A stretch of DNA of 64,000 bases, from the NCBI RefSeq assembly GCF_029962835.1, contig NC_080588.1, positions 48,529,001 to 48,593,000 on the forward strand, given 5' to 3'. A model generated the notes under the pieces. It was not told the origin of the DNA. It made no database searches and saw only the letters and a list, made by a program, of their open reading frames with translations. The position numbers and the translations under genes were made by a program. This stretch comes from Magnolia sinica (taxonomy: Eukaryota; Streptophyta; Magnoliopsida; Magnoliales; Magnoliaceae). Within the stretch, counting starts at the first letter, position 1. Each line of letters starts with the position of its first letter. Below, piece by piece: positions 1 to 64,000 of this stretch.

Positions 1-137
1 GAATTTTGAGGTTGTTTTAATTTACTGCATTGTAATTTACTTTGGCTATCATTTTCTTTATTATTCCGCAGTTATAAGTTTTTATTTGGCATTGTCCTAT
101 TCAGCCCCCCTCTAGGACATATAGCTTGGCCTTTTCA
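1..137 (+). repeat. 3' end of the 5' LTR of Copia-1
   Basis: These bases repeat at 8904-9040 with three substitutions. The LTR ends with CTTTTCA at 137, followed directly by AG and the primer-binding site. The rest of this LTR lies before the window. Confidence 0.95.
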
Positions 138-139
138 AG

Positions 140-151
140 TGGTATCAGAGC
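140..151 (+). other. Primer-binding site of Copia-1 (initiator Met tRNA)
   Basis: TGGTATCAGAGC starts two bases after the LTR end. It is complementary to the 3' end of plant initiator-methionine tRNA, the usual primer of copia elements. Confidence 0.95.
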
Positions 152-212
152 CTAATAGCTCCTTTTTAATTCTTGGATTTAATTCCTGAGCTAACGATTT
201 AAGCTATTTAAG

Positions 213-1768
213 ATGTCAAATTTTGATAGCCTTTCACACAGGCCTCCACCCTTTGATGGCTCCAACTATGCTTATTGGAAAGGGAATGAGGATCTTCCTC
301 AAATCAATGGATGAAAATGTGTGGCAAGCCACGGTGGTGAATGGAATCCTCCTATCATGGAAGTTTTGGGGTTGATGGTTCAAAATCTATGAAACCACAC
401 CATATTACCAATGGACCACCCTTGAAAAGTGAGAGTAGTGCAAATGCTAAAGCACTAAATGCAATTACTTGCGCACTATCACCGGATGAGTTCAAAAGAA
501 TCATTTCCTGTGCCAAAGCAAGCTTGGGATATATTAGAAATGACACACGAGGGTACTACAATTGTCAAAAATCTAAAGTCCAACTCCTCACAACCGATTT
601 GAAGAAATTCATATGGAGGAAAATGAAATGTTTATGGACTTTTACACTAGATTGAATGACATTGTAAACTCAATGTGGGGTCTTGGCGATAAAATCCCGG
701 AAAGTAAAGTGTGTGCAAAAATACTACGCTCACTTCCCGAACGGTTCAATTCTAAAGTAACCGCAATCCAGGAACTTCGTGATACGGATAATATGAGGGT
801 TGAAGAACTAGTTGGTTCTCTACAAACCTACGAGTTAAACTTTAAAGCTCCTAAAGGTAAATCTATCGCCTAAAATCTTCTAAATGTAATTCAGAAGAAC
901 TGATTCAGAAGATGATATGGCTCTTTTAGCTAAAAATTTTACAAAATTTTCAAAAGCAAGAAAAGGGTTGATTTTCAAAAATCAAATGACAAAAGGAAGT
1001 TTAGACCCAAATTTCAAAAATCTTTGAAAGATAGTCAATGTTACAACCGTCTAGAATATGGGCACTTAGCAAATAGATGTCCTAAAAGGGACAAACCCAA
1101 GAAGAAGGGTATGTTGGCTACATGGGATGAATCATCCGATTCTGAAGGTTCTCCTGAATCAGAAGATTATGAAACTGAGTCGGGCAATGAGGTTAAAGCT
1201 CTTATTCTAGCCAAATTCACATTTTCAGATAATGACTCTACAAGTGAAGAAAATCCGAATAGTGAATGTGAAAATGAAGATGATCTTCAAGACGCTTACA
1301 ATGCCCTATATAAGGAAAGTTGTAAAATTGTTTTAAACTTAAACTTCAAAAAGAAAAGTTTTCTAAACTCAAAAATTGTTTTGAATCACTTGTCTTAGAA
1401 AATCACAAATTTCAGATTGTTTTGAAAAATCAAAATGCGATTTGGAATTCAAAAACTCTCTAATTGTTGATTTAAAATCTGAAATTGAGAAACTTAAAAT
1501 TGAAGTATCCTCTCTTCTGAGTTTAAAGGACACATGGAAATATGCCCAAGGTGATCCAAAGTTAGAAAAACTGTTATCCAGATCAACAAAATGTGGCGAT
1601 CGATCCGGGTTGGGCTATGATAAAAATCTACCTCCTAAACAAAAGTATACTCCTCCTATGTTTGTTAAAGGAGAGTCCTCAAACTCAAAAGGGAAAAGTA
1701 CTTATCAAGATTTTTCTAAAAATTCAAAAACTTTTCAAAAACCTAGAAACAGCCATAATCAGAAATGA
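213..1768 (+). pseudogene. gag: gag of Copia-1, frameshifted
   Basis: The likely start is the ATG at 213, whose product begins MSNFDSLSHRPPPFDGSNYA, the usual N terminus of copia gag (DUF4219/UBN2-type capsid). The frame breaks near 285 and is then spread over several frames (341-655, 613-873, 1024-1398, 1442-1768). The capsid-like part is at 613-873. A CCHC zinc knuckle lies at 1036-1080 but its second Cys is replaced (CYNRLEYGHLANRC), so nucleic-acid binding is probably lost. An acidic Ser/Glu-rich linker follows, then a basic C-terminal tail. Gag would form the virus-like particle. Many indels and stops make this a clear pseudogene. Confidence 0.88.
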
Positions 1769-1888
1769 AATCCACTAGCTGAAAAGATAGTTGATTTACT
1801 CAAGGAGCTCTTAAAATCTAACTCTACAGGTCATTCCTACAAATATACACAAAAGAAGACCAACTATGTTCCTAAACCCAAAACAGTT

Positions 1889-2330
1889 ATGAAATGGGTT
1901 CCTAAAGTTACCTGCTTGGTTGCTCACACTGCTTTCAAAGCAACAAGTCATTCAAAGTGGTACCTAGACAGTGGATGCTCCAGGCATATGACAGGTGACA
2001 AAGCTTTATTCACCGATCTGAAAGATATGACTGATGGTTCAGTCACATTTGGTGATGGTAGCAACTGCAAGATTATAGGCCAAGGTACGGTTCAACTTTT
2101 TAATCTTCCGTGTTTAAAAATGTTTTATACGTTGAAGGCCTAAAGCACAACTTGCTTAGTATATCACAAATATGTGATAATAACCATAATGTTCGGTTTT
2201 CTAATCAAAGTTGTGAAATACTAAATAATAAGGGTTCTGTAATATTAACTGGATGTAGAACGTCCGAAAATTGCTATATTATTAGTGAATCCACTCATCT
2301 AATCAAACATGTTACATGGTCCATACAGAC
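1889..2330 (+). pseudogene. pol: Aspartic protease region of Copia-1 pol
   Basis: The frame opening at 1889 contains WYLDSGCSRHMTGD, the copia retropepsin active site (D-S-G) with the usual His and Met that follow. The catalytic Asp is intact. The frame shifts near 2105, and the segment after it (2110-2391) continues the protease and the pre-integrase region with the typical GLKHNLLSISQICD block. The protease would cut the Gag-Pol polyprotein in the particle. It is broken by the frameshift but its motif is intact. Confidence 0.9.
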
Positions 2331-3404
2331 AGACCGATTTATGGCACAAACGTCTTGGACATGTACATTATCGAAAATTTATATCGATTGAGCAAACGAG
2401 AACTTGTAAGAGGTTTACCCAAACTTCAAAATTTAGATAAAATATGTGGTGAGTGCCAGATAGGCAAACAAACAAAGAACTCACACAAAAGGTGAATTCA
2501 AATACCACATCAAGACCATTCGAACTTCTCCACATGGACCTGATAGGACCTACCGAACGGAAAGTCGTGGTGGTAAAAAGTACATCTTGGTAATAGTTGA
2601 TGACTTTACCGATTCACTTGGGTAGTCTTCTTAAGGGATAAATCAAACCCTTGAAGAAGTAAGAAAAGTTCTCAAAAGGATTCAAACTGAAAAATCCTTC
2701 TCAAATCAAGAAAATTCGTAGTGATCATGGATCCGAATTTGAGAATAGCAATTTTGAGAAGTTCTCATCGACCAAGGAATATTACATGAATTCTCTGCTC
2801 CCAAAACTCCACAACAAAATGGAATTGTAGAAAGAAAGAATAGGGTGCTTCAAGAAATGGCTAATGTCATGTTGAATAGCATGAAGCTCTCTAAAAATCT
2901 TTGGGTTGAAGTAGCACAACTTGCTATATTATTAACCGAGTCTACACTAGCAAAGATAATAATAAAACGGCTTACGAATTGTGGTTCAATAAAAAGCCTC
3001 TTGTTAAATACTTTCGAGTTTTTGGCAGCAAGTGCTATATTTTACATGATCGTGAAAATTTGGGAAAGTTCGATACGAAGAGTGATGAAGGTATTTTTCT
3101 AGGATATTCTTTAAACAATCGAGCTTATAGGGTCCTGAATAAAAGGACTGGTGTGATTCAAGAATCCATTAATGTTGTCATTGATGATCACTTAAACACA
3201 CCAATCTCTAATTCAGATAATGATGAAGTACTAATCATTGATAAACCCGATACTTCATCGAATCAGATTGATTCTGAGTTGAGGACTGTTAAAGATCATC
3301 CAACCACACAAATTCTTGGAAACCCTCTCACCGGTGTTCGCACCCGTAGACAACTTGAGGATATATGTAATTATGTATGTTTTACATCCCAAATTGAACC
3401 ATCT
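2331..3404 (+). pseudogene. pol: Integrase of Copia-1, multiply frameshifted
   Basis: The zinc-binding segment can be read across frames at about 2340-2480 (a His pair, then CGEC). The catalytic core follows: the first Asp at about 2535 (HMDLIGP), the second in DHGSEFE at about 2722-2745, and the Glu in NGIVERKN at about 2818-2841. The conserved C-terminal part of copia integrase (VFGSKCYI, FLGYSLNNRAYRVLN) is clear within 2979-3160. The core triad is still recognisable, but at least four frame changes occur. Integrase would join element cDNA to the chromosome. Confidence 0.85.
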
Positions 3405-4920
3405 AACGTAAAAGAAGCTCTGGCTGATGAAAACTGGATTGTTGCGATGCAAGATGAACTCAACTAATTCGTAAGAAATGATGTTTGGTATCTCGTACCA
3501 AGACCTAAAGATAAACACATCATTGGAACAAAATGGATTTTCAAAAATAAGTCTGACGAATGTGGAAATATAATTAGAAACAAGGCTAGACTGGTGGTAC
3601 AAGGTTATACTCAAATTGAAGGGATTGATTTCGATGAAACCTTTGCACCAAGAGCACGTCTTGAATCTATCGACTATTTATATCCATTGCATGTTTTAAA
3701 AGATAAAGATCTATCAAATGGATGTAAAAAGTGCTTTTCTAAATGGCGATTTACATGAAGAAGTCTATGTTGAACAGCCAATGGGATTTGAAGATTCCAA
3801 AAATACTGATCATGTATATCGGCTTAAAAAGGCACTTTATGGATTAAAACAAGCACCTAGGGCATGGTATGAGAAACTAACATAATTTCTTTTAAGTCAT
3901 AATTTTCAAATGGGATCTGTCGATAAAACTCTATTTGTTAAGAAACATAATGATCATATCTTAATGGTACAAATTTATGTTGATGATATCATTTATGGAT
4001 CAACTTGTACTAACTTGACTACTGAGTTTGCAGATTTGATAAAATCACAGTTCGAAATGAGCATGGTTGGGGAATTGACTTATTTCCTTGGATTGCAAGT
4101 AAAGCAACAACCTGAAGGAATATTTATTTCTCAATCTAAGTATGCCTTAAATCTAATCAAGAGATTTGGATTTGAGAATGGCAAGAATTTCGATACTCCT
4201 ATGAGTACTACCCTGAAACTATCAAAAGGCTCTAATGGTAAAAATGTTGATTCAAAACTTTATCGGAGTATGATTGGTAGTTTGTTATATTTAACTGCTA
4301 GTAGACCTGATATTTCTCTAAGTGTTGGTATTTGCGCAAGATATCAATCTGATCCAAAAGAATCTCACTTGATTGCTGTCAAGCGAATTATTAGATATGT
4401 CGCAAGTACTGTAAATCTTGGTCTCTGGTATCCTCATGAAACCAATGTTCAATTAGTTGGGTACTCGGATGCTAACTAGGCTGGTAATTTAGATGATAGA
4501 AAATCAACCAGTGGTGGTTGTTTTTTTATTGGAAATTGTCTAGTTTCCTGGTTTAGTAAGAAATAAAATTCTATATCACTTTCAACAGCTGAAGCTGAGT
4601 ATATCGCAGCTGGTAATGCATGTACACAGCTTGTTTGGATGCAACGAATGCTAAGTGATTATGGAATTAAACAGGATTCTATGTTATTACATTGTGATAA
4701 TTCCAGTGCAATAAATATTTCAAAAAATCCTATTCAGCATTCTCGTACTAAGCACATTGACATTAGATTTCATTATATAAGGGAATTAGTAGAAGAAAAA
4801 GTTATATCTCTAGAATATATTCCTACTGAAGATCAACGAGCTGATATTTTCACAAAACCTCTTGATAAAAGCAGGTTCAAAAAGATGAAATTTGATCTTG
4901 GTATGTGCATTTTAAATTGA
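3405..4920 (+). pseudogene. pol: Reverse transcriptase and RNase H of Copia-1
   Basis: A copia RVT_2 domain starts around EALADENWIVAMQDEL (3408-3464) and is interrupted by a stop at 3465 and frame changes near 3660-3720. The catalytic YVDD is intact at 3976-3987, and the frame 3910-4479 is open. RNase H follows: GYSDAN at about 4459-4476, then a TAG at 4477 where the family has Trp. Next come KSTSGG, a TAA at 4564, STAEAEY and LHCDNSSAI. The last frame (4639-4920) ends with the usual GMCILN and a TGA. The Trp-to-stop change is a simple G-to-A transition, as expected from decay of methylated DNA. Confidence 0.92.
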
Positions 4921-5017
4921 TAATTTATGCCTTCTTGTATTATATTGTATATATTTGCTAGATTGAATTCCAATTTTTGTTTAAATTGCAAGAAAATTGA
5001 ATTTTTTGGGGTTTATT

Positions 5018-5082
5018 CGACCAGTCATGAGTAGACACGACCAGTCGTACTACGACCGGTCGTAAATACCCACGACCAGTCG
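5018..5082. promoter_or_regulatory. Cluster of four CGACCAGTCG-type palindromes upstream of the extra ORF
   Basis: The spacer between pol and the extra ORF (4921-5375) has no coding signal. It contains four near-identical palindromic decamers at 5018, 5038, 5053 and 5073 (CGACCAGTCA, CGACCAGTCG, CGACCGGTCG, CGACCAGTCG). The same motif is reiterated in the U3 part of the LTR (7455-7832), which is where retrotransposon enhancers lie. A pyrimidine-rich stretch (about 5107-5155) and a conventional leader follow before the ATG at 5376. I infer a possible internal promoter or enhancer for the extra ORF; there is no direct proof. Confidence 0.5.
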
Positions 5083-5375
5083 TGGAACACGGGTTCACTT
5101 AAAATTGGGAATTTTTTCCTTTCTTCCTCATTTCTTCTTTCTTCTCCTTGGAGCCGAACTTCGACTCGTCGAACCCATCCTTCAAATTCTTCAATGTTAG
5201 TGTTTCAAATCCATTTTTCTTGCATATTTGTGTCTAGATTGTCTCCTTTTCTCTCTTGAAGCTTTTTATTTTGAAAATCATTGAGTTTGGAGTTTGGATT
5301 GTGAAAAATCTGTTTTGAGCAAACCCACTTCTCAACCCTTTGCAACTTCTTTATTCCTTTAAATCCTTGTTGTAA

Positions 5376-6514
5376 ATGGCTTCTAGAGGTAGAAAAACTA
5401 CTTCACGTGGTCCTTCTTCTTCCTCCAGATCAACCCCTATCTCTAAACGTCATCTTCTTGTTCCCAATGATGATCCATCATTTGTTAGGGACATTAGATC
5501 TCGTAAGGTTATCGTTGAACATCCTGTTGATGTCAATCACATTGCTCCATTTGACATCCTTCCTGTACTTGAAGCTGTAGGTTGGACTAACTTATTGCAT
5601 TGGGGTGGGCCTGCATACCGGTCCATTGCCCAATCCATGTTTTCATGTATTAGTGCATTTTCACAGGATAATTTAACTTTTCAAATTTCTACTAGAGAAG
5701 GGCCATTTGACGTTGATCGTTATTTAATTTCAGCCCTTATGGAAATTCCTGTGAATGATGAGGGTATTCCAATTCATAATTTAACTGATAAACCCTCAAT
5801 GGCTGAAAAACGCATGCTCACTAGAGACTTGTGCAATATGGATGTTCAATGGACTCAAAAAGGGAATGCGCTCCCTGCAAGGTATTTGTTACCCAAATAC
5901 AGAATTCTCCACAGAATCTTTGTGTCTAATCTGTATCCTCGTTCGGGTAATAAATCTGATTGACTTCATTTATGGTTCGTGTTATCCATGCTATCTCAAA
6001 TGGTACTCAGATTTGTTTGCCATCCTTAATCTGTCATTTCATTATTCAGTTTCGACTCCATCCTGGTCATAGTGACATTCCTTTTGCCTATTTTATGACC
6101 GTATTGGCTACTTATATGTTAGTCGATATGCCTATTGATGAAGCACCAATCCATCATCTGATCTTCAACAATACAAATATCAATAAGATGAAGTTGGATC
6201 TGCTTCCTGAACAAGGTGGTGGTGGTGGTGGTGATCATGAAGAAGCTGATGTTGACATTAATATGGATGACATTTTTGAGGAACTGGATTCTGACTCAGC
6301 TAATGATCCAGATTTTATACTATCTGATGTTGATGCACGTCTGAGTGCATTAGAAGGTAAAGTTGAGGATATAAATGTTAAGTTGGAAAACATGTCTGTT
6401 GCTCATGATTTGCAATTCAAGTATATGCGCAAATATCTTAGGCGCTTGAACAAAGGCATGCACCAACTTGATCCTTCTATTCCTGCTCCATCTTCAAGTT
6501 CTAGTTCTGACTAG
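5376..6514 (+). pseudogene. Extra 3' ORF of Copia-1 (plant transposon protein, env-like position), one frameshift
   Basis: The ATG at 5376 opens 195 codons (to 5963); the reading continues in another frame from about 5960 to 6514, so a single-base indel near 5958-5962 splits a product of about 380 residues. The N terminus is Ser/Arg-rich and the middle is globular, with LHRIFVSNLYPRSGNKS at the break. Then come GTQICLPSL, an acidic stretch with a Gly run (about 6209-6235), a DARLSALE coiled-coil-like segment and a Ser-rich tail. I see no signal peptide or convincing membrane span. It fits the family called 'putative plant transposon protein' (Pfam Transposase_32, named from memory). It sits where SIRE elements carry their env-like gene. 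A homologue is at 40298-41517 in an unrelated element. Confidence 0.75.
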
Positions 6515-6999
6515 TTTTTATGTGACTTCTGGTCTGTAATAACTTTATTACTTAGCACTTGACTGATTTTGATTTGGATTCTATCTATGTTTAATGCTGG
6601 ATATTTGTTCTTGATGTAATATTTATGCTGGATATATGTGATGCTATCTTGAGTATTTCTATGACTCTTTTGCTATACTCTATTTCCTCCTTCTGTTTAC
6701 TCTCATTCTTTTATTTAGTTCTCCTTTATCATATTGTGACAAAAAGGGGGAGAATGGTTTGTTGTTAATATGATTGTGAGAGGAGTAGCATTGGTTATGT
6801 TACTCAGGGGGAGTGGGGTGTCAAGGGGAATATATGTTTGATCTTGAATATATGTTTGATCTTGTTGAATGATAATGGTTGAATGTTGAAACTGGTTGAA
6901 TGTTGAATGTTGAATATTGATTTACAGGTATTAACCAGTTGTTTTACACTTGTTTATCTTGATTATGTGTTTTGTCACTAATTTGACAAAGGGGGAGAT
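6515..6999 (+). other. 3' untranslated region of Copia-1 with two polypurine tracts
   Basis: No coding signal. A first polypurine tract (AAAAAGGGGGAG, 6741-6752) lies well inside and a second (AAAGGGGGAGA, 6988-6998) abuts the LTR. The second should prime plus-strand synthesis; the first could be an auxiliary central-type tract or a relic. Short direct repeats of GTTGAAT lie at about 6879-6920. Confidence 0.75.
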
Positions 7000-7454
7000 T
7001 GTAAGTGCTATAGTTTCTATCCCTGTTTGTTGTCAAATTTGTAGTGCCAAAATCACTATTATATATAACTTGCATAAGTGAAGCTCTCTTAAGGATCAAC
7101 ATTCATAAACAAGCTAAGCTCACAACAAGCAAAACTCTCAAGTACAAGACTCAAGATCTTGAATGAAAGAACTGCTCACAAGACAAGACTCTGGAATGAA
7201 AGAACTGCTCACAAGACAAGACTCAAGCTAAACTCAAGACTCAAGCTGAAACTCAAGCCACTTTTAAGATTGAGTTACATGAAGAGTTCAACTATATCAA
7301 GACTTCAAGACTGATACTTCAAGGTCACTTGTTCCTAATGCTTCAATGTCCATACTTCATGATTGAGGTTTGTTTGACCATAGGTTGACCTTAGAAGTAG
7401 GTCATTTCGGATACATAAGTCGAATGTTATTTTTTATGTGATTGGTCTGTTCTT

Positions 7455-7832
7455 CGACTAGTCCTAGGCCTTCTTCGACTAGTCCTAGACTTGCTTCGAC
7501 CAGTCTAAGAAATTCCTCGACCAGTCGTAAGTTTGTTACAAATTCCGGATAAAATCTGTTAGCCTTCGACTAGTCCTGGAATCTGTTCGACCAGTCGTAG
7601 GAACAGTGTCGACTGATCTTCGACCAGTCGTACAACCTTCGACTCGAAGTCCAGCGATGGTTTACAGGACCTACGACCAGTCGAAGGAAACCTACGACCA
7701 GTCGTAGGTGACCTACGACCAGTCGTAGGAAAGCTTCGACCAGTCGTAGAACGGTCAAAGCATATCCCGCCGGATTTTTCAAATATCTGTTAGTGCTTCG
7801 ACTAGTCGAAGAGTACTCTAGACCAGTCGAAG
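7455..7832. promoter_or_regulatory. Array of CGACYAGTCG palindromes in U3 of the Copia-1 LTR
   Basis: About 13 copies or near-copies of a palindromic decamer (CGACCAGTCG, CGACTAGTCC, CGACCAGTCT and similar) lie at irregular 20-45 base spacing. They end just before the TATA box at 7849. Often the motif extends to CTACGACCAGTCGTAGG. Position and reiteration suggest binding sites for a dimeric transcription factor. The array also recurs at 14305-14629 and 5018-5082. Confidence 0.7.
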
Positions 7833-7848
7833 ACCCGATCTTCTCACC

Positions 7849-7856
7849 TATAAATA
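7849..7856 (+). promoter_or_regulatory. TATA box of the Copia-1 LTR promoter
   Basis: TATAAATA follows the palindrome array at the expected place in an LTR. The matching site of the second element is TATAAAT at 14648. Confidence 0.75.
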
Positions 7857-9040
7857 GTGCACGAATCTCAGAAGAAATCATCGAATTAATTAAAGTATCC
7901 AAGCCAATCCTCGTCGAACTTCTGAGAGATAATTCTGTGCTCCATCTAAGCTAAGTGTGCTTATTTAATATTCTCTTTCCTTAGCTTTATTTTAATTGAT
8001 TTTGTTTCTTATATTCCAATCTGATTTAATAAGAGGAATTATTATTCCCTTTCTTTGGAATCAAAATCAATTAAGGCAAGCCCTATTTGGTTTAATTTAA
8101 AATCTATTAGAATTAGAACCATTGTAATCGAGTACTGGACATTGAACTTGGACATTCAATCATCTACTTTGATTTGGTTCTACCGGGCTGCTACAACGAA
8201 GGAGATTTTCAGGTATTTTACATATTGTAAATTCCTTTCTATTATTTTGGTTTCTTTCAAGATTTGCCAGAAAAATCTTGTTATTTTGGTTATCTGAGGA
8301 AAGCCAGGAAAACTCAGAAGTGGGGTTTTTTTAATTGTGTAAGCCCACATACAAAGACACAATTGTAAGGGTTTTGGGTGAACCTGGGAAAACCTATTTT
8401 TAGTGAACGCTAATATTCCCTGTGTGAGGATATTAGGAGTGGAGTAGCATTTTGTGTGGCTGTTGTTTAACAGTTGGTGAACACACAGGCAAACCACTAT
8501 AAACCCTTGTGTTGTGGTTGATTGTTTTATTCTTCTAATTTTTTATTCTTTTTGTGGGATGTATGTATGGTGGTGAATGTTGTAATTATTTCAAGCTTTG
8601 TGAGAATGTTGTAATAGCTTAGAATTTACTTTCTGCTATTCCTTTATAAGCTTGATTTCCAATTTCATTTGAAAGTTGTTCCAGCAAGGTTGCCCTGCCA
8701 TTTTTATGGTGTATGGCTGTCCCTAGAACAATACATCTTTAATTACAAGTTATTTCAATTCAGTTTATATTTATTTTTGTATTCCTCTTCAATTTGAGAC
8801 TTGATACAAAGACCTTTCTAGAAATAAGGTTGTCCTACCATAAACTCTGTTTTTGGTGTAAAGTTGTCCTTAGAATAACGTTTGTATCAACCTCTCAAGA
8901 TCTGAATTTTGAGGTTGTTTTAATTTACTGCATTGTAATTTACTTTAGCTATCATTTTCTTTATTATTCCGCTGTTATAAGTTTTTATTTGGCATTGTCC
9001 TATTCACCCCCCCTCTAGGACATATAGCTTGGCCTTTTCA

Positions 9041-9930
9041 CCTCTCCATGGGCCTAATATACATCATAATGGACTCCATCGCCTGGCCCTTGCATCGCAA
9101 TGGGCCTCATTACATAGGCCTAATATACATCACAATGGGCCTTCAACATGGGCTGGATACACATCACAATGGGCCTTCAACAGGGGCTGGATACACATCA
9201 CAATGGGCCTCAAATACGGGCCGCATATACATCACATTGGGTCCGTCAATCGGCCTCAACAATTAGAATCAACAGTCGGAATTAGCCTCGATAATCGAAA
9301 TCGGCCTCGACAATCGGAATCGGCCAATACAATCGGCCTCAACAATCAGAATCAGCCTCGATAAACAATCGAAATCAGCCTAACAAAGGGCCTAAGAGAA
9401 GGTGACAATGAGGACATTTAACCATCGTTGCCCAACAATGTGGACATTTAACCAACATTGCTCCCAAGGAGTGGCCCTCATAGGGCCAAACATATAGTGG
9501 GCCCATAGCTTCACATAAGGGCCTAATATACATCACCATGGGCCTCACTCAAGGGCCTAATATATATCACTATGGGCCTCGGCACATATGCTATAAATAT
9601 ATCACATCAGGCCTCACTCAAGGGCCCCAAATGCATTATATTGGGCCTCGCCAAATAAGTCACAAATACATCACTTGGGCATCATCAAATGGGCCTCATA
9701 TACATGAAGTGGGCCGTATCACATTGGGTCAAATCAAATGGGCCGATTCAAGTGGACCGATTCAAATGGGCCGAATCAAATGGGTTGAATCAATGAGCCG
9801 ATTCAAATGGGCCAAATCAAATGGGCTAAATCAAATGGAACAAATCAAATGGGCCGAATCGATGGGTCGATTCAAATGGGCCGAATTAATGGGCCGAATC
9901 AAATGGGTTGAATCCAATACACCATTCATC
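9041..9930. repeat. Degenerate minisatellite of the ATACATCACAATGGGCC type
   Basis: Units of roughly 20-40 bases built around ATACATCACAATGGGCCT change gradually into AATCAAATGGGCCGATTC units toward 9930. Apparent open frames here are products of the repeat (MGLI..IHHNGL periodicity) and not genes. Confidence 0.8.
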
Positions 9931-10383
9931 CATTGTTAGAGATTATTTTAAAGCATTTATCGCAAAGTGAATTATATCCCAAGGATCATCTAGATCATAC
10001 CACAAATGGCGGTGGTGATAATGATTTCTATTGCTATATTTCCAGTGGGCCGACCATAATATTTATTTTCTATTCAATCTGTGCATGAGGTCACAAAGAC
10101 CTGGTTATAGAGGAAAAACAAATATTGTATAGGTCCAAGACCCTGCAATCAAAGGGGTTTTTAATGGTGGACGTTCATCCCACTGTTCTCTATAGTGTGG
10201 TCCACTTGATATTGGACCTGCTTTATTTTTAGTCTCAAGCCTGGAGACAGGCTCGCCAAATGGATAGACGGTAGGATTTAACACATGCATCAAAGGGTGG
10301 GACCCATTGTCCCAGCTTACGGACAGTGTGGAGCCAGTCCGCTCGTCAGGTGGGTCCCACATACATGGGCCACCCCACTTCCC

Positions 10384-10583
10384 TCTCTCTTGTTGTATAT
10401 ATATATGATATAATATATTATAATATAATATAATGTAATATAATATAATATATTATAATATATTATATATATCATCTAAAGTGCCCACCGTTCAGACCCT
10501 CTAGACGTTTTGGATGGTGGGATATCACGCATATATCATGGTGGGTCCACATGTGTGGCCCACTTCTCATTCATATATACTAT

Positions 10584-10631
<48 letters not shown>

Positions 10632-10813
10632 CAACATCATATAATATAATATAATATATTATATTATAACATATACAAGAACTATGAAAAGCCACCATTT
10701 AGGCCCCTGGATGCTCTGGACGGTGCTGATCTTACGCATAAATCACAGTGGGTCCACACATAGGAGTGGCTCACCATAGCATTTATTATTAATATAAAAT
10801 ATTATATTATATG

Positions 10814-10877
<64 letters not shown>

Positions 10878-10895
10878 TACATACATACATACATA
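10384..10895. repeat. Cluster of TA-rich microsatellites
   Basis: TATAATATAA tracts lie at about 10396-10470. A pure (TA)n lies at 10590-10629 and another (AT)n at 10818-10867, continuing as (AC)n and (CATA)n to 10895. Between them are the family phrases GGTGGGTCCACA and GCCCACTT. No gene. Confidence 0.85.
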
Positions 10896-11505
10896 TACAC
10901 GTGGAGTATCAACTTCGTTGGACGGGCAGTCTGATGAATGGATGGTCTAGATGGGGCCCATGCAGCAGCTGGGCCCCTTGCTATTATTACATTCCACACT
11001 ACAGGTGGGTCCCACGTAGGGCCCACCATCATATATATAATGATATATTATATTATAATAATATTATATTTTATAATATACATTTTTCTTTCTCTCTCTC
11101 TCTCTCTTTATTTGCAAGATAGTACAACCCACTGCAAGATCACACTTCTATGGAGGCCACGTCCAGCATCTAGAGACAATGGATGGACGGGTACAACACA
11201 AGCATCATGGTGGGTCCCACATGGACATGGCCCACCAGTTTGGATTGATCTGATATTTGTGTTTTCCTTCCGTCTAAGCCCGGTAATGGGCTGGATGGTG
11301 TAGATCCAACACATTCGTCAGGTGGGTCCCATAAAGGTGAATGGCATAGATAAAATATACACTTCATGATGGGCCACACACACAAACACACTATCATCCA
11401 TACAATAGAGAGAGAGAGACAGTGAGATAGAGGGACCCCGCCACTATGGGCCCCTCTCTATATTGCATACATCAATGTGGGTCCCACAACAAGTGGGCCC
11501 TAAAA

Positions 11506-11716
11506 TTGAAATCAACGATAGATCACCCACCTATTGCACTCCTCCTTGGTCCCTTGGACTCCTATGCTCCTTGCCTTCAATTTTGATAGAGGTTGATGAT
11601 GAGTGAATGGTTGAGATGGGAGATGAGAGAGTGGGAAAGTGGAACGCACTTGGATTTGGGAGATAGAGCTTGGATGTTGGGTGTTGCTTGGGAGGTTGGA
11701 GAGTAAAGATAGAAAT

Positions 11717-11759
<43 letters not shown>

Positions 11760-11851
11760 TGGATGAAAGGGATGGATGGAATGGTTGTTGTAAGGGATGG
11801 GAACGGGAAACCATAGGTTGGGTTGAAAATTGGGTGAAAGAGGGATGGGTG

Positions 11852-11888
<37 letters not shown>

Positions 11889-12245
11889 GACTTTGGAAAA
11901 AAGTAATGGTTGCTTGTACTTGAGTTATGGTGTGTACTTGACTTGATTGATTGATTGATTGATGAGACATATTGTAGAGATTCTCTCAGAATTCGCAACG
12001 CGCAGTGTTTCTTCGGAATGAATGCGGGCCCACATCTCCTGGTTTGGGTATCACATTAGCGCATGAGACGCGGCGTTGGAACCGTAGTGATAGCACAGTC
12101 ACTAGGGTATAAGTTTCAGGTCGAGTTGACTCCAGTTTGCAGGACTCTGCTTAGGATCGCGCGCAAATGTCGGATATAGGTTAATGGTTGCCGAAATTCG
12201 ATCGGGAGGATCGCGGAACCCTACGGAACAGTATGGTCTAAGATA
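11506..12245. other. Unassigned intergenic stretch
   Basis: From 11506 to 11985 it is purine-rich with GA microsatellites. From 11986 to 12245 it changes to a more GC-balanced block (with GATCGCGCGCAAATGTCGG and CCGAAATTCGATCGGGAGG) unlike its surroundings and with no long reading frame. It may be the edge of another unlabelled LTR; I cannot place it. Confidence 0.4.
11720..11887. repeat. Two (GA)n microsatellites
   Basis: (GA)n occurs at 11720-11757 and again at 11857-11887. The overlapping Ser/Leu and Glu/Arg open frames on both strands are artefacts of these tracts. Confidence 0.9.
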
Positions 12246-12931
12246 TGAGCCTTACAATGAATGAAAGGAGGTCGAGCACCATCTCCCTTAAGAGGATAAC
12301 TGTTCCGAATCCACCGAACTTCTTTGGAATCCTCATAGAGGCTTCTCGAATCTACGAGAAAGAAAAAAAGAAAAATATAAATTAAATTCTATAAAATTCA
12401 AAATTGATTAATGAATGAAATAAATGAGTTCACAACCCTTTAAATAGGGATACCAAGCAATGTTAGAGAAATTAGAAGCAAACTACAACTAAAACTTCTA
12501 GAATTCGCAACTTACTATAAATAGTAAATTTACATTTTATAGTAAGTTTCGTATGTGGCTTAACCATGTTATTCTCCTAATTTTTTTAAGAACTTTTCAT
12601 GTTGGACACAACTCTTAAAGCCCAACGGATGAAGAGTTATAATTAAACTAAAACTTACTATTTATAGTAAATACGGAATTAAATATGGAATTCGACCGTC
12701 GATATGATGGAATTTTGCAAATCCTGTGTGTGGGTAACCCATCTTATGCCGATTTGGTGAGCTAAAGTAGCTCGTCTTACCCCAAAATCATATATTTTAT
12801 TCCTAATAACTCATTCTGGATTTTAAGATACGCCCGATCTAAGGTCCGACGGTCCAGATTACTTCTGTCGTTGACCAGGCCTTTTCTGATCCATCTTGGC
12901 CATGAAACTGTCTACGACCTACTCTACATCA
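12246..12931 (-). repeat. 3' LTR of Gypsy-1 (about 686 bp)
   Basis: It matches 22281-22965 across its length, for example GAGGATAACTGTTCCGAATC at 12291 and 22325. The end at 12931 is shared with 22965 (CTCTACATCA). A TATTTAAA box on the minus strand lies at 12446-12439 and is conserved at 22480-22473. The exact distal boundary is approximate. Confidence 0.85.
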
Positions 12932-12943
12932 GTCCCCTCCACT
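12932..12943 (-). other. Polypurine tract of Gypsy-1
   Basis: On the minus strand AGTGGAGGGGAC lies between the stop of pol (12944-12946) and the 3' LTR, the expected place for plus-strand priming. Confidence 0.7.
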
Positions 12944-13942
12944 TCAAAAGAACTCGTCCTGCTCTGGTTCATGATACTCGATCAGGTCCGTGACGTTAAA
13001 AGTCCGTGAGATCGCCATGTCATCTGGAAGATCAACAACATAAGCGTTATCATTGATCTTTTAGATGATTGGGAAGGGTGCAATCTTCTTATTCTTCAAC
13101 TGGTTGTACATCCCAGTCGAAAATCTCTCTTTGCGCAGATGGACCATAACGCGATTGCCCATCTTGAATACTTTTTGTCATTGATGCTTGTCCGCTTGTT
13201 CATTACACTTCTCGTTCGAAGCATGTAGTTTGGTCTGCACTTCCACATGGATGCCTACGATCCTGTCTGCCATATTTTCTCCTGCAATGCTCATGCCTGG
13301 GAGCTTGGGCAGAGGGACCAAGTCAAGTGTGTGGTGAGACACTCGTTTGTAGATAATCTGGAATGGTGATTTTCCTGTCGAGCGATTCACTATGTTGTTG
13401 AATGCAAACTTTGCTTGAGACAAGGCCAAATCTCACTGCTTCGGTTTTTCTCCTAAAATACAGCGAATGAAGTTTCCCAACATGCGATTCACAACATCAG
13501 TCTGCCCATCAGTCTGTGGATGGTAGGCACAGCTGAATTGAAGTCATGTATCGAATCGAGTCCACAAAGTCTGCCAAAAGTAATTAATGAACTTTATATG
13601 ATGATCAGAAGTAACAGTCTTAGGGACCCCGTATAGCCATACGACCTCCCTGAAGAATATATTCACCATGTGTGTTGCATTGAAGGTCTTCTTGCATAGG
13701 ATAAAGTGCACCATCTTGGATAAATGATCTACCACCACGAACACCGAATCCATGTCACGTTATGTTCATAGGAGACCAAGCACGAAGTCCATAGATAAAT
13801 CCTCCCAAGGATGGTCAGGCACAGGTAACGGGGTGTGAAGGCCCGTATTCTAAAATTTTTCCTTGGAGGTCTGACAAACATGACAACGTTGAATGGCTTT
13901 TTCCACATCACTGTAAATGATATCTTATCCAGCTCCTAGGTT
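12944..13942 (-). pseudogene. pol: Gypsy-1 integrase core and C-terminal part
   Basis: On the minus strand, 13911-13860 encodes the second half of the HHCC zinc finger (IQRCHVCQT type). The core follows: VVVDHLSKM at about 13733, and [12 protein letters not shown] with the second Asp at about 13612 (family: SDRD). Then come an ALSQAKFAFNNIVNRSTGKS block at 13429-13370 and a tail ending [11 protein letters not shown] with a TGA at 12946-12944. Several stops and frame changes interrupt it. No chromodomain is visible. The upstream half of the zinc finger is at 18862-18950, beyond the inserted Copia-2. Confidence 0.85.
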
Positions 13943-15636
13943 TGTCAAATTTTGTAATGCCAAAACCTCTTGGAATCTATATCTTGTTTAGCTGTTATTG
14001 TAAGATCAACTTCATGTCATCCTTACCAAACTTGTCTACATTTAATTATAAGATCAAGAAGTTCAAGTAAAAGATCAAGAGGTTCAAGAACAACATCAAG
14101 AAGTTTAAGTACAAGATCAAGAGGTTCAAGAACAACATCAAGAAGTTCAAGTACTAGATCAAGTCTTCAAGCTTCAACTACTTCAAGAGAATGATATATG
14201 ATGATTCAACCTCACAAATAAGGTTTATTTGACCCTAGATTAGGATTGGTCATACAATTTGCATTTATATCATAAGTCATTTAATAATTTTATAGGTCAT
14301 TTTTCGACCAGTCCTAGTCATGGTTCGACTAGTCTAGACACTAGCTCGACCAGTCCAAGAATTTTCTCGACCAGTTCAAGGTTTGTTGTGAATTTTTAAA
14401 ATTTTCTATTAGACCCTCGACCAGTCCTGGAGACTGCTCGACCAGTCGAGTGAACAGTGCTCGACCAGTTGTGCAGGCTCGACTCAAAGTCCAGCAACAT
14501 TTTTAGGTCCCACTCGACTAATCAGGTGTAGTGCTCGACTAGTCGAGTAGTGATCTTATCTTATCACGCCAGAAATTTTGAAATGTTGTTGGTCCTTCGA
14601 CTAGTCGAACTGACCACTAGGCCAGTCAAGCATACAATATTTTTCCCTATAAATTGAGGACAATTTTCAGAGTTTTTTAATTCATTTTAAAATATTCAAG
14701 TCACAATTCTGAGAAACTTCTCCCCACATTCGAGAAGTTAATTAGTTAGTATTTAAGATTCTTTTATTAGCTTTTTTGTATTTGATTTTGTGATCTATAT
14801 TCAATTCTATTTCTTTTGAAAAGAGAATATTGATTTTACCCTTTTTGAGATTAAAATCAAATCAAGCTAGCCCACATTAATTTAATAAAAAAATCATTTA
14901 GATCTAAGAAATCTTTCATATGTGAGTTTGGACATTGAACACCTACATTGAATTGGTTCTACCAGGCTTCATTAGAAGAAGAATTTTCAGATAAGTACAT
15001 TTCAATTTTCTGTATTTGGTTTGTAAGATTGCCAGAAAATCTTTCATTTTGGGTTTGACTGAGATAGCCAGAAAATCTCAGTGAGTAGGATTTTTAATTG
15101 TGGTAGCCCTTTAAAAACACAATTTTGAAGGTTTTGGGTGAACCTTTGAAAACGTATTTCATAGTGAAAGGCAAAATCCCATGGGTGAGGATATTGGGAG
15201 TGGAGTAGTTGTGTAGCTATTTTTCAAACAGTTGGTGTACACACAACCAAAACACTATAATTGTTGGAGTTGTGGTGAATGTTTATTATTGTGCAGTTGT
15301 GGTGAATGATTGTAATTTATTTTCTACACATGTGGCGAATGTTGTAATAGTAGTAGATATTTATTTCTATTTTATTCTTTATTCCTCTGTATTGGTTTGG
15401 GACTTTGATATACAAACCGTTCTAGAAATCAGGTTATCCTACCATAAGCCATTGGTTTTTGGTGTAAGGTTGTCTTTAGAACAACATCTGTATCAACCGC
15501 TAATACTTGTGTATTTGAGGTTGTTATTTATTTCTACTATTTAGGATTGAAAAGTGTTATCTTTTCCTAGTTCTTTCTTTATTCTGCATTTAAATTCTAA
15601 TTTGGCATAGTTCTATTCAAACCCCCTCCCCCCCAG
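13943..15636 (+). repeat. 5' LTR of Copia-2
   Basis: TGTCAAATTTTGTAATGCC at the start aligns with Copia-1 at about 7031. Other shared blocks are the palindrome array, a TATA box (14648-14654), AGCCAGAAAATCTC, GTTTTGGGTGAACCT and TGGTGTAAGGTTGTC near 15460. The LTR breaks off at a run of C bases at 15636. Short repeats of AAGTTCAAGTACAAGATCAAG occupy 14055-14170. Confidence 0.8.
14305..14654. promoter_or_regulatory. CGACYAGTCG array and TATA box in the Copia-2 LTR
   Basis: About 11 copies of the CGACCAGTC or CGACTAGTCG motif lie at 14305-14629, directly before TATAAAT (14648-14654). The motifs persist although the sequence between them differs strongly from Copia-1, which hints at selection on them while the family was active. 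Confidence 0.65.
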
Positions 15637-18600
15637 CTGAGAAAATTGTGGATCTACTTAAGGAGCTTCTAAAATCCAACTCAAATGGTAGAATATATAA
15701 CAAGTACAAGTATAAAAAAATCAATAATGTTCCAAAACCCAAAATTGTAATGAAATAGGTCCCTAAGGTTACTTATTTGGTTGATCACACTGCTTTCAAG
15801 GCTTCAAGTCAATCAAAGTGGTACCTAGATAGTGGATTCTCTAGACATATGACAAGTGACAAAGATTTGTTCACCAATCTCAAAGATATGGCTGATGGTT
15901 CAGTCACTTTTGGTGATGGTGGCAATTGCAGAATTGTTGGCCAAGGTACGGTTCAACTCTTTAATCTTTCACCATTTGAGAATGTCTTATTTGTAGAAGG
16001 TCTTAAGAATAATCTCTTAAGTATATCACAAATCTGTGATAATAAACATATTGTAAAATTTAACAATCAAGGGTGTGAAATTTCTAATGAGAATGGCTTT
16101 GTGATATTGACTGGTTGCAGAGATTCTAAAAATTGTTATATAGTCAGTAACTCAAGCTCGTCTAAGTTATCGTGCTACATGGTTCAAACCATTGAATCCG
16201 ATCTATGGTATAAATGCCTAGGACATGTACACTATCGTAATCTCTATAGACAGAGCAAAGGTGAAGTAATACGTGGTCTACCCAAGTTAAAGAAAATGGA
16301 TAAAATTTGTGGCCATTGTCAGATTTGGAAACAAACTAGAAGTGCTCACAAGAAAGTGAACTCTAGTGCCACAACCAAACCTCTTGAGCTCCTCTACATG
16401 GATCCAGTTGGACCTACTAGAATGAAGATTCGAGATGGTAAAAAATAATAGTTGTAGATGATTTTACTAGGTTGACATGGGTAGTTTTCATGGGAGAGAA
16501 ATATGAAACTCTTGATGAAGTGAAAAGGGTACTCAAGCGTATTCAAACTGAGAAGGAATCACCAGTTATTAAAATACAAAGTGATCATGGTTCTGAATTT
16601 GATAATAGCAGCTTTAAGAAGTTCTATAGCAATCATGAGATATCACATAAATTTTCTGCTCCTAAGACACCTTAACAGAATGGAGTTGTTGAAAGAAAAA
16701 ATCATGTACTTCAAGAGATGACTAATGTTATGTTAAATAGCATGAAACTTCTTAAAAATCTTTGGGTTGAAGCTGTGAACACTGCTTTTCATATTATTAA
16801 TCGTGTATATACTAGAAAATTGAATAATAAGACTCCATATAAACTGTGGTTCAATAAGAAGCCAACAGTCAAATATTTTTGAGTTTTTGGTAACAAATGC
16901 TATATTATACGTGACCGGAAAAATTTAGAAAAATTCGACACTAAAAGTGATGAAGGTGTCTTCCTAGGATATTCTCTAAATAGTCAAGCGTATCGTGTTC
17001 TCAATAAGAGGACCAGTGTAATTCAGGAATCCATTAATGTTTCCATAGATAATCATCTGAATACATTTACCTCTAGTTCAAAAGATGATGAAGTCTTATT
17101 ATTTGATAAACCAGACTCTTCATCTAGTCAAAATAATGACACTGAATTACTATGAGTTAAAGACCATCCAACTGATCAAATACTTGGAAATTCTCTCACT
17201 GGTGTGCGCACTCGTAAATAACTTGAAAACATATGTAATTATGTGTGCTTCACTTTCCGGATTGAGCCGGCCAATGGAAAAGAAGCACTTATTGATAAAA
17301 ATTGGATTATAGCTATGCAAGATGAACTTAATCAATTTGTATGAAATGATGTATGACATTTAGTTCCTAGACCTGATGATAAACATATAATTAGAACCAA
17401 GTGGATCTTTAAAAATAAGTCTGATGAATTAGGTAACATTATAAGAAATAAGGTGAGACTGGTCGTTTAAGGGTACACTCAAATAGAAGGCATCGATTAT
17501 GATGAAACCTTTGCCCCAATAGTTCATCTTGAATCTATCATATTGTTCATATTCATTGTTTGTTACAAAAATTTTAAAACCTATCAAATGGATGTCAAGA
17601 GTGTATTCTTGAATGGTGATCTGCATGAGGAAGTATATGTAGAATAGCCTAAGGGTTTTGAATACCCTAAACATACTAATCATGTTTATCACGTGAAAAG
17701 GGCACTCTATGGTTTAAAACAAGCTCCCAGGGCATGGTACAAAAAGTTGACTAAGTTTCTACTAAGTCATAACCTTGTAATGGGGAGTGTTGATAAAACA
17801 CTATTTGTAAAGAAATATAATGATCACATTCTAATAGTATAGATATATGTTGATGATATTATCTATGGATCTACTTGTGCTAACATATCTGTTGAGTTTG
17901 CAGATTTAATGAAGTCCAAGATTGAAATGAGCATGGTTGGAGAATTGAACTATTTTTTAGGTCTGTAAGTAAAACAGCTTACTGATGGGATATTTATCTC
18001 TCAAACCAAGTATGCTATAAACTTGGTGAAAAAATTTAGATTTAAGAGCGGCAAGAACTTCGATACTCCTATGAGTACGACACTTAAACTTTCTAAGGAT
18101 TCAACAGGTAAATGTGTAGATCCTAAGTTGCGTCCCAGTATGATAGATAGTTTATTATATTTAATTGTGAGTCAACCTGATATTGCATTCAGTGTAGGAA
18201 TCTGTGTTAAATATCAATCAGACCCTAAGTTCGGCCATACATTTTAAGAACTCTGTTGGTTATTCGGATGCTGATTGGGCTAGTAATATTGATGACCGCA
18301 AGTCTACCATCGGTGGATGTTTTTTTGTCGGGAACTACCTAATTTCTTGGCATAGTAAGAAATAGAGTTCTGTATCTCTTTCCACAGCTAAGGCTAAGTA
18401 TATTTCAGCCGGTAATGCTTGTACCCAACTTGTGTGGACGAAGAAAATGTAAGTGATTACGAATTTGTGCAAGATACTATGGTTTTGTATTGTGACAATT
18501 CTAGCGCAATTAACAATTTTAAAAATTCAATTCAACATTCATGAACTAAGCATATTAACATTAGATATCATTATATTCATGAATTAGTTGAAGATAAGAT

Positions 18601-18718
18601 TATTTCAGTGGATTATATTTAGACTGAAAATCGACTTGCTGACATATTTATAAAGCCACTTGATAGAAATAGGTTTGCTAAGTTGAAATTAGATATGGGT
18701 ATGTGCAATATGAACTAA
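15637..18718 (+). pseudogene. pol: Copia-2 pol: protease, integrase, reverse transcriptase, RNase H
   Basis: It begins inside the C-terminal tail of gag (AEKIVDLLKELLKSN, equal to 1780-1825 in Copia-1). The protease is in the open frame 15777-16448 with WYLDSGFSRHMT, the catalytic Asp kept and the usual Cys changed to Phe. The same frame runs through the integrase zinc region (HVHYRNLY, then CGHC). The integrase core with DHGSEFDN is at about 16580-16605 and VVERKN at about 16685. Reverse transcriptase keeps YVDD (17846-17857), but a TAG at 17839 (Gln in the family) precedes it. RNase H is frameshifted near 18240 and 18450. It ends GMCNMN at 18716-18718. Many stops are single C-to-T changes. 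Confidence 0.88.
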
Positions 18719-18783
18719 AATGTTTATGTTTATTTGTACTCTATTACATGTTTTTATTTTATTTTATTTTTATAAATTTTTTA

Positions 18784-18861
18784 ATTTTCAACTTTCTTTA
18801 TTCCGCATTTAAATTTTCACCCTCCCCCCCCACCCATTGGACTCTTAGCTCAGCCTTTTCA
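18784..18861 (+). repeat. Truncated 3' LTR end of Copia-2
   Basis: TTTCTTTATTCCGCATTTAA matches 15577-15600 in the 5' LTR, and the end CTTAGCTCAGCCTTTTCA matches the Copia-1 LTR end. After 18861 the Gypsy-1 integrase resumes. Confidence 0.8.
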
Positions 18862-19702
18862 ATCACGACCAATTATGGCCAGTAATACCGCTCTTCCATA
18901 ATAGCTCGCGTCTTGTCTCGCCTAAGGTATCCATCGAGGCCACCTCCATGTAGCTCCTAAATAATCTGCTCCCTCAAAAAACTTTGAGGGATGCACAATC
19001 GATTCCCTTTGAAGAGAAAACTGTCATGTATATGAAAGTCACTGGGGTGATCTTCTTGGCACTTCATCCAAGACTCTTTGAAGTACTCATCCTCAACATA
19101 CAGCTCCTTGAGACAGTCGAAGCCTACCACCTCGTTGCTCATCGTAACAAATAGTGATGCACGACAGTTAAGTGCATCAGTCACCTTGTCTTGCTGCCCT
19201 AACTTATGCTTTAGAACGAACGTGAATTCTTGTAAAAATACAACTCACCTAACATGCACACAATTTATGTTAGTCTGACTATTAATAAACTTTAATGCTT
19301 AATAGTTAGTGTACAGAACAAACTCTCTTTGAATCAGATATGTTGTCAATGTCGCAGTGCCTGAACAATCAGGTATAACTCAAGCTCATGCATCGACCAC
19401 TTCTTTCGGGCTTCGCTGAGCTTCTCATTGTAGAAGGCAAATGGCCTGCCTTCTTGTAATAATACTCCTCCAATTCTGACATATGAAGCGTCACACTCAA
19501 CTTCAAATAACTTGTCGAAATTAGGAAGCACCAAGACCGATGTTGTGGACAAACGATGCTTGATCTCATGAAAGCTTTTGTCAGCTTCATCGGTCCACTG
19601 AAACGGTCCTTTTTTCATGCAATCTGTAATAGGCACGACTATTGTACTAAAAGTTCGCACGAATCGATGATAGAAGGTCGTAAACCCATAAAAACTCCTC
19701 AC
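18862..19702 (-). pseudogene. pol: Gypsy-1 RNase H and first half of integrase zinc finger
   Basis: The frame 19702-19346 holds the RT connection and RNase [45 protein letters not shown] with the first catalytic Asp, and WSMHELELY with the Glu. The frame 19184-18957 continues with an LFKGNRLCIPQSFLREQII block. Then comes the zinc-finger start on the minus strand (GGLDGYLRRDKT..., RYYWP at about 18880), where an in-frame TAA lies. Copia-2 interrupts directly after it. RNase H would remove the RNA strand during cDNA synthesis. Confidence 0.88.
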
Positions 19703-20708
19703 CTCATGAATGTTTGTGGGGATCGGTCATTCCCAAATGGCTCGCACATTTTCATCGTCCATACGGATGCCCGTGGGCATTACAAAAAATCGTAAAAATA
19801 AGAGGTTATCCATTAAAAAACTACACTTCTTAAGGTTGGGGTACAACTTGTTAATTTATAGGACCTGCAGTACCTACCTGAGATGTTTCCTATGCTCCGT
19901 CACATCTTGGTTATATATTAATATGTCATCAAAATATACTACCATAAATTAGCCAGTGAACAGTTTTAAAACTTGATTCATCAAACACATAAAAGTAGTT
20001 GGTGTGTTCGATAGACCAAAGGACATGACCAGCTACTCATATAACCATTCATTGGTCTTGAATGCCATTTTCCACTCATCACCGAGTTGGATACGAATCT
20101 AATGGTACCCACTCCTTAGGTCTAGTTTAGAAAACACCTTGGCCCATTCTAGCATATCTAGCATGTATTCCAACCGTGGTATTGGGAACCGATATTTGAT
20201 GGTAATTTTGTTGATTGCCCAGTTGTCGACACACATGCACCAGCTTTTATATTTTTTTGGTGTTAATAATGCTGGTACAGTACATGGGTTCATGCTCACT
20301 CTCAAGAGACCCTTATAGATCAATTCCTCTACTTGCCCCTAAAATATATCATACTCCTTCGGACTTATCCGAAAATGAGAGCAGTTGGGCAGGTTAGCCC
20401 TAAGGACGAGATCTATGTGATGTTGGATGTCCCTCATGGGGGGGCAATCCATCAGGTAAATCTTCAGGTCAGACTTCTTTGAATTTCTTTAGTAATAGTC
20501 TTAAACTTGGAGGAATGTTTGAGGGTTCTAATTCCTCAACTTTCACCACTACGACATATACCTCACTGGTTTCCTTGGATTCCTCCATGAAATTTCAAAT
20601 GGTCAAGAGGGAACTCCTCTCCACTTTAGAGGCTTCAGGGTGGTTCTCTGGTGCCATAGGGGCAAGGATTATTTTTCATTTATCTTTGATAAATATGTAG
20701 ACATTGTC
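19703..20708 (-). pseudogene. pol: Gypsy-1 reverse transcriptase
   Basis: On the minus strand 20323-20099 encodes the palm entry: [32 protein letters not shown] and [13 protein letters not shown] with its catalytic Asp. The YFDD box is at 19936-19925 in another frame. The linker between protease and reverse transcriptase (20420-20708) has no open frame of note. At least three frame changes separate the blocks. Confidence 0.87.
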
Positions 20709-21053
20709 TCATCCTCGATGGGTCACTTCACGGTCCGACTGCCAGGGTCGACCGAGCAACATATGACATGCTTCCATGTCGACCACATCACAAAGTATTT
20801 GTCCATTATAATTTTTACCAATTGAAAACGAGATAGTGCATTGTTCAATTACCTTGGTCTTGTTCACCTTTTTTATCCAGCCAATTGAGTATGGGGAAGA
20901 ATGTTTTGTCGTTGGTAGTTGCAACGTGTCCACCATCACTCTTGGGATGATATTCTTGCTACTATCACTGTTTATGATCACATCACAGACCTTTCCATTG
21001 ATAGTGCACTGCAACGAAATATATTGTGCCGCTGTGGATGTAATTCTTTCCAT
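20709..21053 (-). pseudogene. pol: Gypsy-1 aspartic protease with mutated active site
   Basis: An open minus-strand frame shows a retropepsin fold pattern: CDVIINSDSSKNIIPRVMVD early and CDVVDMEACHMLLGRPW late. The active-site triplet expected as D-S-G reads N-S-D here, so both the catalytic Asp and the Gly are lost and the enzyme would be dead. The flanking blocks fit the gypsy protease family well. Confidence 0.85.
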
Positions 21054-22247
21054 GGGGTATACAGTAATCGCCTCACAACTAGAGATTCGCCATGATCCTC
21101 GCCCATCAATTCATCGTCATTTGCTATTTCCTCAGTGGCTTGTTCATGTTCATGAAAGTCAGGGTCTTCTTCTGTGGCCTCACATTTAGTGCTTCCTTTG
21201 TTTATAGTCAAGTGTGTTACAGAACGTTGAGGACAAGTATTTGATAAGTGGCCCAATTGGCCACAGCGGTAACAATTGTTCGACCTTAGTTGAAAATAAG
21301 GATTTGGAATACTCGAGCCCGCTGTTGTGAGTGCCACACATTGAGGCAAAGATGAGCTGCTCCCCGTATCATGGTTTGCGGTTGAAGGAGGTTGAAGACA
21401 TTCTCCTATTGGTTCTTTTCCTCGTGCCAACATTGGATCCTCCATAGGACCCATTATAAGGGGTCGAGTTAAAGGATAAAGCCGATTCGAAACTCTTGTA
21501 AGTTGCATTTCTTCCCTTCTTGCCAACTGAACCGCTTCATCCACGATTCCAACTGGGTGCATCTAAACTCGATCTTAAATTATCGATCGTAACCCTCCTA
21601 TAAATCTCGCCACCTTATGTGACTCAGATTCTGACAGATCGTTTCATGTTGCCAACTGTTGGAATTCTTCAATGTAATCTGTGACGGTTCAATTTCCTTG
21701 TTAGTAATTTCTCCCACTATACAGAAGCACCATATTTTAATTTAAACGCTACCAATTTTACCATTTTATGATCTGACACGTCCATATAATCAAAATATCT
21801 CTCTACTTCGGCTAACCAATCGAGGAAATCTTCTATACGTAATAAATCATTAAAGATAGGAAGTTCAACCTTACCTCAATAGTTTCTTTCAGCACAATCT
21901 AGATAATCACCTCCATGGATTAGTTATTTGTCAAAACCTTCATTAAGTTCTTCGTCGTTAGTACTTGAATCATCTGGTGTACCCCTTCAGTTTACCACTA
22001 GTAGTGCTCTACGAAAATCGGAGTTGTGTCATACAACAACCACCAGCAGTAGAGCAACCATAGGCAACGAAGCACCGCCTAGGACTTGGGGCAAAAGTAG
22101 CGCATCCGCAAGATGGTCGACGGTTTCTTACAACCCTTACATGGTCAACTGTCTCTCCCGATGAAAAGCTTCTATTCTTTCTACAAGATCACGAATCCTT
22201 GGATCACCGTATACAAGATTTTGGCTCATACCTTCATTGTTTGCCAT
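21054..22247 (-). pseudogene. gag: Gypsy-1 gag with CCHC zinc knuckle
   Basis: The probable start is the minus-strand ATG at 22247-22245 (MANNEGMSQNLVYGDPRIRD...), just inside the 5' LTR and primer region. The frame is lost near 22140 and the capsid part is scattered (about 21930-21570, including a WLAEVERYFDY-type block). The frame 21562-20978 ends gag with a perfect CX2CX4HX4C knuckle, CYRCGQLGHLSNTC, at 21274-21233. The knuckle would bind element RNA. Confidence 0.8.
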
Positions 22248-22280
22248 TGGCCCGAGGGGAATCCTCACTTTGATACGAAT

Positions 22281-22965
22281 TGACGTAAGGATGAACATGG
22301 TGAGGTCAAGCACCGTCTCCCTCAAGAGGATAACTGTTCCGAATCCACGGAACTTCTCTGGACTCCTCACAGAGGCTTCACAAATTCACGAGAAAGAAAG
22401 CAAGCAAAATAGAAATTAAATTCTATAAAATTCAAAATTGATTAAGGAATGAAATAAATGAGTTCACAACCCTTTAAATAGGGATACCAAGAAATGAGAG
22501 AGAAATTAGAAGCAAACTATAACTAAAACTCCTAGAATTCGCAACTTACTATAAATAGTAAATTTACTTTTTAAAGTAAGTTTCGTATGTGGATTAACCA
22601 CGTTATTCTCCTAATTATTCTAAGCACTTTTCATGTTGGACACAACTCCTAAAGCCCAACGGATGAAGAGTTATAATCAAACTAAAACTTACTATTTATA
22701 GTAAAAATGGAATTAAATATGGAATTCAAGCGTCGATATGATGGAATTTTGCAAATCCTACATGTGGGCAACCAAGCATACGCCGAGTTAGTTAGCTAAA
22801 GTAGCTCGTCCTACCCCAAAATCATGTATTTTACACCTGATAACTCATTCCGGATTGTGAGATATGCCCGATCTAAGGTCCGATGGTCTGGATCACTTCT
22901 GTCATCGACTGAACCTTTTCTGATCCATCTTGGCCATGAAACTGTCCGTGACCCCCTCTACATCA
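22281..22965 (-). repeat. 5' LTR of Gypsy-1, followed by a degenerate primer site
   Basis: It aligns with 12246-12931. On the minus strand the LTR ends near 22281 and is followed by ATTCGTATCAAAGTGA (about 22280-22265), a decayed form of the Met-tRNA primer site TGGTATCAGAGC. The TATTTAAA box is at 22480-22473. Confidence 0.8.
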
Positions 22966-23005
22966 CCAGGGCGCACCTAATCTGCGCTCTGAAATCCTCG
23001 AACAT

Positions 23006-23378
23006 GGATTTCCTACCCAAAGCCTTTCACAAGAAGTTCTTGCACAGGATGCTAGGTAGGTTGATGTTTGTGAGAAATTCACTCTGTCCATCCCTTTTAA
23101 GAGCTCATTTTAGGACATTTGACCAAAATTGAGGTCGATCCAAAACCCAAGCATACCACATGAGAGGAAACGGTGTGGATGCAGTTAGTACGTTGAAACA
23201 TTTATATGACCACAAAAGTTTTTCATCTGGCTAAGTTTTTAATGTTTGTCACTTTATCCCAATGGGAATTTCCTTATAATCGGATTGAATGTCATATAAA
23301 CATCAAGATGGTTGGATTGAATTTTTGAAAAGCACCCAGCACAAGAACTTTCTTTGAAAGCCTTTTGGCAGGAAACCC
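23006..23378. mobile_element. Fold-back element 1 (about 373 bp)
   Basis: The left arm GGATTTCCTACCCAAAGCCT continues into ACAAGAAGTTCTTGCAC. The right arm is its inverted, diverged copy (GCACAAGAAC...GAAAGCCTTTTGGCAGGAAA, 23338-23376). No coding capacity. It belongs to the same family as 24739-25257. Confidence 0.6.
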
Positions 23379-23389
23379 ATAACCAGAGT

Positions 23390-23774
23390 ACATGTTAAAT
23401 CCATATTGTCTATCCATTTTTCATATCATTTTGAGTCGGGAGATGAAAAATGAGGCAGATCCAAAGCTCAAGTGGACCACACAACATAAGCAAGTCCAAA
23501 TCAAATGCCTACAATTGAAAACTTCTCGGAAGCCATGGTAGTTTTGAATTAAGCTGATATTTATGTTTTCCCTTCGTCGAGGTACGTGACCTCTTGAAAA
23601 AGTTAGATGGCCAAAAAACATCATGGTATGCCCTAAGAATGTTTCATTGGCTAGCATCATTGTCCCCACAACTTTCTATAGTATGGTCCAATTGAGCTTT
23701 GGGTCTACCTCATTTTTTTTTGCCTTGAATTGATGTGGCAAAATGGATGGATGGGATGGACATAGTGCATACAT
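23390..23774. mobile_element. Fold-back element 2
   Basis: Palindromic structure: the left arm GAGGCAGATCCAAAGCTCAA (23452) is answered inverted by TTGAGCTTTGGGTCTACCTC (23691). Outer arms carry CTATCCATTTTTC and GGATGGATGGGATGGACAT. The ends are not sharply defined. No coding capacity. Confidence 0.55.
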
Positions 23775-23917
23775 CTTGAAAGGGTCCAAGAACTTTGCCA
23801 CTCCCACACAACATCAATGCAATGAACTTCACCAGAAGTTACTTCGAATGAGCAAAGTTATCATTTTTAGAAAAAAAAAAAAAATTTGTTAACGCAAAGC
23901 CACTTACCCTATTCCAA

Positions 23918-24247
23918 ACTCACCGCTTGCATTTCGTACATGCACTACCCTGAATTGAATTTGTGATTAATTTCCATTAACAATTGTTTTAAAGTGTGCC
24001 AAACAAACACCCAAAATGGTATTCAAGTGGCTAAAATTTAAAAATTAGATTGCAGAGTCATATTAAGTAGTAAACAAACAGTCACTTAATATGTCACCGA
24101 AATCTTAAAATCAGATTTTCACCACTTAATATGTTATTTTAGGTGTTTGTTTAACACACTTAAAAAATGTCCTTAATAAAAATTAATCACGAAATTAATT
24201 CAAGGTAGTATATCCACTTTAAGTGATTTTGACATGATGCGGTGAGT
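23918..24247. mobile_element. Fold-back element 3, AT-rich
   Basis: The arm ACTCACCGC...CACTACCCTGAATTGAATTT and AACAAACACCCAAAA is inverted at the right (TTTTAGGTGTTTGTT...AATTAATTCAAGGTAGT...GCGGTGAGT). The middle holds ACTTAATATGT repeats. MITE-like; no target duplication identified. Confidence 0.6.
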
Positions 24248-24349
24248 GCTTTTGATTAAAAATTTTAATTAATTATTATGTAAATGACAAATTCACCTCT
24301 TTACATGTAACTTCTGTAGAGGCTTTGAAGGCAGTTAAAATGGAGAACA

Positions 24350-24711
24350 CTTGGCAAAATTTGGTAGGCCCATCATAATGCATGTGTTATGTTAGCACCA
24401 TCCATCCTTTTTTTTTTTTTCGGAACATTTCACGTGATGAGCCAAAAAATGAGACAGATCCAAAGTTGAAGTGGATCATACCATAAAAGGCAGTGGGACA
24501 CCATTGAAATCCTCCTTGGGTCTAAGTTTATTTTCCATCTGGCCCCAAAATGTTTTCAATGGTTGTGTTCAATCCCCACTATTTCCTGTGGCGTGGTTCA
24601 CTTGAGCTTTGGATCTACTTCTTTTTTAACGTGTGACCTAAAATAATCCGAAAATATGGATGAACGGTGTGGATGTAACATCATGGTGAGGCCTACGGAA
24701 CGTTGCCATGT
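24350..24711. mobile_element. Fold-back element 4
   Basis: The arms GGCAAAATTTGGTAGGCCC...CATCATAATGCATGTG and the inverse CATCATGGTGAGGCCTACGG...CGTTGCC pair along their length. It includes the family phrases CACCATCCATCC and GATCCAAAGTTGAAGTGGA. A poly-T run lies at 24409-24420. No coding capacity. Confidence 0.55.
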
Positions 24712-24738
24712 CAGCATGGCACCTACATAGGAAGGAAG

Positions 24739-25257
24739 GCGGATTTCCTGCAAAAGCCTTTCGCAGGCAAGGATGCTGGGTGAGGCCCACCGAGATGTTT
24801 GTGAGAAATTCATCCCGTCCATCCATTTTTAGAGATCATTTTACGGCATGCCACCAAAAATTAAGTGGATCCAAAACTCAAGTGGGTCACACTAGAGGAA
24901 AAATTGGGGAAAGAAATCCCTACCGTTGAAACCTTCCTGGGCTTCACCTTCATGTTTATATGCCATCCAAACCGTTTATAAGGTCATTAACACTGGGATG
25001 AAGTGAAAATACCAAAAACAATTCCTGACACAAAAATTTTATGGCCACAGGATTATTTCAAAAATTCACACTAAATCCCCACTGTTTCCTCTCGTGTGCC
25101 CCACTTAAGTTTTGAATACACATTATTTTTCGTTGCTGTCCTAAAATGATCTATAAAAACGGATGAACGGGGTGGATTCCTCACAAACATCTCGGTAGCC
25201 CCCACCCAATATTCTTTCGCAGGACCTTCCTGCTTGATGCTTTGGCAGGAAATCCGC
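24739..25257. mobile_element. Fold-back element 5 (519 bp)
   Basis: Long imperfect arms run from GCGGATTTCCTGCAAAAGCC (24739) with CACCGAGATGTTTGTGAG, matched by CTCACAAACATCTCGGTAG and GCTTTGGCAGGAAATCCGC (ends 25257). Same family as element 1. No coding capacity and no clear target duplication. Confidence 0.65.
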
Positions 25258-25281
25258 GTGCCGTCTGAAGCCGTGTTCTAC

Positions 25282-25818
25282 GGAAACGGATTGGCTACTC
25301 CCCTGCCACCAGCCCCATGGCTGATGGTCGGTGCTCTGTGGGCCCTACCATAATGTATGTGTTTCATCCATTCCGTTCATCCATTTTTAAAGATTATTTT
25401 AAATCTTGATCCCAAAATTTAGAGGTATGTAAATCTCAGGTGGTCCACACCATATGAAAACAACAGTGACTGGATATCCACCATTAAAATCCTCCTGAGG
25501 CCCAATGTACTGTGTATTTGATATCCAATCTGTTGATTAGGTCATACAGTCCCAGATGAACGTAAAAAACAAAAATCAGTTTGATGCAAAGCTTTTATGA
25601 TCCCCAAAATGTTTTTAATGGTCGACACTCATTCAACAATGTTTCCGGTAATGTGGTCCATTTGAGATTGGGTTATATCTAATTTTTTGTCTAACACCGT
25701 AAAATGATCTTTAAAAATAGATGGACAACATGGATGAAACACATACATCATGGTGTGGCCCACAGAGCACCGACCATCAGCCATTGGCTGGCCTCTGGGG
25801 AGTAGCGAATCCGTTCCC
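25282..25818. mobile_element. Fold-back element 6: Mutator-like MITE with perfect 9-bp target duplication
   Basis: The terminal inverted repeats are GGAAACGGATTGGCTACTCC (left) and the inverse of GGAGTAGCGAATCCGTTCCC (right), extending inward through ATGGCTGATGGTCGGTGCTC. The element is flanked by GTGTTCTAC at 25273-25281 and again at 25819-25827, an exact 9-base duplication. A 9-base duplication with long arms is the signature of Mutator-like elements. It encodes nothing, so it is non-autonomous. Confidence 0.85.
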
Positions 25819-25865
25819 GTGTTCTACACTCGGCAATCCATTGAGAGTGCAGATTACGTACTACC

Positions 25866-26387
25866 CCACCATCACCCAGCTAGACATGGACGGTCATGTC
25901 AGGTGCTGGGCCATCATGATTTATATGTTTTATCCACACCGTTCATCTTTTTTTTACGCATCATTTTAGAGCATGAGCTAAAAAAGGAAGCAGATGGAAA
26001 GCTCAAGCAGACCATACCACATAAAGCAATGGGGATGCAGAAAGAAAGCTCAAGCGGACCATATCACAAGAAGCAAGGGAGATAGAACTCTTACCATTGA
26101 AAACTTCCTAGGCCCACCGTAATGTTTAATTTCCATCCAACCTGTTCGTAAGGTCACATGGACATGTACCAAGGGAAAACATGAATATGAGCTTGATCCA
26201 TAACTCCTGTGGCTCCTAAAAACTTTTCAACAGTAGGCTTTAAATCCCCACCGCTTCATCTGATGTGGTCCACTTGAGCCTTCAATCTGCTTCCTTTCTA
26301 GGCTCATGCTCTTAAACGATCTGTCAAAATATATGAACACTCACCATTAAAAACTTCTCATGCCTGCTATAATATTTATTTTCCATT
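25866..26387. mobile_element. Partial fold-back element 7, interrupted by a SINE
   Basis: It carries the family phrases CATCATGATTTATATGTTTT and CACACCGTTCATC. An inner segment AAGCTCAAGC(A/G)GACCATA occurs twice (26000 and 26045), and the inverse of the arm (CTGCTTCCTTTC, TCATGCTC) is near 26287-26310. The distal end is not resolved because the SINE sits at 26406. Confidence 0.45.
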
Positions 26388-26405
26388 CAACGTGTTGATA
26401 AAGGA

Positions 26406-26514
26406 TTGGATCCTTACTCTTGCGTGGGTGGTAGACTCTAAGGAGTTTCAACACCCGGTCAAGGGTTCAAGCATCCATAGGTGGTGAAATCTCACAACGA
26501 TGTGAGTGTGTGTG

Positions 26515-26545
<31 letters not shown>

Positions 26546-26547
26546 CA
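26406..26547 (+). mobile_element. tRNA-derived SINE with 18-bp target duplication
   Basis: The short body begins TTGGATCCTTACTC, has an A-box-like GGGTGGTAGACTCTAAGG and a B-box-like AGGGTTCAAGCATCC, then a GT run and a poly-A tail (26519-26545). It is flanked by CAACGTGTTGATAAAGGA (26388-26405) and CAACCTGTTGATAAAGGA (26548-26565), 17 of 18 identical. The combination of pol III boxes, A tail and long duplication is diagnostic of LINE-mobilised SINEs. It encodes nothing. Confidence 0.8.
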
Positions 26548-26609
26548 CAACCTGTTGATAAAGGAGGCATTACACACTACAAGATAATAGGCATTTAGCC
26601 ATAATTTTT

Positions 26610-27340
26610 TAGCCTCGGTTGAAAAAATAGAGGCTAAATGTGTCTTTTAGCCTTGGTTGTTAAGGAACCAAGGCTAAAAGTTCATCTTTCGCCTCAGTTA
26701 TATAGGAATTGAAGCGAAAAGTCTACCTTTTAGCCTCAGTTGCATAGGAACCAAGGTGAAAAGTCTACCTTTTAGCCTCAGTTGCATAGGAACCAAAGCG
26801 AAAAGTCTAGTTTTTAGCCTCAGTTGCATAGGAACCGAGGCGAAAAGTCTACCTTTTAGCCTCAGTTGCATAGGAACCGAGGCGAAAAGTCTACCTTTTA
26901 GCCTCAGTTGCATAGGAACCGAGGCGAAAAGTCACCTTTTAGCCTCAGTTGTATAGGAACCGAGGCGAAAAGTCTACCTTTTAACCTCAGTTGCATAGGA
27001 ACCGAGGTGAATAGTCCACCCTTTAGCCTCAGTTGCATAGGAACCGAGGCAAAAAGTCTACCTTTTAGCCTCAGTTGCCTAGGAACCAAGGCGAAAAGTC
27101 TATTTTTTAGTCTCAGTTACATAGGAACCGAGGCGAAAAGTCTATTTTTAGCCTTAGCATAAGAACCGAGGCGAAAGGTCTACCTTTCCTGGGCATTGGA
27201 ACCAAAACGTCTCTATTCCAAGCTCTCAGCCGCACCTTGACTTTTTTTAAATTTCAACAGAAGAACCGAGGCTAAAAGTCTACTTTTTAGCCTCTGTTTT
27301 ATAAGAACTGAGGCTAAAAGTCTATATTTAGGAATATTGA
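26610..27340. repeat. Left subterminal repeats of the CACTA element
   Basis: A dozen or more units of about 42 bases (TTTTAGCCTCAGTTGCATAG then GAACCGAGGCGAAAAGTCTACC) run in tandem. Each unit has AGCCTC and GAGGC arms that can fold back on themselves. Subterminal repeats like these bind the accessory CACTA protein. Two further units are near 27240-27320 and one at 27787-27825. Open frames on both strands here are repeat artefacts. Confidence 0.88.
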
Positions 27341-27786
27341 AAAAAATTGAGAATATTGAAAGAATTAATAATTTTTAAAATTTTTGACAATTGTGAAAAA
27401 ATTGAGATTTTTGAAAAAAAAATGAAGACAATTCGGAAAAATTTGAGAATTTTGAAAAAAAATAAATTGAGAGTTTTGAAAAAGATTTGAATTTTGAATT
27501 TTTTTTAAGAACTAAGAATTTTTAAAATTTTTGATAACTTTTAAAAAATTGAGAAATTTTTTTTTGAAAAATTAAGAATAAAAAAATGATAATTATGGAA
27601 AAGTATGAATTTTTTTTAAAAAAAATTGAGATTTTTAAAAAAATTAAGAATTTCGAAAATTTTTGAAATTTTTGAAAAAAAAAAAGAATTTTGAATTTGA
27701 AAATCTTGAAAAAAATTGAAATTTTTTCAAAAATTAAGAAATTTCGAATGAAATCGGATGGGCAGAAGAAAGATTTCACACGAAAG
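27341..27786. other. AT-rich low-complexity spacer inside the CACTA element
   Basis: Reiterated GAAAAAATTGAGAATTTTGA-like sequence with long A and T runs. The Phe/Lys-rich open frame on the minus strand is low complexity. No gene. Confidence 0.8.
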
Positions 27787-27849
27787 TTTTAGCCTCGATT
27801 GCATACGAACCGAGGCTAAAAGTCTAATTTTAAAATATAAATTCGACGG

Positions 27850-28275
27850 GCACGAATGAATGCTTTTTCCCTAACTCCTTTTCTCACTCGCTGTGTGAGC
27901 AAGCGAGAGAGATCTTTGTTCTCTTTCTAGGGTTTTCCCTTGGGATTTTCACACCTTGATCGTCATTCCTTTTCTTTTTCTTTTTTTTTTTTTCATTTAA
28001 TTTTCTACAAATCTCTTTGATTTCTTCTATCTTTGAAGAACCTGTCAAGACCTCGATCTCTTTCTCCGCTTTTCCGCTTAGGGTTTCTGCTCCCGATTTG
28101 TAGATTTTACTTTTTTTTTTCTCATTTTCTCAGCTTTAATCTCTATAAAAGAGCTCGAATCCTTCTTCGCCGCTCCTTTCTAGGGTTCCTGCCCAAGATT
28201 TGTTGTTTTGTCTATTGGGTTCCTAGACAATACCTTCTTGGGTTCCTGGACAATACATTCAAGAAGGTTGGGAGA
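27850..28275 (+). promoter_or_regulatory. Captured 5' UTR/promoter-like segment with telo-box motifs
   Basis: CT-rich sequence with three (T/C)TAGGGTTT-like motifs (27929, 28077, 28182) and runs of TTTCTTTT. Such telo-box/TCTAGGG elements typify 5' regions of plant housekeeping and RNA-related genes. It leads directly to the UBP1-like ATG at 28276. Confidence 0.45.
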
Positions 28276-28416
28276 ATGCAGCAGAGATTGAAGCAGTAGC
28301 AACAACAACAAGCCCTAATGCAGCAGGTGTTGCTACAGAAGCAGCAACTCTACCATCCTAGCGTCCTCGCTTCTGCCATGTCTCAGTTACCATTCCAGTA
28401 TCAGATTTCCCCCTAA
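28276..28416 (+). pseudogene. Captured first-exon fragment resembling oligouridylate-binding protein 1 (UBP1)
   Basis: The ATG at 28276 encodes MQQRLKQ, a TAG at codon 8, then a Gln-rich stretch QALMQQVLLQKQQLYHPSVL, then ASAMSQ, ending at a TAA (28414-28416, codon 47). The pattern of poly-Gln, ALMQQ and LYHP followed by an Ala/Met stretch matches the N terminus of plant UBP1-type proteins, nuclear three-RRM proteins that bind U-rich RNA. The RRMs are not seen. A possible splice donor GTATCA lies at 28398. I infer capture of the 5' exon of a host gene by the CACTA element, followed by decay. Recognition is from memory of the family. Confidence 0.6.
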
Positions 28417-30723
28417 ATTTCTCAGTTTTCGTGCCTAATGCATGTCTGTGTCATGATTTGCTCAAAAATGCATTTTTTAAAAATCTCGTTTTGTATGTTT
28501 TGATTCTCATAATAAATTCCGTTATTTTGCTTTGATATTCCTTTTGGGAAGAAATTCCCAAATTCGACCTGTAATGGGATTTCCTAAACTCTGCAATGGG
28601 ACCAATGATCTAGATGGCCTGGGTTGCTATAGATGTATGCCATGTATACAATGGATGTAAACATAGAATAGTCTTGCCATTCATCATTTGTTGTGAATGT
28701 TTAAGGTGTGCACAACATGTGTTTCATGAAATGTCTCAGGGGAAGAGTTGCAAGACTTGGAGAATGCACGACATTGTTGTTGTGGTGGTGCCAAGCTCTG
28801 TATCCCTTCGTTGTCATTTTTATTCTCTGCCCAATTGCGACTTGAGGCCATTAGATTATCAATCGTTTCTGCAACCAAAAGCCAACATTATTAATAGAGA
28901 AAATGCTACAAATGATGCAATGTTCAATGTTAAAAACTGAGAAAATATGAAAACAGACACATGGCATGCAAGTTGACTGTTAGTCGTCCAGGCTGAAGAA
29001 TCTGGCTAGTCCGCTCATTATATAAGGTAGGCCAAAATATAGAGAAGAAATGGTAGTTTGCATTAAATATACACAAGTGTTCTCAACCTGATTAGTGGAC
29101 CAACCTTCTTTTCTTGGCCAAGGAAACTGCACGTTATGTATGATCCATGTGATGGATCTATTACATTCGTCACATGAATATTGTGGTTATAAAAGAGTAG
29201 AATTATCAAATGTCCTTGTCACAAAAAATAAAATAAATTCAAACATCTTTGTCACAGAGATAAATATCATTCTCAGTAATTTCTTTGCTAGTAGAATTCA
29301 GGGGAGATTTTAGATTTCGAGGTTTTCTCAGGATATTATTGGGAATATCTTGGTGAAACTAAGAAGATTTAAAAAATGTTTGTCACATGAATACTGTGTT
29401 ACAAATTTGTGGAATTTCAAATGTCCTTCTCAGCAATTTCTCAGCCAGCTAGTCCCCAGACCAGGTAAAAGGAGGGTTGATGTCATGTAGGTAGCTGGCC
29501 TGAAGTTCTGTCAAGCAGTCATGAGAATTCCTGTTTCAAATCTTGATAGAAGAAACACTATTTGAGTTATGGAACAACTTTGTTTGCTTTAAATTTTTTT
29601 TTTTTTTTTTTTGATGCAATCTGTTCATGTATGACAAACATAATTATTGGTCTTTCATCATGGACTTGATGGGAGCAAAAGTCCAAAGTGACCATGTTCT
29701 CATACAACTAGAATGCTAAGGTTAATAACATAAAATTCCAAGTTTTTGCACGCTCAATTGACTTTCTAGTTTAACAATCTTATTATATCTATTTCTTCAA
29801 GTCATTTTGAGTCCTTGATCGAATTTATTGAGTTTTGAAAGCTTTTGCATGATCTTATTTTCTCAACTTTCAAAGACAAGATCAAGTTTTTGAGTACTTG
29901 ATTTCTCGTGTGCTCTTATCAACTTCTCTTTCTTTTTCTTGTAACTAAAATTCCCCCTTTAGCATTTCTTAAGACGAGTTGAATCTCCTCAACTTTATTG
30001 GGCACTAAACACTATTGTTTTTAGATGTAACTTCTCACTAAAGATTCACAGTCTTCTTGAAAAATAATGTAAAACCAACCCCAAATAAAGGACCCAAAAT
30101 GAAACACCCACATTTGTTTGAAAAGTTATGTTTGCTGATAATATGAAAAATTTCGGGGTTTTTTCTTCATTCTAGGGGAGATTTATTCATATGTATTTTC
30201 TAATTTGCCAAAAGCTAAAACATTTTAAGTTAGTGGAAAGATTTTCATGAGGACATCAGAGTACCATTCATTAGGCTTTGGTTGGAGTAGGGAGGCAAAC
30301 TGCCTTAGTGGGAATTTAAATGCTACCAACTCTCTCTCTCTCAGATGAAGCTCTGAGTTCTAGCATGGACTGGTTGGTCTTTACTTTGTTCTACTTATTC
30401 TAATGTTCCGGAGAATAATTGACATTTTTCTAATGCTATCTATCTCTGAATCAGGTCAAAGCATCCACAATCTGTGTTGATTATGGACAAGGTTGATAGT
30501 ATGTCTGCTACTATTAAGATTTCCAAAATTCCTATCATTTGTATCTGAAATGACCGCTACAGTCAGAAGCTAAAAAGTCTTGTTAACTACTGTTTGCTTC
30601 TCAACTTCAGGAAACCTACGAAACAACAGGTTCTTTGTTTGCTTGATGTTGATGCAGAATAGCCTGAAAAGACTTTTCTAACCTCACTTTCATCTTTTTC
30701 TACCTTTTTTCCTACCTTTTTAG
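28417..30723. other. Non-coding interior of the CACTA element, intron-like
   Basis: T-rich, intron-like sequence with no domain I can recognise. The frame 28614-28940 shows no known motif. Poly-T runs are at 29589-29612. It may be captured intron sequence. Confidence 0.4.
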
Positions 30724-30778
30724 GCTTGCTTCTTAAAGGTGTCACTGAAGCAGTGGAAGAAGAAGCAGAAGCAGCAGG
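30724..30778 (+). pseudogene. Candidate captured exon of unknown gene
   Basis: A 55-base segment is bounded by TTTTTAG before and GTATGT after, both good plant splice sites. The open reading gives LLLKGVTEAVEEEAEAAG, acidic and Ala/Glu-rich. I do not recognise it. It could be an exon of the same captured gene as 28276 or of another. Confidence 0.35.
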
Positions 30779-31659
30779 TATGTATGTACATGCTTTTCCC
30801 TTGTTATTCTTGGCTCAAATACCTTCAGGTAATCTTAGTTGTCTGGAAAACATTACAAAGGCCACATATTTTGTGTATAGACCCAGTACTGATTCGATAA
30901 ATACCCCCATAAGTTTTGCTTTTAGCCATATAATAATTCTAAACTAACAGTCCCCAAAAGAAAAAAGGTCAATGGCCCACATTTGGTTAGAGGAGGAGAA
31001 TAAATTTAGGCTAGGATTACCTCAAAAAATAAAAATCTTTTTGTGAACATCAAATATTGCATCGCTCAAAGTAATGATTCACCTGGATTGGAATTGCTTA
31101 AAGTTACGCATGCACATGTTCCTTTTGTGAGACTATTTTGTTGGTCTGCTCTTTCCAAATGAACATTAGGGAAAAGAAAGACTATTTTGTTGGTCTGCTC
31201 TTTCCAAATTAGCATAAGGGAAAGGAAAGGTATCTTCTTCTTCTTCTTTTTTTGGGTGGACGCAAGGTCCCCAGATTTACAGATGGGGTTTAGAATCAAT
31301 GTTCAACATACTCAGTGAACCACTACTGCTTGAATTTGTATTAACAGCCCAATTTTTATTCTTGCACTACTATTACAAATCATCTTGACTCATTGGTATC
31401 TTAAATATTTAAACTGACTTTTTTTAATAAATAGTTTCTACCCATGTTATGTGGGTCCTTCAAAAGTGGAGTATCTGAGTTGGATACTCAAACAGTAGGA
31501 TAAGGTATGGATAAGAGACCTTCCTTCACAAGACTTGAAATCCAGATCCATTCTGTTTTTAAACTGTTGAGCTATTAGTTATTTAGAATTTTAAATGAAT
31601 ATTACCAATTGGGTTGCAAGTCCAGCTTGCTTGATATTGTTGGGGCATCATTTGAACTT
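30779..31659. other. Non-coding CACTA interior with a 49-bp tandem duplication
   Basis: No gene signal. 31131-31179 and 31180-31228 are two copies of a 49-base unit beginning GACTATTTTGTTGGTCTGCT, with a few differences. Confidence 0.6.
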
Positions 31660-31960
31660 GGCTATCTTTTTTGAACAGTAACACAAGAAAATTTTATTAG
31701 AACCACTGAAAAGAGGGAAAAATGAGAATAAGCAATGTGGGATGAAGAGAGATCATTGCATCCACCCCTAAAGATGGCATTAAGGAAGAAAAAGACCCAT
31801 CAACCCAATAATTCCTCCTTTTTACTCCTAAACTATAGGCAAACCCATTGCCCAAGACGAATCCAACTGTTTAGCTTATGAAAGATCTCTTCCACAGATT
31901 CTAAGCAATTGTTGAACTACCTGTTGTTTCTTCCTTTCTAGATTGACCACACCACTGCTA
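31660..31960 (-). mobile_element. 3' end of a LINE (non-LTR retrotransposon)
   Basis: On the minus strand, 31955-31830 reads WSI, stop, KGRNNR, stop, then FNNCLESVEEIFHKLNSWIR, then LGQWVCL and stop. This is the familiar C-terminal end of plant L1-type reverse transcriptase ORFs (WSIWKERNNR type), decayed by point stops. It is followed by an untranslated tail towards 31660. Only the 3' end is present, as is usual for 5'-truncated LINE copies. Confidence 0.6.
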
Positions 31961-32508
31961 GAAAGGAGAGACACCATATAAATGTTTTCCTTTTGCCTTT
32001 CTTTCATCTGTTCTAGGCAAGGTAGAAGGCATCAATCAAACATGGTGCAATTCATAACATGATTATCTTATGAGTTCTGACCAATCCCTTACTGTATCTA
32101 TCATGAAAATTTGGATTTAGGGGATCTGCCGTACCTGATCCTTGCCGTATCTATACTCAAGTACTGTATTTTTATACAATTTTCTCTAAGAAGATAGTCA
32201 TGCATGTGATTTAGCAGTGGTAAGAACTTTTCTTTGGCTTACTTCACCAATTTGCTACTGAGCCATTGAATTGCCTATGGATGCATTTGTAACTTTGAAA
32301 TCTTTTGCCAAAGAACAAGAAAAAGAAGGAGACAAGTTTTTTTCTTTTGCCAGAGAAGAAGGTGACAAGTTTTATTATTTATAAGTATGGGTAGGATGTG
32401 TTTGGATGATGCTTGTAAATAGGGTTAACTGTAAATGATTTACAGGTAAATGGTTTATAGTCTGTGTTTGGATGCTTAAAATTGCCTGTAAATGCTTTTC
32501 TATGGCTT
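31961..32508. other. Non-coding CACTA interior before the nested chromovirus
   Basis: No gene signal. At 32398-32490 a motif GTGTTTGGATG appears twice around repeated GTAAATG, reminiscent of hAT-type MITE ends. 32504-32508 (GGCTT) is the target duplication of the chromovirus. Confidence 0.4.
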
Positions 32509-35495
32509 TGTAATGCCCTGAAATTCGGGGGTCGAGCATAACTCAGCTCCCGAGTTCCAAAACATCACTTATACAACATAATTAATGAATGATGTATGTT
32601 GACTGTATTAGCACATAAACATGGGATAGATTAAGCCAAAACGCAGATATGATTCAGGGATAAGTGAATAAAGCAAGCGGAAGACTTATAGTAAAATATG
32701 TGTACAAGTGTAAGTCCCTGAATTACATATACAACCAGATCGTGTAAAAGTGTTATTTATCAAAATTATAAGTACAAGTTACATCATTTTTCCCAAAAAT
32801 AATCCCATAGATCCCCCGACACCGAGGCTCGCTAGAACCCGTCTCAAAACCGCATATAGGAGAAGGCACTCTGCTCATCCATCGCTCGCCTCGACCGCAT
32901 CCACATCTCGCAACATCGGGCCTAAGAAGAGTCCGGTGGGTGTGTAACACCGCCTTAAACGTGGGAGTGAGTGATCAACTCTGGAACATTAAGGCAGTGG
33001 TTAACCTGCTATCAGTTCACTCAAACATAATGATAAAGCATAACACTTAAATAAAGCCTAAGTACTCTTATTAATGCAGTATGAATGCAATATGATGCGT
33101 GCCCTCACACGTACACCCTCCGTCTTCATCTTACGTTACGCATGACATCGCCTCAAAGTGCGCCACATCTACAAAGCACATGCAAATGCGGTGCATGATA
33201 TGATTACCAAGTTGTTATTAGTCCTTTTCATACAGCAGGATTGGGAAGCTAAAGTACCTTCCTCATATCACCATCCAAACAGTAATCCATACTAAGGTCG
33301 TCAATCCTAGATATCTCATACGATCATATAGTTGAGGTCGTAGCAAAGGGCTCGCCACCAATCAATGCACGCCTTTCATGCCCTTACTACCACAGATCGG
33401 CTCGTCACCTCCTTGCGGTATCCGGATGCTCGAGGTCACTATAAAGGGCTCGTCACCAATCAATGTAGGCCGACAAAGACGAATATAGTGTCCCATACCA
33501 CCATAATCGGCCACGAGTTAAGTTGCTCACGGTCACTACGGGAGGCTCGTCACCCCAACGTAGGCCGGCTGACCACGGTGTCCCATACCACCATGTCCCT
33601 CATGAGTCTTAGTGGATCGTACCATGGTTATTAGGATTTCCCTGGTAAGTTCGGTATTCAAGCAATAGCGCCCATACATGGTTAACATACCTCGACAATC
33701 GGGTTAGTTGACGAACTCGACTAGCACGAGCGCACGTTGAATTGAACGACATAGAGTGCGCAAACACTCCGCGTGGCCAAACCACTGCCGCCAACTCTAA
33801 TACGGCTCGGGTTCGTCTAATACGTCCTACGTGGCGAAAGCAATCTCAACCACGATTCATAGGGTCAATTACCGATTTCCTGGACTAAGGCATAGTCCCA
33901 AACATCCTACACTACGACAAATATTCATATGGAATGTAAAACAGTAATGGAACAACCACTCAAATCATGGTGCATACACATCTGAAGAATACCAACTTAA
34001 CATAAATGTAAGCATAGGAATGCTTGAATTTAAATAACTTGGAATGTAAATGCATAAAGGAAATCATGCGCATCCATAGAAGTATTGAGAACCACTTCTC
34101 AACGCCTGCATTTAGTGTAATCAGTTACACTTAGATCATTCATGCATTTCTACAAACACTTAGCATACAAGGAACAACATACATGACGTATGTTGGAATA
34201 CATGTACTTAGGCAATTCCCTTTACCAAGGAGTTGTCATACATGCATCTAGCATACATACATGACCAATAATCATGGCAAGCACAAGTGCGTATTTTATA
34301 GTATACGGTACTTTATAAATACACTTAGAATACACAAATCTCAATATAGCACATGCATATCGTGAAAGCAATGTAAACATAACATTTGACATGTGAAATC
34401 TCATCCATAACAAGAATAAATCACTAACGGGATTGAAAGCCTTGAAAACCATAACCTATACACTTAAAGTCCGCACCTTAAGCAAAGAAAGAACCGCCGA
34501 ACTGATTTAGACGAGTTGTATGGCGCTAAAATACCCTAAAATAAGGATAGAAATGAGATACAACAACACCAAGTCTAATCTAAGCTCTAACACGGGTTAG
34601 GGTTAGGTTAACTTACCCCAAAAGAACTCAGAATCGTCAGAGGAACGATTCAAAGTGAAGGTTCAAAGGTGAAGAAGAACAAGGAAGAATCAAGATGATT
34701 CACCAACCAATCTCTCTCACTAACTCTCTCTTTTCCACTCTCTCTCAAGCTAGGGTTAGAGAAAAATCGTATGGAAATGAGAGCTAGGTTTAAGGACTAT
34801 ATATAGGCCTTAAAATGATGGAAATAACCCGAGGCCAAGGTTACTTAGGTTATAACCAAAGCACGCCTTTCTCGATCCAACGAAGCACTTCGGTGGGCCT
34901 ATAACCACGAAAGGCGGACTTAAGCTCACCGACCATGGATCTAGGTCAGCTGAGTTTTCATACCGCTATAGATCAACCGTGGCGGACCACACTCAATTCA
35001 ACGGCCACAATCTCGATCAGTCCACAAGCACTAGGATATGCCTGGGCCAACCATCCCGATCGGAGGGTGAAATTGGGTCGAATCCAACGGTCGAATGCTT
35101 AAAATCGTCGCGTAAGCAACACGACTCGATTTCATAAAAAGCTTATTAAATTCCAACCGTTTCACACTCTTCACTCGAACTCAACCAAATCGACCTAGAA
35201 AGATCGACTTGATTTTGAGGTGAAGACCAAGCCCAACTCTGTGACAAATGCCTAAGATCATCGCCATCGGACTTTCGACGCCGGAGTCCGATCCGATCTT
35301 CCAAAAATCCCGAACAACCGGATTTAGGATGGATCCTGCATTTCGAGTAACATATACTAATCTACACGTTTAGAGCCATGCAGATACAATTTAAAGTGAT
35401 TGATGCGAATTTCACAAGCAATCAAGTAAAGCGCTAATTGCCCCAAAAACAACTACTTAAGGAAAGATTAGCACAAAAATTTCAAGGTCGTTACA
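32509..35495 (-). repeat. 3' LTR of Chromovirus-1 (2987 bp)
   Basis: It aligns end to end with 42262-45302. A TATATATA box on the minus strand is at about 34805-34797. Differences from the partner LTR are mostly short indels, many in CG-rich places. Confidence 0.93.
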
Positions 35496-35508
35496 ATCTA
35501 CCCCCCTT
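35496..35508 (-). other. Polypurine tract of Chromovirus-1
   Basis: On the minus strand AAGGGGGGTAGAT directly precedes the 3' LTR, as expected for the plus-strand primer. Confidence 0.85.
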
Positions 35509-35990
35509 AAAGAAAATTTCGTCCTCGAAATTCATACCTTCATATAATCCTCGAGGATCGGAGGGTAGGTCTTCCCGACCTCCCGATTCCCAAGTAGCCT
35601 CTTCTACGCCACGATGCGTCCATAAGACCTTCACAAGAGGGATAACCTTGTAACGCAATACCTGCTCCTTCAATACGCGTCGGTCGCAGAACATAAGTGG
35701 CATCCTCACTCAACCGCACTTGCTCCCAACGATAATATGCGAAGGATCAGGAACGTTCTTCAACATAAAAACATGAAATACGTTATGCACGCCCGCAAGA
35801 GGTGTGGGCAAAGCAAGGCGGTATGCTACCGCTCCCACTCGATCCAACTTGAAATGGACCAATAAATCTCGGCCTCTCCCTTCTTACCGAACCGCTAACT
35901 CCCTTCATAGGAGAGACCTTCAAACACATGATCTCCCACTACAACTCAAGCGGTCGACGCCGACGATCAGCATTGCTCTGCACTGTTAGA
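35509..35990 (-). pseudogene. pol: Chromodomain and C-terminal tail of Chromovirus-1 pol
   Basis: The frame 35709-35491 reads RRVLKEQVLRYKVIPLVKVL and then WTHRGVEEATWES, a typical chromoviral chromodomain, with the pol terminus NFEDEIFFKGG next to the polypurine tract. Such domains steer integrase to marked chromatin. The integrase C-terminal region upstream (35990-35710) is frameshifted. Confidence 0.85.
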
Positions 35991-36742
35991 AGTCGACGCG
36001 AATGATGTCAACCTTCTCTCAAGTCACCTGCACCTCTAGGCCAAGCAAACTACGCCACCAATTTCTGCCCAGCAAGTGGTGCTCTGCACGGCGACCATAC
36101 AACGCCTCGTAGGGAGCCATGCCGATACTCGAAACTATTATTATAAGCGAACTCGATCAATGATAATCATCCCAACCGTCTTTGAAATCCAAAACACAAG
36201 CTCGCAACATATCTTCCGAGATTCACGCGCTCCGTCCGCCCATCTGTTTGCGGATGAAACGCGGTGCGACTATTTCACACCCATCGCTTCCCGGATACGA
36301 GTCCAAGATAGATGTAAAACGCGTGTCTCTATCGACACAATCTCCAGGGGAACTCCACGCAGACGCACTATCTCCTGATATACAACCTAGCCAACTCGTC
36401 GAGTAAGTGACTCGGATCGGTAAAAAATGCGCCGACTTCGTTAATCGATCGACGATCACCCAAATATAATCAAATCCCTTTCTCATCCTCAGCAACCCAT
36501 AAATAAAATCCATAGAGATGAAATCCCACTTCCATTCAGCTATGGGCATGGGCTGCAACAACCCAGGAGGTCGGCGATGCTCTGCCCTTGACTGCTGGCA
36601 CGTGAGACAACGAGAAACAAATTCAGCAATCTGGACCTTCATATTGTCCCACCAATAAGACCTCTTCATATCCCGATACATCTTCGTGCTACCGGATGCA
36701 TCGCAAGCTTAGAACTATGGGCTAACTCGAGAACCTCACGCC
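35991..36742 (-). pseudogene. pol: Chromovirus-1 integrase
   Basis: The frame 36681-36223 shows RSYWWDNMK, then FVSRCLTCQQSRAEHRRPPG (second half of the HHCC finger) and WKWDFISMDFIYGL with the first catalytic Asp. VIVDRLTKSAHFLPI is also present. The frame drifts near 36370, and the second Asp (DRDTRFTS) is at about 36325-36302. The DDE Glu region is only faintly visible. Confidence 0.88.
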
Positions 36743-37240
36743 TCAAGTCAGGGATGTCAGGAACACATAACCGGCCACGAAAACGTAGGCCCCCATCAGA
36801 ACTAACACTCCAGTCGGAGTTTCCATCGTACCAACCCGCTTCCTCATCTTCACTAAAAGCTCATCATCTGCCTGAGCTGCAAGGATCCACTCGTCGATAA
36901 GGGGCTGGACACGAATGTGTGCGATAACCTCATACGGCTCAACCACCGTAAGCTTCTGCTCAAAATCGCGCACGAACTCCAACTCTGCTATCATCAGCGG
37001 AGCAGCAAACTCCAAAGCCTTCTTCTCACTCAATGCATCAGACACAAGGGTCGCCTTACCAGGATGGTAAGAAACATCGAACTTAAAGTCCTTCAATGTT
37101 TCCATCCATCGGCGCTGCCTCATATTCAAGTCACGCCGCGTGAAGATATACTTAAGGCTCTTGTGGTCACAAAAGAGCTCGAACTCCTCACCATAGAGGT
37201 AATGTCTTCAGAGCTTTAATGCAAACATGAACTCCAGGTC
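36743..37240 (-). pseudogene. pol: Chromovirus-1 RNase H, C-terminal part
   Basis: [20 protein letters not shown] and [15 protein letters not shown] at 37129 downward are the end of the gypsy RNase H and the start of the integrase linker. The upstream part (37240-37130, FKYLF-type block) is in other frames. Confidence 0.87.
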
Positions 37241-38200
37241 GTGCTAGGGTAATTCTCTTCGTGTTTCCTTAATTGACGCCAAGCATAAGCAATCACCTGT
37301 CCTTCCGCATAAGGACACAACCCACAACGCGAGAGGCGTCAGGATATATAATATACTTAACCCCTTGCTCGCAATACTAGCACAGGGGCGGACGTCAACT
37401 TGTCCTTCACCTCCTGAAAAGTAACTCCGCCCGCTCACTCCAAGCAAACTTCAAATCCTTCCGTGTCACCTACGACCGGTCTGGCAATCTTCGAGAAGTC
37501 CCGAATAAAGCGCGATAGTATCCTGCAAGGCCAAGAAAACTCCTCACCTCAAGAATGTTTGTCGACCTGCACTGCACCTACCTTGGCAAGGTCGACGGCT
37601 ATCCCGTCCACACAACATGTCCCAGAACTTGACTTCCTCTTTCCGGAAATCACACTTCTTGAATTGTGCGAAAAGCTGATGCTCCTTAAGAGTACCCAAA
37701 ACCGCTCTTAAGTGCTCCTCGTGCTCGTCCCTCGAATAAATCAAAATGTCATCAATGAAGACAATGACGAATCAAACAGAAAGGCCGAAACACCTGCTTC
37801 ATCGATCCATGAACACGGGTGCGTCGTCGACCAACGACATCACAAGGAACTCATAATGACCGGCGTCCTCGAAGCGGTCTTCCGACGCCCCCATCCTCGA
37901 CGCCAAATCGATGATACCCCGATCGCAGATCAACCTTCGAGAAGTACCGTGCCCCCTTCAACTAATCAAACAGATCATCAATCCTGGGCAAGGGGTACTT
38001 ATTCTTCACAGTTACCAAATTCAACCCGCGATAATCAATACACAATCGCAAGGAACCATCCTTCTTCTTCACAAACAAAACAGGTGCTCCCCAAGGAGAC
38101 ACACGGGGCCGAATAAAACCCAATCAACAAACCATCTATCCGCTTCCTCAACTCCTCCATTTCACTGGAGGCATCCGATAGGTGGGTAAAGAAATGGGCG
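37241..38200 (-). pseudogene. pol: Chromovirus-1 reverse transcriptase
   Basis: On the minus strand, about 38105-37900 gives [28 protein letters not shown] and [12 protein letters not shown] followed by an in-frame stop. Next is KGARYFSKVDLRSGYH with the first catalytic Asp. The FIDD box is at 37759-37748, followed by an open stretch (37744-37544) with [10 protein letters not shown] and [10 protein letters not shown]. Then come frameshifted thumb and connection regions. Indels of a few bases recur every 50-150 bases. Confidence 0.9.
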
Positions 38201-38715
38201 CCGCACTGCATAAGATCGATAGTAAAATCAATCTCACGCCGAGGAGGTAATCCAGAATCGACTCAAACACATCTTCAAACTCCCGAACTACCGGCGACTA
38301 ACCAACGCCGACTCGGCCGAACTCTCCAACAAAGAAGAATAAAATCAATACGAATAGGGTAATTGACCTGAACCGGGAAAGTAACAGTCCCTCAGGTCCA
38401 TGGATCGTCACCGATCTCGCTTCACAATCAATCTCACGCATCCTCGTGAGCCAATCCATACCCATAATAACATCGTAGTGATAAAAGCTGCGACTAGCAA
38501 ATCAACACGGATCGATCCACTTCCCAGATCGACCAAACAATCCATACAACGCTTGCCCAAGGCAGAGGACATCCCCGTAGCGGTAGTAAGCGTCACTCCT
38601 GCATAGGAACAGATCTCAAACCCAAACGCCTAATCGCCGCATAAGAAATAAGAGAAGTAGTGGACCGTGTATCCCAACATCGAAACGGGAATACCTTCAA
38701 TATGCGCTGGTCACC
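38201..38715 (-). pseudogene. pol: Chromovirus-1 protease region
   Basis: On the minus strand the late protease motif (GMDWL type) can be read at about 38470-38450 from the sequence around CCAATCCATACCCATAATAA, and a LVDLGSGSIRVDLLV block lies at 38540-38495. The active-site D-S-G is not cleanly visible. Assigned mainly from its position between gag and reverse transcriptase. Confidence 0.6.
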
Positions 38716-39988
38716 TCAAAGGACCTCGAAGTCAGACATAGGCGCTTCAGCAGAAAGCGCATGAACACGAGCCGCCGACGATTCGGCGGAGGAACCATGG
38801 GCCGCCGAGGTGGCCTGAAACCAGAACCGCAGTCCAAGGATGGATGAGCTGGCGCTGATCCAAGAGGAGGAGGAGAAATAACCGAGGCATCGGACGGCTA
38901 ACCCTCTCCGGTGGAGTAAAACCACCTGCTCGCATGGAAAAGCAGAAACGGTCCAAGTGCCCAACCTTCCCACAATAAGAACATCTCAGATCAGCTCTCA
39001 TCTGCTGAGCGGCGGCGCTAACGCCCAGGAGGAGAATCAACACGCGGCCTCTTGCCAAGGAAAGGTGCACTCTGAAAGTCGCGGCCTAGGAGACATCGGT
39101 GCTCGCATGTGGGACGCTCTATCTCCGTCCCGCTCGCTCGCAAGGACATGCTCACTAGCTCGCATATGAAGAAATGCTAGCACAACAAAATCTTCGATTC
39201 GATCTCAGGTCGCAGCCCCTCATAAAAACGCCGCATCCTCATCGGCCGATCACCAAGATCAAAGGAACATACCGCCCCAACTCAAGAAACCGGTTCTCAT
39301 ACTCCGTAACCGACATCCCTCCTCGGCGGAGGCGAAGGAACTCACTCTCCTTCTCGTGCTGGTGTAACCGGAAATACTTCTCGTGGAAGCGCCCTCAAAC
39401 GCCCGCCACGACCACACGAAGTCCTCTTCGACAGGGCGAAGCACACTGTCCCACCACAAACCGGCCTCCTTCTCAAACATGAAGGTGGCAAGCTCAACTT
39501 GCTCGACCTCAGAGCACAGTGAAGCGGCCTCAAGATCTTAGAGATGCGGTCAATCCAATACTCGGCCTCCTCGTCCATGAGAACCCGCAAAAGTAGGAGG
39601 TCGCAAGCGCTGAATCGCTCAGAAGTGTCGCTGGCATGGCACTGGCACTCCCTGATGGAGGCATAGGTGAAACAGTTGGAGTCGCCTATCGACTGAGCAA
39701 AGATGCCACCATGGAGGAGAGGAACTCCTCGCCGCCGTGTGGCCGGCTGCTGCGCTGCAAATCGCCAGATCAACAACATCATCTCGCTCAAACCTATCAA
39801 CAGTGAAGCGTAAGAAGGTGCATGGCTCGGCCCAGGAACCGGGGTGTGACCGGAGGAGCCATAGGTGTCGACCCAACACCAACACGAGATGGACCCGCCT
39901 GTGGATCTGACTCGCTATCGCTCAAGGGAGGAACCCCAACAAGCGACTCAAAGAGAGACGGCCGAAGTCTTCGAACCCTCAGAGGCAT
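38716..39988 (-). pseudogene. gag: Chromovirus-1 gag
   Basis: Scattered over several minus-strand frames. The retrotransposon-gag capsid appears in 39800-39342 (ERFSACDLLLLRVLMDEEAE, then YWIDRI) and 39480-39259 (LWWDSVLRPVEEDFVWSWRA). The zinc knuckle CSYCGKVGHLDRFC (perfect CX2CX4HX4C) is at about 38986-38945. The N-terminal part (39988-39797) is Ser/Pro-rich. The upstream extra ORF ends at 40298. Confidence 0.82.
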
Positions 39989-40297
39989 CCCTACATTAAA
40001 TCAAAGGATGCAACCTCCGATTCTAAGTCACATAATCCATCCACACAACAACAACACAGCACAACTCCAAAAACAAACAACATGCATTCCATTAACCAAA
40101 ATCGTCGCAATACAAGTAGTGCAGCAATACATGAATCACGACTAGGAAAGCATGAAAACAACAACATCTAACACTACAAACAACCACAACTACTACAACC
40201 ACTAACAGCTACCACACTACAACAACTCCAACTACAAGCCAACAACGGCCACACACAGAAAGAAACACCAAACAAAGCAAAGACGGCCACGACGATG

Positions 40298-41517
40298 CTA
40301 CTCGTCGGAATCAGGAGACGGAGGCGGAGCACCCTTATCCTGCAAGCAACACAGGATAAACTTCAAAGTCCGAGACATCTTCTTGAACTTGTGCTTAACC
40401 AAGCCTCGAAGATCAACCATCTCCTGGCGAAAAGCAGCTTGCCCTTCTTCAAGCCGTGTAAGACGGGCATCTCTGGCAACCTGCTCTGGCACCACAAGAG
40501 GAGAGCTATCACTCGAATCCTGTGCCTCAATCTCTTCCTCGTCTTGCTCTGCTTCTTCCTCAGACTCCGCACCACCTTCAGCATAACTCTCATCGTCACC
40601 ACTCTCAGACCCGGCCTCACCCTCAGAGGCAAGCCGACCAAAACCAACCTCCATCAGCTTAAGGGTCCTCAAGTTGATATAGCGAACAGGGACCGGCTTC
40701 TCAGCTCCAAGCCTATAGCCAAACTCATGTGCGATCTTGCAAATGAGGCGGCCAAAGGGAAGAGACTCGGTCCGTCTACTCGAACGAGCGATGAGAATAA
40801 TCTGACGCAGGACGTACGTCGGCACACACAACTTCGCATCCTGCCCCACCTGATATAGGAAATCTACCATCAGGCGCGTACACTCGCTGCGGTTGCTCCA
40901 CCTTGGATATACATTGAACGTAAAGATGTGGTGAAGCAAACGGAAGTCGTCCGTCATGAAAGAAGCCAGAAGACTCCTATTCGGCTGCCATTCAACCAGA
41001 CGACCACACAAGGATCGGGTGCGACGATCCTTCTCGCCACACTGTCCACATTCTTCTCGCTGGCATGCACTTCCCCAAGTGGCACCTTCAAGAGTCGGGA
41101 TATCAAAGCAACATTGACAATTCCAACTCGACCGCTACCACAGGGAATCTTGAACTGCAGAGGATCCAGCGAAGGCTCCAGAATGTTGGCATAGAAGGCC
41201 CGAGTGCTAGCATTCGCGCGATACTCGCCTTCGAACAAGGGACCCCAACCAGCCCCTTCTAGGCGCTCCAACAAGAAGAACTCTCCAAAGAGCCGCGGAT
41301 CAACATGAGCCTCAAAAAGGACTCTACGCCCCTCATAGACTCCATGCGACAATTCCGCCAACAAGGTCCTACTGACAGGAGCTCGAGGATCGAGGTCCCG
41401 CTTCGTCTGGAACTCGCGCGTGGCGGACGTGCTAGCGGCGGCACCTCTCGGCCTCCGTGCACGGGTTGGGCGGCTCGGCCCGACTTCATCCACGGGCGCT
41501 CTCTTCTTCCCCATCAA
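40298..41517 (-). pseudogene. Extra 5' ORF of Chromovirus-1, homologous to the Copia-1 extra ORF
   Basis: Two overlapping minus-strand frames (41517-40954 and 41011-40298) make one product of about 390-400 residues with a single frame change near 41000. The N terminus is basic (KKRAPVDEVGPSRPTRARRP), the middle globular with LERLEGAGWGPLF and LHHIFTFNVYPRWSNRS (40936-40886). An acidic region follows (about 40620-40520, Glu/Asp/Ser-rich), then DARLTRLEEGQAAF with coiled-coil character and a Pro/Ser tail. Order and motifs match 5376-6514 in Copia-1. It fits the 'putative plant transposon protein' family; its role is unknown. It lies between the primer site and gag, an unusual place. Nearly intact compared with the rest of this element. 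Confidence 0.78.
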
Positions 41518-42246
41518 GGAAAGAAGGGAAGAAATGGAAAAGTCACAATCTCAAAGAGGGCAATGAGAAATGAGAGAAAGAGAGAAATAGGAAGATGGTG
41601 AAGCTTCCACACAACTATGAGCCAAAAAGGGAATGAAAGGGCTCAAATGAGAGGGAAAGATGGAGAAATCAGCAATGGAATGGAAGATTTGAGAATGGAG
41701 TGATGGGTTTGCACGAAAATGGGAGGAAAATGGAATTGGGGAGTTTGAAGGTTTGGGGGTTTTAGGGAAAGCTTAAGGGGTTTTGGAAGGAAAAGATGAA
41801 AAATGGGAAGTAGGGCCATCCTACACCTCAAATTAAGGGAGAGGGTCTAGGAAAGGATTTTGGCGAGGGTCCTCCCGGGTCCTCCTTGGTCCAAATGATG
41901 TGGTTCCCCCCACCCCCAGAAAATGCCCCGATTGGCCCCTTGTGTAGTTTGAAGCCTATCGGGTCATTCTGAGATCTGGTTCAACCGACGATTTCTGGAA
42001 GGTTTAAAGATCCAGAATGGGAAGATCGCCCATCTACACTCATTAATAGAGGGTCTAGTAAAGATTTCGGGTCGCTGTGTGTGATCAGGTAGGAGTACAG
42101 ACTCGGCAAAGGTTTTCAGAAACTTTCGCCGATAGAAACTACGGAGCACAAACACAAAGCGATGATAAACCCGCACCCAATTACACTATAGTGGCGACAA
42201 TGTGCGGTGTGTGACCATAACCTAGGTCCGGTTTAATCCAGATCAT
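41518..42246 (-). other. 5' leader of Chromovirus-1
   Basis: Untranslated, purine-biased plus strand (GAGAAAGAGAGAAATAGG, GGGAAAG) with no coding signal. It lies between the primer site and the extra ORF. Confidence 0.7.
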
Positions 42247-42258
42247 GCTCTGATACCA
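42247..42258 (-). other. Primer-binding site of Chromovirus-1 (initiator Met tRNA)
   Basis: GCTCTGATACCA on the plus strand is TGGTATCAGAGC on the minus strand, three bases from the LTR boundary. Confidence 0.95.
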
Positions 42259-42261
42259 ACT

Positions 42262-45200
42262 TGTAACGCCCTGAAATTCGGGGGTCGAGCATAACTCAGC
42301 TCCCGAGTTCCAAAACATCACTTATGCAACATAATTAATGAATGATGTATGTTGATTGTATTAGCACATAAACATGGGATAGATTAAGCCAAAACGCAGA
42401 TGATTCAAGGATAAGTGAATAAAGCAAGCGGAAGACTTATAGTAAAATATGTGTACAAGTGTAAGTCCTAATTACATATACAACCAGATCGTGTAAAAGT
42501 GTTATTTATCAAAATTATAAGTACAAGTTACATCATTTCAGTTCCCAAAATAGTAATCCCATAGATCCCGCACAACAAGATCGAGGCTCGCTAGAACCCG
42601 TCCGGAAAACCGCATATAGGAGAAGGCAGCCTCGTCATCCAGCCGCTCTGCCTCAGACGCGCATCCACATCTGCAACATCGGGGCCAAGACAGAGTCCGG
42701 TGGGTGTGTAACACCGCCTAAACGTGGGAGTGAGTGATCAACTCTGGGTGCTATAAGGCAACGGTTAACATGTTATCAGCTCAATCAAACAGTAATGTAA
42801 AGCATAACAATTAAATAAATCCTAAGTACTCTTATTAATGCAAGTATGAATGCAATATGATGCGTGCCCTCACCGTACACCCTCACCGTCTTCATCTTAC
42901 GTTACGCATGACATCGCCTCAAAGTGCGCCACATCTACAAAGCACATGCAAATGCGGTGCATGGATATGATTACCAAGTTGTTATTAGTCCAATTCATAC
43001 ACGATTGGGAAGCTAAGATACCTTCCTCATATCACCATCCAAACAGTGATCCATACTAGGGTCGTCAATCCTAGACATCTCATACGATTTATATTTAAGG
43101 TCGTAGCAAAGGGCTCGTCACCAATCAATGCACGCCTTTCATGCCCTTACTACCACAGATCGGCTCGCACCTCCTGCGGTATCCGGTATGCTCGAGGTCA
43201 CTACAAAGGGCTCGTCCACCAATCAATGTAGGCCGACAAAGACGAATATAGTGTCCCATACCACCATAATCGGCTCACGAGTTAAGTTGCTCACGGTCAC
43301 TACGGGAGGCTCGTCACCCCAACGTAGGCCGAAAGCGACACTGTCCCATACCACCATGTCCGGCCATGAGTCTTAGCGGATCGTGTACCATGGTTATTAG
43401 GATTTCACTGGTAAGTTCGGTACCCTAGATTCAAGCAGTAGCGTCCATACATGGTTAACATACCTGGACAATCGGGTTAGTTGACGAACTCGACTAGCAC
43501 GAGCGCACGTTGAATTGAACGACATAGAGTGCGCAAACACTCCGCGTGGCCAAACCACTGCCGCCAACTCTAATACGGCTCGGGTTCGTCTAATACGTCC
43601 TACGTGGCGAAAGCAATCTCAACCACGATTCATAGGGTCAATTACCGATTTCCTGGACTAAGGCATAGTCCCAAACATCCTACACTACGACAAATATTCA
43701 TATGGAATGTAAAACAGTAATGGAACAACCACTCAAATCATGGTGCATACACATCTGAAGAATACCAACTTAACATAAATGTAAGCATAGGAATGCTTGA
43801 ATTTAAATAACTTGGAATGTAAATGCATAAAGGAAATCATGCGCATCCATAGAAGTATTGAGAACCACTTCTACGCCCGCAATTAGTGTAATAAATTACA
43901 CTTAGATCATTCATGCATTTCTACAAACACTTAGCATACAAGGAACAACATACATGACGTATGTTGGAATACATGTACTTAGGCAATTCCCTTTACCAAG
44001 GAGTTGTCATACATGCATCTAGCATACATACATGACCAATAATCATGGCAAGCACAAGTGCGTATTTTATACGTATACGGTACTTTATAAATACACTTAG
44101 AATACACAAATCTCAATATAGCACATGCATATCAGGAAAGCAATGTAAACATAACATTTGACATGTGAAATCTCATCCATAACAAGAATAAATCACTAAC
44201 TGGGATTGAAAGCCTTGAAAACCATAACCTATACACTTAAAGTCCGCACCTTAAGCAAAGAAAGAACCGCCGAACTGATTTAGACGAGTTGTCTTCGTCA
44301 ACGGCGCTAGAATACCCTAAAATAAGGATAGAAATGAGATACAACAACACCAAGTCTAATCTAAGCTCTAACACAGTTAGGGTTAGGTTAACTTACCCCA
44401 AAAAGAACTCAGGAATCGTCAGAGGAACGATTCAAAGTGAAGGTTCAAAGGTGAAGAAGAACAAGGAAGAATCAAGATGATTCACCAACCAATCTCTCTC
44501 TCTAACTCTCTCTTTTCCACTCTCTTCCAAGCTAGGGTTAGAGAAAATTCGTATGGAAATGAGAGCTAGGTTTAAGGACTATATATAGGCCTTAAAATGA
44601 TGGAAATAACCCTATGGTCAAGGTATACTTAGGTTATAACCAAAGACGCCTTCTCGATCCAACGAAGCACTTCGGTGGGCCTATAACCACGAAAGGTCGG
44701 ACTTAAGCTCACCGACCATGGATCTAGGTCAGCCTGAGTTTTCGTACCGACCTTCAGATCAGCCGTGGCGACCACACTCAATTCAACGGTCACAATCTCG
44801 ATCAGTCCACAAGCACTAGGATATGCATGGGCCAACCTCCCTGATTCGAGGGTGAAATTGGGTCGAAATCCAACGGTCAGATTGCTTAAAATCGTCGCGA
44901 ACGCCACGACTCGAATTTCATAAAAGCTTATTAAATTCCAACCGATTCTCACACTCTTCACTCGAACTCAACCAAATCGACCTAATCTCATCGACTTGAT
45001 TTTTGAGGTGAAGACCAAGCCCAACTCAGTGACCGCAACAGCCTAAGATCATCGCCATCGGACTTTCGACGCGCGGTCTAGGTCCGATCCAGATCTTCCA
45101 AAAAATCCCCAGAACAACTGGATTTAGCGATGGATCCCAGATTTCAGAGTAACATAGCGCTCACTAATCTACACGTTTAGAGCCATGCAGATACAATTTA

Positions 45201-45302
45201 AAGTGATTGATGCGAATTTCACAAGCAATCAAGTAAAGCGCTAATTACCCCAAAAACAACTACTTAAGGAAAGATTAGCACAAAAATTCCAAGGTCGTTA
45301 CA
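42262..45302 (-). repeat. 5' LTR of Chromovirus-1 (3041 bp)
   Basis: Aligns with 32509-35495. The minus-strand TATA (TATATATA) is at about 44587-44579. It is followed at 45303 by the target duplication GGCTT. Confidence 0.93.
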
Positions 45303-45562
45303 GGCTTGCAGGTTTTGACCCTTCCATTTTCATGCCTGATTAAATTTCTTCTCTACCCTTTGATTTTATAGATGTGGATTGGCTTGTTACCCGAGGTAGA
45401 TGGTGGAAAAGCATAGCTTGGATCAGAAAAAGAAGGTCATATCAATTTCTTTTGAAGAATGAATATCTTATGATGCATTGTCTTTCATAGGATAAAAGTC
45501 TTATGTTACACTGCATAAGTTTATTTCCCCTGCCTCATCTTGGTTTTTATCAATTTCTACAG

Positions 45563-45616
45563 GCTGAGAGTCTGCAACATGGACCTGATGAGGTCCACCG
45601 CATTAAGAAAATCCGG
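45563..45616 (+). pseudogene. Candidate captured internal exon
   Basis: TTTCTACAG precedes and GTTAGT follows a 54-base, phase-0 segment coding AESLQHGPDEVHRIKKIR. It reads on in the same phase into the segment at 45793. I do not recognise the protein. The stretch 45303-45562 before it is intron-like. Confidence 0.4.
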
Positions 45617-45792
45617 GTTAGTGAGAATGTACTATAATCCACATCTTGTCTGTTTTCTCACTCGTTATTGGATCCTCCTTTTGGGTTTCCTTTCCAGCAC
45701 TTCCAACTCTCAATTCTACTTTCTTTCCTTTCCCTACACACATCCATCTGCATTTCATTTCTTGTTTGAGAGTTTCATTTCATGTGTTGCAG

Positions 45793-45906
45793 CCAGCAGA
45801 CCACAACTACCTGTTGAGGTTGCAGGGCCTGCTACGCACAATTCGAATGGAGAATGCTGGTGGAGGCAATGATGACGTTGGCCTGGAAGCAGCAGAAGAT
45901 GGATGA
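45793..45906 (+). pseudogene. Candidate captured terminal exon
   Basis: TGTGTTGCAG precedes an open segment coding PADHNYLLRLQGLLRTIRME, then NAGGGNDDVGLEAAEDG and a TGA at 45904-45906. With the exon at 45563 this would make the C terminus of an unknown host protein. The sequence after it (45907-46140) has a 3'-UTR-like composition with no gene. Confidence 0.4.
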
Positions 45907-46139
45907 GTAGTGTTATCTCAGGGTCCACCAAGCACGACGGCACCGGTGATGACAGGCACAACCATGACTTTGTATTATTTGTGGAACCTAGTGTTGTGTA
46001 ACAGTTTGATTGAGTTAAACTTTAAATAGACTATTGTTAACTGTTTTGTTGGTATTGTGGCTTTCATGATTGATTGTTTCATGAGTGGATTGAAAATGCA
46101 TTAGTAGTTTAAATAAATATTTATATATATATAAAAAAA

Positions 46140-46575
46140 CCGTTTTTAGCCTCAATTTGTAACTGAGGCTTGAATTTAGCCTCGGTTATTGATAACCAAG
46201 GTTGAAATTCCCGTGGCTAAAGGCTTTAGCCTCGATTGTTGAGAACCGAGGTTAAAACTAGATTTAGCTTCGATTGGAGGCAATTGAGGTTAAAATTCAG
46301 ATTTAGTCTTAGTTGAAAACAATGGAGGCTAAAAGTTTGATTTAGCCTCATTTCGAGAAAATTGAAACTAAAAAGGTTTTTAGCCTCACTTGAAGAATCG
46401 AGGCTATAAGAGTCATTTTAGCCTCAGTTGCTAAAACTGAGGCTAAAGCCTTTAGCCACAGGGGTTTCAACATCGGTTTGAATAACTGAGGCAAAACTGA
46501 AGCTAAAGGCTTTAACCTCTGTTTTTAACCTTTTTAGCCACAGTTTTGAACCGAGGCTAAAACCCCCTTTTCTTG
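46140..46575. repeat. Right subterminal repeats of the CACTA element
   Basis: Units TTTAGCCTCGGTT and AACCGAGGCTAAAA in both orientations, more diverged and less regular than at the left end, lead to the terminal TTTTCTTGTAGTG. Confidence 0.88.
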
Positions 46576-46583
46576 TAGTGACA

Positions 46584-47397
46584 TGTCAAGGAAGTTCTCT
46601 CTCACGGTCCTTATCAAAGGAATAATGAATGGTCTACATTAAAGGTTGCCCCTAATGATACATAGCCCAAATCCAAAGCATGTTAGTATAACAAACAAAC
46701 CACTTCAAAGGAGGGGCCTACATGATGGACTGTCCATATCAAAGGTTGGCACCGCATGATGGGCAATGGATATTTAATGGGCCCCAAATTATGCACAGTC
46801 CACATCGAAGGTTGGCCTTTAATGATAAATGGCCTACATCCAAGGCAAGCCCTCCATGATGGATGACCCAGATTGAAGGTGGGGCTCACATGATGGACAA
46901 TCAATATTGAAGACGTACAGGCCCCACATGATGGACGGTCCACATCAAAGGGGAGTTATAACGATAGGTGGCCCATATTAAGGTGAGCCTATAGACACCC
47001 CACCTCAAGTTGATAAGTTGATAGAATTTGAATTGATGGATGGACAATCCAACCTTCATCCTAGAATCTTAAAATCAACTTTACAGCAGAGCCTCCACAC
47101 GTTTAGAAGATGTCGCCTGCTAAATTAGGGAGTCTAAGTGAGGACCAACGGTAGCCAGGTTTCCACCGGCCATGTGGTACTCTCCCTCTTTTGGGCAACA
47201 TTCCTCAAGCATGTGGGCTTCTCCTTTCTTGAACCTTAAGCATGTGGTTGAGGGGCATCTAAGATGATACTATGTAGTAATCTCCAATCCTAGCCATTCA
47301 ACTATATTTTGCCCCTAGGATTACCAAGAGTTACTAGAAAACTGGGTGGGGAGACTATAAATAGCTCATATCTCATTCTCATTTCACATACACCAAG
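46584..47397. repeat. Minisatellite (CACATGATGGACNNTCCACAT type) and LTR-like promoter stretch
   Basis: From about 46620 to 47010 there are degenerate units of about 35-45 bases around CATGATGGAC(G/A)GTCCACATCAAAGGT. From 47011 to 47397 the sequence is single-copy in this window and ends with a TATA box (CTATAAATAG, 47354-47363) just before the solo LTR. The sequence beyond the solo LTR (62124 on) resembles a Tat-type LTR, so this may be its U3 end. No gene. Confidence 0.5.
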
Positions 47398-47915
47398 TGT
47401 AAGGCCCGTATCCTTGTTGTGAGACCCACTTGATGTATGCATTGTATAAGGGAGGGCCCAATAATAGCGAGGTCCCTCCCCTTCACGTTTCTCTCTATCT
47501 CTCTCCCTCTCTCTCTCTCTTTGATGTGTGGCCCACCTGATGATACATGTATTTTATCCATGCCGTCCATACGTGGGGCCCACCTTTGCTACCTGTGCAG
47601 CAGGCAAGCCAGCTGCCTGTCTAGACAAGGCTGGTTGAAGGGAAAAATACAAATGTTAGCTGATCTAAAACGGGTGAGCCATATCCACGTGGGACTTGCC
47701 TTCTATTGATGTATTACATCCACACCGTCCAATCCATGGATAGTGGATGCAGAATGGCTGATGTACCGTGCAACTATATAGTTACTGACTTACGTCAGCA
47801 GGTTTTATGGCCCACTATGTGGCGTGTGAGATCCACACTGTCCAGCCACGAGGACGGTGGATCCCACCATAAGGTACATGTTATATCCTAACCATCCATT
47901 CATTGGACGCGGACC

Positions 47916-50132
47916 TATTCACTCCCCAAGTATAGGGTTGTGATGTAGTAATAAACTCGGTAAGACCGAGGTCGAATCCACAGGGACTGAAACTTGTACG
48001 TGATCTGAAACTAATTAGAAATAAAACTAGCCTAAGATGCAATCTAAATCCAATGTAAATTGATGAATAATGGTGAGAGATTAATCTAAACTTAAGGAAT
48101 TCAAAGGAAGGAAACTAGGGATTCAGAGGATCCACTTGTAGGGATCAGGGAGCTTTTATGCCTGCATCATGGAAATCAAGCTGAACTTACTTGATCTAGT
48201 CTTCACAAGATGAAAAGTATATGAATTAGAATGGATTCCATCATCTAACCATGCCCAGAAGACAAAGTAAACAACAGGATTAAACTAATTACTAACCAAT
48301 CAATAGTGCATGAAAGTTAGAAAGGGTACCATCATCCAACCATGCCCAGAAGACGATGGTGAACAACAGGGCTTCCTGACATCATAAACATCAAAAGGGA
48401 AAAGAAATATTCAAAGCCATTATAAACCCATCGTAATTTCAGTCACAACAGACTATTAAAGACTAAGAAAAACCTTTCTTTAATAATCAACTAAAATTAA
48501 ATTCAGTTCAAAAATTAAAAGCATGACATAGTATCTCCCATCTCGCTACAGGCTTCACCTCTTAGCCCTAGCTAAGAGGGTTAGCCGACCATGATTAGGC
48601 TAAAATCCTTAGGAGTCATAAGGAAAGAAAAAATAACAGCAAAGAAGAATAATAAAAAGAAAATAAGGGAAAAATTCCTTTTACTCTTCTTGTCTTCTCG
48701 TTCCAACCAAGCCCCCCTCAGCTCTCTCCTTCCTGTCTTCCTTATAACCGCATGAAGGGTTGGTCGGATGGTTCTTCCGCACAAGGAAACAGCCCGTGGA
48801 CAGCTACAATCGGCGGGATTTTCGCACGACAGGCGGAGTCGGTGCGAACTATAACAATTTACGCTGTTGAAGTCGGTGGGCCCCTGATTAGCGTTAAATG
48901 AAAAATCCAGTCCGTCCACTGGATTGTGCACGGAAAACCAGTCAGACATGATCGTTTCTACTCTGGTTTGGTGCAACCAATCAGGATTTTAACTATACCG
49001 TTTATTCTTGCGTTTACATGAGATTTGCCTAGGTGGGCATGCATTGAAGCAAAAGGAAATCTTAGCTGGGGTTATCCCCATCCCCTGGAGCATGTGTACG
49101 GTCCAGATGGACCATACAATCAACGGTGGTGGGCCACGGAAGGCCGGATGCGCGAACGGACGTCCCTGCGTAAACAAGGACTGCGTAATTCTTATGCTGT
49201 GATGATGGCGGGCCTCCATTCACTGTCGATTTAGTAAATCCATGCCGTCCAATGATTTCTTCTCGAAAAACCGGTCGGACGTGATCAGTTTTTAGTCTGT
49301 TTCAATGTGGCCCACGTTATCTTTCAAGTCACCGTCCGTTTTCTATTTGGACGATCGAAACCCAATCTCCGATTATGTTGTAAAATTTCTCCATCTAGGC
49401 CTGCGTGGCATGAGCCATATGAATGTCCTGGACGGTCCGGATTGGACCTTTTATGCACGGTGGTGGCCACTGACGTCGACCGCGACTTCCTTGTTGCGAA
49501 GCAGAACACGGAGATTTTCGTGTTTTAAGAAGAAAATCGGGTCAGCGTCTGCTAACCCGTTTCCTGATTCTGATGCGGCGCGGGTGTTGATGTGCATGAT
49601 GTACATGCATCACGTACGGGTTCCACCGTGATGATTTTGCCAAATCCAATCCATCCATTCGTTTTGCCTTCCTATTTAAGAGGTTGATACCAAAATTGAA
49701 GCATATCCTGTTATCAAGTGGGCCCCAAATTGGAGTTTAATGGGCTGATCTATCCGTTGGCCCACTTTCTGAGATCTTCAATGGCTGAAATTTAATATGT
49801 ACAGTTAATTATGATCCCCATCACATGTATGAAGTTTCGAGCTGAACAGATGGTGGAAACCCTGTGATCTTGACATCTGGATACTTTTCAGGCCCATTTA
49901 GGATGAGTGGCTGGAATTCTTCGATCTCTGGCGTGTAAAACCTCAATATTGTTCCCGTCCAATGCCTTGGTGATGTCTGAGCATTAAATCCTTGCTTTTA
50001 GTATCATTTCCCATTCAAGCTCATAAACACGCCCTGCAACACAAACACGATTTAAATCGGGCCGTTAAACAGTATCATGTTTGAAAATCCAGGCAATAAT
50101 AGGGTCTGATATGCAATATTTGACCCTCAACA
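47916..50132 (-). repeat. 3' LTR of the Athila-like element
   Basis: Matches 57257-59476 along its length. The terminal TG of the partner is TA here (47916). Shared open frames inside both LTRs (for example 48581-48976 and 58022-58318) are not genes. Confidence 0.93.
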
Positions 50133-51494
50133 CAACCCCCAACAAGCATCTTGCTAGTCCTGAGCAAAGTATGCGAAAAATAAATTGAGAATTACAGGAC
50201 AATTTCTACAAACTCAAGAGATTTATGAAAACAATTCAGATACTCGAATTCTAAGATTCATGAATGTTGGCGATACTTTCTCCTGAAATCAGGTTCACGG
50301 TAAACTTCATAATCAAGCTCAAATATTAATCCATTAATTAGAACGATTCTAAATATTAAATTCCATGGGTGTATCGTGTAATCTCGGCTTATCATTAAGG
50401 TTCACTTCTTAAATTCATGATATTATCGGTAAACACTAAGATAATTCATAATAACTAAAACTTTCCTCACGGATCATCTTTGATATATTATTTTTTTTTC
50501 ATTAAAATACCGCCAAGGGGAGGAATCAAATCTTCACCTATAGGGAGCAAACCTATGATGAAGACCATTGCCCACCCCTTTCCGTCGGCTACTTTGGGAA
50601 ATCAAACCTTCACCTATAGGGAGCAAACCCATGGTGAAGATTGTTCACCCAATCCTTTCAATTTTCTCAGGCCGGTTCCTTTCATGCTTAGTGAGTACCA
50701 AGTAAATCCCTCAATATCAAACTGAGACCTTAATGTGAAAGCGAGATGTGACATGTGAGATCATAACTCAATCATAGTGTACAACTTCTAATTCTGGATT
50801 AACAATTCAAACTTAATTATGCAATCCAACAGATACTGAATCCAAGCATCTTAAATTCCCAACATCATGTATCTTGAAATTCCAAGTGCCCTAAATGGCT
50901 GTCAAAATCCCTTCGAATTCACAAGAAAGTCCAGAAAAATTAAAAAAATTAAAAAAATTTCACAATTTTTGTTCAAGACGACCAAGAAAATGCTGATTAA
51001 GTCACCTAATCTCCCACCCCCAACCTAAAATCTACATTGTCCTCAATGTAAAAGATATGAGCGTGCAATACACTTGGGACAACGAAAAGTAAATATGAAG
51101 TGATGGGAAGATAGTACCTGGATGATGAATCGAGAGACACTTTCCAAGAAATCGCAGTATGGGCGTCGGTCAGCACGGGAGAGAAGGCAACACAAAAATA
51201 ACAAAAATAAAATCCTACCTATACCACTTTCGTAGGTGCTCTCGATTGCATTTAGCGTATGTAACAAGCCTTTAAACCCCTAGGTTACCCCTAGTGGACG
51301 AGTTGTAGTCTCATGAGGGTTTGTAGCAATGTTACCACAAACATTGAACTAACTAATGATAAAAATGAAATAAAATGAAGAACTGGGTTACCTTCCAGGA
51401 GCGCTAAGTTTACCGTCTTCAGCCAGACAAGAAAAGAGCTACCCTAGTCCTATGAAAGCGATAAACCTACCTATACCTCTATCAGACTAGGAGA
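50133..51494 (-). other. Polypurine tract and 3' untranslated region of the Athila-like element
   Basis: On the minus strand TTGGGGGTTG adjoins the LTR at 50142-50133. A segment TCTTCACCTATAGGGAGCAA occurs twice (about 50531 and 50608) within a 76-base period. No env-like frame is seen in this 1.3 kb, where some Athila elements carry one. Confidence 0.7.
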
Positions 51495-53714
51495 TCAATC
51501 CTGGTAAACAGGAGCAGTCAGGGGCATGGACATGTCCTCTGAATCAAATTTCTCGACAAATGGTTTCAATCAATGTCTATTGACTTTAAACTCCTTGCCA
51601 TTGTCGGGATCTCTTATCTTAACGGCCCCATAAGAAAAAACAGTAACAACAATATAAGGGCCGGTCCAACGAGATCGAAGCTTACCCGGAAAGAGATGTA
51701 ATCGAGAATTGTACAAAAGGACCTTCTGACCAGGCGTGAATGATTTTTGCAAAATGTGTTGGTCATGAAATGCTTTCATCTTGTCCTTGTAAATTCTCGA
51801 ATTATCGTACGCATCATTCCGGATTTCCTCAAGTTCATTCAATTGAAGTTTGCGTTACGAGCCAGCATTGTCCAGATTGAAATTAAGATTTTTGATTGCC
51901 CAGTATGCTTTATGTTCCAACTCTATAGGCAAGTGACAAGCTTTCCCATAAACAAGTCTAAAGGGAGACATTCCAATAGGGGTTTTAAAAGCAGTACGGT
52001 ATGCCCATAAAGCATCGGTCAATTGGATTGACCAATCCTTATGATCAGGGTTAACCGTTTTTTTCAAAATGTGTTTAATTTTCCTATTAGAAATCTCAGC
52101 TTGCCCACTTGTCTGTGGGTGGTACGGGGTGCTCACCCTATGAGAGATACCGTATTTCTTCATTAAGCTCTCAAATGGTTTATTACAAAAGTGTAAGCCC
52201 TCATCACTAATGATGGCTCGAGGCATTCCGAATCGAGAAAGGATGTTTTCTTTTAGGAATTTAATGACCATGCGATGGTCGAGAAAGAATTTCTTCTTAT
52301 CTTGCGCAGTCCACTGTGTCGGTATGGCACCTGTAGCAAGATAATTAGCAATATCAGCGAACCAAGGTGAATGGGAGACTTTGAACAGTTGTTCATCAGG
52401 GAACATGTCGTTGATGTGGGTCGTCTCAAGGGAATCAGAGGTATTAAGGCGAGAAAGGTGATCGGCCACTACGTTCTCTACTCTCTTTTTATCTTTAATT
52501 TCCAAATCAAATTCTTGGAGTAGAAGGATCCATCGTATCAAACGGGGCTTAGAATCATTCTTAGAAAGAAGATACTTAAGTGCCGCATGATCTGTGTAGA
52601 TAATGATCTTGGATCCGATCAAGTAGGACCTAAATTTGTCCAAGGCGAACACTACAGCTAAGAGTTCCTTTTCCGTAGTCGAGTAGTTCACCTGGGCAGA
52701 ATTTAGAGTTCTACTTGCGTAATGAATGACGTAGGGCCTCTTATCTTTTCTCTGGCCTAGAACCGCTCCAAGAGCATAATCAGAAGCGTTGCACATAAGC
52801 TCAAAAGGAAGGCCCCAGTCGGGTGGCTGCATGATAGGTGCAGTAGTTAACGTGCCCTTAAGCTTGGTGAAAGCTTCCTGGCATTGCTCAGTCCACTCGT
52901 ACGGAGCATCCTTTTGAAGAAGATTACATAAAGGACGAGAGAGGAGACTAAAGTCCTTTATGAATCGCCTGTAAAATCCTGCGTGTCCTAAGAAGGATCG
53001 CATGTCTCTGATGTTCTTGCGTGGCGGTAGGTTAGAGATAAGATCGATTTTTGCCTTATCTACCTCGATTCCTTTGGATGAGATGATATGCCTAAGGACA
53101 ATTCCCTTCTGAACCATGAAATGACACTTCTCCCAATTAAGTACCAAGTTCTTTTCTTCACATATTTCCAGCACACATTTAAGACTTTTCAAGCACTTGC
53201 TGAAAGATGGACCGTAAACAGAGAAATCGTCCATGAAGACCTCTAGATATTGCCCCACCATGTCAGAAAACATACTAAGCATACATCGCTGAAAGGTGGC
53301 AGGGGCATTACATAGTCTGAATGGCATCCTTCGATAAGCAAAGGTGTCGTAGGGACATGTAAATGTGGTCTTTTCCTGGTCTTCAGGGGCTATCTCTATC
53401 TGGTTGTAGCCCGAATACCCGTCAAGGAAACTGTAATAGGAATGACCAGCTAACCCTTCCAGGATCTGATCAATGAATGATAAAGGAAAGTGGTCTTTCC
53501 TCGTGACGGTATTCAACTTCCTGTAGTCAATGCACATTCTCCAACCAGTAGTGACTCTAGTTGGCACGAGTTCATTATTAGCATTGGCTATGATAGTGAT
53601 TTCGGACTTCTTAGGGACCACTTGAGTTGGACTCACCCATTGACTATCAGATATAGGGTATATAATACCCACGTCCAATAGTTTAAGAACCTCGGCCTTA
53701 ACCACTTTCTTCAT
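51495..53714 (-). pseudogene. pol: Athila-like pol: RT, RNase H, deleted integrase
   Basis: An open frame of 619 codons (53714-51855). Reverse transcriptase runs from residue 1 to about 240 with an intact FMDD at 160-163. RNase H spans about 270-420. Its first catalytic Asp is Asn at residue 309 (AAC at 52790-52788, from GAC by one transition), while TDHAAL and the Glu in TTEKEL remain. At residues 480-482 the sequence jumps from KKFFLDH to [10 protein letters not shown]. This removes in frame the HHCC finger and the first Asp of the integrase triad, roughly 150 residues compared with family members. The second Asp (IISDEG, 504) and Glu (QAEISN, 540) remain. A TAA at 51857-51855 and a TGA near 51570 break the tail, which carries WTGPYIV and ends at 51495. 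Confidence 0.93.
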
Positions 53715-53722
53715 GTTTGGAT

Positions 53723-55294
53723 TTAGTTTAGTTGTGGTTGCCGAGCAGTTTTTGCATTATCCTTAAGATATATGCGGTGAGTACAAATCGAGGGATCGAT
53801 TCCCTTGAGGTCCGCTATCGTCCATCCCAGGGCTCCTTTATGCTCAATGAGAGTAGATATGAGCATACTCTCCTGTTCTTTCTCCAGGTGGGCAGAGATC
53901 ACCACCGGGTATGTCTCATCTTGACCTAAATAAGCATATTTTAAATCAGAAGGCAAAGGTTTTAGATCAAGCTTCGGCGGCTTAAGATTAGACGGTAGAG
54001 GCACTACATCGGTTTGTGGCAATTCTTCAAATTGTGGCCTCCACCGGTTAACTTCAAGTACCGGTGTAGTATCAGGCAAGGCGCACGTCTCCCTAATCAT
54101 GTCATCATCAAAATCATGAGAGTGGGCCAGACACGTCTCTAGAGAGTCAGAGGATAAGGTTAGAGGTGTCGTATCTTCCACTAAAGAGTCAATCATGTTA
54201 ATGTCGTGGAAATTGTCATCCTCCTCTAAGTTTCTGCTGTTATTGAAAAAGATGTTTGACTTCAATGTCATATTCCCAAAAGACATAGTCATGACACCAT
54301 TCCTGTAATTGATAATTGCGTTTGAAGTGGCAAGGAATGGGCGGCCAAGAATGACGGGGATCTGAGTGCTTATGTTATTGATGGGTTCAGTGTCCAGGAT
54401 GATAAAATCTACAGGGTAGTAAAATCTATTAACTTGGACCAACACATCCTCAATTATCCCTCTTGGTACACGAACAGAGCGATCAGTAAGTTGTAGTGTG
54501 GTTAGGGTGAGTTTTAATTCACCCAAACCTAACTGTTTGTATACCGAGTAGGGAATCAGATTGACGCTCGCTCCTAAGTCAAGAAGTGCGTGATCAATTC
54601 GATGGTTCCCGATTACACATGATATGGTTGGGCTACCAGGATCTTTGAATTTCTGTGGCACGTCTTGCTTTAGGATAGTACTCACTTTCTCAGTAAAGAA
54701 AATTTTCTTTTGAATACTTTGTCGTCTTTTGGTCGTGCATAAGTCTTTCAGAAATTTGGCATATGAAGGAATCTGTTTCACGACATCAAGTAGAGGAATG
54801 TTGACTTTCACTTGTTTCAACACCTCTAGAATATCCTGAGAGTTAGAGAGAGGTTTTAGTGAAACCAATTGTTGGGGGAACGGAACAACTGGCTTCTCTA
54901 GAAGTTCCGGTTCTAATTTTTGTGGAGCATCACTGGATCCATCATTGTTGTCCTCTTCTGGTTCGTGAGGCTTTTCGGGCCTAACCGGAAGAGTTTTATC
55001 AATGATCTTTCCACTCCTAAGAGTGGTGATGGATTTAGCGTGCCCCATCTGATTTGAAGAGCTATGATCATTAATCTCGTACTGCGGTTTAAGATTGGGG
55101 AGAGGTTGTGCAGGAAGCATCCCCTTTTCTATAACCGTCATACGAGAATCTATCTTTTGCATAAAATTTGTAATTCCCTGCATTGCCTGAGCCAGCTCTT
55201 GTATGGAATTTTGAACCGGTTCCTCTTGAGGTTTCACTTGATTTGGATTTTGATTGAAGAAACCTTGAGAGTAGCCGTTTATCCATTCCTCCAA
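53723..55294 (-). pseudogene. pro: Athila-like gag C terminus and protease
   Basis: An open frame of 523 codons entered by frame change from gag, with no ATG of its own. An early part with KSITTLRSGK (residues 88-97) is a hallmark of Athila-type Gag-Pol. The protease follows with D-L-G-A-S at 239-243 (the Athila variant of D-S-G), VNLIPYSVYKQLGL and PVILGRPFLATS. The end, TYPVVISAHLE then LIEHKGALGWTIADLKGIDP, leads into reverse transcriptase. The TAA at 53723 is separated from pol (53714) by a short frame offset. A small duplication around CTAAACTAAA suggests mutation, though programmed frameshifting cannot be excluded. Confidence 0.9.
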
Positions 55295-56448
55295 CTAAAG
55301 TTTGGATGATTTTTCCAACCAGGATTGTATGTATTGGAGTTAGGTCCAGTAAAAAGTCTTTGATAGTTGTTTACGGCATTAGCTTGTTCATTCAACACTC
55401 CTCGAAAGGCAGGTATTGTAGGACAATTTTTAGTTGTATGAATGTTACAATCACAGATGCCGCAAACAATTTTATTAACCTTATCCTTCTTTCCTTTCAT
55501 GGCCTCAACTTTCCTTATGAGCGTAGTCACTTTACACTTGAGATCATCATCTTCTTTCAAGAGATATAATCCACCTTTCTCCTTTAATTGAGTCAGCCTA
55601 GACATGGTGTTTGATTTTGGGTAATAGTCCCAAAATTGTATTTTTTCAGCCAGACTGTCGAGGTAGTCCCATACCTCGTCGACATCTTTATTAATGAACT
55701 CTCCATTACACATTGTCTCGACCATTTGGCGCATGAAAGATGTCAGTCCATCGTAGAAAAAATTTGTAATGCGCCACGTTTCAAATCCGTGTTGTGGGCA
55801 TGAACTGACCAAATCTTTGAACCTTTCCCAACATTGGAAGAATGTTTCATCTTCCTGTTGAGCAAAGTTTATGATTGCTTTTCTGAGGGTAATCGTTTTA
55901 TGATGTGGGAAGAATTTTTTTATGAATTCCCTCTGCATGTCGTTCCATGTGCCAATGGATCTAGGATGCAGTGAATGTAACCACGTCTTAGCTTTCTCTT
56001 TTAAGGAAAAAGGAAAGAGTTTCAGCCTAATTGTATCTTCAGATACATTAGGAAAACATAATGTAGCTATAATCTCATCGAACTCTTTCAAATGTAAATA
56101 TGGACTCTCTGATTCAAGTCCATGGAATTTGGGAAGGAGTTGGATAAGTCCTGGCTTGATGTCCATTTGTCCTGTGTTTTCAGGAAAAATCATGCATGAG
56201 GGCATACTCACTCCCGCCGGTTGTAGATAATCTCGTAAAGTACGAGGCGGGGGTGCCTGATGCACCTCGTTCTCATCTTGGGTATCCTCTACCCTGGGTG
56301 GAAGTAGAGGAGGTTGGTCTTCAGCCATAACTTCAATTAACTCAGGGGATTTCGAGTGGTGTCTAGTCCTGCGATGGATAGTCAACCCCTCAATCAATCC
56401 TCCTTCAGTCAAGAGACGTCGAGTGTCGTCACGGGCCCACTTGGGCAT
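55279..56448 (-). pseudogene. gag: Athila-like gag
   Basis: 389 codons open. The capsid (retrotransposon-gag domain) occupies about residues 110-260: FHGLESESPYLHLKEFDEII, IRLKLFPFSLKEKAKTWLHS, then FIKKFFPHHKTITLRKAI and ERFKDLVSSCPQHGF. A CX2CX4HX4C knuckle, CGICDCNIHTTKNC, is near residue 330. The frame stops at 55279 because of an indel, and the reading continues in the frame of 55294. The start is chosen as the first ATG of the frame; the true start could be upstream. Confidence 0.9.
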
Positions 56449-57232
56449 GAAACACTCGCAGCCCTCAATTAAAATTTGAAACCTAATCCCAAGAAAGAGA
56501 ATTTAAAAAGAAAGAGAGGGTTGGAAAGGAGTTACCAAATTGGAGGCCCTAAGTTGAAGACCTAAAAAACAAAACAAAATAAGTTAGATTCTAAAAAGGA
56601 GAAGAACAATCCTTTAAAAGAAAGATAGCAGTGAACTGATTTCTAAAAGAAGGAATTCCTAAAAGAAAGTGAAAATTTCTAAAATAAATTAGGAAAGTCC
56701 TAAACTAGAAAGTAAATCACTAAAAGAGAACTGAAAAATAGAAAGTAGGGAAGGAGCTTACCGAATTAGAAATTTCTATCTTAAAGGCCTACGAAATAAG
56801 GAGGTTAGTTTCTAAACAAAAATTCTAAAAATAAATTAGGAAACAAAATTAGATTCTAAAAGAGTTAAAATTAGAAAGTTACTAAAAATAAAAATAAAAA
56901 TAGAAAGTTAATCCCTGAAAAGGGAAATAACTAACCTAGTTTCTAAAAACAAAAGAGGAAAATTTTCAAAAATAAACTATTTCCTACAAATAGGAAAATA
57001 CTAGAATTAGAAGATTTCTAAAATTTAAACCCTAATTTTAAAAGTGAAAAAAGTAGAGAAATTAGGAAGGAATTACCAATTTTAGAAACTCATGTCAGGG
57101 TCCTACAAAATCAGGAAAACAGGTTAGTTTCTAAAAACAAAATAAAATGAAAAACCTTAACCTAAAGTTAGTAAAATCTTAATCTTAAATTAATTCTAAA
57201 CCTAATTAATTTTAGAGAATCGCAACCGTCAG
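56449..57232 (-). other. 5' leader of the Athila-like element
   Basis: Very A-rich with repeated TTCTAAAA/GAAAGT(T)A segments on the plus strand. No coding signal. It lies between gag and the primer site. Confidence 0.8.
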
Positions 57233-57250
57233 TCCCCGGTAACGGCGCCA
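57233..57250 (-). other. Primer-binding site of the Athila-like element (Asp tRNA type)
   Basis: On the minus strand TGGCGCCGTTACCGGGGA, the well-known Athila/Tat primer site, lies six bases from the LTR end. Confidence 0.92.
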
Positions 57251-57256
57251 AAAACT

Positions 57257-59476
57257 TGTTCACTCCCTAAGTATAGGGTTGTGATGTAGTAATAAACTCG
57301 GTAAGACCGAGGTCGAATCCACAAGGACCGAAACTTGTATGTGATCTGAAACTAATTAGAAATAGAACTAGCCTAAGATGCAATCTAAATCCAATGTAAA
57401 TTGATGAATAATGGTGAGAGATTAATCTAAACTTAAGGAATTCAGAGGAAGGAAACTAGGGATTCAGAGGATCCACTTGTAGGGATCAGGGAGCTCTTAT
57501 GCCTGCATCATGGAAATCAAGCTGAACTTACTTGATCTAGTCTTCACAAGATGAAAAGTATATGAATTAGAATGGATTCCATCATCGAACCATGCCCAGG
57601 AGACAAAGTAAACAACAGGATTAAACTAATTACCAACCAATCAATAGTGCATGAAAGTTAGAAAGGGTACCATCATCCAACCATGCCCAGGAGACGATGG
57701 TGAACAACAGGGCTTCCTGACATCATAAACATCAAAAGGGAAAAGAAATATTCAAAGCCATTACAAACCCATTGTAATTTCAGTCACAACAGACCATTAA
57801 AGACTAAGAAAAACCTTCCTTTAATAATCAACTAAAATTAAATTCAGTTCAAAAATTAAAAGCATGACATAGTATCTCCCATCTCGCTACAGGCTTCACC
57901 TCTTAGCCCTAGCTAAGAGGGTTAGCCGACCATGATTAGGCTAAAATCCTTAGGAGTCATAAGGAAAGAAAAAATAACAACAAAGAAGAATAATAAAAAG
58001 AAAATAAGGGAAAAATTCCTTTTACTCTTCCTGTCTTCTCGTTCCAACCAAGCCCCCCTCCAGCTCTCTCCTTCCTGTCTTCCTTATAACCGCATGGAGG
58101 GTCGGTCGGATGGTTCTTCCGCATAAGGAAACAGCCCGTGGACAGCTACAATCGGCTGGATTTTCGCACGGTAGGCGGAGTCGGTGCGAACTATAACAAT
58201 TTACGCTGTTGAAGTCGATGGGCCCCTGATCAGCGTTAAATGAAAAATCCAGTCTGTCCACTGGATTGTGCATGGAAAACCAGTCAGACATGACCGTTTC
58301 TACTCTGGTTTGGTGCAACCAATCAGGATTTTAACTGTACCATTTATTCTTGCGTTTACATGAGATTTGCTTGTGTGGGCATGCATTGAAGCAAAAGGAA
58401 ATCTTTGCTAGGGTCATCCCCATCCCCTGGAGCTTGTGTACGGTCCAGGTGGACCATACAATCAACGGTGGTGGGCCACGGAAGGCCGGACGCGCGAACG
58501 CACGTCCCTACGTAAATAGGGACTGCGTAATTCTTACGTTGTGATGATGGCGGGTCTCCATTCGCTGTCGATTTAGTAAATCCACGCCGTCCAATGATTT
58601 CTTCTCGAAAAATCGGTCGGACGTGATCAGTTTTTAGTCTATTTCAATGTGGCCCACGTTATCTTTCAAGTCACCGTCCGTTTTCTGTTTGGACGATCGA
58701 AACCCAATCTCCGATTATATTGTAAAATTTCTCCATCTAGGCCTGCGTGGCATGGGCCATATGAATGTCCTGGACGATCCGGATTGGACCTTTTATGCAC
58801 GGTGGTGGCCCACTGACGTCGACCGTGACTTCCCTGTTGCGAAGTAGAACACGGAGATTTCCGTGTTTTAAGAAGAAAATCGGGTCAGCGTCTGCTAACC
58901 CGTTTCCTGATTCCGATGCGGCGCGGGTGTTGATGTGCATGATGTACATGCATCACGTACGGGTTCCACCGTGATGATTTTGCCAAATCCAATCCATCCA
59001 TTCGTTTTGCCTTCCTATTTAAGAGGTTGATACCAAAATTGAAGCATATCCTGTTATCAAGTGGGCCCCAAATTAGAGTTTAATGGGCTAATCTATCCGT
59101 TGGCCCACTTTCTGAGATCTTCAATGGCTGAAATTTAATATGTACGGTTAATTTATGATCCCCATCACATGTATGAAGTTTCGAGGTGAACAGATGGTGG
59201 AAACCCTGTGATCTTGACATCTGGATACTTTTCAGGCCCATTTAGGATTAGTGGCTGGAATTCTCCGATCTCTGGCGTGTAAAACCTCAATATTGTTCCC
59301 GTCCAATGCCTTGGTGATGTCTGAGCATTAAATCCCTGCTTTTAGTATCATTTCCCATTCAAGCTCATAAACACACCCTGCAACACAAACACGATTTAAA
59401 TCGGGCCGTTAAACAGTATCATGTTTGAAAATCCAGGCAATAATAGGGTCTGATATGCAATATTTGACCCTCAACA
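57257..59476 (-). repeat. 5' LTR of the Athila-like element
   Basis: Plus-strand start TGTTCACTCCC and end CCCTCAACA. Partner of 47916-50132 and followed by the target duplication GGACC. Confidence 0.94.
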
Positions 59477-60289
59477 GGACCCCACCATGGCAACGTATGG
59501 GGCCCACCATGATGTATGTGTACATCTAGCCATCCATTCAGGCCTGGACATGGACGTTGGATGCTAGGATTGTTAAAAATAAAAATAATAATAATAATAT
59601 AATAATGATAATAATAATAAAAATAATAAAATAATATTAATAATAATATATTATATATAATTGTTGTATTGATAGCAATTTCTGTGGGACCCACCGCTGA
59701 TATCCCCACTGTCCATCTGTTTTGATGGTGGGCCAGCTGTCGCTGCCAGATGACGTGCAGCAGTAGCCCATGCTGTGTGGATCCACACCATCTAGACCTT
59801 GGACGGTGGGACTCACCATGATGCATGTGCTATATATCTATACCGTCCAACCATTTTTGGGGATCATTTTATGGCATGAAGAAAAGAATGAGTCAGAACT
59901 GAAGTTCCAGCAACCCCACCATGATGGATGTGTTTCATCCAAACCATTCATCCATTTGGCAAGCTCTTCTTAAGGCTTGGGACAAAAAAATGAAGCAGAT
60001 CTGATGATCAAGTGGACCACACTGCAGAAAACAATGTAGAATGAACGTCCACCATTGAAACCCTTTCTGGGGTCACGGAAGTTTGAATCAATATGAAATT
60101 TATTTTTCCTCTTAATCCGGGTCTTTGTGACCTTATGATTAGGTTGGATGGAAAATAAAATGGTGGGCCCCGCTAATTTGAACGGTGAAAATCATTTATC
60201 TCCACTGTTATTTGTGGTATGATCCAAATGATCTTTTGATCGGATTTATTTTTGGGAAATGGTCTAAAATGACCTCTAATTGATGTGTG

Positions 60290-60790
60290 GGCCCCACCTT
60301 GATGTGATGTATGTTGGGCCCAATGAGAGGCACTTTATGATGTATTTGAGGCCCATTGGTGCGACCCGTTAATACGGCCCATTTAAAGCCCATTGGTGCA
60401 GCCCATTGATGCGGCCCATTTGATGTATATGAGGCCCATTGGTGCGGCCCGTCGATACGACCCACTTGATGTATATGAGGCCCATTGGTGTGGCCCATGT
60501 GATGTGACCTACTTGATGTATATAAGGACCATGAGTAAGGCCCAATGAGATGTATGTGAGGCCTTTGTGTGAAGCCGAATGTGATGTATATGAGGTCCAT
60601 TGCGATGTGTGATTCCACCATGATGTATGTAATGATGTTTATGGCCGGTCATGCCTTGTGAGCATTGATAGTTTGACGTCCATATTGTAAGAGCAATGAT
60701 GGTTAAATGTCCACATTGTAACTCTACCGAGGGCCCATTGTTAGGCCCATACTTGTTGTGTGTAGGTCGTCTAGGCCCATCTTTGTTATG
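60290..60790. repeat. Minisatellite of the GATGTATATGAGGCCCATTGG type within the solo LTR
   Basis: Degenerate units of about 20-45 bases around GATGTATATGAGGCCCATTGG and TGCGGCCC. The reverse complement of this array is at 9041-9930. Open frames here are repeat artefacts. Confidence 0.8.
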
Positions 60791-62123
60791 AATAGAGTCC
60801 ATCACCATATAACATGCTTAGTATAGCTCTATGATTCATACTCATACGCATCATATGTATGCTTGATATGAGGAGTGACTGATCATAGCATATGCCTTCG
60901 GGGAGATTGTTTATGGGCTCCCTGATAGGCGAAGTTGCCCCACATGAGCGTACGGTACGCGCAGGATTACTGCATGACTGATAATGTGATTCATGCACTT
61001 TGTATTTGTATGACATGATTACTATACGCCCTAGCGACATCAGGGCTGTGGCCTTCACAAGCATATCGTGGATGGCAGGATCGGACACCGAAAATACTGT
61101 TACTAGCATTGGGGCACCATAAATGTCCCTGGGTGAAAATTTCTAAACCCGATAGTACCAGAGGATGACTCCAACATTGAGACTGAGTGGATACATGAGC
61201 GCACAAAGGCCGAATACCACGAGGCTGCATCTCCCAATGTGTCATGGTCAGTTGGAAAGGGGTGTGGCCTAACTGGCCCGAGGGTAGGGGCATTTCTAAG
61301 CTGAGTATGACCAGCTCGTGAATAGGTCCATTATCGACATACTGGATAAGTATTGACAGGCTATTAATCAGGCGGATAGTGAGGTTTCTTACGCTCACTT
61401 GGACTGCGCACCTAGGAAAACAGCAGTGTCATTTTGAGTGTACTAAACCCTGATGATTATCCAAAGTGAGAATTGTACTGATATTTGATGCTCTAGTGAT
61501 GAGTTGCATTAACATGTGGATTTGGATGAGGACTGGTATGCTTAAGTTGCAGCTTGCATCGCATGGCCTTAGTATAGCCGATAGCATTCATGCCTTGCAT
61601 CGCATGGCCTTGGTATGACCGGTAGCATTCATGCCTTGCATCGCATAATCGTGGTACGATTGCTAGTATTCATGGACTTATCAGCAGGATTCTGCATTAT
61701 TCTGATATTCCATTCTAAACACGCTTATATTGCGCACACACTCTCACCACCCACTAAGCTTTCTATAAGCTTATGCACGATTGATGCATATAGGTGACGC
61801 CATGACGCAGTCGTAGCTTACTCGCAGCAGGAGCTTGCAGTCGAGCTTCAGGAGTTTCCGTTATTATTATCATTGTATTTCCCTTCATGCGCATTGTACC
61901 TTAAAGTTTTTTATCATAGTGGATTTTGTGATAGTGTGGCTATACTTATGGTTATGCTTATTATGAATCAAATTCATGTTAAAAATTCTCTTTGTAGGAT
62001 CCCAGGAACAGAACCTGATGTATGGGTGCCGGGAGCCGAGAATGGGGTACTACGGAAGCTGTCGGCGCTGGATTTAGTGATCGAAAATTTTATGAGTTTG
62101 GTTTTCGAGTTTGAGGCGTGACA

Positions 62124-63100
62124 CTAAGCATTAAAGAGCCTTCTTATTTTAAAGAGCTCACTCATTAGTCTTAGCCATCCTTCTACTAAGGAAAGTGAGA
62201 ATGAGAGTGAGAGAGAGCTCAGCCCTAGTCTAGCGTAGCCTATCTAGAGTTCAAGCTTCCTAAGCCACTTAAGTTCAAATATGAGCCACTCAATCTAGCC
62301 ATGTGACATTACTGTTCATCCTACTATCTAAACCTCTCTCAGTTTTATCAAATCAGTGCATCATCGTCATGCAACATTCATTCCCTTCTTAACCCCCTGC
62401 TCCTCATATACATCAATATCATAGTACATTTTCATTGTTTTCATGCATTTGACTAGCGGGCGTATACTTAATGGCTTGTCAATATAATTAGATCTTGCCC
62501 ATCAGAACCTTATCCATCTAGCCATCGTTATATATATATATATATATAACATTCCATCATTTTTTATCGCATCCGACTACCGGGCGTATGCTCTGAGACC
62601 TACCAATATAATCACAGCAGGTCCACTAGCAACCTTAGTTGGTTGGTCGTCGTTTTATCATAAGCATCCATACATCATCCCATACATATACCTTGGACTT
62701 GATTATTTCGAACGTATGTTTTGTGGCTTGCCAATAGAGTTAGAACATTTTCATCAGAAATTTAGATCGATTAAACACCACTACTATTGTATCACATTAT
62801 ATTTTCTACACGCGAGAACTATCCTTTATTCTTCAGAAATTAGTTAGATCTTATGAAGTAAAGACCATACATCCGTACGGGTAGAGTGAGCGCCCAACAC
62901 CTTCCCTATTTGTAACCGCGGCCCCTTACTCGGAATCTCTAGAACATAAACTCATAAGTCATCTTAGGGTTAAGAATCCTCGTGTTCTAAATCTTTAGCA
63001 TTTCTAAGGGCTTAAACCGACTGTAGAATCGTAATAATTGGTTAGTGGTGACTCTGGTCAAATATAACACCTTCACCCCCTTTACAAAAGCCTTCGAGCG
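62124..63100. other. Probable Tat-type LTR/leader fragment
   Basis: No coding signal. It contains GAGCGCCCAACACCTTCCCT followed by ATTTGTAACCGCGGCCCCTTAC and, near 63043, TTAGTGGTGACTCTGGTC, phrases I associate with LTR ends of the Tat/Retand gypsy group. The matching upstream half may be the TATA-containing stretch before 47398. (TA)n at 62530-62548. Assignment is tentative. Confidence 0.4.
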
Positions 63101-63169
63101 AGACAACCAAGTGGAACGAAGAGAGTAGATCTCTCGTATCCTCAGCGAATCCTCTCCCTCCAACGTCCA

Positions 63170-63600
63170 CAAGGCCACACATGATGGACAATCCACATCA
63201 AAGGTCGACCCTAACAATGAGTGGCCAACATCCAAGCAGGGCCCACATGATGGATGGTCCACAAGATGGGTAGTGTATATCGAAGGTGAACCCCATATGA
63301 TGGACGATCCACAAGATGGGTAATGGATATTGAAGGCGAACCCCACATGATGGACAATAACATTAATGATGGGCCCCACTAATGGATGACCAACATTAAA
63401 GGTGGGCCTTACATAATAGATGACCAACATCAAAGGTGAGCCCTACATAATGGATGGTGCACATTAAAGGTCAACCCCTAATGATGAATGACTCACATCT
63501 AATGTGGGCTCTACATGGTAGATGACCCACATCAAAGGTGGGGCCAAACAATGAATAGTCCACATCAAAGGTTGGCTCGACATGATGGATTGTAAATACG
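63170..63600. repeat. Minisatellite (CACATGATGGACNNTCCACAT type), second array
   Basis: Units of about 35-45 bases such as CCACATGATGGATGGTCCACA and CATCAAAGGT, in the same orientation as at 46620-47010. No gene. Confidence 0.75.
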
Positions 63601-64000
63601 AGGGTTGACCAAACAAACGTGAGGGATAAATACTTATGTGATGTTGGAAAGAAAACATGAGTTTCTACTTTTTAGTTGATAAGTGCCTCATTTGCTAAAC
63701 AAGTTTATTTAATTAATAAATAGAAACCAATATAAGCCACTTAAGATATAAGTAGCTTATCTAAAGCAACTTACAATCCAAACGCCCTTAAGGGTGTGTT
63801 TGGGTGATAAGGTACTTTAAATAAGTTACCTATGCCCCAAGTAACTTATCTTAGTTTCTACTTAATTAGTATATAAGCATGTTCGGTGAAAAGCATTGGG
63901 TTATTGAAACACCCAATTTTGGTAACGCGGTGACAGTGGCCCACTTTAATGTATGTGCTACATCTGTACTCTGTCCAACCATATTGCCAGCTCATTTTAG
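63601..64000. other. MITE-like ends and start of another fold-back element
   Basis: Around 63790 the inverted junction CAAACGCCCTTAAGGGTGTGTTTG, flanked by CTTACAATC and GATAAGGTACTT, resembles abutting hAT-type MITE termini. From about 63935 the phrase GTGGCCCACTTTAATGTATGTG and CATCTGTACTCTGTCCAACC begins a fold-back element that the window end cuts. Confidence 0.4.

Follow-up and report, generated by a model that had tools for sequence, protein, structure and literature searches.

Two retrotransposons of different classes, a copia element and a chromovirus, lie in the 64,000-nucleotide stretch of Magnolia sinica DNA analysed here (the window), and each carries an additional open reading frame (ORF). 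By sequence comparison, these extra ORFs are beyond doubt homologous over their whole core and members of one family (PF20167, hereafter T32). It is highly probable that T32 represents a shared module, an accessory gene that plant mobile elements can pass on.

The initial annotation of the window had claimed a common order and common motifs for the two ORFs, and this was confirmed throughout: LHRIFVSNLYPRSGNKS in 5376-5960 stands against LHHIFTFNVYPRWSNRS in 41134-40301 (-), DARLSALE against DARLTRLE, and a basic N terminus, an acidic middle and a Pro/Ser tail are present in both. In the architecture of the family, a basic tail precedes a domain of about 180 residues, and an acidic linker leads from there to a short tail at the C terminus. 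The family name given initially, Transposase_32, proved correct, with both ORFs matching PF20167 ('Putative plant transposon protein'), the copia one below the curated cut-off. The open genomic copia copy reached E 4.7e-10 and 40.1 bits over profile positions 3-174 (cut-off 45), the open chromovirus copy E 4.7e-14 and 53.1 bits, above that cut-off, and the chromovirus frame 40301-41134 (-) of the window E 1.2e-08. A MULE-linked copy (L074) likewise lay above the curated cut-off with 66.1 bits, and the profile was matched by all 10 scanned rows of the copia and chromovirus alignment A1. Despite the name, transposase activity is not indicated for T32 here.

The HMM-HMM comparison of the copia and chromovirus profiles by hhalign (4-row vs 6-row) gave a significant match (probability 98.6, E 1.4e-15, 227 columns), which spans the core, residues 41-275 of the copia protein, and is thus not confined to the low-complexity ends. 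In a single BLASTP comparison, the open copies are 25% identical over 360 aa (91.3 bits, E 1e-24). When each open genomic copy was compared with the window by tblastn, the ORF of the other element was found at E 2e-14 and 1.4e-15, and the sole additional match up to E 1 had E 0.099. Twelve positions are invariant in the 10-row copia/chromovirus alignment, including D52, W70, H179, N185, Y187, P188 and N192 (copia numbering). Neither a relative of known structure (best E 0.31) nor a relative in viral contigs was found.

The features collected in Table 1 also bear out the earlier view that the carriers belong to different element classes and hold the ORF at opposite ends of their genomes. RVT_2, a copia gag domain and Sirevirus octamers characterize the one, and Ty3-type RNaseH, an integrase zinc-binding domain and SH3_Tf2-1 the other; the copia ORF lies between pol and the 3' LTR, and the chromovirus ORF between the 5' LTR and gag, on the minus strand.

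Table 1. Features of the two T32-carrying elements, in window coordinates.
Feature	Position	Strand	Evidence or remark
Copia element, whole extent	upstream of window to 9040	+	LTR match, gag/pol pieces
Copia 5' LTR, end	1..137	+	remainder upstream of window (LTR from L068:526 to window 137)
Copia primer binding site	140..151	+	TGGTATCAGAGC, presumably of tRNA-Met type, 2 bases past LTR end
Copia gag pieces, broken	341..870	+	PF14223 on 577-870, E 1.8e-13
Copia protease-integrase-RT-RNaseH pieces, broken	1769..4917	+	PF25597 2910-3464; PF07727 RVT_2 3886-4476
Copia extra ORF, N-terminal piece, first part of T32 domain	5376..5960	+	PF20167 E 1.8e-05; tblastn with chromovirus protein E 1.4e-15
Copia extra ORF, C-terminal piece, other frame	5960..6511	+	remaining domain, acidic linker, DARLSALE, Pro/Ser tail
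Extra Sirevirus-type polypurine tract AGGGGGAG	6745..6752	+	motif search
Extra Sirevirus-type polypurine tract AGGGGGAG	6806..6813	+	motif search
Terminal polypurine tract AGGGGGAG at 3' LTR	6990..6997	+	LTR match starts 6999
Copia 3' LTR	6999..9040	+	94.7% identical to 5' LTR
Chromovirus 3' LTR	32508..35495	-	match to 5' LTR
Integrase C-terminal SH3 + chromodomain remnant	35494..35883	-	PF24626 SH3_Tf2-1 38.2 bits, above cut-off
Chromovirus RNaseH + integrase pieces, broken	36226..37207	-	PF17917, PF17921
Chromovirus gag zinc-knuckle piece	38750..39085	-	CSYCGKVGHLDRFC in translation, taken to be the gag zinc-knuckle motif
Chromovirus extra ORF, C-terminal piece	40301..41035	-	T32 domain, acidic linker, DARLTRLE, Pro/Ser tail
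Chromovirus extra ORF, N-terminal piece	41029..41514	-	97.5% vs residues 1-163 of open genomic copy
Chromovirus 5' LTR	42261..45302	-	93.3% vs 32508-35495 over 3066 columns

The octamer AGGGGGAG, the Sirevirus polypurine motif as given in PMC2829016, occurs three times in the copia linker and nowhere else in 138-9040, its expectation in the shuffled linker being 0.006, and each of the eight fetched loci of this family (copia-1) contains three or four octamers. One copy adjoins the 3' LTR and further ones follow pol, which is the criterion for a Sirevirus. On these sequence marks, together with RVT_2 and the copia gag for the copia class, the element is classified as Sirevirus-type. Since the octamers lie behind the ORF, T32 stands where Sireviruses have their 'env-like' gene, between pol and the 3' LTR. 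Directly behind the copia 3' LTR, degenerate 34-base repeats (CATCACAATGGGCCT...) extend over 9117-9665. These repeats were apparently the insertion site of the element, because L068:381-525, just before the 5' LTR, matches window 9435-9580 behind the 3' LTR.

Both window copies of T32 are frame-broken. In the copia one the frame changes near 5960, between the pieces 5376-5960 and 5960-6511, and in the chromovirus one (41514-40301, -) the break is near 41030. The copia piece 5960-6511 is 94.6% identical to residues 196-379 of the open genomic copy, and the chromovirus piece 40301-41035 is 96.4% identical to residues 162-410 of its open counterpart. Among the fetched loci, 4 of 8 for copia-1 and 6 of 12 for the chromovirus have a complete T32 frame, the broken copy of the window being counted in each set. 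In the chromovirus, itself a broken copy, PF00385 (Chromo) scored E 0.0045 and 17.3 bits on 35494..35883, under its cut-off of 25.1. The 5' extra ORF and the LTRs of 3 kb are compatible with the Tekay lineage.

The genome searched comprises 1.84 Gb in 127 contigs, the window lying on a contig of 74 Mb. First-look candidates numbered 4,925 with copia DNA, 4,272 with chromovirus DNA and 13,875 with the Pfam profile, from which the best 40, 40 and 150, respectively, were scored. The copia and chromovirus T32 each belong to a large genomic family.

A third carrier was recognised from a T32 clade (L070, L074-L077) on the chromovirus side of a 30-row tree, with an antisense MULE transposase downstream of one of its members. 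The MULE protein of locus L085 combines the transposase, MuDR DNA-binding and SWIM domains that define a MULE (PF10551 at 72 bits, PF03108 at 51.5 bits and, in an overlapping piece, PF04434 SWIM at 33.1 bits). Two independent coordinate lists were compared, the best 150 T32 rows and the best 86 MULE transposase matches; 139 T32 rows were compared with the MULE list first and the other 11 separately. Among the matches listed, a MULE transposase follows downstream of 20 T32 rows, whose identity to the query is 75-100%; they represent at least 19 places on 10 contigs, one place being split into two fragments. The two genes lie 1612-2049 bases apart at 18 places and 1224-1460 bases apart at the split one, and they are convergent, on opposite strands, in 19 of 19. 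Because 19 such places were observed among the matches listed and 0.03 chance coincidences are expected, it is concluded that the T32 clade travels with a Class II (MULE) transposase, as shown by spacing and orientation, not by position inside TIRs. Four of the five tree clade members are among the 19 places, L075 being the exception. None of the 67 listed T32 rows at ≤51% identity has a MULE match within 4 kb. Among the matches listed, 63 of the 83 T32 rows at ≥58% identity are without a scored MULE nearby, and 67 of the 86 MULE matches, many of them >92% identical to the query, are without a scored T32, and T32 may mark a MULE subfamily. Another clade, E, consists of L080, L081 and L086; a long tandem array with coding-like repeats lies about 2-3 kb downstream of L080, and no carrier element was found in the 2.4 kb downstream of that locus.

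Four T32 trees were computed within this one genome, with 20, 30, 20 and 15 rows, of which 8, 8, 4 and 4, respectively, are copia rows. In each of them a single branch separates the copia T32 from all others (support 100/99 to 100/100). Interleaved copia and gypsy branches, which the initial annotation had named as support for its proposal, appear in none of the four. The copia-1 row forms a long branch (1.4-1.5 in the later 20-row and the 15-row trees), so its exact place is unsure, and the MULE-linked and chromovirus T32 group together against copia. A tree constrained to keep the six chromovirus rows in a single clade was rejected in the later 20-row set (p-AU 0.00015), where unlabelled C-like rows lay among them. 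Without these rows and clade E (15 rows), the six fell on one side with a support of 46/32 only, so that the MULE clade may belong either inside or beside the chromovirus T32.

All copia rows being on the same side of a single branch, copia and gypsy T32 can be explained by as little as one transfer, or by two captures from a common source. For three classes, with copia split from MULE and chromovirus, T32 must have changed its class of carrier at least twice, in whichever direction. Exchange across classes, one of the two options proposed initially, is strengthened by the MULE carrier; the interleaving named in its support was not seen in the trees of this one genome. Another reading of the same trees, which we consider possible although rather unlikely, is that each class of element took T32 independently from a plant host gene and that nothing passed between elements. 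It would agree with the two clean groups formed by copia and chromovirus T32 at about 25% identity in an unrooted tree and has a precedent in the plant mobile domain genes that MULEs took from host genes, as described in PMC5418596; however, no host (non-element) T32 is among the matches listed, and the MULE-linked T32 joins the chromovirus T32 against copia.

A second T32 type (L027/L044) resides in elements with a gag 50-67% identical to that of copia-1 (six loci), three of which have the primer-site motif. Five octamers were counted in L055 and four in L051, the only two searched loci that reach the region, and the T32 frame follows the end of the protease frame at about 0.4-1.2 kb. In none of the 14 copies examined (13 of the 144 scored places and L051 from a separate search) did the fetched sequence contain a match to integrase, RT or RNaseH, whereas the positive control recovered RT and RNaseH in 8 of 8 copia-1 loci. 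Gag and/or protease were recognised in 13 of these 14 pol-less copies; L067, with neither in a short fetched stretch, is uninformative, which leaves 13 informative copies. For 8 of the 14, about 1.5 kb before T32 was fetched, and the protease falls inside that stretch in 7, all but L067. With 144 scored places at 67-100% identity, the pol-less Sirevirus family has amplified, presumably by means of borrowed pol. L051:1-10000 contains positions 1-2374 again at 7644-10000 (90.7%), and two tandem pol-less units seem to share an LTR there, in the order LTR-internal-LTR-internal. Parasites of parasites lose those functions that are available in trans and retain those that serve their own copy. The pol-less family, having lost pol and kept gag and T32, follows this logic.

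T32 is under purifying selection. The pol-less T32 has a median dN/dS of 0.15, every pair being below 1 (76 pairs of 13 hand-chosen, stop-free copies), and values of 0.14 (65 pairs, 12 copies) and 0.20 (15 pairs, 7 copies) were obtained for the chromovirus and copia-1 T32; pairs with dS ≤0.02 or ≤60 codons were dropped. In the pol-less family, gag gave 0.30 (10 pairs, 5 copies) and protease 0.27 (41 pairs, 12 copies). The signal is frame-specific in this family: off-frame controls on the same T32 DNA yielded 0.96 and 1.42, and the non-coding spacer 0.56-0.67. For the MULE-linked T32, selection is only weak, at 0.22-0.93 (10 pairs of 5 copies, including L075, which has no scored MULE near). Many genomic T32 copies are broken, both of the window included, as would be expected of a functionless passenger spread by successful elements; given dN/dS of 0.14-0.20 in three families and the frame-specific signal, however, such a passenger is hardly credible.

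The T32 alleles of the pol-less family seem to be older than the elements that carry them. Across 12 copies, the row medians of flank identity are 0.82-0.87 and those of T32 identity 0.73-0.82 (0.85 and 0.63 for L051), and the flanks are more alike than T32 in 64 of 66 pairs; L067 was removed by hand and L058 for a flank identity <0.7. An identity step lies about 0.5 kb before the T32 domain, at full length in L055 vs L051. In five of six same-copy pairs, dS is 0.06-0.18 for gag against 0.54-0.93 for T32, where values near 1 are close to saturation, and in the sixth, a close pair, it is 0.06 and 0.09; T32 also exceeds protease in dS in 52 of 55 pairs. Fourfold transversions amount to 0.21 in T32, whereas the non-coding spacer next to it has 0.06, a contrast in which constraint on the spacer may have a part. 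CpG decay as the main cause of the divergence was ruled out, as transversions at fourfold sites outside CpG contexts are still 0.17 (median 27 sites) against the 0.06 of the spacer.

The tree of the flank and that of T32 are mutually incompatible (AU 2e-9 and 3e-4), also without L051, but so are the two halves of the flank and the two halves of T32 in control comparisons. The tree conflict was accordingly dropped as proof of T32 swapping, and the separate history of T32 was based on synonymous and fourfold divergence instead of topology. Recombination is a general feature of the pol-less elements. In the chromovirus T32 (27 rows), the identity step is absent, and divergence is no greater than in the flanks.

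These results bear on a role of T32 as a partner of Gag, in RNA packaging, as a chaperone or in nuclear import of the particle, which each retrotransposon would keep with its own gag. The basic N terminus and the joint retention of gag (dN/dS 0.30) and T32 (0.15) by pol-less elements speak for such a role, yet a tightly fitted pair should not differ in divergence depth within the same copies, and one T32 clade goes with a MULE transposase, where there is no Gag; we therefore judge a Gag partner to be unlikely.

A portable accessory protein under selection, with a host-facing role in the nucleus, is the best overall explanation, and one that could equally well turn out right or wrong. T32 is carried by Sirevirus-type copia elements after pol and by chromoviruses before gag, and it travels with the transposase of a MULE, an element that has neither particle nor reverse transcription. 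A role in particles, reverse transcription or an envelope alone is disfavoured because T32 is also found beside a DNA transposase. What the three carriers share is then the nucleus and silencing by the host, and a nuclear role is suggested by the fact that copia, gypsy and MULE elements all need the nucleus and transcription despite silencing. T32 might then act on the chromatin or transcripts of its own element, counter-silencing being the first candidate, and might chiefly benefit the copy, or the family, from which it is expressed. Action on the own copy could explain both the retention of T32, like gag, by pol-less elements and the diversity of its alleles. A counter-silencing or chromatin-targeting factor is a tentative proposal for the mechanism, somewhat less probable than not. 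More speculative still, and rather doubtful, is the wider picture of a counter-defence cassette, perhaps sequence-specific, that moves between Class I and Class II elements, gave rise to the Sirevirus env-like gene in this lineage, is kept even without an own pol, and whose allelic diversity reflects the contest with host silencing. Vandals are MULEs. A precedent for counter-silencing is named in PMC11728184, the aORF of Vandal DNA transposons, which is reported there to give sequence-specific protection from silencing.

The usual label of the Sirevirus post-pol gene, an envelope-like or cell-to-cell movement protein, is a further alternative. For a 19-residue segment, the usual hydropathy threshold for a membrane segment is 1.6. 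The maxima of the open copia (P0001) and chromovirus (P0004) copies are 1.33 and 1.27, giving no clear membrane segment, while two pol-less copies reach 1.59 in the leader of one and 2.12 inside the domain of the other. The position between pol and the 3' LTR, followed by extra polypurine tracts as in the env-bearing Sireviruses of PMC2829016, also agrees with an envelope. Against it stand the homologues that precede gag in chromoviruses or accompany a DNA transposase, and this function appears very improbable.

Extra ORFs in plant LTR elements are already known, as is PF20167 in an Athila aORF of sunflower, according to the sources considered. The accounts of plant LTR aORFs and eORFs in PMC6317226 (Neumann 2019) and PMC7264820 (Vicient and Casacuberta 2020) describe, as found here, a 3' sense eORF in SIRE and extra ORFs in Ty3 elements; the SIRE eORFs are divided in PMC6317226 into 19 groups that hardly resemble one another, and section 13 of that paper names domains for Ogre, Retand and Athila only. 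The present case differs from these accounts in that one family occurs in both a copia element and a chromovirus. The sunflower sections of PMC11728184 report partial similarity of an Athila 3' aORF to PF20167, hence a Ty3 carrier, and a 5' aORF in Tekay chromoviruses for which, unlike T32 here, no match to a known domain was obtained; these sections do not mention carriers among copia elements or MULEs. The env-like gene of MASiVEdb, as presented in PMC3414828, has the same place in the element with polypurine octamers behind it, but possesses transmembrane and coiled-coil domains, and no clear membrane segment is evident in the open T32 copies here; the origin and function of the env-like gene are given there as unknown or unproven, and PMC7264820 says that most antisense extra ORFs are of unknown origin.

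Among accessory genes shared across classes, the plant mobile domain is closest, being common to Gypsy elements and MULEs, with an anti-silencing role speculated on by the authors of PMC5418596. It corresponds to pfam10536 (PMC6317226), which is not among the matches of the scanned T32 proteins, and the relevant part of PMC5418596 mentions no copia carriers, which T32 has. The ORF3s of bdelloid rotifers (PMC5408684) are, like T32, common to different classes, namely LTR and Penelope-like elements; unlike T32, the shared ones described there are enzymes of animals, and no DNA transposon is named. The passages surveyed from this literature contain neither a statement of one family in copia, chromovirus and MULE nor a report of pol-less Sireviruses retaining a T32-type ORF, and priority is claimed for neither.

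One family in copia, gypsy and MULE elements turns scattered orphan ORFs into a single question and imposes a sharp constraint, namely that the function of T32 must also make sense beside a DNA transposase. Non-autonomous LTR elements that retain gag are known as TR-GAG. The pol-less family differs from these in that gag, the start of the protease and an accessory gene are kept jointly, and its elements, in which selection maintains gag and T32, offer themselves as natural constructs for testing which functions act in cis and which can be borrowed.

Further repeats are present in the window. A second copia fragment at about 14300-17870 (+), with an LTR remnant 69-80% and a pol 77-84% alike to the first copia element, contains no T32 detectable by tblastn. 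A Ty3 element at 47918-59483 (-), which we take to belong to the Athila lineage, has long open frames for gag, protease and RT-RNaseH-integrase and LTRs of 96.8% identity. From 49900 to the end of pol, neither T32 nor any other additional ORF of ≥100 aa is present in it, nor did tblastn with T32 give a match in this element. PF03078, searched with Athila in mind as a further carrier, had 0 matches in this genome and also 0 in control genomes, so that such elements may be present undetected. Finally, a tandem array at 26602-27187 is built from a 42-base unit, with nine registered copies of a 251-base reference.
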